DNA from: Actinomycetes bacterium | Lineage (GTDB): Bacteria; Actinomycetota; Acidimicrobiia; Acidimicrobiales; GCA-2861595 | Assembly: GCA_023264975.1 (NCBI GenBank) | Contig: JAHFUS010000030.1 | Coordinates: 1-47,674 of the forward strand | Length of the DNA stretch: 47,674 bases | Direction: 5' to 3' | Part shown: positions 1-47,674 of the stretch, piece after piece | Layout of the letters: the number at the start of each line of letters is the position of its first letter | How positions within the stretch are numbered: position 1 is the first letter of the stretch | Made by a program: the position numbers and the translations under genes | The notes under the pieces: model-generated | What the model was told of the DNA's origin: nothing | Databases searched by the model: none | What the model saw: only the letters and a program-made list of their open reading frames with translations

Positions 1-72
1 CTCGACCTCGCCGGGCTCGACAGCCTGTGGGACGAGGTCAAGGCGGCGGCCAGCACGGCGACTCCCGAGTAA
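1..72 (+). CDS. C-terminal end of a probable MazG-type nucleotide pyrophosphohydrolase (partial)
   Basis: Only the last 23 codons are in the window, ending LDLAGLDSLWDEVKAA plus a short tail and TAA at 70-72. An ending of the form 'LdsLWdevKa' and the position directly before eno fit the C-terminus of MazG, the enzyme that hydrolyses nucleoside triphosphates and often sits before eno in actinobacteria. This rests on a short tail and gene order only, so the name is tentative. The stop codon lies inside the left arm of the 39-bp palindrome at 66-104. Confidence 0.45.
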   Translation, partial: LDLAGLDSLWDEVKAAASTATPE

Positions 73-104
73 ATAGGGTGTCAAATTGACACCCTATTTA
101 CTCG
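66..104. terminator. Perfect 39-bp palindrome at the end of the upstream gene
   Basis: The arms CGAGTAAATAGGGTGTCAA (66-84) and its exact reverse complement (86-104) flank a single A at 85. As RNA this gives a long hairpin that contains the stop codon of the upstream gene. No run of T follows on either side, so it is not a textbook intrinsic terminator. It is AT-richer than everything around it. It could instead be an operator: the inner part GGGTGTCAA/TTGACACCC looks like a dimeric repressor site. I saw no second copy in the window. Confidence 0.6.
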
Positions 105-145
105 AAAGACGGCGGTTAGCGCTCGGGCTACCGGCGCGTCGTTGA

Positions 146-1887
<1,742 letters not shown>

Positions 1888-1910
1888 TTCAGCTTTTCGG
1901 GAAACGGCGG

Positions 1911-2366
1911 TCAGGGGGTGAGGTGGACCACGCCGGCCATGCCGTAGGCGAAGTGTTCCGGGAGGTGGCAGGCGTAGGTGACGGGGCCGGGGGACGACGG
2001 CGCCGTCCACGTGGTGGAGACGGTGGCGCCGGCGGGCACGCTGATCTCGCCGGGGAGCTCGCCGCGGTGGTGGGCCTCCCGGCCGACCTCGTGCTGCCGG
2101 TGGACCTCGGGCCCGCCCACGATGAACTCGTGGTCGATGGGGTCGAGGTTATGGATGACGAACCGCACGGTGGCGCCGGCCGGGACCGTCACCGAGGCCG
2201 GGGTGAAGCGGCTCTGGTGGGCGGTGATCTCGACCATCGTCGTTCCGGCCGCTGGGGCGTCCTCGCCGCCAGCCGCCGCGACCCCGAAAAGGATCGCAGC
2301 GGCGGCGGCGGCGACGAGGGCGGCGACCGCCCTCGCCCGCCGGCTCCGTGTGGCTGAGGGCGTCAC
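1911..2366 (-). CDS. Secreted or membrane-anchored cupredoxin (blue-copper domain)
   Basis: A 151-residue protein with an uncleaved or cleaved export signal (residues 11-31, Ala-rich) and a cupredoxin domain at about 42-150. Likely type-1 copper ligands are visible: H79 in the DHEF motif, then C133, H138 and M143 in YACHLPEHFAYGM, the usual Cys-x4-His-x4-Met spacing. It probably carries electrons or binds copper outside the membrane; the partner is unknown. The start is GTG at 2366, since no other in-frame start precedes it. Its possible ribosome-binding sequence GGAGGG lies inside a hairpin (2368-2396). It ends 23 bases from the end of ftsB, which faces it. Confidence 0.8.
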   Translation of the reverse strand: MTPSATRSRRARAVAALVAAAAAAILFGVAAAGGEDAPAAGTTMVEITAHQSRFTPASVTVPAGATVRFVIHNLDPIDHEFIVGGPEVHRQHEVGREAHHRGELPGEISVPAGATVSTTWTAPSSPGPVTYACHLPEHFAYGMAGVVHLTP

Positions 2367-2367
2367 T

Positions 2368-2396
2368 GGTGCACCATCCCTCCGGGATGTCGCACC
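2368..2396 (-). promoter_or_regulatory. Leader hairpin that includes the likely ribosome-binding site of the cupredoxin gene
   Basis: On the plus strand CATCCC (2375-2380), TCC, GGGATG (2384-2389) form a 6-bp stem with a 3-base loop. An outer 5-bp stem pairs GGTGC (2368-2372) with GCACC (2392-2396). On the transcribed strand the only purine-rich ribosome-binding candidate, GGAGGG, is in this loop and stem, about 12 bases before the GTG. The hairpin could also act as a weak terminator for the DUF2330 gene, which ends 35 bases upstream. Confidence 0.4.
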
Positions 2397-2430
2397 GGCG
2401 AGTCGCTCGTCGACCGTCCTCCCGGGCCGG

Positions 2431-3546
2431 TCATGACGACAGGCGCCTGGCGGCGATCACGACGCCGCCCAGGACGACGCTGCCGAGGGCCAGGGCGGGC
2501 CACGCCGGTCGGTCGGTGGGCCCGCCGTTGGTGACCGCGGTGGTGCCCTTGGTGCCGGTGAGCTGACCTTCGCCGACGTTGCGCTGGTCGTCCCGCCGCT
2601 GCTGGCGCTGGACGGCGGTGGCCGTCTCGTCGACCACCCGGTCGAAGTCGAACCGGGAGGGCCTGCCGCCGGTGGGGTTGATGGCCAGGTCGTGGTCGAG
2701 CTGGTCACGGGTGCCGTCGACCCGTAGGTAGGTGAGGTGCATGTTCCGGGGGATCCACTCCATGCCCTTGTCGGAGCGCAGATCGTCGAGCAGCGAGGTC
2801 GAAGCGGCTTCGCTGCGCTCGGTGCGCAGGCCGGCGCCGGCCAGCAGGGTGGGGCGCTCGTCGGTGAGCAGGTAGACGTCCGCCTCGACCCGCTCCTGCC
2901 CGGCCCGGCCCAGGCCCAGGATCTTGATGGGCACCCACGGGGTCTCGGTGGGAATGGTGAGGTGGATTGGCGTACCGTCGCCGATGCCCTGGCCGGACTC
3001 GCGGGCGGCGGTTGCGTCGAAGCGGGCGGCCATGAAAATGGGGCTGCGCCGGGCGTAGAAGTCGAGGACCTCGGGGGCGTCGGGGGTGAGGCCGAAGCCG
3101 TGCTCCCGGGCCCAGTCCCCCACCGCCTTGCCGCCGCCTTCCAGGACGGTGATGTCGAGGGCGTCGATACGGGCCTCCAGGATGACCTTGGCCGGAGCGG
3201 GGGCGGCGGCCAGGGCGGCGGTGTCCCCTGCGGCCGAGCGCTCGAGGACCGGCTGGGTCTCCCGCTGGAGGCGCTGCAGCGTCCAGTCCCCGCCCCGCTC
3301 CACCTTGGTGGGGATACCGGGAAGCGGCACGATGGAGCCGACCTCGGCGCCCCCGCCGGCGAACTGGAACGACGTCACGTAGTGCTCGAAGCCGCCGGTA
3401 TAGGCGGCAAGGGTGCTGGTGCGCAGCAAGCGCACCGTCCCGTTCGGTGCGACCAGGCCCCCGCAGGCGGCGGCCGGTCCGGCGGTGAGCAGGGTGACGG
3501 CGAGGGCGATGCCCACGCCGGCGGCGGCAGTCAGGAATTTGCGCAT
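2431..3546 (-). CDS. DUF2330-family secreted, membrane-anchored protein
   Basis: A 371-residue protein with a signal peptide (MRKFLTAAAGVGIALAVTLL, then TAGPAAACGG), a long extracellular domain and one C-terminal membrane span (WPALALGSVVLGGVVIAA) followed by RRLSS. The start ACGGLVAP followed by a beta-rich region fits the DUF2330 family, whose function is unknown. The ACGG after the signal could be a lipobox-like or disulfide cysteine; only one cysteine is obvious, so a lipid anchor is possible but not clear. I chose the ATG at 3546 because it puts the signal peptide at the N-terminus; a GTG 15 bases upstream would also work. It lies in a five-gene minus-strand run. Confidence 0.7.
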   Translation of the reverse strand: MRKFLTAAAGVGIALAVTLLTAGPAAACGGLVAPNGTVRLLRTSTLAAYTGGFEHYVTSFQFAGGGAEVGSIVPLPGIPTKVERGGDWTLQRLQRETQPVLERSAAGDTAALAAAPAPAKVILEARIDALDITVLEGGGKAVGDWAREHGFGLTPDAPEVLDFYARRSPIFMAARFDATAARESGQGIGDGTPIHLTIPTETPWVPIKILGLGRAGQERVEADVYLLTDERPTLLAGAGLRTERSEAASTSLLDDLRSDKGMEWIPRNMHLTYLRVDGTRDQLDHDLAINPTGGRPSRFDFDRVVDETATAVQRQQRRDDQRNVGEGQLTGTKGTTAVTNGGPTDRPAWPALALGSVVLGGVVIAARRLSS

Positions 3547-3621
3547 GCCGGTTGGACGCACCCGCGCCCCGGTCCGGTTCCCGGCTTTCGGTCGTGCGCC
3601 GCGGTGGGGGCCTCGCGGCTG

Positions 3622-4620
3622 TCAGGCGTCAGGCTTGCGGCGGGGCTTGCGGGGAGCAGGGCGGCGGTCGTCGGGGCGGGCGGCGAGGGGGTCGTCGGCC
3701 GGGACCCGCCCCTCGGGGATGCGCCCCCACAGGTCGTCGGGCGGGGGTGCCGGGACGGGCCGGGGCCGCTTCGGGCGGGCGGGCTTCGCACCACGGCCCT
3801 TTCCCGGCCTTGCTGCGGGCACAGGGCCGTCGGGCATCAGCGCCTTGCCACCGGCGGCGGGTGCCTTCGGCCGCGGCGCGCGCCGGGTGGCAGCAGAAGG
3901 CCCGGCCGCCCCAGCCTCAGTACGAGCCGGGGGCGGGTCGACGCGGAGGTCCTCGGCGCGGTCGAGCCCCGGCTCCACCGCCGAGGAGGGTTCGTCCGCC
4001 CGCAAGGTCCGCCCACGCGGTCCCGACCGCCGCCGGGCGATGGCCGCCTTCGCCCCTCCGGCGTGTTCCGCCAGCCGGCGGGCGGCGCCGCCCCCCGGCG
4101 CAGGCACCGGCGGCCGGGCGGGCGGCCCGAAACGGATCCGCTCGACGAGGGCGGGTACGGCCATGACGGCCAGAGCGACGGCGAAGGCGGTGAGCGTCAC
4201 AAGCAGCGGCAGGAGGGAGTACGAGGCCGGCTCCACCGCCGGCAGCGCCACCGGCACCACCTCCGGTGTGGTGTCGGGCGGCACCGTGATGGGTGCGGGC
4301 GTGGTAGGCACCTCGGTGGACGAAGTGGTCGCGTCGGGAGACGTCGTGGTGGTGCTGGCTCGGGGACGGGTCGTCGGAGCGGTGGCCACGGCGATCGTCG
4401 GCACCGGCTGGGCCGGCGCCGCCACCGTGGTGGGCGCCGCCGTGGTGGGCGGTTGCGTAGGGGGCGGCGTCGGGGGCGCGGTGGGAAGCGTGGGCAGCAG
4501 CTGCCCGGCGGCCGGCGGCGTCCCCGGTGCCCCGAGCGACAGCACGAGGACGAGCAGGAGGCCTCCGCCGGCGGCGGCCGGCGCGAGAAAGCGGCCCCTG
4601 GCGACCGACGGGCGGGGCAT
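3622..4620 (-). CDS. Pro/Thr-rich membrane protein with a basic cytoplasmic tail, unknown function
   Basis: A 332-residue protein I do not recognise. In order: a first hydrophobic segment at about 13-30 (signal anchor or cleaved signal), a low-complexity Pro/Thr/Ala stretch at about 40-125 that would sit outside the cell, a membrane span at about 135-160 (LLPLLVTLTAFAVALAVMAV), and a 165-residue Arg/Pro/Ala-rich tail that is probably cytoplasmic. Extracellular Pro/Thr-rich stalks are common in actinobacterial wall-spanning proteins. The ATG at 4620 lies 14 bases after the ferredoxin stop, which suggests one transcript. Confidence 0.6.
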   Translation of the reverse strand: MPRPSVARGRFLAPAAAGGGLLLVLVLSLGAPGTPPAAGQLLPTLPTAPPTPPPTQPPTTAAPTTVAAPAQPVPTIAVATAPTTRPRASTTTTSPDATTSSTEVPTTPAPITVPPDTTPEVVPVALPAVEPASYSLLPLLVTLTAFAVALAVMAVPALVERIRFGPPARPPVPAPGGGAARRLAEHAGGAKAAIARRRSGPRGRTLRADEPSSAVEPGLDRAEDLRVDPPPARTEAGAAGPSAATRRAPRPKAPAAGGKALMPDGPVPAARPGKGRGAKPARPKRPRPVPAPPPDDLWGRIPEGRVPADDPLAARPDDRRPAPRKPRRKPDA

Positions 4621-4634
4621 CGACCGCGCCCGTC

Positions 4635-4838
4635 TCAGGCCGAGCCCTCGACGACAACCGAGATGGTGGCGGTGGGACACTCGTCGGCAGCCAGCTGGAC
4701 CTCCTCTAACGTGCCGCCGGCAGGGTCGATGATGGTGACGGTGAGGTTGTCGTCGAGCGCGAACACGCCGGGCGCGGCGTGCGTGCAGCACTTCGACCCG
4801 ATGCACCGGGCCCGCTGGAGGCGGATCTCGAACGTCAC
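4635..4838 (-). CDS. Small 3Fe-4S ferredoxin
   Basis: A 67-residue soluble electron carrier. The cluster cysteines are C12 and C18 in RCIGSKCCTHAAPGVF (C-x5-C spacing) and C54 in DECP near the end, the pattern of single-cluster 3Fe-4S ferredoxins that often serve cytochromes P450. An extra cysteine at 17 could in principle change cluster type. No P450 or reductase gene is near, so the partner is unknown. The start is GTG at 4838; no strong ribosome-binding sequence precedes it. It is too short to be noticed easily and is embedded in a longer open frame that runs to 5177. Confidence 0.75.
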   Translation of the reverse strand: MTFEIRLQRARCIGSKCCTHAAPGVFALDDNLTVTIIDPAGGTLEEVQLAADECPTATISVVVEGSA

Positions 4839-4881
4839 GGGCGGCGCACGGCGGAGATCGGGACGGGCGGCCGGGACGGCG

Positions 4882-5235
4882 TCAGTTGTAGCCGAGCTCG
4901 AGCGGCGGGCGCAGGTCGACGCCTTCGTCGGCCAGGCCCCGCTCGAGGCGGGCCCGTTCGAGATGGGTGAGCAGGCGGGTGCCGACGAACAGGTCGAGCG
5001 GTGGCGCGCTGGGCAGCCGCAGGAGGTTGGCCGCCACCACCAGGGCCTCGTCATAGGCGTACATGGCGGCATTCCACCCACCCGGCGTGCCCGGCGTGAG
5101 CTCGCCCGTGGCGCCGTGGGACGGCAGGTGGGAGCGGATCGTGCGCAGCTCGTAGGCCAAGCCGTCGATGGCCGCATCGACAGACACGCCCATCTCGGCG
5201 GCCAGTCCCTCGATCGTCTTTCGGGGCTCTCTCAT
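4882..5235 (-). CDS. Conserved-looking small soluble protein, unknown function
   Basis: A 117-residue protein starting MREPRKTIEGLAAEMGVS. I do not recognise it. It looks helical and soluble, with no signal or membrane span; GLAAEMGVSVDAAIDGLAYE resembles a short helix-turn-helix-like segment, but that is only an impression. The ATG at 5235 is preceded by an open frame that continues far upstream without protein-like composition, so I start here. It is the first gene of the minus-strand block and is divergent from the gene at 5389, with 153 bases between them that must hold both promoters. Confidence 0.6.
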   Translation of the reverse strand: MREPRKTIEGLAAEMGVSVDAAIDGLAYELRTIRSHLPSHGATGELTPGTPGGWNAAMYAYDEALVVAANLLRLPSAPPLDLFVGTRLLTHLERARLERGLADEGVDLRPPLELGYN

Positions 5236-5388
5236 GCGATCGCTGCGTCCAGACTCGTCCCGGCACGTTCGCCCCGATCTTACGCCATAGCCGCATTTCG
5301 AACGGGCGCGGGGGGAAGGTTTCCAGCCGCTAGCGTCCGGGCTGGAGCGACCGCCTGCCGCCATCCGCTCACCCCAGGAGGTCCGGTC

Positions 5389-5742
5389 ATGGAGACAGCC
5401 AACCACGACGCAGATCCGACCATCGACCCCACCGGCGACCCCACCGGCGACCCGGTGACCGGCCCATCGGGCACCAACGGCGAGGGAGCATCGGACATCT
5501 ACAACGCCGACGCACCGCCGTTCCCGGAGCTTCCGGAGACGCCGAAGAAGGCGCCTTCCATGCCGGGTGGGGGTGCCGGCGCCGCCCCGGTCGACGCCGG
5601 CGGCGCGGGGAACCGCCAGGTGCGGGCGCGGGCGGGGGCGGCCGTCCTTGTCTCGCTGCTCGCCGTCCTGTTCCTCCGCCGTCGCCGTCGCCGTCGCCGT
5701 CATCGCAGCGGCCCGGTGGCGCGGCACGCACGGAGGTCGTAG
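5389..5742 (+). CDS. Small single-span membrane protein with poly-Arg tail
   Basis: A 117-residue protein with a clear ribosome-binding site (AGGAGG at 5377-5382) before the ATG at 5389. It has an acidic Asp/Pro/Thr/Gly-rich N-terminal part with short DPTGDPTGDP repeats, a Pro/Gly linker, one membrane span at about residues 80-95 (GAAVLVSLLAVLFL) and a run of eight arginines, so the N-terminus should face outside. The Arg run is coded by a GCCGTC hexamer repeat (5678-5701). I do not recognise a family. Its stop codon lies between the ribosome-binding site and the start of the DUF501 gene, so the two genes are probably coupled. Confidence 0.6.
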   Translation: METANHDADPTIDPTGDPTGDPVTGPSGTNGEGASDIYNADAPPFPELPETPKKAPSMPGGGAGAAPVDAGGAGNRQVRARAGAAVLVSLLAVLFLRRRRRRRRHRSGPVARHARRS

Positions 5743-5744
5743 AG

Positions 5745-6185
5745 CTGGACGACGACGAGCGGGTCGAGGTCCTCTTGGGCCGGGCCCCGAGAGCGGCGTA
5801 CGACGTCGTCGTGCGCTCGCCGAGCGGTGCGCCGGTGGTGATTCGCAACGCCCCGCTGCTCGACGACGGCACTCCAATGCCCACCCGATACTGGCTGGTG
5901 GGCCCCGCCGAGCGCGAGGCGGTCTCGCGCCTCGAGGCAGGAGGCGGGGTGAAGGCGGCCGAAGCGGCCGTCGACCCCGGCGCCCTCGTTGCCGCCCACC
6001 GGCGCTACGCAGCCGAGCGGGACGGCGACCTCGACGCGGACCACAACGGTCCCCGCCCGGCCGGCGGCGTGGGCGGCACCAGGCAGGGTGTCAAGTGCCT
6101 GCACGCCCACTACGCCTGGTTTCTGGCCGGCGGGGACGACCCTGTCGGTCGGTGGGTGGCCGAGCGGCTGGCCGGTCCCGCATGA
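5745..6185 (+). CDS. DUF501 protein, apparent CTG start
   Basis: A 146-residue protein of the DUF501 family, which in actinobacteria usually lies between ftsB and ppx and has no known function. Recognisable blocks are LLGRAPRAAYDVVVRSPSGA at the N-terminus, APLLDDGTPMPTRYWLVGP, an Ala/Glu-rich helix with SRLEAGGGVK, and GVKCLHAHYAWFLAGGDDPVG near the end. Family members have about ten residues before the LGR motif. In this frame no ATG, GTG or TTG lies there; the first is TTG at 5775, inside LGR. A CTG at 5745 sits 8 bases after GGAGG (5732-5736) and gives the expected N-terminus LDDDERVEVLLGR. The stop overlaps the ppx start. Confidence 0.8.
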   Translation: MDDDERVEVLLGRAPRAAYDVVVRSPSGAPVVIRNAPLLDDGTPMPTRYWLVGPAEREAVSRLEAGGGVKAAEAAVDPGALVAAHRRYAAERDGDLDADHNGPRPAGGVGGTRQGVKCLHAHYAWFLAGGDDPVGRWVAERLAGPA

Positions 6186-7102
6186 GCGGGCCGCCGGTCG
6201 CCGCCATCGACTGTGGCACCAACTCGACCCGCCTCCTGGTGAGCGACGGCGAGGGCCGTCCACTGGTGCGGCGCATGACCATCACCCGCCTGGGCCAGGG
6301 CGTCGACGCCTCCCGCCGCCTCCACCCCGACGCGTTGGCGCGTGGTACGGCCGTGCTGGCCGACTACCGCCGGGTGATCCAGGAGCACGGTGTGGAGCGG
6401 GTGCGGATGGTGGCCACGTCCGCCGTGCGCGACGCCGCCAACCGGGACGAGTTCATGGACGCGGCCGAGGCGGCGGCGGGCACCCGCCCCGAGCTTCTGG
6501 ACGGCGACGAGGAGGGAAGGCTCTCGTTCCGGGGCGCCACCAGCGGCCTCGACCCGGCCGGCGGCCCCTTCCTCGTGGTCGACATCGGTGGCGGTTCCAC
6601 CGAGTTCGTGGTGGGCAGCGACGAGCCGGTCGGCGTCATCTCGGTCGACGTGGGCTGCGTCCGCATGACCGAGAGGTACCTGCACACCGACCCGCCGTCG
6701 CCACTCGAGCTGTCGCAGGCCGTTTCCGTAATGCACGCCCACCTCGATGACGTGAAGCGAGAGGTGCCCGAGGCCAGGGGCGCGGTGCGGCTGGTCGGCC
6801 TGGCCGGCACCGTCACCACCATGGCGGCCGTCGAGATGGGCCTGCACGAGTACGACCCCGGGCGCATCCACCACTTCGAGCTCACCAGGGCGGCGGCCGA
6901 GGACGTCTTCCGTACCCTCGCCACCGAGCGGCGCTCCGACCGGGTCCACAACCCTGGGCTGGAGGAGGAGCGGGCCGACGTGATCGTCGGCGGCGCCGTG
7001 ATCCTGGTGACGATCATGCGCCACTTCGACTTCGCCTCGTGCCTGGTGTCCGAGGCGGACATCCTCGACGGTTTGGTGCTGTCGCTGCTCGACCCCGTCT
7101 AG
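6182..7102 (+). CDS. ppx: Exopolyphosphatase / guanosine pentaphosphatase family protein
   Basis: A 306-residue cytoplasmic enzyme of the Ppx/GppA family, which removes phosphate from the ends of polyphosphate or converts pppGpp to ppGpp. Family motifs of the ASKHA fold are present: AAIDCGTNSTRLLVSDGEG at the N-terminus (first phosphate loop), VDIGGGSTEFVVG near residue 137 (second loop) and GLAGTVTTMAAVE near 205. It has the short, single-module length normal for actinobacteria, without the C-terminal HD-like part of the E. coli enzyme. ATG at 6182 overlaps the DUF501 stop by four bases. The gene ends tail to tail with the response regulator, sharing the last bases (7099-7102). Confidence 0.9.
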   Translation: MSGPPVAAIDCGTNSTRLLVSDGEGRPLVRRMTITRLGQGVDASRRLHPDALARGTAVLADYRRVIQEHGVERVRMVATSAVRDAANRDEFMDAAEAAAGTRPELLDGDEEGRLSFRGATSGLDPAGGPFLVVDIGGGSTEFVVGSDEPVGVISVDVGCVRMTERYLHTDPPSPLELSQAVSVMHAHLDDVKREVPEARGAVRLVGLAGTVTTMAAVEMGLHEYDPGRIHHFELTRAAAEDVFRTLATERRSDRVHNPGLEEERADVIVGGAVILVTIMRHFDFASCLVSEADILDGLVLSLLDPV

Positions 7103-7482
7103 CCCCCGTTGGTGACCCACTGCTCAAGAGCGGCTCGCAACTCGCGGACACTCAACGGCTTCGTGAGGTAGACGTCCATCCCCTTGGCTATGGCCGCGTC
7201 GCCGTCACCCTCCATGGCACGTGCACTGAGGCCGATTATCGGTGTGCGGGCACGGTGGCTCTCAACTTGGCGGCGGCGAATCTCCACCGTCGCCTGGAAC
7301 CCGTCCATCCGCGGCATCTGACAGTCCATGACCACCGCGTCGAACTCGCCCGTCGCCTCGGCGTCGACGGCTTCACGACCGTCGGTGACGCACACCACCT
7401 GGTAGCCGAGCTTTTCGAGGATGCCCTGGGTCGCCAGCCGGCTCAGCCTGTGGTCCTCGGCCAGAAGGATTCGCTGCGCCAT
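7099..7482 (-). CDS. Receiver-only response regulator
   Basis: A 127-residue single receiver domain with no output domain, like CheY or DivK. Visible features: acidic pocket AEDH near the N-terminus, phospho-acceptor Asp in VVMDCQMPRMDGF, the Ser of LSARA, and the conserved Lys in YLTKPLS. I chose ATG at 7482 because GGAGG lies 6 bases before it; two further ATGs (7488, 7500) are in frame. The start lies inside the end of the histidine kinase gene, and the two overlap by 110 bases in different frames. It is probably a phosphorylation partner of that kinase and may act as a shuttle to other proteins. Confidence 0.88.
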   Translation of the reverse strand: MAQRILLAEDHRLSRLATQGILEKLGYQVVCVTDGREAVDAEATGEFDAVVMDCQMPRMDGFQATVEIRRRQVESHRARTPIIGLSARAMEGDGDAAIAKGMDVYLTKPLSVRELRAALEQWVTNGG

Positions 7483-10400
7483 GGTCATCCTCCATTCCAT
7501 CAGGTCGACCGGTCGGGGTCAGGGCTTCGTCGACAGCGGCGAAGAGTATCCCCGCGTCGAGGGGCTTGGTGAGGTACGCGGTGGCCCCCGCGGCCAGGAG
7601 CCTTCGCACCTGGGAATCGGTGGCGTCCGCGCTCACCACAACCACCGGGATGTTCGCCGTCGTTGCGTTCGCCCGGAGCATGGTGAGCACTTCGGCTCCC
7701 GGGATGTCGGGCAGGCCGAGGTCGAGGAGGACGAGGTCGGGCAACCGCTGGTTGGCCAGTTCGAGGCCGGCCTGGCCGGAGGTGGCAGTGAGGAGCCGAA
7801 CGTGGGTGAGGCCGCCCAGGAGAGCCTGCACGAGCCGCAGGTTCGACGGGTTGTCCTCGATGTAGAGCACGGTGGCCGGGCCTGTCCCCGGTCTCAGCCC
7901 ACACCCAGCCGGCGCCGGCGCCTCGGGCGCCGTCACTTCGCAGTCGGCCAGGCAAAGGTCGACCCAGAAGGTGCTTCCCTGGCCGAGGACGCTGGTGAGC
8001 CCGATGTCGGCGCCCATGGCGTCGGCCAGGCGCTTGGAGACGGCCAGGCCCAGACCTGTGCCCTCGGCCGCCGTGGCCGTCGCCGCAAGTCGCTCGAAGG
8101 GCGTGAAGAGCCTGTCGGCCTCACCGGCGGCTATGCCGGGCCCGGTGTCGGTGACCGCAACGCGAAGGCGGCCGCCGTCGCTCCTCTCGCAGGTCAGCGA
8201 CACCGTGCCCGCCGCCGAGTTGTACTTCACCGCGTTCGACAGGAGGTTCATGACGACCTGGCGGAGCCGTTGGTGATCGGCCATCACGTGGACGTCGGTG
8301 CCTACCGGTGCGTGAGCGGGGAGGGACACTGCGGCCGCGGCAGCCTGCGGGCGCAGCAGGTCCAGCGCCTCGTCGAGGACGGCTGCGAGGGCGACCGGCC
8401 CGATGGACATGGTCAGGTGACCGGCTTCGATGCTGGTCAGGTCGAGCACCTCGTCGATGAGCGCCAGCAGATGGCGCCCACCGAACATGATGTGCTTTAC
8501 GCTCTCTGCCTGCTCCGGGCCGAGGTCGTCCATGCTCAGCAGCTGGGCGAAGCCCAGCACGGCGTTGAGAGGGGTGCGCAGCTCGTGGCTCATGCGCGAC
8601 AAGAACTCGCTCTTGGCCCCGTTGGCCCGCTCCGCTTCCGCCGTGCGCTCCAGCACCCGGTGCTCCAGGCAGGCATTGAGGGAGGCCAGGTCGTCCTCGG
8701 CCTGCTTGCGATCGGTGACGTCATGCATCGCCGCCACCGCTCCGACGATCTTCCCCGCACCGTCGCGGATGGCCTCGGCGCTCACGCGCACGACCCGCCG
8801 CCGGGCCCCCTGCGGCACGATCACCATCTCCGATCCCCGCACCCGCTCGCCGCGGAGGGCCCGTAACAGCGGGATCTCGTCGACCTCCATCGAAGTGATC
8901 CCGTCGGACCGGAAGAGGCCGTAGTGGGCGGCCCAGTCCTCGGGTGCTGTGGCGGTGACCGGCAGGCCGTGGAACTCCTGGGCGGCCCGGTTGAACAGGG
9001 TCAGCACGCCCTCGGCGTCGCAGGCGACCACCCCGTCGCTCAGGTTGTGCAGAACCGTCGCCAGGAACTCCCGGTCCAGGACGACGGCGTCGGCCAGGAC
9101 CTTCCGCTGGGTGATGTCCTGGACCTGGCTGAAGACGTAGCTGGGGGCGCCGGCGCCGTCGAGCACCACCGACGTGTTGAGCTGGGCCCACAGCACCACG
9201 CCGTCAGGGCGGACATAGCGCTTCTCGGTCTGCCATGACTCGGACTCCCCGCTCCTCATCGCCTCGAGCTGGGCCGTTCCCGCCCCGAGGTCCTCGGGGT
9301 GGGTCAGGTCCTGGAACCTCATGGCCAGCAAGGTCGCCTCGTCACGGCCCAGCATCCGGCACAGGGCCGGGTTGACCTTGAGGTAGCGACCGTCGATGGA
9401 ACCGAGGGCTATCCCTATGGGCGAGTGCTCGAAGCCGTTGGCGAACCGCAGCTCGGCTCCCTCCAGCTCCTCCTTGGCCCGTGCGCTATCGGTGATGTCG
9501 AGCGTGGTCCCCGCCATCTTGCGCACGGTGCCGTCGGCCGCAGCTTCCACCTCGCCATGGGCCTCGATCCAGCGCAGCTCGCCTTCCCCAGTCAGGAGGC
9601 GGGCGGTGCAGCGCAGCGGTTCGTGGGTCTCCATACACCGGCGTACCGCATCTTCCACCATCGGGCGGTCGTCCGGGTGCAGGCGAGCGAGGATGCCGCC
9701 GTAGGAGGCATCCAGCTCGTCCGGCTCGCACCCGAAGATGCGGTACAGCTCGTCCGACCAGGTGACGGTGTCGGTGGGCACGTCCCATTCCCAGCTACCC
9801 AGGTGGGCCAGGCGCTGGGCATCGGCCAGGCGCTTCGCGCCATCGACCGCTTCGTCGCGCGCCGCAGCGAGCTGCGTCGCGTTGGCCTGGAGCAGGCCCA
9901 GCGTCGTGCGCCGGGCTCTGGCGGCATCGGACATGCGGACGATGAGGACCACGAGAGCCGCGCCTCCGAGAGCCAAGGCGGCCACCAGCAGCCAGGTGGT
10001 GACCAGCCGGCTCCCGTTTACGGGCTCGTAGAGGTTGGCCGTGGGCATGGTCGTCACGATGCGCCACGATGTGCCGGCCACCGCCGCGCTGGTGAAGTAG
10101 CTACTGGTCTTCGACCCGGCGCGAACCAGCCCGGCCGGCAGCTTGCGGAGAGCGTCAGCGAGGGCGGGGTTCATTTCCCGCAGCGTCTGGCCGGGGGCGA
10201 CCGAGCCGGTGCTGGCGGCGACCACAGCGGAGCTGGCGTCAATGAGGTACCCCTCGCCCGGCTTGCTGACCACGTCGTTCGTCAACAAGGCGACCAGCGG
10301 CGTGTTCGAGGCGTCGAAGCCGCCGCTGAAGACACGTAGCCCTGTAAGGGTGTCGAAAGGAACCGCGAAGGCGACGATTGGCCGGCCGGTGAAGGCCGAC

Positions 10401-10867
10401 GGGACCACGGCGGAGACGGCGTCGTGGCCGGCGACGGCCTGGCGCAGGTACTCATGACTCGTTGTCAGGTCCCGGCCGACCATCGCCGGGTCGGCGGGGG
10501 CGACGTTCAGGGCTCGGCCTCGGTCGTCGAGCAGCACAGCGGACCGGTAGCCAAGCGACGAGGTGACGAACTCGAACTGGTCCTCGCTCGGGACCGTGGC
10601 GGACAGGAGCTTGACAGCCTGGTCGTACTGCTGGCGGAAGATCTCCTCCACGTAGAGCCCGGCGAATGTCGCGCCTTCCACGGTCCGAAGGTTGAATCGG
10701 TCCTCTAGGTCGTGCCGAGCCGACTCCTGGGCATGGGACACCGCGCCCATGGCGCAAGTGACCACCGCCAGCCACACCACCACGGCGACAAGACGCAAGG
10801 GGGACCGTCGGCCCAGTTCTCGTCGGCCCACTCCAAGCCGCTTCGCGCGTGACGCGCCACTAGCCAT
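7373..10867 (-). CDS. Hybrid sensor histidine kinase with Cache-like sensor, three PAS domains and receiver
   Basis: A 1164-residue membrane sensor. Order: membrane span at 25-42; extracellular sensor of double-Cache type at about 45-285; second span at 290-310; PAS domains at about 350-465, 470-590 and 597-720, the first two with PAC-like ends (DITDSARA, DITQRK); coiled linker; HisKA with phospho-acceptor H761 in SRMSHELRTPLNAVLGF; ATPase domain with N box NLLSNAVKYN, G1 DTGPGIA and G2 GTGLGLAVSK; receiver at about 997-1115 with phospho-acceptor D1049 and K1101. The receiver fold ends near 1118; the last 46 residues are read through the start of the next gene and are probably not structured. 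ATG at 10867. The signal sensed is unknown. Confidence 0.92.
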   Translation of the reverse strand: MASGASRAKRLGVGRRELGRRSPLRLVAVVVWLAVVTCAMGAVSHAQESARHDLEDRFNLRTVEGATFAGLYVEEIFRQQYDQAVKLLSATVPSEDQFEFVTSSLGYRSAVLLDDRGRALNVAPADPAMVGRDLTTSHEYLRQAVAGHDAVSAVVPSAFTGRPIVAFAVPFDTLTGLRVFSGGFDASNTPLVALLTNDVVSKPGEGYLIDASSAVVAASTGSVAPGQTLREMNPALADALRKLPAGLVRAGSKTSSYFTSAAVAGTSWRIVTTMPTANLYEPVNGSRLVTTWLLVAALALGGAALVVLIVRMSDAARARRTTLGLLQANATQLAAARDEAVDGAKRLADAQRLAHLGSWEWDVPTDTVTWSDELYRIFGCEPDELDASYGGILARLHPDDRPMVEDAVRRCMETHEPLRCTARLLTGEGELRWIEAHGEVEAAADGTVRKMAGTTLDITDSARAKEELEGAELRFANGFEHSPIGIALGSIDGRYLKVNPALCRMLGRDEATLLAMRFQDLTHPEDLGAGTAQLEAMRSGESESWQTEKRYVRPDGVVLWAQLNTSVVLDGAGAPSYVFSQVQDITQRKVLADAVVLDREFLATVLHNLSDGVVACDAEGVLTLFNRAAQEFHGLPVTATAPEDWAAHYGLFRSDGITSMEVDEIPLLRALRGERVRGSEMVIVPQGARRRVVRVSAEAIRDGAGKIVGAVAAMHDVTDRKQAEDDLASLNACLEHRVLERTAEAERANGAKSEFLSRMSHELRTPLNAVLGFAQLLSMDDLGPEQAESVKHIMFGGRHLLALIDEVLDLTSIEAGHLTMSIGPVALAAVLDEALDLLRPQAAAAAVSLPAHAPVGTDVHVMADHQRLRQVVMNLLSNAVKYNSAAGTVSLTCERSDGGRLRVAVTDTGPGIAAGEADRLFTPFERLAATATAAEGTGLGLAVSKRLADAMGADIGLTSVLGQGSTFWVDLCLADCEVTAPEAPAPAGCGLRPGTGPATVLYIEDNPSNLRLVQALLGGLTHVRLLTATSGQAGLELANQRLPDLVLLDLGLPDIPGAEVLTMLRANATTANIPVVVVSADATDSQVRRLLAAGATAYLTKPLDAGILFAAVDEALTPTGRPDGMEDDHGAANPSGRGPQAEPAGDPGHPRKARLPGGVRHRRS

Positions 10868-11236
10868 GTATACCTATCGACCGAATCGTGCCCCGACCGT
10901 AGGACCGGGGATCCCTCGCCCCGCTCTCGCCCGCCGACTCGTAGTCGGGTTTCGGGCTACCGGACCAGGGGCCCGAGGAGGTGACGTTTGGTGGTCGGGG
11001 CCTGGCCCGAAACGTGCCGAAGGTGTCGGTGAGCGGGGTGCGTGTGGGTTCGTGTGGGTTCGTGTGGGTTGAGACCCGCCGAATGGGCTGCACAATGAGG
11101 CCTGGCGTCACGGGGTGGGCCTGCGGCCACGTGCGGGTTCCGGGCCGATGAGCTGAGAAACGCCACCACGATGGCCTCGTCGGAACCCGGCCGAAGATCA
11201 CCTGCTACCGCGCCAGCGCCCTACCCGACCGGTTGG
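10868..11236. other. Structured non-coding region upstream of the histidine kinase
   Basis: 369 bases without a convincing gene. It holds a 6-bp hairpin CCGACT-CGT-AGTCGG (10934-10948), a 9-bp inverted repeat GTTTCGGGC (10949-10957) and GCCCGAAAC (11005-11013) with a GC-rich interior, and three exact tandem copies of CGTGTGGGTT (11041-11070). It should contain the promoter of the kinase (minus strand) and the end of the tldE transcript (also minus strand). A small RNA is possible, but I could not match it to a known family. Confidence 0.4.
11041..11070. repeat. Three tandem copies of a 10-bp unit
   Basis: CGTGTGGGTT occurs three times without spacers or mismatches. Ten bases is close to one helix turn, so a protein binding each copy would sit on one face of the DNA. 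It could equally be a plain slippage product. Confidence 0.9.
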
Positions 11237-12616
11237 TCAGGTCGCCTTGCTCACCGAGCTCATGTTGAACCGCCCGACGCGCAGCGGTGGCACCTTGGTG
11301 TTGCGGAACCAGTCGCCGAACTCGCGAGGCAGGGTAGGGACGGTTGCGCCCATCTCCAGCACCTGGGCCAGCATGTCGACCGGGCTCATGTTGAACCGGA
11401 AGTTGTTGACTGCGCCCTTCACCTCGCCGTCCTCCACCAAATACACGCCGTCGCGGGTGAGGCCCGTGAGCAGCAGGCTCTGCTGCTCCACCTCGCGGAT
11501 GTACCAGAAGCACGTGACCAGGAGGGCGGGCCCGGTGGTGGCTGCGATCATGGCTGCCAGGTCAGGCCCGGTGGGTGAGTCGAGGATCAGGTTGCCGACG
11601 TAGGGCCGGGGCTCGGCGCCCGACGTTGCCGCCCAGTGGCGGGTGGACACCAGCGCCGCCAGCGTGCCGTCGCGCACCCACTGGGTGCGCCCGACCGCCA
11701 GCCCGTTGTCGAACACCGATCCGAAGCTGCTCGACGACGAGGTGGCCACGAAGGGCGTGACCTCGATGCCCGGCTCGGCAGGGTCGGAGTAGAGGTTGAC
11801 CGACGGAGCGAACAGCTGCTCGCCGGTACGGTTACCACCGCCGGGCCTGCTGAACACGGTGCGGCCCTCGTCCGCCTCCCGGGCCGAACTCGAGGCGTAC
11901 AGGTAATAGAGCATGTCGGCCACCGCCGACGGCTCCAGCAGCACCTCGTAGTGCCCGGCTGCGAGCTCGACCGGCGTGGCCGCCCAACCGAGCCGTTCGA
12001 CCAGACCGGCGTAGAGAGCGGGGACGTCGATATCGGCCAGCGTCTCGCTCGTCTGCCCGACCCAGGCGGACCGGGTGTAGTCGGGCGACTTGGCATTGAC
12101 CTCGATGCGCCCGTCGAGGTGGGTGTGGCGACGGCGCATCCCCGCCGAAGTGGCCAGCCACGACGTCGACGTGACGTGCTCGGCGTACCCGAACAGCCGC
12201 ACGTCGTCTCCCCCGGCCCGCCGGAACGCTTCGCCCAACGCCGGCGCCAGCGTGGCGAACGCCCCGATGCCGGGCGCTTCCACGGCCTCGTCCCAGTCGG
12301 CCGGGGCGCCGTCGCCGGGTAGCAGGGGCATAGCGTCCTCCGCCTCCGGCCGTCCTTCGCACGCCTCTTCGGAGCGGCGCACGATCGACGCCAGGTTCTC
12401 GGCGGTCGGGTTGGTGATCGCCACCGAGCCGACCCGACCACCGATCACCGACACCACGCTCAAATGGTTGCCGGTGCTCAGGCCGTTGGTCGTCGACGTG
12501 TTGTTGGCCCAGCGCACGTTGGCCCTGGTGGACTCCGAGCCGATGACGATGCAGTCGTCCGCCCGCGACAGGGCCAGCGCCCGCTCGACCACCTCGTGCA
12601 CGGGAAGGGACGTCAC
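11237..12616 (-). CDS. TldE/PmbA-type partner of the TldD metalloprotease
   Basis: A 459-residue protein of the TldD/TldE (PmbA) family. In E. coli the two proteins form a protease that clips peptides such as microcin B17 and CcdA. This member lacks a HExxxH zinc motif, as expected of the TldE half, and keeps the family's C-terminal beta domain (RDGVYLVEDGEVKGAVNNFRF, then NMSPVDML). It overlaps the tldD gene by four bases (12613-12616), so the pair is translationally coupled, in the order tldD-tldE. The start at 12616 is ATG. No peptide precursor gene was seen nearby; a role in peptide modification or general turnover remains open. Confidence 0.85.
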   Translation of the reverse strand: MTSLPVHEVVERALALSRADDCIVIGSESTRANVRWANNTSTTNGLSTGNHLSVVSVIGGRVGSVAITNPTAENLASIVRRSEEACEGRPEAEDAMPLLPGDGAPADWDEAVEAPGIGAFATLAPALGEAFRRAGGDDVRLFGYAEHVTSTSWLATSAGMRRRHTHLDGRIEVNAKSPDYTRSAWVGQTSETLADIDVPALYAGLVERLGWAATPVELAAGHYEVLLEPSAVADMLYYLYASSSAREADEGRTVFSRPGGGNRTGEQLFAPSVNLYSDPAEPGIEVTPFVATSSSSSFGSVFDNGLAVGRTQWVRDGTLAALVSTRHWAATSGAEPRPYVGNLILDSPTGPDLAAMIAATTGPALLVTCFWYIREVEQQSLLLTGLTRDGVYLVEDGEVKGAVNNFRFNMSPVDMLAQVLEMGATVPTLPREFGDWFRNTKVPPLRVGRFNMSSVSKAT

Positions 12617-14112
12617 AGCGAAACTTCGGCGGCCGTGTTGAGCACATTGACCTGACGGAACAGGGCGGCGGGCGCTCCATGGCTCACCGGTGCGGTCTGC
12701 CCGGGCTGGCCCTTGCCGCAGTTGAACGATCCGCCCAGCAGCCAGGTGGACGGCCCGCCCACCGCCTCCATGGAGTTCCAGAACTCGGTGGTCGTTCCCT
12801 GGTAGGCCACGTCCTTGAGCTGGCCGCCGAGCTTGCCGCCCTTGATCTCGTAGAAGCGCTGGGCAGTGAACTGGAAGTTGTACCGCTGCATGTCGATGCT
12901 CCAGCTCTTGTCGCCCACCACGTAGATACCCCGGTCGACGCCGCCGATCAGGTCGTCGACGGTGATGTCGGTGGCCGCCGGTTGAAGCGACACATTGGGC
13001 ATGCGCTGGATCGGGACGGTCGCGGGGGAGTCCGCATAGGCGCAGCCGTTGGAGCGCCCGAAGCCCTGCTTCTGGGCCATCTGCCGATTCAACTGATACC
13101 CGACCAGCACGCCGTCACGGATGAGGTCCCACTGCTGGGCGGCCACGCCCTCGTCGTCCCAGGCGACGGTTGACAGGCCGTGTTCCGTCGAGCGGTCGCC
13201 GGTGACATGCATGACCGGCGAGCCGTACTGGAGCCTGCCGAGGTTGTCGAGGGTGGCAAACGACGTGCCCGCATAGTTGGCCTCGTAGCCGAGGACGCGG
13301 TCGAGCTCGGTGGCGTGGCCGATGGACTCGTGGATCGTGAGCCACAGGTTGGTCGGATGGATCACAAGGTCGTAGCGGCCGGGCTCGACCGACGGCGACG
13401 CCATCTTCTGCTCGAGCAGGTCGGGCACGTCGTCGGCCTCGGCGGCGCAGCTCCTGGTGGCGGTGATGTGCTCCCAGCCCCGCCCCGACGGCAGCGCGCA
13501 CGACCGCATGGTGTCGAAGGCGCCGGTGGCGTCGTCGACCCGGGTGGCGGTGAAGTCGCCGTCCACCCGCACCCGCTGCTGCACGAGGTCGGAGCCGTCG
13601 AGGTCGGCGAAGAACTTGCCCTCGAGCACCTGGCGGACGCTGAAGTCGACGTGCGCCACCTTGCCCGTACGCAGCATGCGCTCGTTCACGGACGTGAGGA
13701 AGGCGACCTTGTCGGTGTCGGGCACCGAGAATGGGTCGATGTCGTAGGACGACACCCACGTGCCCTGGTGCGTCGGCTCGGGCGCCAGCTCCACCGGCTC
13801 GGAGTTCAACGGGGCCAGCGTGGTGGCCACGGTGACGGCAGCCGCGGCCGTGGCGGCGGCCGCATCGGGCGTGAGCTCGACAGCGGAGGCGAAGCCCCAC
13901 GCGCCGCCGTGCACGACCCGCACGGCGTAGCCCACAGTCTCGCTGTCACCGACGCGCTCGAGGGCTCGGTCGCGGACCTTGACGTTCTGGCCGCGCCGCC
14001 GCTCGAACCGGAAGTCGGCATACGTGGCGCCGAGGTCGCGGGCCTTTGTGAGAGCGGCGTCGGCCAGGCGTCGAAAGGGCAGGTCGAGGAACTCCTGATC
14101 GATGTCGGGCAC
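12613..14112 (-). CDS. tldD: TldD-type zinc metalloprotease
   Basis: A 499-residue catalytic half of the TldD/TldE heterodimer. The zinc motif HESIGH is at residues 261-266, and a cysteine ligand probably lies in SFNCGKGQPGQ near the C-terminus. The N-terminal domain (ARDLGATYADFRFERRRGQ) has the family's substrate-cleft fold. The length is normal for the family. Start ATG at 14112; upstream lies a 267-base region toward the divergent glycosyltransferase gene at 14380, which must include its promoter. The enzyme is expected in the cytoplasm. Confidence 0.9.
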   Translation of the reverse strand: MPDIDQEFLDLPFRRLADAALTKARDLGATYADFRFERRRGQNVKVRDRALERVGDSETVGYAVRVVHGGAWGFASAVELTPDAAAATAAAAVTVATTLAPLNSEPVELAPEPTHQGTWVSSYDIDPFSVPDTDKVAFLTSVNERMLRTGKVAHVDFSVRQVLEGKFFADLDGSDLVQQRVRVDGDFTATRVDDATGAFDTMRSCALPSGRGWEHITATRSCAAEADDVPDLLEQKMASPSVEPGRYDLVIHPTNLWLTIHESIGHATELDRVLGYEANYAGTSFATLDNLGRLQYGSPVMHVTGDRSTEHGLSTVAWDDEGVAAQQWDLIRDGVLVGYQLNRQMAQKQGFGRSNGCAYADSPATVPIQRMPNVSLQPAATDITVDDLIGGVDRGIYVVGDKSWSIDMQRYNFQFTAQRFYEIKGGKLGGQLKDVAYQGTTTEFWNSMEAVGGPSTWLLGGSFNCGKGQPGQTAPVSHGAPAALFRQVNVLNTAAEVSL

Positions 14113-14196
14113 TTCCCGACCCTACGCGGGGGTCGGACCCGCACAGCCGGAGGCGCGGCGGCGTCGGTCGTCGCTGCCGTCGGGTACGCGGATTGG

Positions 14197-14313
14197 ATGT
14201 GGGCGTTCGTGTTCGCCGGCCTCGTGGTCCCGCCCGTGGTGGTCGTGCTCGCAGGGACGATGGCGCTGGCGAACCGCATCTCCGGGCGACCCTCGGGGCA
14301 CGCCGGCCCCTGA
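14197..14313 (+). CDS. Possible 38-residue membrane protein
   Basis: The frame from ATG 14197 codes for MWAFVFAGLVVPPVVVVLAG, then TMALANRISGRPSGHAGP: one hydrophobic span and a polar, basic tail, which is a plausible small membrane protein. No ribosome-binding sequence precedes the ATG, and there is no homolog I recognise. It lies in the region between tldD and the glycosyltransferase gene, where a chance hydrophobic frame is also possible. Confidence 0.3.
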   Translation: MWAFVFAGLVVPPVVVVLAGTMALANRISGRPSGHAGP

Positions 14314-14379
14314 CCGCCGCCCGGGGAGCGTGGCGGGCACGGACCTGTCCGCCAGGAGCGGTCCCGATACCATCCCGAG

Positions 14380-15552
14380 GTGGCGACATCGGTCATCGTG
14401 GTGTCGCACCGCCTCCACCGCTGGTTGCCCGCCTGCCTCGCCTCGGTCTCCGGCCGGTGCGACGAGATCGTGGTGGTCGATAACGGGTCGGCGGCCGGCG
14501 AGGTCGGTGCGACCGCCCGCAAATCCGGGGCGCGTGTGGTCCGGCTGCCGGCCAACGTGGGCTTCCCTGCCGGCGTCAACGCCGGTGTGGCGGCGGCGAC
14601 GGGCGATGTCGTCGCCCTGCTCAACGATGACGCCATGGCTGCACCCGGCTGGCTGGAGTCGGCCGCCTCCCAGCTCGCACAGCCGGACGTAGCGGCGGTG
14701 GCGCCCAAGCTGGTGTTCGCCGTCCCGTTCGCCGAGGTCCGCTTCGACGACGAGCCCCGCCGGATCGGGGCGGATGTCCGGCCGCTCGGCCGGGCGCTTC
14801 GCAGCGCCACCGTCGGTGGCGTCGAGATGCTCGGGCGTCTGGTTGGCCCGGGCGTCCACTATCTCGAGCACGGGGAGCTGGACGGGCGGACCGGCCCGTG
14901 GCGGTGGACGGCCGGCCAGGCGCCGATCTACGTGCCGCTCGGCGGGGACGACGGCGACGACGACATCGTCATTGACGGCCAGCCGGCGCCGGTGGTCGGG
15001 CAGGTCCGGCTCATCAACAACGCCGGCTCCTACCTGAGCTCGGAGGGCTGGGGGGGCGACTACGGCTACCTCAGTCCCGACGACGGCCGGTTCGACCAAC
15101 CGGCCGAGCGCTTCGGTGCCTGCGGCGGCGCCATGGTCACCACGGCCGAGATGCTGGCGCGCGTCGGGCCCTTCGCCGGCTCCTTCTTCGCCTACTACGA
15201 GGATGTGGACTGGTGCTGGCGGGCCCGGCTGGCCGGTCTCCGGGTCCTGTACGAGCCGGCCGGGGTGGTGCACCACGTGGGCGGCGTCACCAGCGGCGGC
15301 CCGCTCTCCGTGTCGGTGCGGGACCTCGCCGCGCGCAACCGCCTGCTGTGCCTCGTGCGTAACGCTCCGATGGGTGTGGCGGCCGCCCTGCTTCGCCGGG
15401 CGCTGGCGGGAACGCCCCCCGCCGGCCTTCGCCGTGCCGTGGCCTTCCGGCTGCCAACGGTTGTTGCCGGGCGGGCCCGCCTCGCCGGAAGGCGACGGCG
15501 GCGCTGTGCCGATGTCTGGGACCGCTGGTCGGGTGTCGACGAGACCTGGTGA
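14380..15552 (+). CDS. GT2-family glycosyltransferase (rhamnosyltransferase-like)
   Basis: A 390-residue cytoplasmic or membrane-bound transferase with a GT-A fold. Motifs: VIVVSHRLHRWLPACLASV at the start, VVVDNGS, a nucleotide-binding stretch LLNDDAM near residue 85, and FGACGGAMVTTAEMLARVG with FFAYYEDVDWCWRARLAG near 245-290, the acceptor-side motifs typical of bacterial rhamnosyl- and related transferases. Between NDD and GACGG lies a long insertion (about 110-240) with a GGDDGDDDI loop, longer than I would expect. GTG start at 14380 without a clear ribosome-binding site. It heads the plus-strand glycan genes, but a 210-base gap separates it from the next gene. Confidence 0.88.
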   Translation: MATSVIVVSHRLHRWLPACLASVSGRCDEIVVVDNGSAAGEVGATARKSGARVVRLPANVGFPAGVNAGVAAATGDVVALLNDDAMAAPGWLESAASQLAQPDVAAVAPKLVFAVPFAEVRFDDEPRRIGADVRPLGRALRSATVGGVEMLGRLVGPGVHYLEHGELDGRTGPWRWTAGQAPIYVPLGGDDGDDDIVIDGQPAPVVGQVRLINNAGSYLSSEGWGGDYGYLSPDDGRFDQPAERFGACGGAMVTTAEMLARVGPFAGSFFAYYEDVDWCWRARLAGLRVLYEPAGVVHHVGGVTSGGPLSVSVRDLAARNRLLCLVRNAPMGVAAALLRRALAGTPPAGLRRAVAFRLPTVVAGRARLAGRRRRRCADVWDRWSGVDETW

Positions 15553-15762
15553 CAGTGTCTGGCGAGTCGTCGATGGTGACGCGTGCTCGACGCCCAACGC
15601 GTCAGAGCGAATCTCAGGGCGGGCAGCGACCGTGAGGCGGCGCCGGCCCACCGGTACTGCTGCGACGGCCGGTCCCCATCTCGCCGCTCCGGGGCTGACG
15701 CGACAAGATGAAGGCGAGCGCCAGCCCGGATCGGGGCGCAGTCGACGGCGTCTGGAGGGGTT
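15553..15762 (+). terminator. Intergenic gap with terminator-like hairpin (15577-15604)
   Basis: TGACGCGT (15577-15584) and ACGCGTCA (15597-15604) form a perfect 8-bp stem with a 12-base loop, 24 bases after the stop of the glycosyltransferase gene. No T-run follows, as is common for terminators of high-GC genomes. The rest of the gap probably holds a promoter for the dehydrogenase gene; its ribosome-binding site GGAGGGG is at 15754-15760. Confidence 0.4.
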
Positions 15763-16953
15763 GTGGGTTTCACGCGGGACATCGTGGTGGTCGGGGGGTG
15801 CGGGCACGTGGGCCTCCCGCTCGGCCTGACCTTCGCCGAGCGGGGACTGAACGTCGCCCTCTACGACGTGAACGAGGCGGCGGTCGCCACCGTGAACTCC
15901 GGGACGATGCCCTTCGACGAGCCGGGCGCTGAGGAAGTCCTGCGCCGGGTGGTCGGCACGAACTTCGAGGCGAGCACCGACCCATGTGTCGTCCGGTCGG
16001 CCGAGTGCGTGGTGGTCGTCATCGGCACGCCCGTGGACGAGCACCTCAACCCCGATCCACTTGCCGTGCCCTTCGCCGTGGAGGCGCTGGCCGCCCACCT
16101 CGTCGACGGCCAGTTGCTCGTGCTCCGCAGCACCCTCTACCCGGGAGTGACCACACTGGTGGCCGAGGTCATCGAGCGCCTCGGGCTCGACGTCGATGTC
16201 GCGTTCTGCCCTGAGCGCATCGCCGAGGGCAAGGCCATGGTCGAGCTGTACGAGCTGCCGCAAATCGTGTCGGGACGGAGCCCGCAGGCGGTCGAGCGGG
16301 CCGAGAAGCTCTTCCGTAACCTCACCGAGCAGGTCGTGCACCTCGAGCCCGAGGAAGCCGAGCTGGCCAAGCTGTTCACCAACACGTGGCGGTACCTGCG
16401 CTTCGCCATCGCCAACCAGCTGTTCATGATCGCCAACGACTTCGGTGTCGACTACGAGCGCCTGCGCTCGGCCATGGCCTTCGACTACCCCCGGGCGGCC
16501 GACCTGCCCGGCGCCGGCTTCGCCGCCGGGCCGTGCCTGTTCAAGGACACCATGCAGCTGGCCGCTTTCAACAACAACAACTTCGTGCTCGGCCACGCCA
16601 GCATGACGGTGAACGAGGGTCTGCCCCTGTACCTGGTGGCGCGTCTGGAGAAGCAGTACGACCTGAAGTCGCTCACCGTCGGCATCCTCGGCATGGCGTT
16701 CAAGGCGGAGTCGGACGACATCCGGTCGAGCCTCAGCTACAAGTTGAAGCGCATCCTGCGGTTCAAGGCGGGCGCCGTGCTGTGCACCGACCCCTACGTG
16801 ACCGTCGACTCCGGTCTCGTGCCGCTCGACGATGTGCTGGAAATGGCGGACCTCCTCATCGTGGGCGCACCGCATCGCGTGTACGCCGACCTCGAGCTGC
16901 GTCAGCCGGTCGTCGACGTGTGGAACCTGTTCGGCCGAGGCGTCCGCACATGA
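15763..16953 (+). CDS. Nucleotide-sugar 6-dehydrogenase (UDP-glucose / UDP-ManNAc dehydrogenase family)
   Basis: A 396-residue cytoplasmic enzyme that oxidises the C6 hydroxyl of a nucleotide sugar to a uronic acid with two NAD+. Seen: N-terminal NAD fold with GGCGHVGLPLG (11-21), VIGTPVDEH near 87, the central helix with FTNTWRYLRFAIANQL around 205-220, catalytic Cys258 in GFAAGPCLFKD, and a C-terminal domain with ILGMAFKAESDDIR. CPERIAEGKAMVEL (149-162) is closer to UDP-N-acetylmannosamine-type dehydrogenases than to classic UDP-glucose dehydrogenase; the true substrate is not decided by sequence. GTG start with a strong ribosome-binding site. Overlaps the next gene by four bases. Confidence 0.88.
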   Translation: MGFTRDIVVVGGCGHVGLPLGLTFAERGLNVALYDVNEAAVATVNSGTMPFDEPGAEEVLRRVVGTNFEASTDPCVVRSAECVVVVIGTPVDEHLNPDPLAVPFAVEALAAHLVDGQLLVLRSTLYPGVTTLVAEVIERLGLDVDVAFCPERIAEGKAMVELYELPQIVSGRSPQAVERAEKLFRNLTEQVVHLEPEEAELAKLFTNTWRYLRFAIANQLFMIANDFGVDYERLRSAMAFDYPRAADLPGAGFAAGPCLFKDTMQLAAFNNNNFVLGHASMTVNEGLPLYLVARLEKQYDLKSLTVGILGMAFKAESDDIRSSLSYKLKRILRFKAGAVLCTDPYVTVDSGLVPLDDVLEMADLLIVGAPHRVYADLELRQPVVDVWNLFGRGVRT

Positions 16954-17699
16954 TCGGCCCGGACGAAGCGCCGCGCCTGACGGTGGTGATCACCGCGTAC
17001 AACGAGGGCGACCAGATCGTCACGTGCCTCGACCGCGTGCTCGAGGCGGTCACCCTGTCGTGCGAAGTTCTCGTGGTGTACGACACGCCCGACGACACCA
17101 CCGCCCCGTACGTCGAGAAGTACGCCGAGACGGACCCGAGGGTCGTCCCGTCGCTCAACGCGTACGGGCGGGGGCCGGCGCGCGCCATCCGATGGGGTGT
17201 CGACCAGGCCCGGGCGAGAGTCGTGGTCGTCACCATGGCCGACGGGTGCGACGACCCGCAGCAGATCGACCAGCTGGCCCGCCTGGTCGAGCGCGGCGTC
17301 GTGGTCGCCGCCGCCTCTCGCTATGCCCAAGGGGGCCAGCAGGTGGGCGGTCCCCTCCTCAAGCGCACCATGTCCCGGATGGCCGGCCTCTCCCTCCACC
17401 TCTTCGCCCGGGTCGGCACCCGCGACGCCACGAACTCGTTCAAGGCCTACGACCGCACGTTCGTACGCAACGTCGGCATCGAGTCCGACGCCGGCTTCGA
17501 GGTGGGCCTCGAGCTGGTCGCCAAAGCGAGGCGGCTGCGCCTTCCCGTGGCCGAGGTCCCGACCATATGGCTCGACCGCAGCTTCGGGGTGTCGAACTTC
17601 AAGCTGGCGAAGTGGCTCCCGAAATACCTGCGTTGGTACCGCTTCGCCTACGGTCCCAAACTGCGGATGGAACACTTCACGAAGGACGTGGTTTCGTGA
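16950..17699 (+). CDS. GT2 glycosyltransferase, dolichol-phosphate-mannose-synthase-like
   Basis: A 249-residue transferase without membrane spans. LTVVITAYNEGDQIVTCLDR at the start and VVVVTMADGCDDPQQIDQL near residue 92 are the donor-binding blocks of the DPM-synthase/GT2 group, with ADGCDD replacing the usual DxD. Such enzymes often transfer a sugar from a nucleotide donor to polyprenyl phosphate, which could feed the membrane GT-C type proteins encoded just downstream; this link is an inference. ATG at 16950 overlaps the dehydrogenase stop, and the gene overlaps the epimerase by four bases, so these genes form one operon. Confidence 0.85.
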   Translation: MIGPDEAPRLTVVITAYNEGDQIVTCLDRVLEAVTLSCEVLVVYDTPDDTTAPYVEKYAETDPRVVPSLNAYGRGPARAIRWGVDQARARVVVVTMADGCDDPQQIDQLARLVERGVVVAAASRYAQGGQQVGGPLLKRTMSRMAGLSLHLFARVGTRDATNSFKAYDRTFVRNVGIESDAGFEVGLELVAKARRLRLPVAEVPTIWLDRSFGVSNFKLAKWLPKYLRWYRFAYGPKLRMEHFTKDVVS

Positions 17700-18721
17700 G
17701 CAAGGTCCTGGTCACAGGTTCGGCCGGCTTCATCGGCGGCTATCTCGTCGAGGAGCTCCTCGCTCGCGGTCACGAGGTCGTCGGTCTCGACAACTTCTCG
17801 AAGTACGGGAAGGTCGCCCGTTCCTACGACGACCATGCCCGCTACTCGCTGGTGGAGGGCGACGCGCGCGATGCGGCGCTCCTCACCGACCTGCTGATGG
17901 ACTGCGACCACCTCATCGCCGGGGCCGCCATGATCGGCGGCATCTCGTACTTCCACGCCTACGCCTACGACCTGCTGGCGACCAACGAGCGGATCATGGC
18001 GTCCACCTGCGACGCCGCCATCGCCGCCCACAGCGACGGCCACCTGGAGAAGGTCACCTACCTCAGCTCGTCGATGGTCTACGAGTCGGCGCCCACATGG
18101 CCCTCATTCGAGGGCCAAGAGCGCGAGATCCCGCCGCCCATGTCGTCCTACGGCTTCCAGAAGCTGGCCGTCGAGTACTACGCCCGCGCCGCCTTCGAGC
18201 AGTACGGGTTGCCGTACACCATCGTGCGCCCCTTCAACTGCGTGGGCGTGGGCGAGGGACGTGCACTGGGCGACGTCGAGGTGCTGAGCGGCAACGTGGC
18301 CCTGGCCATGAGCCACGTCGTGCCCGACCTGGTGCAGAAGGTGCTTAAGGGCCAGGACCCGCTGCACATCCTGGGCGACGGCTCCCAGGTGCGGCATTAC
18401 ACCTACGGCGGCGACCTGGCGCGCGGCATCGTGGCCGCCATGGAGCACCCCGACGCCCGCAACGACGACTTCAACCTGTCGACCGACGTGTCCACCACCG
18501 TGCTCGAGCTGGCCGAGGTCATCTGGCGCAAGGTGAAGGGCCCGGACGAGCCGCTCCGCTGGGTGTCCGACGATCCCTACCTCTACGACGTGCAGCGGCG
18601 CGTACCGTCGACGGAGAAGTCGGCGAAGGTGCTCGGCTTCGAGGCGACGACGAGACTCGACGAGATGCTGGACGAGGTCATCCCGTGGATCGAGGCGGCC
18701 TTGCGGGATGGACGCATCTGA
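17696..18721 (+). CDS. NAD-dependent sugar epimerase/dehydratase (extended SDR)
   Basis: A 341-residue nucleotide-sugar enzyme. VLVTGSAGFIGGYLVEELL is the NAD-binding glycine motif; the active site is seen as YLSSSMVYE (Ser) and YGFQKLAVEYY (Tyr-x3-Lys). IVRPFNCVGVGEG and HILGDGSQVRHYTYGGDLA are standard for the family. It may be a UDP-sugar 4-epimerase or a related enzyme; the motif SSMVYE with an inserted IGGISYFHAYAYDLL loop resembles GDP-mannose 3,5-epimerase-like members more than GalE, but I cannot fix the substrate. GTG start inside the end of the previous gene; the next gene begins 3 bases after the stop. Confidence 0.85.
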   Translation: MSKVLVTGSAGFIGGYLVEELLARGHEVVGLDNFSKYGKVARSYDDHARYSLVEGDARDAALLTDLLMDCDHLIAGAAMIGGISYFHAYAYDLLATNERIMASTCDAAIAAHSDGHLEKVTYLSSSMVYESAPTWPSFEGQEREIPPPMSSYGFQKLAVEYYARAAFEQYGLPYTIVRPFNCVGVGEGRALGDVEVLSGNVALAMSHVVPDLVQKVLKGQDPLHILGDGSQVRHYTYGGDLARGIVAAMEHPDARNDDFNLSTDVSTTVLELAEVIWRKVKGPDEPLRWVSDDPYLYDVQRRVPSTEKSAKVLGFEATTRLDEMLDEVIPWIEAALRDGRI

Positions 18722-18724
18722 GCG

Positions 18725-20485
18725 ATGTCGGTCGAGCTGTCGGGCGCCTCCGTTGAGGCTCGCACGCTCGACAACGGGATACCGCTACGCGCGGCCGGAG
18801 GGCGGCTCCGTGGGTACCTCCGATTCGCCGACCGACAGGCCGCCGTGGCCGTGGCTATCCACATCGTCTCACTCGCCTTCGCCGGGGTCGTCGTCATGTG
18901 GCTCAACCGTCGCCAGTGGTTCTTCGGCGACGAGTGGGAGTTCGTAGCCAACCGCCTGCGCGGGGCAGGTCGGGCGCTGCTCGCCCCGCACAACGAGCAC
19001 TGGTCGACGGGGCCGATCCTGATCTACCGCGGCCTCTATGCCGTCTTCGGGCTCCGGTCCTATCTCCCGTACGTGGCGGTGCTGGTGACGTTCCACCTCC
19101 TCGCCACCCATCTGTTATGGCGGCTCCTGCGTCGTGCCGACGTGGCGCCGCTGATCGCGTCAGCGCTCGCCGCCGTCTTCTCCGTGCTCGGCGCGGGATC
19201 GGAGAACCTGCTCTGGGCCTTCCAGATCGGCTTCGTGGCTTCGGTAGCGCTCGGGCTCCTGCACATCCTGCTCGTCGACCATGACGGACCGTTCGACCGT
19301 CGGGACAGGGCGGCGTGGGGGGTGGGGATGGCGGCGCTCACCTTCTCCGGGATCAGCGTCACGATGCTGGCCATGAGCGGGCTGGTCGTCCTCATTCGGC
19401 GCGGCGTCAAGTCGGCGCTGTACGCGGTGGCGCCGCCGGCTGCCGTCTACGCCGTGTGGTTCGTGTGGGTGGGCCACGAAGGCCTGAAGCACCAGGACCG
19501 AGGCGTCGACCTCGTGCTCGCCATCCCGACCTATGTCTGGACCGGGCTGTCGTCGGCCCTGGAACGGAGCAGCGGGCTGCCCGGAGCCGGTTCGACCCTC
19601 GTCATCCTGCTCGTCGTCGGGCTCCTGGTGCACCACGCAGGCCGAGCGGCGGCGGCGCCGACGGCCATGGCGGTCGGTGCTGTGCTCCTCTTCGCCGTGC
19701 TCAGCATCGGGCGCTCCGCCCAGGGCATCGACCAGGCCACGTCGGGCCGGTACGTCTACATCGCTATCGCCCTTCTGCTCCCGAGCGTGGGGATCCTTCT
19801 GTCCCATCCGGCGGTACGCCCGGCTCCCCGGCAGGCGGTGGTGCTTGTCATTGTGGGGTTCGTCCTCCTGAACGGCCTGGGCGCACTGCGCCTTGACAGC
19901 CGCAACCAGGGTGATCGAGAGGTGCAGATGCGGCACAGAATCCTGGCCGCCGCCGACCTGGTCTCGTCCCGCCGTGAGGTCGTTGCGACCCTTCCGGAGC
20001 CGATGTACTCGCCCGATCTGACGGTCACCGTCCTCGAGCGACTGCTCCGGGACAAGGCGCTCCCCGTGGGCCTCCACATTCCCGAGCCCGACGTCCTTGC
20101 CGCCGCCGGCGACCTCCAGGTCGCGCTGGTGCCGGCCCCTCCGTCGAACGTCGGCGGGCCGGTGGCCGGGCGGCCGGTGATCACCGGAGTGGGGGTCGTG
20201 GTCGACAGGGACGGCTGCGCTGCGCTCACGACCACCGCCGGTATGCCCGCCCACGCCGAGGTCCGCATCGCCGCCCCCACCGCCATGCCTGTCCGCTCCG
20301 TCGCCGGGGGCGAGCTCGAGGTCGCTCTCCGGTCGGCGGACGACCCCAACGTGGTCGGTCCCTCCCGCACCTTTGCCCTCGCCCCCGGAGAGACCAGCTG
20401 GCTCCACGTGGCGAGGATCGGCCCGATGTCCCTGACCATGCCACCCGGGAGCCGACTCTGTGGCGTACAGGCGGCGCCCGGCTGA
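18725..20485 (+). CDS. Multi-spanning membrane protein, GT-C-type glycosyltransferase candidate
   Basis: A 586-residue protein with about ten membrane spans between residues 40 and 390 and a C-terminal extracytoplasmic domain of about 180 residues. After the first span it has RRQWFFGDEWEFV; an acidic pair in the first outer loop is the usual mark of GT-C enzymes that use polyprenyl-linked sugars. I do not recognise a named family. The order after a DPM-like transferase supports a role in adding sugars outside the membrane. The start ATG at 18725 follows the epimerase stop by 3 bases. The C-terminal domain is beta-rich by appearance, perhaps for substrate binding. Confidence 0.65.
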   Translation: MSVELSGASVEARTLDNGIPLRAAGGRLRGYLRFADRQAAVAVAIHIVSLAFAGVVVMWLNRRQWFFGDEWEFVANRLRGAGRALLAPHNEHWSTGPILIYRGLYAVFGLRSYLPYVAVLVTFHLLATHLLWRLLRRADVAPLIASALAAVFSVLGAGSENLLWAFQIGFVASVALGLLHILLVDHDGPFDRRDRAAWGVGMAALTFSGISVTMLAMSGLVVLIRRGVKSALYAVAPPAAVYAVWFVWVGHEGLKHQDRGVDLVLAIPTYVWTGLSSALERSSGLPGAGSTLVILLVVGLLVHHAGRAAAAPTAMAVGAVLLFAVLSIGRSAQGIDQATSGRYVYIAIALLLPSVGILLSHPAVRPAPRQAVVLVIVGFVLLNGLGALRLDSRNQGDREVQMRHRILAAADLVSSRREVVATLPEPMYSPDLTVTVLERLLRDKALPVGLHIPEPDVLAAAGDLQVALVPAPPSNVGGPVAGRPVITGVGVVVDRDGCAALTTTAGMPAHAEVRIAAPTAMPVRSVAGGELEVALRSADDPNVVGPSRTFALAPGETSWLHVARIGPMSLTMPPGSRLCGVQAAPG

Positions 20486-22007
20486 GCCGGACGCCGGCCC
20501 CGAGACCCGGAAGGGCAAGCCGTATGCTGCCGCTGACATGGCCGGCGTCGACGTGGGTCCCGGCCTCCGCCCGGTTGTAGGCGAAGTGCAGTCGTCGGCC
20601 GGCGGGCCCGGCGCCATGCCCGCCCACGGACGACCCGGCTGGCGGCGAGCGTCGTCGGTCCCGATCCTGCTCCTGCCGATCGTCATCGTGTCTGTCTGCT
20701 TCTTCCCGGGACACATGAGCAATGACACGCTCGCCCAGATCGGGCAGGCCCGGGACGGCGGCTTCACCAACCAGCACGCGCCGCTCCTCATCGGCTTGTG
20801 GCACCTGGTGTGGCCTCTCGGCGTGGGCCCCGGGTCGATCCTCGTGGTCCAGGTGACCGTATTCGTCGGTGGGACCTACCTGATCCTCCGCGGCTTGTTC
20901 GCCGGGTGGATCGCCGCCTTGCTCACGGCGGTGATAGCGCTGTCGCCTGCCGTCTTCGGCATGTTGGGCTATCTCAGCAGGGACACCTGGTCGACCGCCC
21001 TGCTGATGGCGACGTTCGGCCTGCTGGCGTGGTCGCTCCGCGAAGGTGCGAGAGGCTCGCGTCTCCTGGTGGTCTCCGCACTCGCTGCGTCGTGGTTGAC
21101 CCTCGCCTCGCGGCAGAACGCAGTCGCCGCGGTCGCGGTGGCGAACGCTGCCATCGCTTGGCAGGTCCTCGGGCCGCGCCTCCCGCGGCGAGCCTTCGCC
21201 GGGTTGATGGTGGTCGCTTCGGTGGGCGGCATTCTTACGATCGGCATGTTCGCCAGCCAGGTCGCGGTGTCCAAGCTGATGGGCGTCCGAGATGTGCATC
21301 CCGAGCAGTACGTGTTCATCTACGACCTCGAGCTGCTCTCCCACGACCTGCACCGGAACCTGTTCCCGGCCGACGTCATGCCCCGTCGAGACCTCGCGAC
21401 GATCGAGCAGTACTACAACATCGACTCGGTCAACCCGCTGCTCTTCTCGCCGGACCCACCGGTCCGCAGCCCGTTGGCCGACGGGCCGCTCCGATCGCTT
21501 CGCCGGGCCTGGAAGCGGAGCATCGCCGACCAGCCCGTCGACTACCTGAAGGGGCGGTGGAGGCTGTGGCTGCGCCAGGTCTCGCTCACACGGGAAGCCG
21601 ACTTCATCTACCACCCCGTCGTGGACCCGAATCCATGGGGCCTTCAGGTCCGGTTTGCCTCGCTTGACGAGGCGGCCGGCGACTACGTGGAATTCTTCGC
21701 CGATCCCCGAACGCTCGACGGTGGCCCGTTGCACAGGGTGTGGGTGTACCTGCTGCTCGACGTGGTGGGCGCCCTCGCGCTCATTCGGAAGAAGATGCGT
21801 CCGGCCCAACGAGTCGTGGCGATGCTGGCCCTGGCGGTGGTGGCGCACCAGGCCGGCCTTTTCCTCGGCGCCATGGGTACGCAGTACCGCTTCCAGTTCC
21901 CGGCGGTGGTGGTGGGTCTCGTGGTGCTGTTCGTCCTGATCCAGCACCTGTCACGGATGCGGCGGGCACGGCCGGACCGCGACCTCGCGACTCCGTCGGC
22001 CGTCTGA
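20460..22007 (+). CDS. Multi-spanning membrane protein of the glycan locus, unknown exact function
   Basis: A 515-residue protein with about nine membrane spans and two longer outer loops. The first outer loop (FFPGHMSNDTLAQIGQARDG, then GFTNQHAPLL) has the form 'SpDt..q..qa..g...d.Hpp', seen in a group of uncharacterised bacterial polyprenyl-sugar-type membrane transferases. A loop at about 280-390 carries many charged residues. GTG at 20460 overlaps the previous gene by 26 bases; an ATG at 20538 would remove a polar 26-residue leader and is a good alternative. Its end lies only 12 bases from the end of the facing gene at 22020. Confidence 0.6.
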   Translation: MAYRRRPAEPDAGPETRKGKPYAAADMAGVDVGPGLRPVVGEVQSSAGGPGAMPAHGRPGWRRASSVPILLLPIVIVSVCFFPGHMSNDTLAQIGQARDGGFTNQHAPLLIGLWHLVWPLGVGPGSILVVQVTVFVGGTYLILRGLFAGWIAALLTAVIALSPAVFGMLGYLSRDTWSTALLMATFGLLAWSLREGARGSRLLVVSALAASWLTLASRQNAVAAVAVANAAIAWQVLGPRLPRRAFAGLMVVASVGGILTIGMFASQVAVSKLMGVRDVHPEQYVFIYDLELLSHDLHRNLFPADVMPRRDLATIEQYYNIDSVNPLLFSPDPPVRSPLADGPLRSLRRAWKRSIADQPVDYLKGRWRLWLRQVSLTREADFIYHPVVDPNPWGLQVRFASLDEAAGDYVEFFADPRTLDGGPLHRVWVYLLLDVVGALALIRKKMRPAQRVVAMLALAVVAHQAGLFLGAMGTQYRFQFPAVVVGLVVLFVLIQHLSRMRRARPDRDLATPSAV

Positions 22008-22019
22008 TTCTTCCTGCGG

Positions 22020-24821
22020 TCAGCGCTGCAACCGGATGCCGGTAATGTCCTCCCGCCGGTCGGAGCGCAGCCGGAGCTCTGGCCCAGAGTATGCGTACCA
22101 CTGCGGGCAGCTGCCGACCCGCACTCGGTACCGGGTCTCCTGGCGGCCGATCGACCTGAACGTGATCGGGGACTTGCTGCCTGGATGCGACAGGGCGAAG
22201 GTGTCGTCCCTGAGCGGAGCACCGGTGTCGATCACCAGATGGCTGAACCGCTTCAGATCGACGTCGTCGGGCACCCGGATGGACACCTCCTGGCCACCGC
22301 CCGAGCGCGTCAGCGTGAAGGGCAGGGATACGTCCGCCGTCGGCGAGGCGGAGGACGGCCGGTCGGCGAGGAACTCGGGCGCCGTGCCCCAGTCGCAGGG
22401 CCTGCTGTCGGCCAAGAGGTTCTCGGTGCCGATGGGCTGCGTCAGCTTCGGGGCGAGTGTGCCGAGCGGGGGGCTCTCGGCGTCCGAGCGGATGAGGAGC
22501 AGGTAGCTGCGGACCCACACCAGCGGGCGGTACCGGCGCAGGACGTACTCGCCCACCTCATAGTGGCGAACGGTGCCGGGGATGTCGTCCCAGTTGGGAA
22601 GGCCGTACCCACCGTCGAGCACGACCACCTTCGGCCGCACCCGCCGCAGCGCGCCGATCAGGTCGCGCTGGACCTCACGGCGGATCGCCGTGCTGAGGTG
22701 GTAGTAGCGAGTGGCCGGCCGTGTTCCGAGGAGGTAGTGGAACAGCGCCGGAGAGTTCGTCATGTCGAACACCCGGTCCGTCGGGCCGACAACTGCGTCG
22801 AGCACCAGGCTGAGGTCGTTCTGCAGCCCCGCGTCAGTGGCGGTGCCGGTCGTGTAGCCCCAGCGGGGCTGCTCCTCGGGGACGGCGACGTCCCAGCTGT
22901 GGGGGATGCGCTGGTAGGCGTTCCCCAACGGTGCGCCTGGCGTCATCGCGATTACCAGCACGACGAGCACCAGGGTGACGGGGTGTCGCGTGGTCACCCC
23001 GCCGATCCGCGTGCCCCATCGCTGACGGCTCAAGGCCGACTCGGCGGCATCGACCAGCAGGTGGAGCGCGTAATAGAGGAGCGGTAGCGAAGCGGCCAGG
23101 ACATGAAAGACGTGGGCGTCGGCCCGGCTGAGGAACTTGCGGACGTAGAGGAGGACGAAGACGGCAACCGAGGCCATCACCCAGTCGGCAACCGCGACGC
23201 GCCGTCGCGCCGCGAGACGGGCTCCGAAACGCCAAAGGAAGAGCAGGGCCACCGCCGGCGGGGCCACGACGGCGAACCAGAAGTCGAACCCGGTCCCGCT
23301 CAACGGGATGCCGCCGGTCAACACGTGGTCGGGAACGAAGGCACGGAAGTAGAAGAAGAAGCTCCCGAGTGCCCGGTACCGCGCCAGGTACGCGCACCAG
23401 GCGCCAACGGCGATCACCGAGGTGCTCGCGCACCATATGGTCCGCCGGAAGTTGTGCTTCAGGCCTCGCTCGGGCTCGCGATACCACAGCTCGAACGCCA
23501 CCACCGTGCTGCCGGCGGCAAGCACGGCGAACGCCGACTCGGGGGTGATCACGACGTTGGCGAGGCCGAGCAGCACGAAGCCGACTGCCCGCACCCGTGT
23601 CGGCTTGCGCAGCAGGGCCGCCAGCACGAGCAGGAGGTACGGCACGAGGACGAACCGGTTGAGCTCGGGCGTGAGCCAACCTTGCAGGACCAGGCTCGTG
23701 GTGAGTACGAGGAAGAGCCAGTTCCGCCCGAACAGGTACACGTTCAGCAGGTAGAGGCTCACCCAATGGACCGGCCCGAGCAGGGCCGACTGGCCGGCGA
23801 GCGCGCCCCAGATGTCGTTGCGGAACACCCACATGCCCAGCCCACTGTGGGCCACGTCCTCGACCAGACCGTGGACGAAGAGGACGTCCCGCCATGGAAA
23901 TGCGCCGTGGAGGATGAGATCGGCCGCGGCCAGGCTCTCCCCGTCGTGGAAGAAGTCGAGGCCGGCCACCGGCCCGGGCAGCCCGGCGATCAGGAGGAAC
24001 ACGCCGGCCGAGCCGGCGACGAGCACGACGGCCCGACGCTCGATCCGCCTCAGCTCGTCGTCTGATCGGGCCCGTACGATCGCCCTCAGAGTGAACCCGA
24101 GGAGAGCCATGCCCGCACCGGCCGCGAGCCAGAGCGGCATCCACGGATGGTGGCGGACGCTGCCGTCGGCGACCACACTCACCCTGGCGCTCGCCGAGAC
24201 CCAGTACAGCAGCAGAAACGTGAACCGGACGGATACGGCGTTGGCGACTGCCCGCCGCCCGCCGGCCGTGCCCACCGGCGATGGAATGAGCCGGGCAGCC
24301 GAGCCGAGAAAGATGACGACGGTGTACCCGGTGGCGCAGGCGACGACGACGAGCCAGAACCACCGCGACACCTGCAGGATGAACGCCACTTCGAGCCCGA
24401 TCACCGCTCCGACGAAAAGCGATCGGCCGAGGCCCGCCCTGGTGGACGCTTCGCCCGGCACAGCCTCGGCCGTCGACAGCTGGCAGACCTCCCGAATTCC
24501 TCCGGAGCGGGGACCCGACGCCGGGCGCCATCCCAATGCGACACAAGCGGCCAGCGTGAGCAGCGGGAAGAGGACGACCACGACGTCGTAGGTCCTGAAG
24601 TAGCCGTAGACGTCGAAGTTCCTATGGATGGGGTACCCGACGACATCGGTACGCACATGGAGGCCCTCCGGCAGGGACGACCGCACGACGAGCGAGACCA
24701 GCGCCGCGACGCCCGCTGCGACGCCGAGCCTGACCGGCCGCAACCTCCGCCCCACCGGGTGCGAAGGCGATGGCGCTTCCTGCTCCGGCGCCGGCGTGCG
24801 ACCGTTCGTCGCCACTTTCAC
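22020..24821 (-). CDS. Large multi-spanning membrane protein, GT-C-like
   Basis: A 933-residue protein with roughly 15 hydrophobic spans up to residue 660 and a C-terminal outer region of about 270 residues with a beta-rich end. The loop GLDFFHDGESLAAADLILHG, with acidic residues after a membrane span, resembles the catalytic first loop of GT-C transferases, but it lies about 300 residues in, so the N-terminal third may be a separate membrane module. I cannot name a family. It is the last gene of the ten-gene heptose run and begins 25 bases after the methyltransferase gene. It could add a sugar (perhaps heptose) outside the membrane; that is a guess from context. Confidence 0.6.
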   Translation of the reverse strand: MKVATNGRTPAPEQEAPSPSHPVGRRLRPVRLGVAAGVAALVSLVVRSSLPEGLHVRTDVVGYPIHRNFDVYGYFRTYDVVVVLFPLLTLAACVALGWRPASGPRSGGIREVCQLSTAEAVPGEASTRAGLGRSLFVGAVIGLEVAFILQVSRWFWLVVVACATGYTVVIFLGSAARLIPSPVGTAGGRRAVANAVSVRFTFLLLYWVSASARVSVVADGSVRHHPWMPLWLAAGAGMALLGFTLRAIVRARSDDELRRIERRAVVLVAGSAGVFLLIAGLPGPVAGLDFFHDGESLAAADLILHGAFPWRDVLFVHGLVEDVAHSGLGMWVFRNDIWGALAGQSALLGPVHWVSLYLLNVYLFGRNWLFLVLTTSLVLQGWLTPELNRFVLVPYLLLVLAALLRKPTRVRAVGFVLLGLANVVITPESAFAVLAAGSTVVAFELWYREPERGLKHNFRRTIWCASTSVIAVGAWCAYLARYRALGSFFFYFRAFVPDHVLTGGIPLSGTGFDFWFAVVAPPAVALLFLWRFGARLAARRRVAVADWVMASVAVFVLLYVRKFLSRADAHVFHVLAASLPLLYYALHLLVDAAESALSRQRWGTRIGGVTTRHPVTLVLVVLVIAMTPGAPLGNAYQRIPHSWDVAVPEEQPRWGYTTGTATDAGLQNDLSLVLDAVVGPTDRVFDMTNSPALFHYLLGTRPATRYYHLSTAIRREVQRDLIGALRRVRPKVVVLDGGYGLPNWDDIPGTVRHYEVGEYVLRRYRPLVWVRSYLLLIRSDAESPPLGTLAPKLTQPIGTENLLADSRPCDWGTAPEFLADRPSSASPTADVSLPFTLTRSGGGQEVSIRVPDDVDLKRFSHLVIDTGAPLRDDTFALSHPGSKSPITFRSIGRQETRYRVRVGSCPQWYAYSGPELRLRSDRREDITGIRLQR

Positions 24822-24846
24822 CGGGCGAGCAGTACCCGGAGCGCCC

Positions 24847-25608
24847 TCATTCGGATGGCACGCGAGCGAGCGCCACCATCTGCCAACCCCAGGGTGACGA
24901 GTGCAGGTTGGCGCGGAAGAGAGTCCCGAAGACGGCCATGGCCGCCAGGGCCGTCGGCGACGCCGGCAACCCGTCGCCGGCCTTCACGTCGTCGACGAGC
25001 TTCTTGCCTCGCAGGATCACCGCCAGCCGGTAGAGGTTGAAGAACGGGAACCCGGCCCCGGTAACCGAGTCCACCTGGAGCCCGACGCCCGTGAGGAGGT
25101 CCCGAAGGTCCTCCCGCCGGTAATGCCGGCGGTGGCCGATGTGGAGGTCGAAGGCCGATCTCGGACCGCCCGGCACCGTGACCAGAAGTCGGCAGCCGGG
25201 GGCGAGGTAGCGGAGGGCGTTGGCCAGCAGCACGTCCGGTCGCTCGACGTGCTCGAGCACCTCCGAGCACACCGCATCGGTGGCCCAGCCCCGTAGCTCG
25301 GGAGCCGGGGCGCCCGCATCCAGAAGGTCGCATTGGACGAACGAGGCAGCTGGCACCTTGGCGCGTGCGACCTCGATGCCCTCGCGGCTCAACTCGAGGC
25401 CGATGACGTCGGCGTTCGGGTGGCGCAGCTTCACGTCGGCCACGAGGTCGCCCTGGCCGCTGCCGATGTCCAGCACGCGGGCGGGTGCGTCGCCGAGGCC
25501 GAGAAGGCGGAGGACGAGCCGGCGGCGATAGGCCTCAGCTGGGTTGGTCCCCGCCGATTCGGCGTAGGAGTGCCAGTGACGGTCCCAGTCGTCCTGTGGA
25601 ATCGGCAC
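24847..25608 (-). CDS. SAM-dependent methyltransferase
   Basis: A 253-residue class I methyltransferase. The SAM motif VLDIGSGQGDL is at residues 45-55, the acidic ribose-binding residue in VIGLELS follows, and DAVCSEVLEHVERPDVLL is the usual post-motif region of glycan and quinone methyltransferases. It most likely methylates a sugar of the exported glycan. I place the start at GTG 25608, 14 bases after the transaldolase stop; the frame stays open far upstream, but that part overlaps the transaldolase gene and does not look like protein. The ribosome-binding site is weak, so the start is uncertain by several codons. Confidence 0.8.
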   Translation of the reverse strand: MPIPQDDWDRHWHSYAESAGTNPAEAYRRRLVLRLLGLGDAPARVLDIGSGQGDLVADVKLRHPNADVIGLELSREGIEVARAKVPAASFVQCDLLDAGAPAPELRGWATDAVCSEVLEHVERPDVLLANALRYLAPGCRLLVTVPGGPRSAFDLHIGHRRHYRREDLRDLLTGVGLQVDSVTGAGFPFFNLYRLAVILRGKKLVDDVKAGDGLPASPTALAAMAVFGTLFRANLHSSPWGWQMVALARVPSE

Positions 25609-25622
25609 GGGCGACTGATCGC

Positions 25623-26339
25623 TCAGATCGAGTATCCAGCCGCGCAGGCGTCGTTGAAGAACATCCTGACGGTGTCGAGCGAGAACTGTTCGAGGTCGTA
25701 CCCGAGCACCGGGAGCTTCTTGAGCAGGTCGTGGGTGACGGTGATCACGTCGCACCCGATCTGGTCGGCCTGCACGACGTTGAGGATCTCGCGGGGGCTG
25801 GCCCATATAAGTTCGATGTGCGGGTACGGGGCGAGACATTCCAGCGCCCGCTCCATGATCGGTACCGGGTCGCGGCCGGTGTCGGCGATCCGGCCGGCGA
25901 AGACGGAAACGAAGCACGCCGGCCCGCCTGCCAGGCACGGGACCATATCCTCGACCTGGGCGTTGGTCATCATGGCGGTGACGTTGGTCTTGACGCCGAG
26001 GTCGGCCAGGCGCCGCACGAGCGGCCCCGACGTGATCCCCTGGCAGTCCGTGACCGGAATCTTGACGTTGACGTTGTCACCCCATGCCGCGATCTTGAGC
26101 GCCTGACGCTCCATCTCGTCGAAGTTGTCCGAGAAGACCTCGAACGAGATGGGCAGGTCGGGGACCGACAGGAGGATGTCGCGGGCGAACGCCTCGTAGT
26201 CCCGCAGGCCGGCAGCGTTCATGAGGGTGGGATTGGTCGTGAAGCCCGTGATGAATGGGGAGGCGGCCAGCGCGACGATGCCCGCCCGGTCGGCCCCGTC
26301 GGCGAAGATCTTTACCCGGAGGTCCTCGAGCCGGGTCAC
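25623..26339 (-). CDS. Transaldolase / fructose-6-phosphate-aldolase-family enzyme
   Basis: A 238-residue class I aldolase-type TIM barrel of the small transaldolase group (TalC/FSA size). Conserved blocks: KIFADGAD with Asp14, TGFTTNPTLM at about 31-40, and NVNVKIPVT, where Lys93 would form the Schiff base. Transaldolase makes sedoheptulose 7-phosphate from fructose 6-phosphate and erythrose 4-phosphate. Sedoheptulose 7-phosphate is the substrate of the GmhA-like isomerase encoded two genes upstream, so a role in feeding heptose synthesis is attractive but unproven. GTG at 26339 overlaps the gmhB-like stop by four bases (GTGA). Confidence 0.8.
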   Translation of the reverse strand: MTRLEDLRVKIFADGADRAGIVALAASPFITGFTTNPTLMNAAGLRDYEAFARDILLSVPDLPISFEVFSDNFDEMERQALKIAAWGDNVNVKIPVTDCQGITSGPLVRRLADLGVKTNVTAMMTNAQVEDMVPCLAGGPACFVSVFAGRIADTGRDPVPIMERALECLAPYPHIELIWASPREILNVVQADQIGCDVITVTHDLLKKLPVLGYDLEQFSLDTVRMFFNDACAAGYSI

Positions 26340-26884
26340 GTGGCCGCCCCGGCCCGGCAATGGGCGAGGATCCACGGGACAGCGTCGGCCAGGTTGGCGA
26401 CGGTGAGATCCTGCTCGTCAGGGCGGCGCTCGTCGTAGCCGTTGTCCACCCATATCGTGGCGCAGCCGGCCTCGTGCCCAGCCCGCACGTCGCTCCATCG
26501 GTCGCCGACCATGACGCTCTCGTTCAGCGCGATCGACCACCGCTGGGCCGCTTCCACCAAGAGGCCGGGGGCCGGCTTGCGACAGCCGCACGCGTCGGCA
26601 TCGTCGTGGAAGCAGACGACGAGCTCATCGACCGGAACCCTAGCGCAGAGGGCGTCGTTGATGGCCTCTATGGACGAGCGGGTGGTGCTTCCCCGGGCGA
26701 CGTCGGGCTGGTTGGTGACCACTATCACCGCCAAGCCGGCGCGGCGGAACTGGGCGCACGCGTCCACCACGCCGGGAAGGATCTCCAGCTCGCCGACACT
26801 GGCCGGCGGGAACGGGTGCCCGTCGACCACGGCGGCCCTGTTGACGACCCCGTCCCTGTCGAGGAACACGCCCGGGCGGGCCAC
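26336..26884 (-). CDS. gmhB: D-glycero-D-manno-heptose 1,7-bisphosphate 7-phosphatase (GmhB-like)
   Basis: A 182-residue HAD-family phosphatase. GVFLDRDGVVN holds nucleophile D9 and acid D11; VVTNQPDVARG gives motif II with T57; the zinc loop C91-x-H93 and C99-x-C101 (CFHDDADACGCRKPAPGLL) is the mark of GmhB and histidinol phosphatase; VGDRWSDVRAG is motif III/IV. In the GDP-heptose route it removes the C7 phosphate after the kinase step. The length agrees with GmhB. GTG start at 26884, 5 bases after the epimerase stop. The presence of kinase, isomerase and guanylyltransferase genes in the same run makes the heptose role much more likely than histidine synthesis. Confidence 0.88.
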   Translation of the reverse strand: MARPGVFLDRDGVVNRAAVVDGHPFPPASVGELEILPGVVDACAQFRRAGLAVIVVTNQPDVARGSTTRSSIEAINDALCARVPVDELVVCFHDDADACGCRKPAPGLLVEAAQRWSIALNESVMVGDRWSDVRAGHEAGCATIWVDNGYDERRPDEQDLTVANLADAVPWILAHCRAGAAT

Positions 26885-26889
26885 GACGG

Positions 26890-27879
26890 CTACAGCAGTC
26901 CCAGACGGGCGTCGCCCACCATGCTCAGCATCGCCGCCCGCATCGCCTCCCGGGAGGTGTGCTTGCAAACCCACCCCAGAGACCGAATCCTTTCGGTGGC
27001 GATGCGCACGATGGGCACGTCGCCCTTCCATCCGCGGTCGCCTCCGGTGAACCGGTAGACGACCGATGCGGGATCCAGGCCGACGCATTCCACCGCCAAG
27101 TCGGCGATCTCCTTCACAGTGACGTAGTCGCCGGTGGCCACGTTGAAGGGCTGGAAGATGCGGCCCTCCCATTCGTTGGCGAGAAGCACGGCGCTCACCA
27201 CGTCGCTGACGTGGACGTACGACTTGCTCTGGCTGCCATCGCCGAGGATCGGAAGGGTGCTGGGGTTGTCGAGCAGGCGGCGCACGAAATCGAAGCCCAC
27301 GCCGTGCGTCTGGCGGGGGCCGACCACATTCCCGAACCGGAATACCCGCCCCGACAGGCCGAACATGTGGGCATATGCGGCGATCATGGCCTCGCCCGCG
27401 AGCTTGCTGGCCCCATAGGTGGAGACCGCCTCGAGGGGCCCCCGGTCCTCGTGCGCCTCGACCTCCCCGAGGTCGCCGTACACGCCGCTACCCGAGGCGT
27501 ACAGGATCCGCTCGGTACCGGTGTGTCGCATCGCCTCGACAACGTGGTGGGTCAGCAGCGTGCCCTCGTCGAAGTCGACGGCGGGCTCGGTGGCGGCCCG
27601 TGCGATGTCGGGATTCGACGCCAGGTGGATGACGACCTGGTGGCCGGCCATCGCGGCGGTCAGCTCTTTGAGATCGTGTACGTCCGCCCTCACAACTGAC
27701 AGCCGCGGGTCGGCGGCGTGTTGATCGAAATGCCAATCCCGGCCGGACGAGAAGTTGTCGAACAGCGTAACGCGGTCGACGCCGTCGCTAGCGAGGAGCC
27801 GGTCCGTGAAATGGCTGCCGATGAAGCCGGCGCCACCAACCAGGAAGTAGCGGCTGGCGTTCAGCGGACCGACTCCCAT
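26890..27879 (-). CDS. NAD-dependent sugar epimerase/dehydratase (extended SDR)
   Basis: A 329-residue enzyme with GGAGFIGSHFTDRLL (NAD motif), YASGSGVYGD (active-site Ser) and YGASKLAGEAMIAAYA (Tyr-x3-Lys). FGNVVGPRQTHGVGFDFV and LPILGDGSQSKSYVHVSDVV are typical of UDP-glucose 4-epimerase-like proteins. Within a GDP-heptose operon it might act on GDP-heptose as an epimerase or dehydratase, giving a modified heptose, or on a UDP-sugar; sequence alone does not decide. ATG 27879 overlaps the end of the SIS-isomerase gene by 19 bases. The frame is open upstream of this start but reads as the shadow of the SIS gene. Confidence 0.85.
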   Translation of the reverse strand: MGVGPLNASRYFLVGGAGFIGSHFTDRLLASDGVDRVTLFDNFSSGRDWHFDQHAADPRLSVVRADVHDLKELTAAMAGHQVVIHLASNPDIARAATEPAVDFDEGTLLTHHVVEAMRHTGTERILYASGSGVYGDLGEVEAHEDRGPLEAVSTYGASKLAGEAMIAAYAHMFGLSGRVFRFGNVVGPRQTHGVGFDFVRRLLDNPSTLPILGDGSQSKSYVHVSDVVSAVLLANEWEGRIFQPFNVATGDYVTVKEIADLAVECVGLDPASVVYRFTGGDRGWKGDVPIVRIATERIRSLGWVCKHTSREAMRAAMLSMVGDARLGLL

Positions 27880-28460
27880 TTGGTGGACTGCAGCTGGAGA
27901 GCGGGGTGGCTCACGAGGAGGTGCCACACCACTGCACACAGACCCTCGGTGTGCGGGGTGATCCGGTCGGAGTGCAGGGGCGGGATGACCACGCACGCGT
28001 TGGCCGTCCGGGCCGTGAAGCCGCCGTCCCGGCCCACGACCCCGAAGACGCGGGCGCCGACCTCGACGGCGAGCTCGACCGCCCGCACCAAATTCACGGA
28101 GACGTTCTTCTCCCGGTCCCCGCCGCCCACCGAGAACACCAGCACAGCATCATCGGGACCCAGCCGGGAGCCCTTCAACCACTCCGAGAAGCTCGTGTCC
28201 CAGCCTTCGTCGTTGACCCGCGCCGTGAGCTCCGAGACGTTGTCGGTCGGGGCGTAGGCCTCGAACTGGCAGATCTTCCGGAAGTCGTTGACGGCATGGC
28301 CGGCATGGCCGGCGGAGCCTCCTACACCGAGGATGAACAGCCGTCCGCCCGCGTCGCGGATGGCCGCAAGCCCTTCTGCGAGCCGCTCGATCTCGTCGTG
28401 GTCGAGCCTCTCCACGATTGAGACGGTCTCGTCGAGGAACGTGCGGGTGAAGGTATGCAT
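27861..28460 (-). CDS. SIS-domain sugar isomerase, GmhA-like
   Basis: A 199-residue protein with one SIS domain. LFILGVGGSAGHAGHAVNDF (41-60) is the phosphosugar-binding loop and matches sedoheptulose-7-phosphate isomerases, which have SAGHAxHxxxD; VFSVGGGDREKNVSVNLVRA is the second phosphate-binding segment. GmhA converts sedoheptulose 7-phosphate to D-glycero-D-manno-heptose 7-phosphate, the first committed step of heptose synthesis. SGGGxxxNV-type residues are conserved, though this is a diverged member, so I leave the gene symbol open. ATG 28460 has GAGG a few bases upstream and lies 11 bases after the methyltransferase stop. Confidence 0.85.
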   Translation of the reverse strand: MHTFTRTFLDETVSIVERLDHDEIERLAEGLAAIRDAGGRLFILGVGGSAGHAGHAVNDFRKICQFEAYAPTDNVSELTARVNDEGWDTSFSEWLKGSRLGPDDAVLVFSVGGGDREKNVSVNLVRAVELAVEVGARVFGVVGRDGGFTARTANACVVIPPLHSDRITPHTEGLCAVVWHLLVSHPALQLQSTKWESVR

Positions 28461-28471
28461 GGGTTCTCGCC

Positions 28472-29098
28472 TCACTCGGCTCGGCAGACGGCGAAGGTGT
28501 TCAGGCCGAGCTTGTGCCTGAAGCACCGGATGTTGTGGGGCACGAATCCGGCCCGCACGAGCAGGGGCCACAGGTCCGAAGGGTCGAAGTACGTCTTGTG
28601 GTCGTCCATCTCCTCGACCGGGCTGAGCCCGAGCCGGAAGGCGGAGAACTCGAGGGCCCGCTTACCCAGCCACGACGGGACGTTGACCAGGCACACGCCG
28701 CCCTGCGCCACGATGCGGCGGCATTCTGCCAGCAGTACCGCCGGCTCCCAGAGGTGCTCGAGGACCGACAGGCAGGTCACGACGTCAAGGGAGCTGTCGG
28801 CGACGGCATCGAGTGCGGCGGGGAGGGCTCCTTCGATGGCGGTGACGTTGGGGTGGTTCTTCAGGTCTTCGGACAAGGCCACATCCACGAGGACCGCATG
28901 GCCGATCGTGTCGAGCTCCCCGCGGAGCCAGGAGGCGTGGAACCCACAGCCGAAGTCGCCGACGCGTAGCCCGTCGAGGCGGGGGACGGCGCGCCGGATC
29001 GACCGGCCAGACAGCCACACGCCGACCTTGTCGACGACGGATGGCTCGTCTTCCTGGCCGAATGCCCGCTCCCGGGTCGGCGGTTCAGCGGCTGCCAT
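28472..29098 (-). CDS. SAM-dependent methyltransferase
   Basis: A 208-residue class I methyltransferase with the SAM motif VGDFGCGFHASWL at residues 46-58 and DVVTCLSVLEHLWEPAVLLAE as the central block. It belongs to the broad group often found in glycan clusters. The ATG at 29098 lies inside the end of the membrane GT2 gene (14-base overlap), so translation is coupled. The C-terminal half (HKTYFDPSDLWPLLVRAGFV) resembles methyltransferases that act on lipid- or sugar-linked substrates. Substrate not known. Confidence 0.82.
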   Translation of the reverse strand: MAAAEPPTRERAFGQEDEPSVVDKVGVWLSGRSIRRAVPRLDGLRVGDFGCGFHASWLRGELDTIGHAVLVDVALSEDLKNHPNVTAIEGALPAALDAVADSSLDVVTCLSVLEHLWEPAVLLAECRRIVAQGGVCLVNVPSWLGKRALEFSAFRLGLSPVEEMDDHKTYFDPSDLWPLLVRAGFVPHNIRCFRHKLGLNTFAVCRAE

Positions 29099-30332
29099 GT
29101 CGGTGCCCGTGGAGCGCGGCTGCGTGCAGCACGAGGGTGAAGGTGAAGGTGGTGAAGCTGGCGATGGTGAGGAGCAGGCCGGTGACGGCGAGGTGATTCC
29201 GCACCCCGATGTCGGTCGGGAGGGTGAGCCCGGACTGCACGTACGTGAGGACGAGGGGCGCGATGAGGCCGAGGCCGACGAGGAAGGTGATGGCGCTGGC
29301 GATGACCGTGCGCGTATACGAGAAGAAGCCCAGCCAACGCTCCCTGGCCCGGCCTGAATAGTCGTAGAACAGCTGGGCCAGGCAGCCGAAGAAGAAGCTC
29401 TGCAGGCCGAGGATCGACAGCGCCAGGCCGACCAGCATGCTGAACAGCGAGAACGTCACCGGACCGACGGTGACCGGACCGAGGCTGAGCGGCACGGTCA
29501 GGAGCAGCCCGACGGCGAGGAGGGCCAGGCCCGGCTTGAAGGCGAAGAAGTCCGCGCCGTAGACGAACATGGCGCGCAGGTTGATCCACGCCGCCTGGAA
29601 CGGCGAGAACCATCCCGCCCGTTTGTGATGGCTGAGGCGTCCGTCCCGGTCCTTCAGGAAGCTCACCGGCACCTCGGCCGTGCGAAGGCCCATGTGCACC
29701 GACTTCAGCACCATCTCCGATGCGTACTCCCACGACTGGGAGCGGATCTCCATGCGCTCGAGCCCGTCTCGCGTGATGCCGCGCATGCCGCAATGGATGT
29801 CGGAGAACCGGCACGAGTACAGCCGGTTGAGGATCCAGGTGGTGAGGGGTGTGCCGAAGTAGCGGTGCAGCGCCGGCATCGAGCCCGGCTCGATCGACCC
29901 GCGAAAGCGCGAGCCCATCACGAACTCGAACCCTTCACGAAACATGTCGACGAACGGACGCAGCTGGCGGAAATCGTAGGTGCAGTCGCAGTCGCCCATC
30001 ACCACGTACTTGCCGCGGATGTAGGGGAGGGCGTCGATGTAGGCGCGTCCCAACCCCCGCCTCGGGGTGGTCAGGACGCGCGCACCCCGCGCAAGTGCTA
30101 TCTCGGCGGTACGGTCCGTCGAGCTGTCGATGATGAGGATCTCACCGACGATGCCCGCCTCGGCAAGTCCTCGCTTGCACCAGTCGAGGAAGTCACCGAT
30201 CGTGATCTCCTCGTTCAGCGCAGGGATGACGATCGACAGCTCGGGGTCGCTCACGTCGTCGACCGGCAGGCTGAGACGAGTGTCCATGTCGAGGGTGATC
30301 GCCATCGAGTTCTCCGAGGTCGGGGCCGTCAT
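29085..30332 (-). CDS. Membrane-anchored GT2 glycosyltransferase (polyprenyl-phosphate sugar synthase type)
   Basis: A 415-residue protein: cytoplasmic GT-A domain (32-250) with LSIVIPALNEEITIGDFLDW, LIIDSSTDRT and the metal-binding DCD at 114-116, then four membrane spans at about 266-284, 292-312, 341-363 and 380-403. This build is that of DPM/GtrB-like enzymes that move a sugar to polyprenyl phosphate for use outside the membrane. ATG at 30332 has a weak ribosome-binding site (GGCAGGT); an in-frame ATG at 30305 is the alternative. The frame is open up to 30416 but reads as non-protein. The gene overlaps the next by 14 bases. Confidence 0.85.
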   Translation of the reverse strand: MTAPTSENSMAITLDMDTRLSLPVDDVSDPELSIVIPALNEEITIGDFLDWCKRGLAEAGIVGEILIIDSSTDRTAEIALARGARVLTTPRRGLGRAYIDALPYIRGKYVVMGDCDCTYDFRQLRPFVDMFREGFEFVMGSRFRGSIEPGSMPALHRYFGTPLTTWILNRLYSCRFSDIHCGMRGITRDGLERMEIRSQSWEYASEMVLKSVHMGLRTAEVPVSFLKDRDGRLSHHKRAGWFSPFQAAWINLRAMFVYGADFFAFKPGLALLAVGLLLTVPLSLGPVTVGPVTFSLFSMLVGLALSILGLQSFFFGCLAQLFYDYSGRARERWLGFFSYTRTVIASAITFLVGLGLIAPLVLTYVQSGLTLPTDIGVRNHLAVTGLLLTIASFTTFTFTLVLHAAALHGHRHGSR

Positions 30333-30378
30333 ACCTGCCGGTCGGCGACGCTGGCAAGCCGCCAGGCGCAAAACGGTA

Positions 30379-31098
30379 CTACTGCCGCGGTCCGGACAAA
30401 TGAATCTCGAGGTCACGGAGACCGGAAGGCGAGCCGACCTCGAAGAAGCGCTCCTTCACCTCGTGGCCGCCCAGCAGCCCCTCCACGCTCAATTGATGAA
30501 AGATTTCGGCTAGGTCGGCGGTACGGTCCCGAGGCACGCGCTCGGCCACGACGTCCCTGCGCAGCACGGAGAGGCCGTAGTCCACGAAGTCGAGGCCGCT
30601 TCCCGCAGGATCAGGGTGCGACTTCTGGTAGAGCAGCACCCGCTCGTCCCGGTAGCGGACGTTGCTGTTCTCCCACCGGCCCTCGTTCCGGAACACCGTC
30701 ATGAGGGCAGGGCAACCCGATCGCTCGAAGGCGGAGATCACCGGCGCCAAGTCGACGGGAAGGTACGAGTCGCCGTAGAGCACGATGAAGGTGGGCGGCA
30801 GCGTTCCTTGGTCGAGGGCCAGCCGCAGGGCGCCGGCCGTGCCGCGCAGGTGCGGTCCCTCGTCGGCATAGGTCACCGACAGGCCCCAGTCCCCACCGTC
30901 GCCGACGTAGCTGCGGACGGCCTGACCGAGGTGGCCGATGCACATCGTGACCGATGTCACATGTTGGCCCGCCAGCCACGACAGCTGATGGTGGAGGAAG
31001 GGTCGGCCGCCCACCGGGACCAACGCCTTGGGCAGCGGACCGGTGATCGTCTGCATCCGGGTGCCGAGGCCGCCGGCGAGGATCATGCAGGGAATCAC
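30379..31098 (-). CDS. hddC: Heptose-1-phosphate guanylyltransferase-like nucleotidyltransferase (HddC-like)
   Basis: A 239-residue nucleotidyltransferase with MILAGGLGTRMQTITGPLPK at the N-terminus (nucleotide loop and metal-side Arg/Lys) and LPPTFIVLYGDSYLPVDL as the Asp metal motif. This short class includes HddC, which joins GTP and D-glycero-alpha-D-manno-heptose 1-phosphate to GDP-heptose, and also glucose- and mannose-1-phosphate enzymes. The neighbouring hddA-like kinase makes HddC the best reading. GTG at 31098 is 40 bases downstream of the kinase stop; an ATG at 31086 is in frame. The gene product would be cytoplasmic. Confidence 0.8.
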   Translation of the reverse strand: MIPCMILAGGLGTRMQTITGPLPKALVPVGGRPFLHHQLSWLAGQHVTSVTMCIGHLGQAVRSYVGDGGDWGLSVTYADEGPHLRGTAGALRLALDQGTLPPTFIVLYGDSYLPVDLAPVISAFERSGCPALMTVFRNEGRWENSNVRYRDERVLLYQKSHPDPAGSGLDFVDYGLSVLRRDVVAERVPRDRTADLAEIFHQLSVEGLLGGHEVKERFFEVGSPSGLRDLEIHLSGPRQ

Positions 31099-31138
31099 GG
31101 CCGGGACGCCTGCGGAGACCAGCGCAGGGGACTGTCGG

Positions 31139-32122
31139 TCACGCCCCGCGGGCCGTCACCGTCGACCCGTCGTGGTCGAACGCGAATCGGAGTTCCGTGA
31201 GCCCCGCCGAGGTCATGGCGTCGCGGAGACGGGCCCTGTCGGTGGCGTAGAAGAGGAGGAACCCTCCCGCGCCCGCTCCGACCAGCTTGCCGCCGAGGGC
31301 ACCGTTCTCCATCCCCAGGTCGTACCACCGGTTGATCTCGGTCGAGCTGATCCCCTGCGACCGCTCCTTCTTGTGAAGCCAGTGCTCGTGCATGAGGGTG
31401 GCGAAGCGGGCTGTGTCGCCTGCCTCGAGGGCCTCTTTGGTGGCCGCCCCCAGCTTCTTCACCATGTGCAGGCTTTCGAACATGCGCTCGTCCCCGGCTT
31501 CCGAGCGTTGCTGCTGATCGCGAAGCACCTCGGAGGACTGCCGCGAGTAGCCCGTGAAGAACATCACGAGGTGCTCCTCGAGGTCGTGCAGCGTCTCGTT
31601 GGAGATCGCCAGAGGTGACACCTGGACCCGTCCGCTGTGGCCGAACTCGAAGCAGGTGAGGCCACCGAAGGCGGCGATGTACTGGTCCTGCTTGCCCACA
31701 GGCTGCCCGAGCAGGTCGATCTCGATGTGGCAGGCCTCTTCGGCCAGCGCTCCGGCTGTCACATGCTCTCGCTTGAACGCGTACAGGGCTCGCAAGAGCC
31801 CGACGGTGAAGGTGCCAGAGGATCCGAGGCCGGTCCCAGCGGGAATGTCGGCGAGGCTCACCAGCTCCAGGGCAGGACCGACCGGATGAAGGCGCATGGC
31901 CTCACGCACGATGGGGTGGGCGATGTCGTCGATCTCCTGGACCCGTTCCAAGGCCGAGTACTTGATGAAGTAGTCGTCGGTGAACGTGCGGTTGATGCCG
32001 ATGTAGACGTACTTATCTATAGCGGCGGAGATGACCGAGCCGCCATGGCGCCGGTAGTATGAAGGAAGGTCGGTACCCCCGCCACCAAGGGTGATTCGCA
32101 GGGGGGTCCGCGTGATGATCAC
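31139..32122 (-). CDS. hddA: D-glycero-alpha-D-manno-heptose 7-phosphate kinase (HddA-like GHMP kinase)
   Basis: A 327-residue GHMP kinase. MIITRTPLRITLGGGGTDLP at the start and LADIPAGTGLGSSGTFTVGL (91-110; ATP loop PAGTGLGSSG at 94-103) are the family motifs; KLVGAGAGGFLLFY near the C-terminus is the third motif. The first block is that of HddA, which phosphorylates C1 of heptose 7-phosphate; fucose and N-acetylgalactosamine kinases are the less likely options. It is the first gene of the ten-gene run. GTG at 32122 follows GAGG a few bases upstream, and a good -10 element lies in the leader region (32182-32187 on this strand). Confidence 0.88.
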   Translation of the reverse strand: MIITRTPLRITLGGGGTDLPSYYRRHGGSVISAAIDKYVYIGINRTFTDDYFIKYSALERVQEIDDIAHPIVREAMRLHPVGPALELVSLADIPAGTGLGSSGTFTVGLLRALYAFKREHVTAGALAEEACHIEIDLLGQPVGKQDQYIAAFGGLTCFEFGHSGRVQVSPLAISNETLHDLEEHLVMFFTGYSRQSSEVLRDQQQRSEAGDERMFESLHMVKKLGAATKEALEAGDTARFATLMHEHWLHKKERSQGISSTEINRWYDLGMENGALGGKLVGAGAGGFLLFYATDRARLRDAMTSAGLTELRFAFDHDGSTVTARGA

Positions 32123-32236
32123 CGTGCCTCAATCCATCTCTCGCCTCGTGTGAGGCGTTGTCGGGTGCCTTTCGGGGCGTCAGTATAGGCACGCGGCTCC
32201 CCCGGGCCATGCCCGACGGTCGTAAGCTGCCCAGCC
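32123..32236. promoter_or_regulatory. Divergent promoter region of the heptose run and the repeat-protein gene
   Basis: On the minus strand TATACT (complement of 32182-32187) is a strong -10 hexamer, though no good -35 is visible; transcription would begin near 32175 and give a leader of about 53 bases before hddA. That leader contains a 6-bp hairpin, CGCCTC-GTGT-GAGGCG (32142-32157). On the plus strand TATAGG (32184-32189) overlaps the same AT-richer spot and could serve the repeat-protein gene; TTGTCG at 32158-32163 is 20 bases away, too far for a normal -35. Confidence 0.4.
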
Positions 32237-33571
32237 ATGGTTGCAGTCGAGGCCGATTCCGAGAGCTGTCTCTTCGATGCCGAGTGGTATCTCCACCAGT
32301 ACCCCGACGTCGCCGCCGCCGGAGTCGATCCGTTCGCCCACTACATGCGAGGCGGGTGGCAGGAGGGCCGCCGTCCCCACCCCCTGTTCGACCCCGGCTG
32401 GTATCTGGCCAGTGCCCCCCACATTGCCGAGCAGGGCCTCAACCCCCTCGCCCACTTTCTCGATGTCGGATGGAGGGACGGTTTGTCCCCGCACCCCCTT
32501 TTCGACACCGAGTGGTACCTGCACTCCAACGCCGACGTGGCGGCGAGCGGCGTCAACCCGCTCCTGCACTTCCTCGACACCGGATGGCGAGAGGCCCGTG
32601 ACCCTGTGCTGCTCTTCGACGTGGAGTGGTACCTGGCAGACAACCCTGACGTGGCCCAGTCAGGAGAGAATCCGCTGATCCACTACGTCGAAACCGGCTG
32701 GAGGTTGTCGCGGAACCCCCACCTCTTGTTTGACACCGCCTGGTACCTCGAGCGCTACAAAGACGTCGCCAAGCTCGGCATAGACCCCTGCGCCCATTTC
32801 GTGGTCCATGGTGCGCGAGAAGGCCGGAGACCCCACCCGCTGCTCCACCCCTCCTGGTATGTCCTCCATGCGCCCGAGATCGGCGATACGGATGCGCTCT
32901 CCCATTTCCTCACCGCCGGGTGGAAGGAAGGCCTCGCTCCGACCCCGCTATTCGACACGGCCTGGTACCTCCGGACCAATCCCGACGTGGCCGAGGCCGG
33001 GGTCAACCCGCTGCTGCACTACCTCCGCACCGGCGGGCGTCAGGGCCGCAACCCGCATCCGTTGTTCGACGCCGGGTGGTACCTGGCCCACAACCCGGAT
33101 GTTGCGGGATCGGGCGTCGACCCGCTGGTGCACTACGTCACGGTCGGGTGGCACCAGGGACGCAACCCGACTCCGCTCTTCGACACCGATTGGTACCTCG
33201 GTACGTACCGAGACGTGGCCGACAACAGCATCGATCCATTGACGCACTACGTTGCCCACGGCTGCCGCGAGGAGCGTGACCCCCACCCCCTCTTTGACTC
33301 CGCCTGGTACGTGCGCCGGCACTATGACGTGCCCCGGGGGCATATGTACCCGCTCGTCCATTTCGTCTCGTGGGGGCGCTTCCGAGGCTACGACCCGGGC
33401 CCGCTGTTCGACACGCAGTGGTACGTGGGCCGGCATCCTGAAGCCGTCGAGCACCCCGGCGGGCCCATATGTCACTTCCTCGAGGTCGGGCTCCCGGGCG
33501 GCGCAGCGCCATCCCGAGTCGCACTCGAGATGCGGAGCCGTCGTTCGTTGCAGGAGGACCAGACGGCGTGA
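32237..33571 (+). CDS. Protein made of eleven 38-residue FDxxWYL repeats
   Basis: A 444-residue protein that is almost wholly tandem repeats. The consensus starts LFDxxWYLxxNPDVA and ends NPLLHYLxxGWREGRNPHP; ten units are 38 residues long or nearly so (114 bases), the sixth is 36, and the last two are degenerate. There is no signal peptide or membrane span. Similar repeats are known to me as N-terminal parts of large glycosyltransferases; here they stand alone, and the GTGA overlap with the following GT4-GT2 gene suggests the two act together, perhaps as scaffold or glycan-binding partner. The exact function is unknown. ATG at 32237 has no visible ribosome-binding site, so a leaderless transcript is possible. 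Confidence 0.85.
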   Translation: MVAVEADSESCLFDAEWYLHQYPDVAAAGVDPFAHYMRGGWQEGRRPHPLFDPGWYLASAPHIAEQGLNPLAHFLDVGWRDGLSPHPLFDTEWYLHSNADVAASGVNPLLHFLDTGWREARDPVLLFDVEWYLADNPDVAQSGENPLIHYVETGWRLSRNPHLLFDTAWYLERYKDVAKLGIDPCAHFVVHGAREGRRPHPLLHPSWYVLHAPEIGDTDALSHFLTAGWKEGLAPTPLFDTAWYLRTNPDVAEAGVNPLLHYLRTGGRQGRNPHPLFDAGWYLAHNPDVAGSGVDPLVHYVTVGWHQGRNPTPLFDTDWYLGTYRDVADNSIDPLTHYVAHGCREERDPHPLFDSAWYVRRHYDVPRGHMYPLVHFVSWGRFRGYDPGPLFDTQWYVGRHPEAVEHPGGPICHFLEVGLPGGAAPSRVALEMRSRRSLQEDQTA

Positions 33572-35676
33572 CACGCGCGCGCGTTTGCTTCGTGGTGAGC
33601 GACCTGCTCGGTCTGGTTACCAACAGCGGCATCGGAACGGCGACGTCGTACGCATCGCTTGTGCTGGCCGCCGCCGGCTACGATGTCACCCTCCTTCATA
33701 CCGGGAACGCCGACATCCTCGAACCAGCTTGGGAGGAGCGCTACCGGCTCGGCGGGGTTTCGGTCGAGCGGACGCCGGTCATTACGGTCGCCCCCGGCAA
33801 TCTCTCGGCGAGCTACCGCGCCTACGAACACCTGAAGTTGGACTATTTCCACACCATCGTCTTCCAGGACTGGTGTGCCCTGGGCTGGGCCAGCATGCAG
33901 GCCAAGCACGCTGGTCTGGCGTTCGAGAGGACCCAACTCGTCCACATCTCCCACGGGCCGGAGGCGTGGCTGCACGAGGCGAACCTCCAGGTTGCGGTGG
34001 ATGCGGACGACCTCGCCATTGCTCATGCGGGGCAGGTCAGCGCCGAGCTGGCAGACACCATTGTGGGTCCGAGCCAGTACCTGCTTGCCTGGATGGACCG
34101 TGCTGGCTGGCAGTTGCCTGGGCGCCGATTCGTTATCCCCTACTTCACCGAGGGCCATGCAAAAACGGCGATGGCCGGACTGCCGCCCTCCCCGCCCCGG
34201 CCGCCGGCGCGGGCGCCGGTGCGGGAGATCTCGTTCTTCGGGCGGCTCGAGCGACGGAAAGGCATCCACGTTTTCGCCGGCGCCCTGAACACGCTCGATC
34301 CCTCACTGCTTGAGGGTGTCACGATCTCGTTCCTCGGGCGGGAGGCGAATGTGACGCAGCACGACGTCCTGGCCATGCTCGACGGGCGGGTGCGGCGGGC
34401 GATCGCCGGTATCGAGTTCCACACTGCCCTCGACAATGAGGCAGCGTGCCGGCACCTCCGGCGTCCCGGCACGCTTGTCGTCGTCGCTTCCCTCGTCGAC
34501 AACTCACCCAACACGATCTACGAGTGCATCGAGTGGGGCATCCCGTTCATCGCCACGGCAACAGGTGGAACGCCCGAGCTGCTCCTTGAGGAGGATCGGG
34601 CGCGCTGCCTTGTTCCCCCGGAAGCGGCGGCGATGGCCGCCGCGCTGCACAGTGCCCTCGAGGCGGACGGAACGCCGGCCCCTGCACGGCCGGCGTTCGA
34701 CATGGCGACGAGCCTTGACCTCTGGGATGATGTACTCGCCTGGCAGCCTCGGCCCCGGGTGGAGATCCGGGAGTCGCCTCAGGTGACCGCCGTACTGGTG
34801 CACCACGACCGCCCGGAGTTGGTCACGACCGCGGTCGAGGCGCTCGATGCGCAGGACTACGAGAACATGGAGATAATCGTCGTCGACGACGGCAGCGAAC
34901 GGGCGGCTTCACACCAAGTATTGCGTGAGATCGCCGACAACCCATGGCGTCACGAGCTGCGGGTGGTGCGTCAGGAGAACCGCTATCTCGGCGCCGCCCG
35001 GAACACCGGCGTTGCCGAAGGGCGAGGCGATCTGCTCGCCTTCGTCGACGACGACGACGTACCGGAGAGCCATTTCGTGTCGACTCTCGTGCGGGCGTCG
35101 CAGGTAACCGGCGCGGATGCGGTCACCTGTGCCATGCGTTCCTTCACCAATCCCATCGGAGCTCCCGAGGAAGCCGATTCCGAAGGGACGTGGGTATTCG
35201 CCGGAGGGCCGCTCCACCTGGCCGCTGTGCGGAACTGTATCGGCGGCGCCCCGGCGCTGGTGCGCCGTTCGGCCCTCGAAGCCATCGGCGGGTACCACGA
35301 GCTCCACGGCGTGGGGCACGAGGACTGGCACCTCTACGTCCGGCTGCTGTTCGCCGGCTATTCCATCGTCGCCGTACCGGACCCGCTGTATTGGTACCGG
35401 CTGAGCGACGACAGTATGCGGTCCACCATGTCGGACTACCAAAGTGCTCGGGTGATCCTCGACGAGTACCGCAAGGCGCTGCCCCCCGACCTGCGATCTC
35501 TCGTCGACCTCGCCTACGGGGAGGGACTCGTCATGCAACGGCGTGTCGACGACCTCACGTCGGAGCTGGAGCTTCGCCAGCGCGTGCTCTGGCTGGCGGA
35601 GCAACGCCTTGGACCACCTCGATGGGTCCTGCCCGCCGAGGGCCCGTCGCCGGTGTCCGAGCTGCCCGCCTGGTGA
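33568..35676 (+). CDS. Two-domain glycosyltransferase, GT4 followed by GT2
   Basis: A 702-residue fusion. Residues 1-395 form a GT-B fold: VTNSGIGTATSYASLVLAAA in the N-terminal half, ISFFGRLERRKGIHVF as donor-domain start and NSPNTIYECIEWGIPFIATA with the E-x7-E-like region of GT4 enzymes. Residues 404-640 form a GT-A domain: VTAVLVHHDRPELVTTAVEA, IIVVDDGSE and the metal motif LAFVDDDDVPE near 494. Two enzymes in one chain suggest two successive sugars are added. GTG at 33568 is preceded by AGGAGG (33552-33557) and overlaps the repeat-protein stop by four bases. A C-terminal helix with DDLTSELELRQRV may form a coiled coil. Confidence 0.88.
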   Translation: MTRARVCFVVSDLLGLVTNSGIGTATSYASLVLAAAGYDVTLLHTGNADILEPAWEERYRLGGVSVERTPVITVAPGNLSASYRAYEHLKLDYFHTIVFQDWCALGWASMQAKHAGLAFERTQLVHISHGPEAWLHEANLQVAVDADDLAIAHAGQVSAELADTIVGPSQYLLAWMDRAGWQLPGRRFVIPYFTEGHAKTAMAGLPPSPPRPPARAPVREISFFGRLERRKGIHVFAGALNTLDPSLLEGVTISFLGREANVTQHDVLAMLDGRVRRAIAGIEFHTALDNEAACRHLRRPGTLVVVASLVDNSPNTIYECIEWGIPFIATATGGTPELLLEEDRARCLVPPEAAAMAAALHSALEADGTPAPARPAFDMATSLDLWDDVLAWQPRPRVEIRESPQVTAVLVHHDRPELVTTAVEALDAQDYENMEIIVVDDGSERAASHQVLREIADNPWRHELRVVRQENRYLGAARNTGVAEGRGDLLAFVDDDDVPESHFVSTLVRASQVTGADAVTCAMRSFTNPIGAPEEADSEGTWVFAGGPLHLAAVRNCIGGAPALVRRSALEAIGGYHELHGVGHEDWHLYVRLLFAGYSIVAVPDPLYWYRLSDDSMRSTMSDYQSARVILDEYRKALPPDLRSLVDLAYGEGLVMQRRVDDLTSELELRQRVLWLAEQRLGPPRWVLPAEGPSPVSELPAW

Positions 35677-35851
35677 TGTCCGGAGGACTCGGTGTTCGAT
35701 GACATCGGCGCACACGATGAGCGATCGCACGAGGACGACATCGGTCACCGGCAAAGGTAGCAGGCTCGGTGCCACCGGTGGCCGCGGCGACCCACCTCGA
35801 CCCCGACCGGCGCCGCGGCGCGTAACGTGACCCGGTGCCTGGAGCCTCGCC
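35677..35851 (+). other. Gap before the ABC exporter genes
   Basis: 175 bases with no convincing gene or terminator. The two GACATCGG elements are loosely repeated. A promoter for the exporter pair could lie here, but I see no clear -35/-10 pair. Confidence 0.3.
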
Positions 35852-36676
35852 ATGACGACCCTCGCTGAGTACTCCGCGTCAAAGGAGTTGATGGCCAACC
35901 TCACCTTGCGTGAGCTCCGGGCCAAGTACAAGCGGTCCGTGCTCGGCTGGGCGTGGTCCCTCCTGAACCCGCTCGCCACCATGTTGATCTTCACGCTGGT
36001 GTTCGGGTACTTCCTGAAGGTCCAGCCGCCGAGGGGCTCGCCCAGTGGCATCAAGAACTTCGCCGTCTTCCTCCTCTGCGGGCTGCTGCCGTGGAACTAC
36101 CTCACGGCCAGCGTCGGCGGCTCCATCGGCAACCTGTTGGGGAACGCCAATCTGGTCAAGAAGACGTATTTCCCCCGGGACCTGCTGGTGGGGTCCCTAG
36201 TGGCCTCGTGCCTCGTGTCGTTCCTCATCGAGATGGGCCTGCTGGGCGTAGCACTGCTCATCTTCGGCAACGCCATCTTTCCGTACCTGCCGGTCGCCTT
36301 CGGGCTCATCATGTTCCTCACCCTCTTCGCTACAGGGCTCGGCCTGGCGTTCAGCGTGCTCAACGTCTACTTCCGGGACGTCCAGCACCTGGTGAACATC
36401 ATGTTCCAGGTGTGGTTCTACCTCAACCCGATCGTGTACCCCCTCAATCTCGTCCCCCAGAAGGCCCACGTCCTCGGTTTCGTCCTACCGACCCGAGCGA
36501 TCTACGAGCTGAACCCGATGGTCGGTTTCGTCGAGTCATTCCGGGACCTCCTTTACGACCTCAGGATGCCCCCGACGGCGAAGATCGCCTACCTCGTCCT
36601 CGTGTCCGTGGCGACCTTCATTGCCGGGCTGTCGCTGTTCAACAAGCTCGAGGGAAGGCTGGCCGAGGAGCTGTGA
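35852..36676 (+). CDS. ABC-2-type polysaccharide export permease (Wzm-like)
   Basis: A 274-residue inner-membrane permease with six hydrophobic spans. LTLRELRAKYKRSVLGWAWS near the N-terminus, just before the first span, is the amphipathic start typical of Wzm, TagG and KpsM-like permeases; GLLPWNYLTASV and NLVKKTYFPRDLL are also family blocks. It forms a channel with the ATPase encoded next and exports a finished, lipid-linked polysaccharide or a teichoic-type polymer. ATG at 35852; the stop overlaps the ATPase start by four bases. Confidence 0.92.
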   Translation: MTTLAEYSASKELMANLTLRELRAKYKRSVLGWAWSLLNPLATMLIFTLVFGYFLKVQPPRGSPSGIKNFAVFLLCGLLPWNYLTASVGGSIGNLLGNANLVKKTYFPRDLLVGSLVASCLVSFLIEMGLLGVALLIFGNAIFPYLPVAFGLIMFLTLFATGLGLAFSVLNVYFRDVQHLVNIMFQVWFYLNPIVYPLNLVPQKAHVLGFVLPTRAIYELNPMVGFVESFRDLLYDLRMPPTAKIAYLVLVSVATFIAGLSLFNKLEGRLAEEL

Positions 36677-37881
36677 CCGACGTCGCCGTTGTCGCCGAGG
36701 GCGTCTCCAAGCGCTTCCGGCTCTACCACGAGCGCAACCAGTCCCTGAAGGCCGCCCTGATGCGGAAACGTCGTTCGGTGGTGGAGGAGTTCTGGGCGCT
36801 GAAGGACGTGTCCGTCGAGGTGCAGGAGGGAACTACGTTCGGAATCATCGGCGAGAACGGCTCCGGCAAGAGCACGCTGATGAAGTGCATGGCCAAGATC
36901 CTCCGGCCCGACCACGGCAAGGTGGCGGTGTACGGAAAGGTGTCCGCGCTCTTGGAGCTGGGGGCCGGATTCCACCCTGAGCTCTCGGGCCGGGAGAACG
37001 TCTACCTCAACGGCTCGATCCTGGGGATCAGCCAGAAGGAGTTGACCCGCCGGTTCGATGACATCGTCGACTACGCCGGCCTGGGTCAGTTCATCGACCA
37101 GCCGGTGAAGAACTATTCGTCGGGGATGTATGTCCGCCTCGGCTTCTCCGTGGCCATCAACGTCGACCCGGATGTCCTGCTGGTCGACGAGGTCCTGGCC
37201 GTCGGTGATGAGGCGTTCCAGCGCAAGTGCGGTGAGAAGTTCGCCGAGCTGCGCAAGGAGGGCAAGACGATCATCCTCGTCTCCCACGGGATGGTGGCGG
37301 TTCACAATCTCTGCGACAGGGTGGCCTGGCTCGACCACGGGCAGGTGAAGATGATCGATTCGGCCCGCCGGGTGGTGGACGAGTACACGGGGACCGTGCA
37401 GGTTGACAGCAAAGCTGATGGCGAGTCGGGCAGCCGGTGGGGCTCGGGCGAGGGCCGCATCGAAGCCGTCGAGCTCCTGGATGGGCGCGGGTCCCCGGTG
37501 ACCCTGAACCGCACCGGTGACAGTGTCACCGTCCGGATCCACTACGAGTTGGCCGAGCCCATCGAGCAGCCCCTGTTCCAGGTCACCATCCAGACGCTCG
37601 ACGGCACGCACGTCTCCGGACCGAACTCGCGGGACGCCGGCCTCGAGATCCCACGCCTGGATGGTGGGGGACATGTCGACCTGTGCATCGACCGCCTGCT
37701 CCTCGTCCCGGGCACGTACGACCTCTCCGCCGCCATCTACGACCACGGCATGCAGCACCCGTACGACGTGCGTCACCACATTCTGCGCTTCCATGTAGAG
37801 CCGGGAGAGCCTCGTGAAACCTTCGGCGTGGTCTCGCTCGGAGGACGTTGGCGGGTCAGCGGCCCGGTCGACACCCTCTGA
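36673..37881 (+). CDS. ABC transporter ATPase with C-terminal carbohydrate-binding domain (Wzt-like)
   Basis: A 402-residue ATPase. N-terminal nucleotide-binding domain: Walker A GENGSGKST (60-68), Q-loop region, signature NYSSGMYVRLG (147-157), Walker B VLLVDEV (168-174), switch His in VSHG. After residue 245 a second domain (255-395) of beta type follows, as in Wzt of E. coli O9a/O8, where it reads the modified end of the O-polysaccharide before export. This predicts that the chain is finished with a cap, and the methyltransferase and pyruvyltransferase-like genes here would suit that. GTG at 36673 overlaps the permease stop. Confidence 0.9.
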   Translation: MTDVAVVAEGVSKRFRLYHERNQSLKAALMRKRRSVVEEFWALKDVSVEVQEGTTFGIIGENGSGKSTLMKCMAKILRPDHGKVAVYGKVSALLELGAGFHPELSGRENVYLNGSILGISQKELTRRFDDIVDYAGLGQFIDQPVKNYSSGMYVRLGFSVAINVDPDVLLVDEVLAVGDEAFQRKCGEKFAELRKEGKTIILVSHGMVAVHNLCDRVAWLDHGQVKMIDSARRVVDEYTGTVQVDSKADGESGSRWGSGEGRIEAVELLDGRGSPVTLNRTGDSVTVRIHYELAEPIEQPLFQVTIQTLDGTHVSGPNSRDAGLEIPRLDGGGHVDLCIDRLLLVPGTYDLSAAIYDHGMQHPYDVRHHILRFHVEPGEPRETFGVVSLGGRWRVSGPVDTL

Positions 37882-37894
37882 CCCAGGGCATCGG

Positions 37895-40800
37895 TCAGCC
37901 CCGGATGCGGAAGGGGTGCAGGCGCTCCAGGTTGGCGTTGTAATACCCGTCGAGGCACTTGTGCGTCACCCAACGGGCCTCGAAGAAGTCGTCGTCGTCG
38001 ACGTGGGCATGGACTCCCCTGGTGCCGCCCTCGACGTGGAAGAGCTCGGCGTAGGGGGTGTAGACGATCTGGTAGCCGGCTTGTCGGACGCGTAGGCAGA
38101 GATCCACGTCGTTCCACGCGATCCGCAGGCGCTCCTCGTGGCCACCCACCTCCCAGTACACCGACGGCCGCATCAGAAGGCATGCGCCTGTGACGGCCGA
38201 GCAGTTGCGGACGATGTCGCCGAGGCCCCAGTACCCGCCGTGGTCGACGTTGCCGGCATGACCGCCCTTGTGACCGATGATCGTGCCTTCGTGTTGCGGC
38301 CGCCCGCTCGGGTAGAGGAGTCGAGGGCCGACGATGCCGACCTCGGGCCGCTGACCGTGCTCTACCAGGGCTTCCAGCCACTCAGGGGAGACGACCTTGG
38401 TGTCGTTGTTGAGGAACAGGAGCATGTCCCCGCCCGCCTCGTGGGCCGCCAGGTTCATCATCCGCGCGTAGTTGAAGCGGTACGGGTAGCGCACCACCTG
38501 GCCGGGGAAGTCGGCAAGATAAGCGAGCGTCTCCGGGTCCGAGCTCTGATTGTCGACCACGATGATCTCGTAGTTCGTGTAGTTGGAGCGCTCCCGGACG
38601 CTGTCGATGCAGGTTCGGAGCAGGTCCACCCTGTCGCGGGTGGGGATCAGAATCGACACCTTGGGCCGGCCCCGCAGGTGGTAGCGGACCCGGTACGAGG
38701 TGGGAAGCATGCCGTCGACGACGTCCCCGGGCGTCCCCCGTCGTTCCAGGGCGTCGTACAGGACGCGTTTGGCGGCATCGAGAGCCCAGGGCTTGGCATC
38801 GCCGTCGGTCGCCGTCGATCCGGGCACCTTGCGCCACGTGTAGAGCGGCTCGTGCACATGGGCTATCCGGTCCGTGAGCTCGGTCGCACGGAGCACCAGG
38901 TCGTAGTCCTGGCTCCCGTCGGTCCCGGGCCGTAAACCTCCGAGCTCGTCGAGCAGGCGCCGCCGCACGACGAGCAGGTGGCACACGTAGTTGCGCGACA
39001 TGAGGTGATCGGGGGACCAGTCGGACTTGAAGAACGGGTCGACAAGGCGACCGTCCGGTTCACGTTTGTCCTCGTCGGTGTAGATGAGGTCCAAGTCGGC
39101 ACGGTCGTCGAGGGCAAGGGCGATCTCGCCGAGGGCATGCGGCTTGAGCTCGTCGTCATGGTCGAGGAAGCCCACGAAGTCGCCCGTGGCCACGGCCAGG
39201 GCGGCATTGGTGGCGCCGACGATGCCCTGCCGGCCCGGCAGGCGGACGAGGCGGATGCGCGGCTCCTCCGCCAGGTGCGCGTCCAGGACGTCGAGGGTGC
39301 GCTGGTCGCTCGAGCCGTCGTCGCCGATGCACAGCTCCCAGTTGTCGTAGACCTGGGACCGCACTGACGAGATGGCGTCGTGCAGCCACGATGGCTCGGT
39401 GTCGAACACCGGCATCACGATGCTGATCCTCGGCCGCCGGACGAGCCCTTCGAGGCGCTCGGCCAGCCTGGCGAGGCGCCGGGGCGTCGGTCCGTACCGG
39501 GCGCACCAACGCCCATACTGGTCGTTCACCGGGACCTCGCCCCAGTGGGCGTCCGGAACGGGAGCGGGAATCTCGGGCACTGGCCCGTCCGCCGCCGGCG
39601 GGGCCGCCTTCCACGCCGACCCCACCACGGCGACGTTGTGGGGCCGCAGCTGCAGTTCCTGGATCGGGCGGACCGGCGCCGGCGGCGCCGCGAGGCGGGC
39701 GCCGGGACGGGGGGCGATGCCCGCGTCGGCACATGCCCGGAGCAGCTTGAGCCGGACCGCCGATGCGCAACGGGGGCCGTCGGCCAGCCGTACGAGCTCT
39801 CCGTGGACGTCGTCCCAGAGGTCCTGACGGTCGTGAAGGTGTTCCGCCCGAAGGGACATGGACAGCACGTCGTCCGTGGTGACCAGGGGAGGCAGTCGTC
39901 GCCCCAGTCCGCGGTCACGCACGGCCGCGGCTGACGTCACGAACGGGGTCCGGGCGTCGAGCGCCATCGCGATCGCCTCCCGGCTCCCGGCTCCTCTCGG
40001 GTACCACGCCAGGCAGACGCGGGACCGGCGGAACCAACGCCCCGGGTCGTCGCCGGCGGGCACGAGTTCGATATGGGAGCCGGCGAGGAGCTGGAGAGCC
40101 GGGGACGGGTCGTCGACCACCACTCGAAGGAATGCATCCGGGTCACGCGCAAGCAGACGAGGGAGAACGTCATGTACCGCATGGAGGACGGCGTCCTCAT
40201 GGCCGGCCGTTATGTCCGCGCCGGGCGCGCCCAGGACGACGTAGCCGGACCGGCGGTCGAACGCCACGTCGGTGCCGGGAGCGACGACGGTGGGGATCAC
40301 GACGCTCGGGATGCCCGGCGCCGCAGATGCCACCCAGGCCTGGTCCTGGGGTGTCGCGCACCACGCCGCGTCGAAGGTCCCGAGGGCGCGGGCGACCTGT
40401 TCCTCGACGGTCCGCACCAGCAGCTGCCGCCCCTGGCGGTCCTCTGGACCGTCGCCGGCGGCGGAGGCCGAGACCATGTCCTGGAACTCCAGGGACGGCA
40501 CGGCCAGGACCCGAAAGGCCTGGGGCTGCGTCTGGCACAAGAGCCCGTCGAGGCGCCGGATGCTCGCGATGTCGGTGATCACGACATGGGTGAACAGCAG
40601 CGAGCGGCGCCGGAACCACCGGTCCCAGTCCTCCGGGCCTGTCGCCACCTCGATCCCCTGGCGGAGGATCCGGGGGGCCGACCGTCGGGCGCCGTGGCCC
40701 TCGAGGGCGAGCACGGTGATCTGCCCGTCGGGCATGAGGGACGCGAGATCGCCGACGAGCTGATCGACACGGCGCTCGGCATGGGTGCCGCGCTCGGACG

Positions 40801-41539
40801 GCAGGGCGCTCGATACGACGAGGATCCGGTCGCCACAGGCGGCGTCGCGGACTGCCACCGGACGGTCGCCCTCCTCGGCCACACAACCCCGCACCACCAC
40901 GCGCGAAGCGGGCTCGTAGACAGTCTCCAGACCGAGGGCCCTGAGTGTGAGCGACAGACCGATGCCGGCGGCGACGGGATCGTCGTACGTGGGGTCGAAG
41001 CCTCCTGCCGCCTGGAACGAGGACCTCCGGGCCCCGATGCAACCCCGGGAGCCGCCGTCGGTCCTCCTCGGGAAAAGGTGCTCGAGCGCATCGGCCCCTT
41101 GCGCGGGAAGGGCGGTGACGGCGCCGTCGCGGTCGAGCACGTACCCGGCCTCGAGAAGCCGCCCGTCGGGCGACACCACCTGGGGGACTGCGCAGCCTAC
41201 CGACGCGTCTCCCATGGTGGCGAGGAGCGGCGCCAGCCACTCACCCGTGCCCGTGGCCAGGGGAGAGACGAAACAGAGGAAGCGGCCGACCGCAGCCGAC
41301 GCTCCGTGATTTGCGGCAGCCCCGAACGGAACGGCGTGTGCAAGGGTGACGACGCGGGCCTGGGGCGACCTCGAGACGTCGGGCGCGCCAGTGCCGTTGG
41401 CCACCACGATGACCTCGATGGCGACGGGTGCTCCCAGCACGGCGTCCACGGCCGCATGAGGCGGTGGATCGTCCGTCCCCACCACGATGACGACCGATGC
41501 TTCGATCTGGCCGCCCATGACGGGGGAGGCCAGACTCAC
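37895..41539 (-). CDS. Giant multi-domain glycosyltransferase (GT2-like, GT-B-like, GT2, GT2)
   Basis: A 1214-residue protein. Residues 14-218 look like a GT2 domain (EVIVVANGTG, then VGRFLCFVSPLATGTGEW) whose metal motif has been lost, so it may be structural. Residues 238-620 resemble a GT4-like GT-B fold. Residues 704-950 are a full GT2 (ISIVMPVFDTEPSWLHDAIS, FLDHDDELKP). From about 955 a second full GT2 follows (VSILIPTRDRVDLLRTCIDS, LLFLNNDTKV, and WNDVDLCLRVRQAGYQ). Two active sites at the C-terminal end are likely. GTG at 41539 overlaps the stop of the methyltransferase fusion. The end faces the end of the ATPase gene at 13 bases. Confidence 0.85.
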   Translation of the reverse strand: MSLASPVMGGQIEASVVIVVGTDDPPPHAAVDAVLGAPVAIEVIVVANGTGAPDVSRSPQARVVTLAHAVPFGAAANHGASAAVGRFLCFVSPLATGTGEWLAPLLATMGDASVGCAVPQVVSPDGRLLEAGYVLDRDGAVTALPAQGADALEHLFPRRTDGGSRGCIGARRSSFQAAGGFDPTYDDPVAAGIGLSLTLRALGLETVYEPASRVVVRGCVAEEGDRPVAVRDAACGDRILVVSSALPSERGTHAERRVDQLVGDLASLMPDGQITVLALEGHGARRSAPRILRQGIEVATGPEDWDRWFRRRSLLFTHVVITDIASIRRLDGLLCQTQPQAFRVLAVPSLEFQDMVSASAAGDGPEDRQGRQLLVRTVEEQVARALGTFDAAWCATPQDQAWVASAAPGIPSVVIPTVVAPGTDVAFDRRSGYVVLGAPGADITAGHEDAVLHAVHDVLPRLLARDPDAFLRVVVDDPSPALQLLAGSHIELVPAGDDPGRWFRRSRVCLAWYPRGAGSREAIAMALDARTPFVTSAAAVRDRGLGRRLPPLVTTDDVLSMSLRAEHLHDRQDLWDDVHGELVRLADGPRCASAVRLKLLRACADAGIAPRPGARLAAPPAPVRPIQELQLRPHNVAVVGSAWKAAPPAADGPVPEIPAPVPDAHWGEVPVNDQYGRWCARYGPTPRRLARLAERLEGLVRRPRISIVMPVFDTEPSWLHDAISSVRSQVYDNWELCIGDDGSSDQRTLDVLDAHLAEEPRIRLVRLPGRQGIVGATNAALAVATGDFVGFLDHDDELKPHALGEIALALDDRADLDLIYTDEDKREPDGRLVDPFFKSDWSPDHLMSRNYVCHLLVVRRRLLDELGGLRPGTDGSQDYDLVLRATELTDRIAHVHEPLYTWRKVPGSTATDGDAKPWALDAAKRVLYDALERRGTPGDVVDGMLPTSYRVRYHLRGRPKVSILIPTRDRVDLLRTCIDSVRERSNYTNYEIIVVDNQSSDPETLAYLADFPGQVVRYPYRFNYARMMNLAAHEAGGDMLLFLNNDTKVVSPEWLEALVEHGQRPEVGIVGPRLLYPSGRPQHEGTIIGHKGGHAGNVDHGGYWGLGDIVRNCSAVTGACLLMRPSVYWEVGGHEERLRIAWNDVDLCLRVRQAGYQIVYTPYAELFHVEGGTRGVHAHVDDDDFFEARWVTHKCLDGYYNANLERLHPFRIRG

Positions 41540-43737
41540 AGGCGGCTGCCGCGAAGCCTGGCGTACACCGCCCGGGCGGGCCGGAGCAGGCGCAGGACCC
41601 GGACGCCCTGGAGGGCTTCAAGGTCGGCGACCGCGCGGTCGGCCCGGCTCTGGAGCTCGGCTTCGCGGTCAGCGCGCTCGGATGCCTGCCGCACGGCGGC
41701 GTCGAGGGTGACGCGCTCGCTGCGGAGCCGTGCGATCTCGGCCTCTGACCGCCCCAGCGCCGCCTCGTGCCGGCAGCGGAGGCGGTCGAGATGGGCCGCT
41801 ATGGCGCGCCGTTCGCCCTCGATGCGCTCCTGGATCCGGCGATGGGCGAGCCCAAGGGCGGCCACGTACTCGGCCGGTGGCAGCTGCGCACTGCTGTCGG
41901 ACGTGCGCGGCCGGGCAGCAGCGGCGGCATCGGCGATGCCCGCCAACCGGTCGAAGTGGGCGTCGAGCCTCGACTGCATCTTGGCCACGACCCCGGCAGC
42001 GGGGCGGAAGCGCTCATCGTCGAGCAGCCGGGCCAGCTCGGTCGGATCGGTGACGACGGCGTCGAGGTTTCCGGTGATGCCGGCCAGCTGGCTCATGGTC
42101 ACGTCTCCGGCCAGGTCCACGAAGGCCATCACCCGCTCGCTTGCGAGGCCGAGCGCAGCTCCGGACGGTGAGCACGTGGCGAACGCCGTCGCGCCGACGA
42201 TGGCGGCGACGAGATCGTCCGCCCCCACCTCACCCGGGAGTCGATAGACGGGAGCCGCCATGGCGCTCGCCACGGCATCGGCCACCTGGTCGACGGCGCC
42301 GCCGTGGGACTCGATCTGGACGAGGACCACGCTGCCACCGGAGGCGGCGACCGCCGAGTCCAGCGCCCGGGCCACCGCCGAGGTGTGCGGCACGAGACCG
42401 CCACCCAGCTCCACGACGACGGCGGGACCCTCCGGGGGGAACCAGCCCATGATCCGAAGGAACTCCAGCCGCCGGGCAAGCGCGTCGGGCCGTAGAAGGC
42501 GCGGCACGAGCAGCAGCGGGTCCGGAACGGCGATCGCCGCGTCGTCCGGCTGGTTGGGCCGCGCGTGGGCCCAGCCGACGTCGAGGACGGCTCGATAGGC
42601 CGGATGGGCAAGGGTCGGATCGGGCGCGACGACGGGCTGCTCCGGCAGGCGGACCGCGCTCCAGATCACGGGGCAGTCGTCCTCGGCGTCCCGGGCGGGT
42701 CCCTCCAGGATGAACCGTGCCGGGTGGCGACCACCCTCGACTGCGGCATCGCCGGGCTCCGGCAGGTCCCCCACGATGACGACGCAGTCGAGGTCGGTGG
42801 CGAGGGTGCGGGCCCGCTCGGGCGACCACTGCCCGAGCGCCTCTACCGGCACGCCGCCGTCGTGACGGCTCGGTCGAGGACCGGCGTCGGCCGAGAAGGA
42901 CCGGATGGCGCTGCCGGGCAGCCGGCGCGCCAGCTCCGCCCGAGTCAGGCGCATGACGAGCGCCTGGCGCACGTCGTCGGGGTCGATGGTGGCCCAGATG
43001 CCGATCCGGCACCTCTCCGCTCCGGGGGATGACAGCGCCGCGGGCGCCCCTGGAGTGCCGTCCGCGCCTTCCTCCGGTACGGCTCGCACGACGAACTGGT
43101 ACGTCGTGGAGTCCGGGTCGCCCTCCACCGCGTCGACGATGCCCTCGTCGAAATCCTCTCGCCGGAGCCTGATCTCGGTGTCGAAAACGCCGGCCGTCGT
43201 GCGCCGGACATCGATGGGAACCAGGCCGGCTTGGCGAAGGAGCTCATGGACCGATCCCCGTGTGAAGAACCGGAGGTGGGTCGAGTCGAGCAGTCCGAGG
43301 GGCCGGTAATCGAACCTCCCGGCCAACAGGGCGAGACGGACCGACCCGTGCGCTACGTTGGGGATCGAAGCCACGACCGCCCCCGAATCGGTGAGCAGCG
43401 GACGGACCTTTCTCAGCACAGCCAAGGGGTCGGACAGATGCTCGAGGACATCGCCGAAGACCACGGCGTCGAAGCTCTTCTCGCCGAAGTGACCAACCAG
43501 GTCGAGGGTGTTGACGTCGCCGACAATGACCTCGTCCAGCACCTCGCGGGCCTGGAGTGCCGCCGGCTCGTCCTCTTCGACACCCGACACCCGACACCCG
43601 CGCCGCTTGAGCATCTCGCCGAGGTACCCGGTAGCGCAGCCGACGTCGAGGACCCGCTGGTTGCGGCCGACGAGGTTCACCAAAAGAGCGTGGCTCGTGT
43701 TCTCGTTGCGAAGATCAACCTCCGCCTCGTACCTCAT
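41536..43737 (-). CDS. Methyltransferase fused to a pyruvyltransferase-like domain and a coiled coil
   Basis: A 733-residue fusion. Residues 1-220: class I methyltransferase, SAM motif VLDVGCATGYLGEML (29-43), DAVVFGDVLEHLSDPLAVL. Residues 243-570: a domain resembling polysaccharide pyruvyl transferases, with IGIWATIDPDDVRQALVMRL, VVVELGGGLVPHTSAVARAL, VVLVQIESHGG and AAIVGATAFATCSPSGAALG; the usual RLHA histidine site appears replaced by SPSGAALG, so it may be altered or inactive. Residues 625-710: Arg/Glu/Ala-rich coiled coil. The methyl and pyruvyl parts would both modify the glycan, perhaps its end. ATG at 43737; open frame upstream is not protein-like. Confidence 0.75.
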   Translation of the reverse strand: MRYEAEVDLRNENTSHALLVNLVGRNQRVLDVGCATGYLGEMLKRRGCRVSGVEEDEPAALQAREVLDEVIVGDVNTLDLVGHFGEKSFDAVVFGDVLEHLSDPLAVLRKVRPLLTDSGAVVASIPNVAHGSVRLALLAGRFDYRPLGLLDSTHLRFFTRGSVHELLRQAGLVPIDVRRTTAGVFDTEIRLRREDFDEGIVDAVEGDPDSTTYQFVVRAVPEEGADGTPGAPAALSSPGAERCRIGIWATIDPDDVRQALVMRLTRAELARRLPGSAIRSFSADAGPRPSRHDGGVPVEALGQWSPERARTLATDLDCVVIVGDLPEPGDAAVEGGRHPARFILEGPARDAEDDCPVIWSAVRLPEQPVVAPDPTLAHPAYRAVLDVGWAHARPNQPDDAAIAVPDPLLLVPRLLRPDALARRLEFLRIMGWFPPEGPAVVVELGGGLVPHTSAVARALDSAVAASGGSVVLVQIESHGGAVDQVADAVASAMAAPVYRLPGEVGADDLVAAIVGATAFATCSPSGAALGLASERVMAFVDLAGDVTMSQLAGITGNLDAVVTDPTELARLLDDERFRPAAGVVAKMQSRLDAHFDRLAGIADAAAAARPRTSDSSAQLPPAEYVAALGLAHRRIQERIEGERRAIAAHLDRLRCRHEAALGRSEAEIARLRSERVTLDAAVRQASERADREAELQSRADRAVADLEALQGVRVLRLLRPARAVYARLRGSRL

Positions 43738-44061
43738 GCAAGAGCCCCTTGGTCCCCTCGAACTCCGGTCACCAGGAACATCGGTCACCTCGAATTCGAC
43801 CGACAAACCGGAGAACTCCACCCGACAAACCGGAGAACTCCACCCGACACCGAACCGAATCGCCGAGGAGCCTATCGTGCACCGCCTCCTGCGGCACCTG
43901 GGACACCGGCCTCCACGAGGTCCCCGGATGTCACGTGACGCCACGTCGGGCGCCGGACGGGGTGCCAGGCCGCACTCCTGTCCACCGGCAGTAACGTCCG
44001 GGCCATCCAGCTGAGCCCGAAGCACAGCCGGTCCAGGCGTCGGCACCAGGCCCGCCGGTGG
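43738..44061. promoter_or_regulatory. Divergent intergenic region with tandem repeats
   Basis: 324 bases between the fusion gene (minus strand) and the membrane protein gene (plus strand). It holds an exact tandem duplication of 22 bp (43801-43822 and 43823-43844, unit beginning CGACAAACCG), followed by a partial third copy (CGACACCG), and preceded by weaker relatives (AACTCCGGTCACC, TCGGTCACCTCG). CGAATTCG at 43791-43798 is a palindrome. Twenty-two bases is about two helix turns, so a cooperative regulator could bind. No -35/-10 pair stands out. The open frame from 43985 to 44061 (plus) could be an N-terminal extension of the next gene. Confidence 0.5.
43801..43844. repeat. Two exact tandem copies of a 22-bp unit
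   Basis: The unit starts CGACAAACCGGAG and ends AACTCCACC; the copies touch without a spacer and are identical. A third copy is started at 43845 but diverges after CGACA. Confidence 0.92.
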
Positions 44062-45993
44062 GTGGCGGCGTCGCTCTTCCCGGGCGTCATCGTCGCCACC
44101 GTCGTGGTGCTGGGGGTGGGCGGAGTGAGTGGCTCGTCGCTTGGGCTCTACGCGACGATCAACGGCGCGACCGAGCACGAGGCCCACATGGTCACGGGAC
44201 CGGCGCGAGGCATCCGGACCGACGAGTGGCTGGTTCGGACACCGTGGGTGCTCGGCCAGCTCGAACGGGATCGTCCCACCCGCGTCGCAGGCGGCGTCGG
44301 GACCCACGACATGGCCGTCCTCATGGATCTCCCGACACGCGGGTGGGAGGTGGTGCTCCGCCCGCATACGGCGGGCTACTGGTTCTTCGGGATCGAACGG
44401 GGACTCGCAATCGAGTGGTGGGCGTACTTCGCCCTCCAGATGCTCGGCGTCTACGCGTTGCTCGTCACCCTCAGCGGCCGGGTCGCCGTGTCGGCCCTGG
44501 CGGCGGCGCTCGTCACGCTCAGTCCGGCCTCCCAGTGGTGGACGACTCCGGCGACGTTCACGACCATAGGTTACGGCTGCCTGGCCACCGCACTCGCCCT
44601 GCGGGCCCACCGCGCCGGCGGAAATCGCTCGCGGGTCGCCCTGAGCGCGCTGGCGGGACTCACGCTGGCCGCATTCCTCGCCGGCCTCTATCCCCCGTGG
44701 CAAATCGGCACGGCGCTGGTCCTCCTGCCCGTCGTCGCCGCGACGGTCATCCCGGACCTGCTGGACGCGGCCGACCGCGGGCGGGTGCTGCGGTCGCTGG
44801 CGTTGGTCCTCGCGGTCACGGTCGGCCTCGGCGGTTCGCTGTTCGCGGCGTTCGTCGCCCAGCACCGCGACGCCGTCGAGGCGATCTCGGCCACGGTCTA
44901 CCCGGGGCAGCGGAACGCGAGCAAAGGCGGCGGCACTCCCCTGCCCATCGTGTTGAGCGCGACATTCGACTCGTACGCGTCGTCCAAGCCGTTCAGCATG
45001 GTGAACGGCACCAACCAGTCCGAGAACTCGAGCGCCCTCCCGCTCCTGCTCCCCGTCACCTGCGTGTGCCTCGCCCTTCTCGTCCGCCGGCGGTTCGGGG
45101 CCTCGCGGTCGTCTCCGGCGCTTATCGGCTGTCTCGTCGGCGGCGCGTTGGTTACCGGCTGGATGCTGCTGCCGATCCCCTCGGACATCGGGAGCCTCGT
45201 GCTGCTGACCCGGGTACCCCCGAGCCGGTTGCTCCTTCCTGTCGGGTTGTCGGGGACCATCGCGCTGGCACTGCTCGTCTGCCATCTTCTCGACACGGGC
45301 GGCCGGATCGGCTGGAGGCTGCTTCTGGCCGCCGTAGGGCTGACCGGCGCGGCGCTCTGGTGGGCCGCTGGGAGGTACACAGTCGACGGGCGGGACATCG
45401 ACACCTGGCGGGCCGGCCTGCTCGTGCTGATCGTGCTCGCGGGCGTGGCATTGTCCTTGCGTCGTCGACCTCTTCTCGGCCTCGGGATCCTCGTGGCCTT
45501 CACCTTCTGGCAGGCCAGCCTCGTCAACCCGGTGCAGGTGGGGACAGGCCCCCTCGTCACCAGTCCGCTCCGCCGGGCGGTCGACGCCATCGGGGCCGGC
45601 GAACCGGCCGACGCCGGGTGGATCGCCTTCTCGGCGGACAGCACCGTCAGGGGCACGCTCACCGCCGCGGGCGTGAACAACCTGGCGGGTGTGAGCCCCT
45701 ATCCGGACTACGCGGCATGGCGCATCCTCGACCCGGGCCTCGCCAGTGAGGACCTGTGGAACCGCTACACCCACATCGAGTTCGCGGTCGCCCCCGCAGG
45801 CGCCCCGACCGGGTTCACCCTCCTCGGTCCCGACAGGCTGTCGGTGGCAGTCGACCCTTGTGCCGCAGCGCTGCGCGAGCTCGGAGTGCGGTTCATGGTG
45901 GCGCAGGGAATCGAGATCGGGCCGTGTGTGCGCCCCCTCGTGCGGATTCCCTACGGGAACTCGTACGTCACGGTCTACCGGTCCCAACCGTGA
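44062..45993 (+). CDS. Large multi-spanning membrane protein, GT-C-like, unknown function
   Basis: A 643-residue protein with about 13 membrane spans and a 150-residue extracytoplasmic C-terminal domain. After the first span it has MVTGPARGIRTDEWLVRTPW; an outer-loop RTDEW with acidic residues is seen in a group of uncharacterised actinobacterial membrane proteins and is like the catalytic loop of GT-C transferases. It may be a sugar transferase that acts outside the membrane. GTG at 44062 is the first normal start, but the frame is open for about 25 codons upstream, rich in Arg and His, and the true start may be there. A hairpin follows its stop. Confidence 0.6.
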   Translation: MAASLFPGVIVATVVVLGVGGVSGSSLGLYATINGATEHEAHMVTGPARGIRTDEWLVRTPWVLGQLERDRPTRVAGGVGTHDMAVLMDLPTRGWEVVLRPHTAGYWFFGIERGLAIEWWAYFALQMLGVYALLVTLSGRVAVSALAAALVTLSPASQWWTTPATFTTIGYGCLATALALRAHRAGGNRSRVALSALAGLTLAAFLAGLYPPWQIGTALVLLPVVAATVIPDLLDAADRGRVLRSLALVLAVTVGLGGSLFAAFVAQHRDAVEAISATVYPGQRNASKGGGTPLPIVLSATFDSYASSKPFSMVNGTNQSENSSALPLLLPVTCVCLALLVRRRFGASRSSPALIGCLVGGALVTGWMLLPIPSDIGSLVLLTRVPPSRLLLPVGLSGTIALALLVCHLLDTGGRIGWRLLLAAVGLTGAALWWAAGRYTVDGRDIDTWRAGLLVLIVLAGVALSLRRRPLLGLGILVAFTFWQASLVNPVQVGTGPLVTSPLRRAVDAIGAGEPADAGWIAFSADSTVRGTLTAAGVNNLAGVSPYPDYAAWRILDPGLASEDLWNRYTHIEFAVAPAGAPTGFTLLGPDRLSVAVDPCAAALRELGVRFMVAQGIEIGPCVRPLVRIPYGNSYVTVYRSQP

Positions 45994-45997
45994 GGCT

Positions 45998-46028
45998 CGA
46001 CTGCGACCGGCGTCGGCGGTCGCAGTCG
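45998..46028 (+). terminator. Hairpin terminator after the membrane protein gene
   Basis: CGACTGCGACC (45998-46008) and GGTCGCAGTCG (46018-46028) form a perfect 11-bp stem with a 9-base loop, starting 5 bases after the stop at 45993. No T-run follows, which is common in high-GC actinobacteria. This is the best terminator candidate in the window and suggests that the following GT4 gene has its own promoter. Confidence 0.65.
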
Positions 46029-46137
46029 CCGGGGCCCGAACGGCATAGCGTGGCCTGGTGCCCGGAAGGTCTGATGTGATCACCCTGGCCGGTCGCGGCG
46101 GGGCGCAGGCGATCACAGACCCGGCGCGTCCCGACTG

Positions 46138-47481
46138 ATGGCGGAACGCCGGCGCATCGTGGTGGCTACCAGCGAGCCGCTGACCGCGCGCATGGCCGGC
46201 CCTGCAATCCGCGCGTGGAACATGGCCGAGGTGCTGGTCGCGGAGCACGACGTGGAGCTCGTCACCACGGAGGCATGCGACCGCCACCACGCCGGCTTCC
46301 CGGTGCGCCACGTGTCTGACGGCGAGCTGCGGGAGCTGGAGCGGTGGTGGGACGTGCTCGTGTTCCAGGGTGGCCTGCTGCACGACCATCCGTTCCTGCT
46401 GCAGTCGCCGACCACGCTGGTCGCCGACGTGTACGACCCCTTCCACCTGGAGAACCTCGAGCAGACGAAGGGCTGGCCGGCGGACGAGCGCGACGCCACG
46501 ATCCGCCATCTCACCGAAGTGCTCAACGAGCAGATGCGTCGGGGCGACTTCTTCCTCTGCGCCAGCGAGCGGCAGCGGGACTTCTGGCTCGGCAGCCTCG
46601 CCGCGCTCGGGAGGGTGAACGCCCTGACGTACGACGACGACGAGACGTTGCGCTCGCTGCTGGCGGTGAGCCCCTTTGGTTTACCGTCCACACCACCACG
46701 GCGGACCGGACCGGCGATGCGGGGAGTGGTGCAGGGCATCGGGCCGGACGACAAGGTGATCCTGTGGGCGGGTGGGGTCTACAACTGGTTCGACCCTCTC
46801 ACCCTCGTGCGGGCCGTGGACCGACTTCGCCACCGCCTCCCCGAGGTGCGTCTGTTCTTCCTGGGCCTCCAGCACCCGAACCCAAACGTGCCGCCCATGC
46901 GGATGGCCACCGAGCTGCGCCGGCTGGCCGAGGAGCTCGGCCTCGTCGGTACGCACGTCTTCTTCAACGAGGGATGGGTGGCGTACGAGACGCGTGCCGA
47001 CTTCCTCCTGGAGGCCGACGTGGGCGTGAGCACCCACCTCGACCACGTGGAGACGGCCTACTCGTTCCGCAGCCGGATACTCGACTACCTGTGGGCCGGC
47101 CTGCCCATCGTGGCGACGGCCGGGGACGCTTTCGCCGATCTGATAGAGGCTGAGCGCCTGGGGGCGGCGGTGCCTCCGGGTGACGACGTCGCCCTCGAAG
47201 CCGCCCTGTGGCAGGTGTTGGGCGAAGGCGGCACGGCCGGGGCGTGCCGCCTCAACGTGGCGCGTGTTGCCCCCAATTACGTGTGGGAGCAGGCGCTGGC
47301 CCCGTTGCTGGCCTTCTGTCGCGACCCCCGGCCGGCTCCGGATCTCGTGCTGACAGACCCGGCCAGGCCGTCGTTCCCCGCGCAGGCACACGTCGCCCGC
47401 AGGTTAATGATCGATGCGTACCGGGAAGGGCCGAGACGGGCCCTCCGGCAGGCCGCCGGACTGGTACGGCGCGCGCTCTGA
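46138..47481 (+). CDS. GT4-family glycosyltransferase
   Basis: A 447-residue GT-B fold enzyme. RIVVATSEPLTARMAGPAIR at the start, DDKVILWAGGVYNWFDPLTL opening the donor domain and LDYLWAGLPIVATAGDAFAD near residue 313 are the blocks of this group, with the acidic catalytic residue in the EADVGVSTHLD region and the Glu after GDAF. Part of the protein (FLCASERQRDFWLGSLAALG) is typical of actinobacterial members beside multi-domain glycosyltransferases. ATG at 46138; no strong ribosome-binding site. Not in operon with the upstream gene, because a terminator hairpin lies between them. Confidence 0.88.
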   Translation: MAERRRIVVATSEPLTARMAGPAIRAWNMAEVLVAEHDVELVTTEACDRHHAGFPVRHVSDGELRELERWWDVLVFQGGLLHDHPFLLQSPTTLVADVYDPFHLENLEQTKGWPADERDATIRHLTEVLNEQMRRGDFFLCASERQRDFWLGSLAALGRVNALTYDDDETLRSLLAVSPFGLPSTPPRRTGPAMRGVVQGIGPDDKVILWAGGVYNWFDPLTLVRAVDRLRHRLPEVRLFFLGLQHPNPNVPPMRMATELRRLAEELGLVGTHVFFNEGWVAYETRADFLLEADVGVSTHLDHVETAYSFRSRILDYLWAGLPIVATAGDAFADLIEAERLGAAVPPGDDVALEAALWQVLGEGGTAGACRLNVARVAPNYVWEQALAPLLAFCRDPRPAPDLVLTDPARPSFPAQAHVARRLMIDAYREGPRRALRQAAGLVRRAL

Positions 47482-47674
47482 GGCGGATGCCACCGCGCCA
47501 GGGCTACCGTGATGCCGCCGCCCCACTCCCACTGTCCGGAGAGAGGTCACCCATTAACCCCGATCATTCACCCGACGATCCCATTCGCCGAACGGACGCA
47601 GGAAACGCGCTCGTGTTGGGGTGGGGGGAGTCGATCGCCATAGCTGCGGCACGGGCGCGGCCGTCGGCACGCGC
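47482..47674 (+). other. Downstream region with a possible gene start
   Basis: The frame from GTG 47613 (LGWGESIAIAAARARPSA) stays open to the window edge, with AGGA about 10 bases before it. A start at ATT 47553 behind GGAGAGAGG would also be open to the end. Too little sequence remains to identify it. No hairpin was seen after the GT4 gene. Confidence 0.3.

Follow-up and report, generated by a model that had tools for sequence, protein, structure and literature searches.

Two described pathways employ the set of enzyme families found at the locus analysed here. The GDP-heptose pathway (GmhA, HddA, GmhB, HddC) begins at sedoheptulose 7-phosphate (S7P); in GmhA, three serines and one threonine presumably bind the substrate phosphate (PMC5387315). 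The octose pathway, which in the literature examined is part of lincosamide antibiotic production, uses LmbR to build an octulose, with ribose 5-phosphate as one substrate and fructose 6-phosphate or S7P as the other (PMC5854111). LmbN is the octulose 8-phosphate isomerase, LmbP the kinase, LmbK the phosphatase, LmbO the guanylyltransferase, LmbM the epimerase, LmbL a dehydrogenase, LmbZ an oxidoreductase and LmbS an aminotransferase (PMC4351081, PMC12945683). Both this pathway and the transaldolase family TIGR02134 are already known. The gene studied here belongs to that family, and its operon holds the enzyme families of the octose pathway from the transaldolase through the epimerase: TAL, SIS, GHMP, HAD, NTP and EPI, corresponding to LmbR-N-P-K-O-M.

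The transaldolase gene and its operon

The window (the whole stretch of 47,674 nucleotides that was analysed) carries the following genes of the operon, with two further possible members downstream:

25623..26339, minus strand: transaldolase (TAL), TIGR02134 family, 238 aa, Schiff-base lysine K93
26336..26890, minus strand: HAD-IIIA phosphatase (HAD), gmhB/LmbK-like, start codon approximate
26890..27879, minus strand: NAD-dependent epimerase (EPI), LmbM-like, start at ATG 27879 or GTG 27873
27861..28460, minus strand: SIS isomerase (SIS), gmhA/LmbN-like, with a lengthened phosphate loop
28472..29098, minus strand: methyltransferase, by family match
29085..30314, minus strand: GT2 glycosyltransferase, AglJ-like, below cut-off
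30379..31098, minus strand: sugar-phosphate nucleotidyltransferase (NTP), HddC/LmbO-like
31139..32122, minus strand: GHMP sugar kinase (GHMP), HddA/LmbP-like
24847..25626, minus strand: downstream methyltransferase, start codon unsettled, possible operon member
22020..24821, minus strand: 933-aa protein, possible operon member

The transaldolase frame runs for 238 codons from GTG at 26339 to TGA at 25623 on the minus strand; the plus strand of this interval is not the gene. Four bases, GTGA, belong both to its start and to the stop of the gmhB-like gene upstream, which bears out the four-base overlap described, with no strand given, in the initial annotation. The frame of the downstream methyltransferase opens near the transaldolase stop, and the 933-aa protein beyond it had no Pfam or NCBIfam match. 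On the other side, the divergent neighbour of the operon (32237-33571, plus strand) encodes a protein whose translation, inspected by eye, shows some ten repeats of the form WYLxxNPDVAxxGxNPLxHYxxxGWxEGRxPHPLFD.

The family assignment made in the initial annotation stands: the protein scores 316.3 bits against TIGR02134 (curated cut-off 281.95, E 1.3e-94; NCBIfam) and matches PF00923 with an E value of 6.7e-35 (Pfam), while against the fructose-6-phosphate aldolase (FSA) model TIGR00875 it reaches 85.7 bits, far under the cut-off of 245.95 (NCBIfam). A profile of 24 relatives aligns K93, E67 and F147 of the window protein with Lys86, Glu60 and Phe132 of the Thermoplasma transaldolase, so that the Schiff-base lysine is in place, and the full catalytic set (D14, N36, E67, K93, N119, T121, S145, F147, R150) is common to the window protein and all 18 other cassette-labelled rows compared, the 19 including three loci (L140, L153, L158) with no SIS gene nearby. 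We take Glu/Phe as against Gln/Tyr at the E67 and F147 positions to separate transaldolases from FSA; E. coli FsaA, with Gln and Tyr at both sites in our alignment, accords with this rule. The predicted structure (pLDDT 89.6) has the T. maritima transaldolase 1vpx as its top fold match (E 9e-17), and the PDB titles among the fold matches include Lys86Ala, E60Q/F132Y and the reverse FSA variants Q59E and Y131F. By residues and fold, the gene is predicted to encode a true transaldolase. The initial annotation had also allowed for a change into an aldolase for another sugar; an FSA-type aldolase is rejected on the E67/F147 pair, with no Gln/Tyr.

The window genome has one further PF00923 gene, whose size and score (251.5 bits) are those of the TalAB type. 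Among the genomes of cassette loci that were checked (45 of 80 loci, many of them drafts), 37 have two or more PF00923 genes and eight have one, so that the operon copy is usually not the sole transaldolase. The presence of a second transaldolase elsewhere in the genome, together with the recurrence of the neighbourhood set out below, favours the proposal, made at the outset, that a glycan operon has its own dedicated enzyme for precursor supply.

Recurrence of the neighbourhood

TIGR02134 genes above the cut-off are rare: in the window's phylum they occur in 3 of 396 genomes, and samples of three other phyla give 6 of 398, 13 of 247 and 8 of 251. We compared two sets of loci. The ranked set comprises the best 80 loci of a genome-wide scan less L071, a duplicate of L070, leaving 79; these best-ranked loci span 19 named phyla and two records with no phylum name. 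The unranked set comprises 21 loci, namely the 27 over-cut-off matches in the three samples minus six whose genomes were already ranked (G432, G411, G396, G401, G428, G430). The models for the neighbouring genes were trained on the ranked loci and the window, without the 21 unranked loci, and distances were counted as 1.5 kb on each side of the gene, for the TalC controls as well.

Within this distance, 67/79 ranked and 17/21 unranked loci have a gmhA-like SIS gene, compared with none of 26 TalC loci and neither of the two other TIGR02134 loci of the window's phylum (G372, G380). The HAD gene lies equally close at 56/79 ranked and 11/21 unranked loci, and SIS, GHMP and NTP occur together anywhere in the locus at 46/79 and 9/21; several of the loci lacking SIS are truncated at contig ends (L049, L068, L140). 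The commonest gene order is EPI-UGD-SDR-GFO-GHMP-NTP-SIS-HAD-TAL, and the four-base overlap of HAD and TAL seen in the window also occurs in nine ranked loci. The neighbourhood pointed out in the initial annotation is thus present in many other genomes, and its recurrence, set against the 26 controls, rules out a one-off or chance arrangement.

Variants of the cassette were also encountered. In six ranked loci (L043, L053, L076, L080, L102 and L112; cluster 16) the cassette reads SIS-HAD-TAL-EPI-EPI, with GFO and UGD coming next in most, and an HldE-like fusion with swapped domains (nucleotidyltransferase first), far under the HldE cut-offs, replaces GHMP and NTP. Among 25 Yersinia genomes, sought as a source of HddA comparators, just two carry the cassette-type kinase (L096, L245), and both loci hold the cassette. 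Within the window's phylum, one genome (G333, locus L163) carries an intermediate cassette, GHMP-SIS-HAD-TAL, whose transaldolase is sister to the LmbR types (95/85) and whose SIS loop segment has 17 residues.

Heptose and octose enzymes compared

The initial annotation placed the gene in a heptose operon. The operon is borne out, and the heptose label is an interpretation that is probably wrong: none of the neighbours in the window reaches the NCBIfam heptose equivalog cut-offs, with scores of 45.6 against 320 bits for GmhA, 181.3 against 600 for HddA, 117.8 against 178 for GmhB and 55.6 against 300 for HddC, the HddA comparison being weak because Bacteroidia HddAs miss the same cut-off too. 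As heptose comparators we used 20 Bacteroidia loci whose HddA scores lie at 387-465 bits, together with GmhA and GmhB of E. coli and others. A TIGR02134-type gene was found at none of the 20 HddA loci; at four of them (L222, L224, L238, L239) a TalC-type transaldolase is encoded on the strand opposite to the HddA kinase, at a distance of about 1 to 5 kb.

One difference is in the phosphate loop of the SIS isomerase. Counted between fixed points, this segment is 14 residues long in the window and in 87 of 88 cassette rows (12 in the remaining row), and in the cassette isomerases it reads like SVGGGNLEKNIS; the LmbN types have 14-17 residues (5/5). All heptose GmhAs compared have a short segment of 8 residues (11 of 11 from HddA clusters plus that of E. 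coli, 12/12), as do 3/3 other Bacteroidia and 4/4 other Streptomyces SIS rows, and two aligned GmhA structures likewise show a gap at the loop. The GmhA segment, STSGNS, holds Ser and Thr residues that are, as we read that paper, the phosphate-site residues of PMC5387315; the window isomerase does not have this short type. Of all the sequence features compared, the loop is the strongest single pointer, and it suggests a substrate other than S7P.

The lmb genes were sought with the cassette SIS alignment, which gave nine matches among 392 Streptomyces-type genomes. One Streptomyces-type chromosome carries HAD-UGD-EPI-SIS-GFO-GHMP-NTP-aminotransferase-TAL, the order lmbK-L-M-N-Z-P-O-S-R, in which the aminotransferase that separates NTP from TAL is of the DegT type. 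The SIS frame there is extended at its N terminus, and genes for a glycosyltransferase and PmbA/TldD are also present; partly from the gene order, we take this chromosome to be that of S. lincolnensis. Another locus, L176, is probably a second lincosamide cluster. Three Streptomyces-type loci (L177, L178, L179) carry a lincosamide-like set, TAL-NTP-GHMP-GFO-SIS-EPI-UGD-HAD, that branches separately from the lincomycin one, and may be undescribed clusters. PmbA/TldD genes are found in lincosamide clusters (L174:1255-2763); in the window, two adjacent long frames (11237-14112, minus strand) resemble by eye a TldD/PmbA pair, which here is probably housekeeping.

Careful trees of HAD, SIS and NTP were made with a subset of 15 cassette rows. 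In the HAD tree the LmbK-type rows (L174, L176) nest within the cassette rows (96/95, 97/95), LmbK and its L176 counterpart adjoining L154, from the Acidobacteriota sample (97/95); placing the lmb and heptose types on one side is rejected (AU p 0.001 and 0.002), and so is the cassette standing alone (AU p for all HAD alternatives 0.001, 0.002 and 0.004). The NTP tree puts cassette and lmb together (100/99) and likewise rejects lmb with the heptose types (AU p 0.02 and 0.001). The SIS tree leans the same way at 86/83, with lmb plus GmhA not rejected (AU p 0.19 and 0.08). In quick trees, the LmbL types fall within the cassette UGDs, and the window type of EPI stands beside the LmbM types (support 94); the window EPI is 40% identical to LmbM and 27-30% identical to two epimerase-family proteins of E. 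coli, with local scores of 559 versus 153 and 128.

The kinase and the transaldolase itself are less one-sided. GHMP kinase trees do not decide between LmbP and HddA, the GFO tree gives no decision either, and the cassette GHMP model scores HddA (215-244) above the LmbP types (135-207). The transaldolase tree sets the cassette, the LmbR types and the intermediate G333 against TalC and FsaA (100/99.8), at a point where long branches meet. In pairwise score the window protein is further from LmbR (180) than from a TalC control (223). The LmbR types have Q and L at the sites of E67 and F147, and LmbR scores higher against TIGR00875 than against TIGR02134.

The product of the pathway and its known relatives

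We somewhat favor the reading that the window gene encodes a true transaldolase dedicated to NDP-octose synthesis in a surface-glycan locus. Computation supplies the family, the active-site residues, the operon, its recurrence, the loop also seen in LmbN, and the ancestry that several steps share with the lincomycin octose pathway. Which acceptor is used, what the product, its nucleotide and its stereochemistry are, and that the sugar goes into a glycan, we infer as follows. Fructose 6-phosphate (or S7P) would donate a dihydroxyacetone unit, which the transaldolase would hold as a Schiff base on Lys93 and pass to ribose 5-phosphate, giving octulose 8-phosphate, which the SIS isomerase would convert to octose 8-phosphate. 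The GHMP kinase would then place a phosphate on C1, the HAD enzyme would remove the 8-phosphate, and the nucleotidyltransferase would form the NDP-octose (GDP by analogy with LmbO). The epimerase would invert one centre, C4 by analogy with LmbM, which we take to act there, and the glycosyltransferase and methyltransferases would use the octose.

The main rival, to which we give a smaller though still substantial share, is that fructose 6-phosphate and erythrose 4-phosphate are the substrates from which the transaldolase forms S7P, and that the operon leads to an NDP-heptose, so that S7P would feed the GmhA-like step as the initial annotation supposed. The catalytic residues of the window protein are indeed those of ordinary transaldolases, and the absence of transketolase from small cassette genomes, which would exclude erythrose 4-phosphate, was not found: PF00456 is present in all 14 cassette genomes tested. 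The LmbR active-site difference tells against an octose here; it would fit a change of acceptor that turned a heptose cassette into an octose one in the lincosamide line, and the lincosamide enzymes could have arisen in this way. It is this option, together with the kinase as near to HddA as to LmbP, the HldE-like variant (an enzyme of the heptose world) in six ranked loci and the TalC genes near 4 of 20 HddA clusters, that keeps a heptose product a possible, if less probable, outcome. Against it, housekeeping enzymes already make S7P and a second transaldolase is present in most of the genomes checked, the HddA loci have no TIGR02134-type gene, the isomerase loop is like that of LmbN and unlike that of every GmhA examined, and the HAD and NTP clades side with LmbK and LmbO. 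These last two points, the loop and the grouping of HAD and NTP, make S7P as the precursor doubtful and make the other suggestion of the initial annotation, a different sugar, the likelier of its two ideas, by way of a longer acceptor and not by new aldolase chemistry.

A transaldolase or aldolase for yet another sugar, with another donor or acceptor (arabinose 5-phosphate, for example) and a product that is neither S7P nor D-altro-octulose 8-phosphate, seems improbable to us: the changed isomerase loop and the failure of every neighbour to match an equivalog would suit it, and sequence does not reveal acceptor specificity, but residues of the FSA type are absent and the octose pathway covers the same facts with known chemistry. 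Least probable is a housekeeping pentose-phosphate transaldolase merely located in a glycan operon, for although eight of the 45 cassette genomes have no other PF00923 gene and TIGR02134 genes lie without cassette neighbours in two other genomes of the phylum, the neighbourhood recurs in ranked and unranked loci and not in controls, and the window genome has its second transaldolase.

Beyond the window, we see about an even chance that a cassette for an NDP-octose (TAL-HAD-SIS-NTP-GHMP, as a rule together with EPI, Gfo/Idh, SDR and a UGD-like dehydrogenase), old and spread by horizontal transfer, is found in surface-glycan loci across at least 19 named phyla. Linear octoses would in that case form a regular class of bacterial surface sugar, and the lincomycin sugar pathway, because LmbK nests inside the cassette, a late offshoot. 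Rare octoses on bacterial surfaces may be commoner than thought. If the cassette makes an NDP-octose, a widespread group of surface polysaccharides contains eight-carbon sugars that sugar analysis may miss or take for heptose, automatic annotation wrongly assigns these genes to heptose synthesis, and it becomes possible to test where the lincomycin sugar pathway came from. If it makes a heptose, it offers a clear example of a glycan operon with a precursor enzyme locked into it. Among open-licence papers, a restriction that makes the search a weak one, we found no report of this cassette and no linear octose pathway outside the lincosamides. A paper on C-4-branched octoses reportedly concerns different chemistry (PMC4753412). 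The available part of a study that counted general transaldolase/transketolase co-localisation does not mention the cassette (PMC5702140).

Compared with known systems, the window transaldolase has the fold and Schiff-base lysine of TalC/FsaA, the fructose-6-phosphate aldolase family, but differs from FsaA in its diagnostic residues, and the TalC controls have none of the cassette neighbours. The TIGR02134 (transald_staph) transaldolases of G372 and G380 are closer, with 43-47% identity and identical catalytic residues, yet they too lack cassette genes nearby. With the GDP-D-glycero-alpha-D-manno-heptose pathway the operon shares the logic of isomerase, C1 kinase, phosphatase and nucleotidyltransferase and a kinase about equally near to HddA and LmbP; it differs in that GmhA has the short loop, that HAD and NTP fall in other clades, and that 20 of 20 HddA loci are without a TIGR02134-type transaldolase. 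From the lincosamide octose pathway it differs in its setting in a glycan locus, in its E67/F147 where LmbR has Gln/Leu, and in its gene content: neither an LmbS-like aminotransferase nor lincosamide-specific genes were seen among the operon genes scanned, and the window has no Gfo/Idh match and no LmbL-type gene, its UGD (15712-16953) scoring like E. coli Ugd. The two are alike in that each step, from the transaldolase through to the epimerase, falls to the same enzyme family, in that the lincosamide HAD, NTP and UGD each share a clade with their cassette counterparts, and in the isomerase loop. On these sequence comparisons, the window operon resembles the lincomycin octose pathway more than it does the ordinary heptose pathways.

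Follow-up and report, generated by a model that had tools for sequence, protein, structure and literature searches.

Introduction

In WbdD-type systems for ABC-exported O antigens, an enzyme caps the non-reducing end of the glycan and the glycan-binding domain of Wzt reads this cap, while a coiled coil fixes how far the enzyme lies from the polymerase, which the C-terminal end recruits (PMC3482155, PMC11231755). The combination of a cap and a coiled coil is a characteristic marker of such terminators, and the terminator of Klebsiella O7 joins a methyltransferase to a second domain, a CBM and a coiled coil (PMC11231755). We found no characterized terminator of this type in actinobacteria in the literature.

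Polysaccharide pyruvyl transferases (PPTs) are recognized by the motifs NxGD, R-xxx-(S/T) and H, and the substitution D106A abolishes activity of Pvg1p (PMC10629545). In CsaB, PEP is bound by R148, H308 and K328; R148K and R148Q are inactive and H308S keeps activity (PMC10435577). Here we have characterized a gene in which a methyltransferase is fused to a domain related to this family. The gene lies in a window, by which we mean the whole analysed stretch, of 47,674 nucleotides from a member of the Acidimicrobiales (Table 1).

Table 1. Features of the fusion locus, with positions in the window and the basis of each assignment
Feature	Position	Strand	Basis
Fusion gene, 733 aa	41536..43737	−	ATG start at 43737, TGA stop at 41536; orthologues known
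Class I SAM methyltransferase, aa 1-225	43063..43737	−	Pfam Methyltransf_23, PDB 3cc8, fused-orthologue identity
Linker, aa 226-242	43012..43062	−	Non-conserved, 23-25% identity among fused proteins
Degenerate PPT domain (putative pseudoenzyme), aa 243-600	41938..43011	−	Homologue G172, profile-profile, alignments
DVRQ, aa 255-258, at NxGD position	42964..42975	−	Alignments
LDVG, aa 385-388, at R-xxx-S PEP-binding position	42574..42585	−	Alignments; CsaB R148
SPSG, aa 523-526, at RLHA / SFHG position	42160..42171	−	Alignments; CsaB H308
Coiled coil, aa 625-714	41596..41865	−	Heptad-table score
C-terminal tip, aa 713-733	41539..41601	−	Identity among fused proteins
GTGA overlap, fusion stop / glycosyltransferase start	41536..41539	−	Same 4 bases in 4/4 fused copies
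Multi-domain glycosyltransferase, 1214 aa, three GT2 stretches	37895..41539	−	Pfam Glycos_transf_2, E 1.5e-52
Wzm-type ABC exporter permease	35852..36676	+	Pfam ABC2_membrane, E 5.5e-16
Wzt-type ATPase with C-terminal glycan-binding Wzt_C	36673..37881	+	ABC_tran, E 3e-20; Wzt_C, E 1.2e-27

Results

Architecture of the fusion protein

GC content by codon position in the fusion reading frame (0.79/0.51/0.86) is of the coding type. The original prediction, that one chain joins a SAM methyltransferase, a pyruvyltransferase-like domain and a coiled coil, was upheld by a Methyltransf_23 match, a relationship to PS_pyruv_trans and the heptad score. Residues 25-174 match Methyltransf_23 (E 4e-17) and have PDB 3cc8 as their closest solved structure (E 1.6e-41). 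This part of the protein is 71-76% identical to its fused orthologues and retains the SAM motifs VLDVGCATGYLG and GDVLEHL, and is probably a working enzyme. The rest of the 733-residue protein gave no curated-family match in Pfam or NCBIfam at E<=1 other than one spurious helical model. Just upstream of the start codon, in a divergent intergenic region, lies an exact 22-bp tandem repeat of 2.3 copies (43800-43849, CCGACAAACCGGAGAACTCCAC).

The coiled coil, expected near residues 625-710, was recovered at 625-714, where scores exceed those of 99% of 5005 control residues and the peak exceeds all of them. The underlying heptad table served only for comparison with controls, and the peak was reached by 11 of 300 shuffled versions of the tail. 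A simple test for 3.5-residue periodicity was not significant for the coil, and amphipathicity of the C-terminus was not exceptional within the protein. Identity among fused proteins is 39-48% in the coil as against 80-95% in the tip that follows it. A low-confidence structure prediction for the PPT and coil portions (pLDDT 45, from an alignment of only two rows) has long helices in the coil region.

Descent of the middle domain from pyruvyltransferases

Direct sequence searches of Pfam (E<=1), NCBIfam and the PDB gave no match to the middle domain, and no relative was found in viral contigs. Among the named genomes scanned, the sole relative was encoded by Acidimicrobiales bacterium RYN_50 (contig JAODBK010000091.1; G172). 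This free-standing protein, from the same order and without a methyltransferase, aligns to residues 245-726 with 34% identity (E 2.9e-45) and is a PS_pyruv_trans member with intact motifs (63.9 bits against a cut-off of 25.3). Because G172 is a clear, motif-intact member, the assignment of the middle domain to PS_pyruv_trans holds. In profile-profile comparisons, the four known fused domains matched five motif-intact homologues from Acidimicrobiia (E 4.9e-51) and nine ordinary actinobacterial PF04230 proteins (probability 92.5, E 5e-7, 323 columns), whereas a control with a GT-B glycosyltransferase reached a probability of only 0.2. Descent from pyruvyltransferases is thus well supported by the homologue, the profile matches and the control. 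The predicted kinship was borne out by this route; a search with the PS_pyruv_trans profile, which had been suggested as a check, gave no direct Pfam match but the family was reached through G172 and profile-profile comparison.

The model of G172 has a pLDDT of 50 overall and mostly 60-87 for residues 191-290, and only its C-terminal half is good; the model matches GT-B folds (UDP-GlcNAc 2-epimerases and glycosyltransferases). The structures 5AX7 and 6X1L are not among the matches listed for this model, which excludes neither. For the structure of WbbZ, UDP-GlcNAc 2-epimerases were matched next after Pvg1p (PMC10629545). The predicted model therefore appears consistent with a pyruvyltransferase fold, a statement that applies to the homologue and not to the domain in the window.

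Loss of the active-site landmarks

The window domain carries the substitutions N->D255, G->R257, D->Q258, R->L385, H->S525 and K->T547 at the positions of the family landmarks, with the qualification that the alignment of the R-xxx-S stretch is gappy and places its S column at either G388 or W389. The absence of the RLHA site and its replacement by SPSG (S523-G526) had been anticipated, and the loss proved wider than was claimed, extending to NxGD, R-xxx-S, H and K. NxGD is complete in none of the four fused copies, with only single letters surviving (one G003 copy keeps N, the other D), and all four copies have lost the R of R-xxx-(S/T), the RLHA-region histidine and the downstream lysine (CsaB H308 and K328). 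All landmarks are present in the homologues G172, G460, G448 and G467, and G383 lacks only the K.

The replacements vary among the four fused copies, evidence against a single new active site common to them all. Although H->S by itself is no proof of inactivity, the loss of the whole landmark set makes pyruvyl transfer very unlikely, and on this comparison of motifs we regard the fused middle domain as a putative pseudo-pyruvyltransferase. Capping by pyruvate is likewise unlikely because the domain is without the PEP-binding residues.

Distribution of fused and separate forms

Four fused copies were found in three genomes from two genera: one in this window, two in a genome of the same genus (G003; 61% and 54% identity in a whole-protein search) and one in another genus of the same family (G001), where the gene is spread across two contig ends with overlap. 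Presence in three genomes, and twice in one of them, excludes an artefact of assembly as its origin. A search with a local methyltransferase profile detected the fusion in none of 20 long-frame PF04230 matches from 296 actinomycetotal genomes; as the genome samples are draws from larger groups, the rarity of the fusion is an estimate. The claim that this is no standard architecture therefore stands for the sampled Acidimicrobiia and actinomycetotal genomes outside the two genera, and no literature on such a fusion was found. In the sequence tree the fused copies form one clade (support 99/99) and the motif-intact homologues another group; the landmarks may have been lost in a single event or in more than one (support 50/64). 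A different fusion was observed in G178 (L142, 1089-4382), in which the same methyltransferase subfamily shares a frame with some 800 additional residues, among them unannotated glycosyltransferase-like stretches.

A profile of the middle domain found matches in 16 of 395 sampled Acidimicrobiia genomes. Free-standing versions of the degenerate domain persist in several further families within the class (G458, G393, G390, G309, G340, G313, G396 and G054, with G053 and G090 more distant), mostly with coiled-coil-like tails. None of the eight such forms scanned had a PF04230 match above the cut-off, as compared with 92 bits for the motif-intact G460. Relatives of the methyltransferase elsewhere in the order (G033, G117, G239, G271, G169, G125, G236 and others) are methyltransferase-coil proteins without the PPT domain, many of which end in a tip resembling the C-terminus of the fusion. 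A cap with a coil thus exists without that domain, and since methyltransferase-coil and PPT-coil proteins exist separately, the fusion combines the two. Both kinds of gene lie about 8 kb apart on one contig in G172, and in G390 a free-standing methyltransferase-coil gene and two PPT-like genes fall within about 8 kb. The G390 genes belong to an operon-like run (L075, 8313-16143) that also contains glycosyltransferase genes, and its separate methyltransferase-coil gene is of the fused subfamily.

Neighbouring genes

A large glycosyltransferase of the same type follows every fused gene; in the window it is the probable partner and polymerase. About 700 residues precede its two clear GT2 domains (37895-41539); they comprise a weakly GT2-like N-terminus together with a stretch that is GT-B-like by eye, and are perhaps also degenerate domains. 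The Wzm and Wzt genes (35852-37881) adjoin the glycosyltransferase gene and are convergent with the fusion operon, outside it. The Wzt-like ATPase had been predicted to carry a sugar-binding domain, as the Wzt_C match confirms. Wzm and Wzt genes also accompany the fused copies of G003 and G001, and occur in only some of the examined stretches around free-standing PPT-like genes.

In G003 (L047), fusion genes at 10307-12505 (−) and 14733-16979 (+) flank one Wzt-Wzm pair, and each of them overlaps a separate gene for a large glycosyltransferase, an arrangement that is possibly two polymerase-terminator sets sharing one exporter. Elsewhere in the window (27861-32122), genes for a SIS isomerase, nucleotidyltransferase, GHMP kinase, epimerase and methyltransferase form a set resembling the GDP-heptose pathway; the SIS, kinase and nucleotidyltransferase genes are conserved in G003.

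Discussion

We propose that the fusion protein terminates a surface polysaccharide or controls its length, the polymer being exported by the nearby Wzm-Wzt pair, a proposal whose chances we consider evenly balanced. The methyltransferase would add a terminal methyl group and so stop growth of the glycan, and the pseudo-pyruvyltransferase, no longer moving pyruvate, would bind or position the glycan or offer a surface for docking. The coiled coil would act as a ruler that keeps the cap at a distance from the polymerase, the C-terminal tip may recruit the 1214-residue glycosyltransferase and/or contact the membrane, and Wzt_C would read the methylated end and license export. Chain capping with length measurement is plausible by analogy with WbdD, and this model gains circumstantial support from the Wzt_C exporter, the 4-base overlap with a polymerase-type glycosyltransferase and the conserved C-terminal tip. 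Against it, the exporter pair converges on the fusion operon and is not part of it, and G003 has a single Wzm-Wzt pair for two fused copies that are each coupled to a separate glycosyltransferase. The presence of Wzm and Wzt near only some free-standing PPT-like loci, the actinobacterial host and a methyltransferase not visibly close to that of WbdD count against it as well. Methyl and pyruvate are combined at terminal sugars of mycobacterial glycolipids (PMC6801904), a possible reason why the two activities could once have been neighbours.

Many surface-glycan methyltransferases decorate. The methyl group may accordingly be placed on a repeat-unit sugar or side chain instead of terminating the polymer, with the coil only anchoring the protein in a complex at the membrane that includes the glycosyltransferase. 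This reading is rather unlikely: as decoration would allow, the order has many methyltransferase-coiled-coil proteins, and PPT proteins too carry coils that end in similar C-terminal tips, but the studied Wzt_C exporters recognize a terminal modification (PMC3482155) and it is terminators that the pairing of cap and coil typically marks (PMC11231755).

The other alternatives concern the middle domain, which could still be an enzyme with an altered donor or chemistry, making the protein bifunctional like WbdD. Conserved positions of its own (RRLxFLRxMGWxP) are maintained in two genera and CsaB tolerates H308S alone (PMC10435577), but we judge continued catalysis quite improbable given that the PEP and acceptor landmarks are gone as a set and that the four fused copies share no new one. 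Alternatively, the domain may be a decaying, roleless passenger between two useful parts. Its lower conservation (43-55% among fused proteins against 71-76% for the methyltransferase) would agree with decay, yet it is open and colinear in every copy, has about 80 invariant columns in the four sequences, and persists in the same degenerate form as a free-standing protein in several other Acidimicrobiia families, so that we attach very little credence to a domain with no role.

Returning to the terminator model, a wider version of it is possible but more doubtful than not: a dead pyruvyltransferase would have been co-opted by a methyl-capping protein with a coiled coil, in which it binds glycan or provides docking. 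This domain, unseen by Pfam, would also partner glycosyltransferases across the Acidimicrobiia in free-standing proteins with coiled coils, forming a pseudoenzyme family in chain-length control. If the terminator model is right, the scheme of a cap plus a coiled-coil ruler known from Gram-negative O antigens would extend to some Actinomycetota with a different second module, and would point to a family of pseudo-pyruvyltransferases missed by current libraries. As motif-intact relatives occur in the same class, the transition from an enzyme to a module without catalysis is directly testable.

Comparison with known systems

The fusion resembles WbdD of E. coli O9a in its N-terminal SAM methyltransferase and C-terminal coiled coil, and in lying next to a multi-domain glycosyltransferase and to a Wzt that carries a glycan-binding domain. 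It differs in its actinobacterial host, in a second domain that is a putative pseudo-pyruvyltransferase, no kinase match having been found in Pfam, and in a methyltransferase that is no close sequence relative (WbdD is not among its PDB matches). ORF6 of Klebsiella pneumoniae O7 (methyltransferase-kinase-CBM-coiled coil-GT) likewise combines a methyltransferase and a coiled coil with a second domain missed by family libraries; however, that domain is a kinase, and its glycosyltransferase modules are in the same chain, whereas at the fusion locus they are in the next gene. ORF6 also has a predicted non-catalytic glycan-binding domain, and the dead domain of the fusion may act as this CBM may. 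CsaB, Pvg1p and WbbZ (PF04230) share descent with the middle domain, and WbbZ, like the proposed terminator, acts at the chain end beside a multi-module glycosyltransferase; in contrast to these enzymes, the fused domain has lost the catalytic landmarks and is joined to a methyltransferase. The free-standing PPT-coiled-coil proteins of Acidimicrobiia (G172, G460) have the same domain and resemble the fusion in their coiled-coil-like tail and C-terminal end, but have no methyltransferase, and with their motifs intact they are probably active. The fusion protein should therefore be classed neither as a WbdD, being without the kinase, nor as a pyruvyltransferase enzyme, its motifs being lost.
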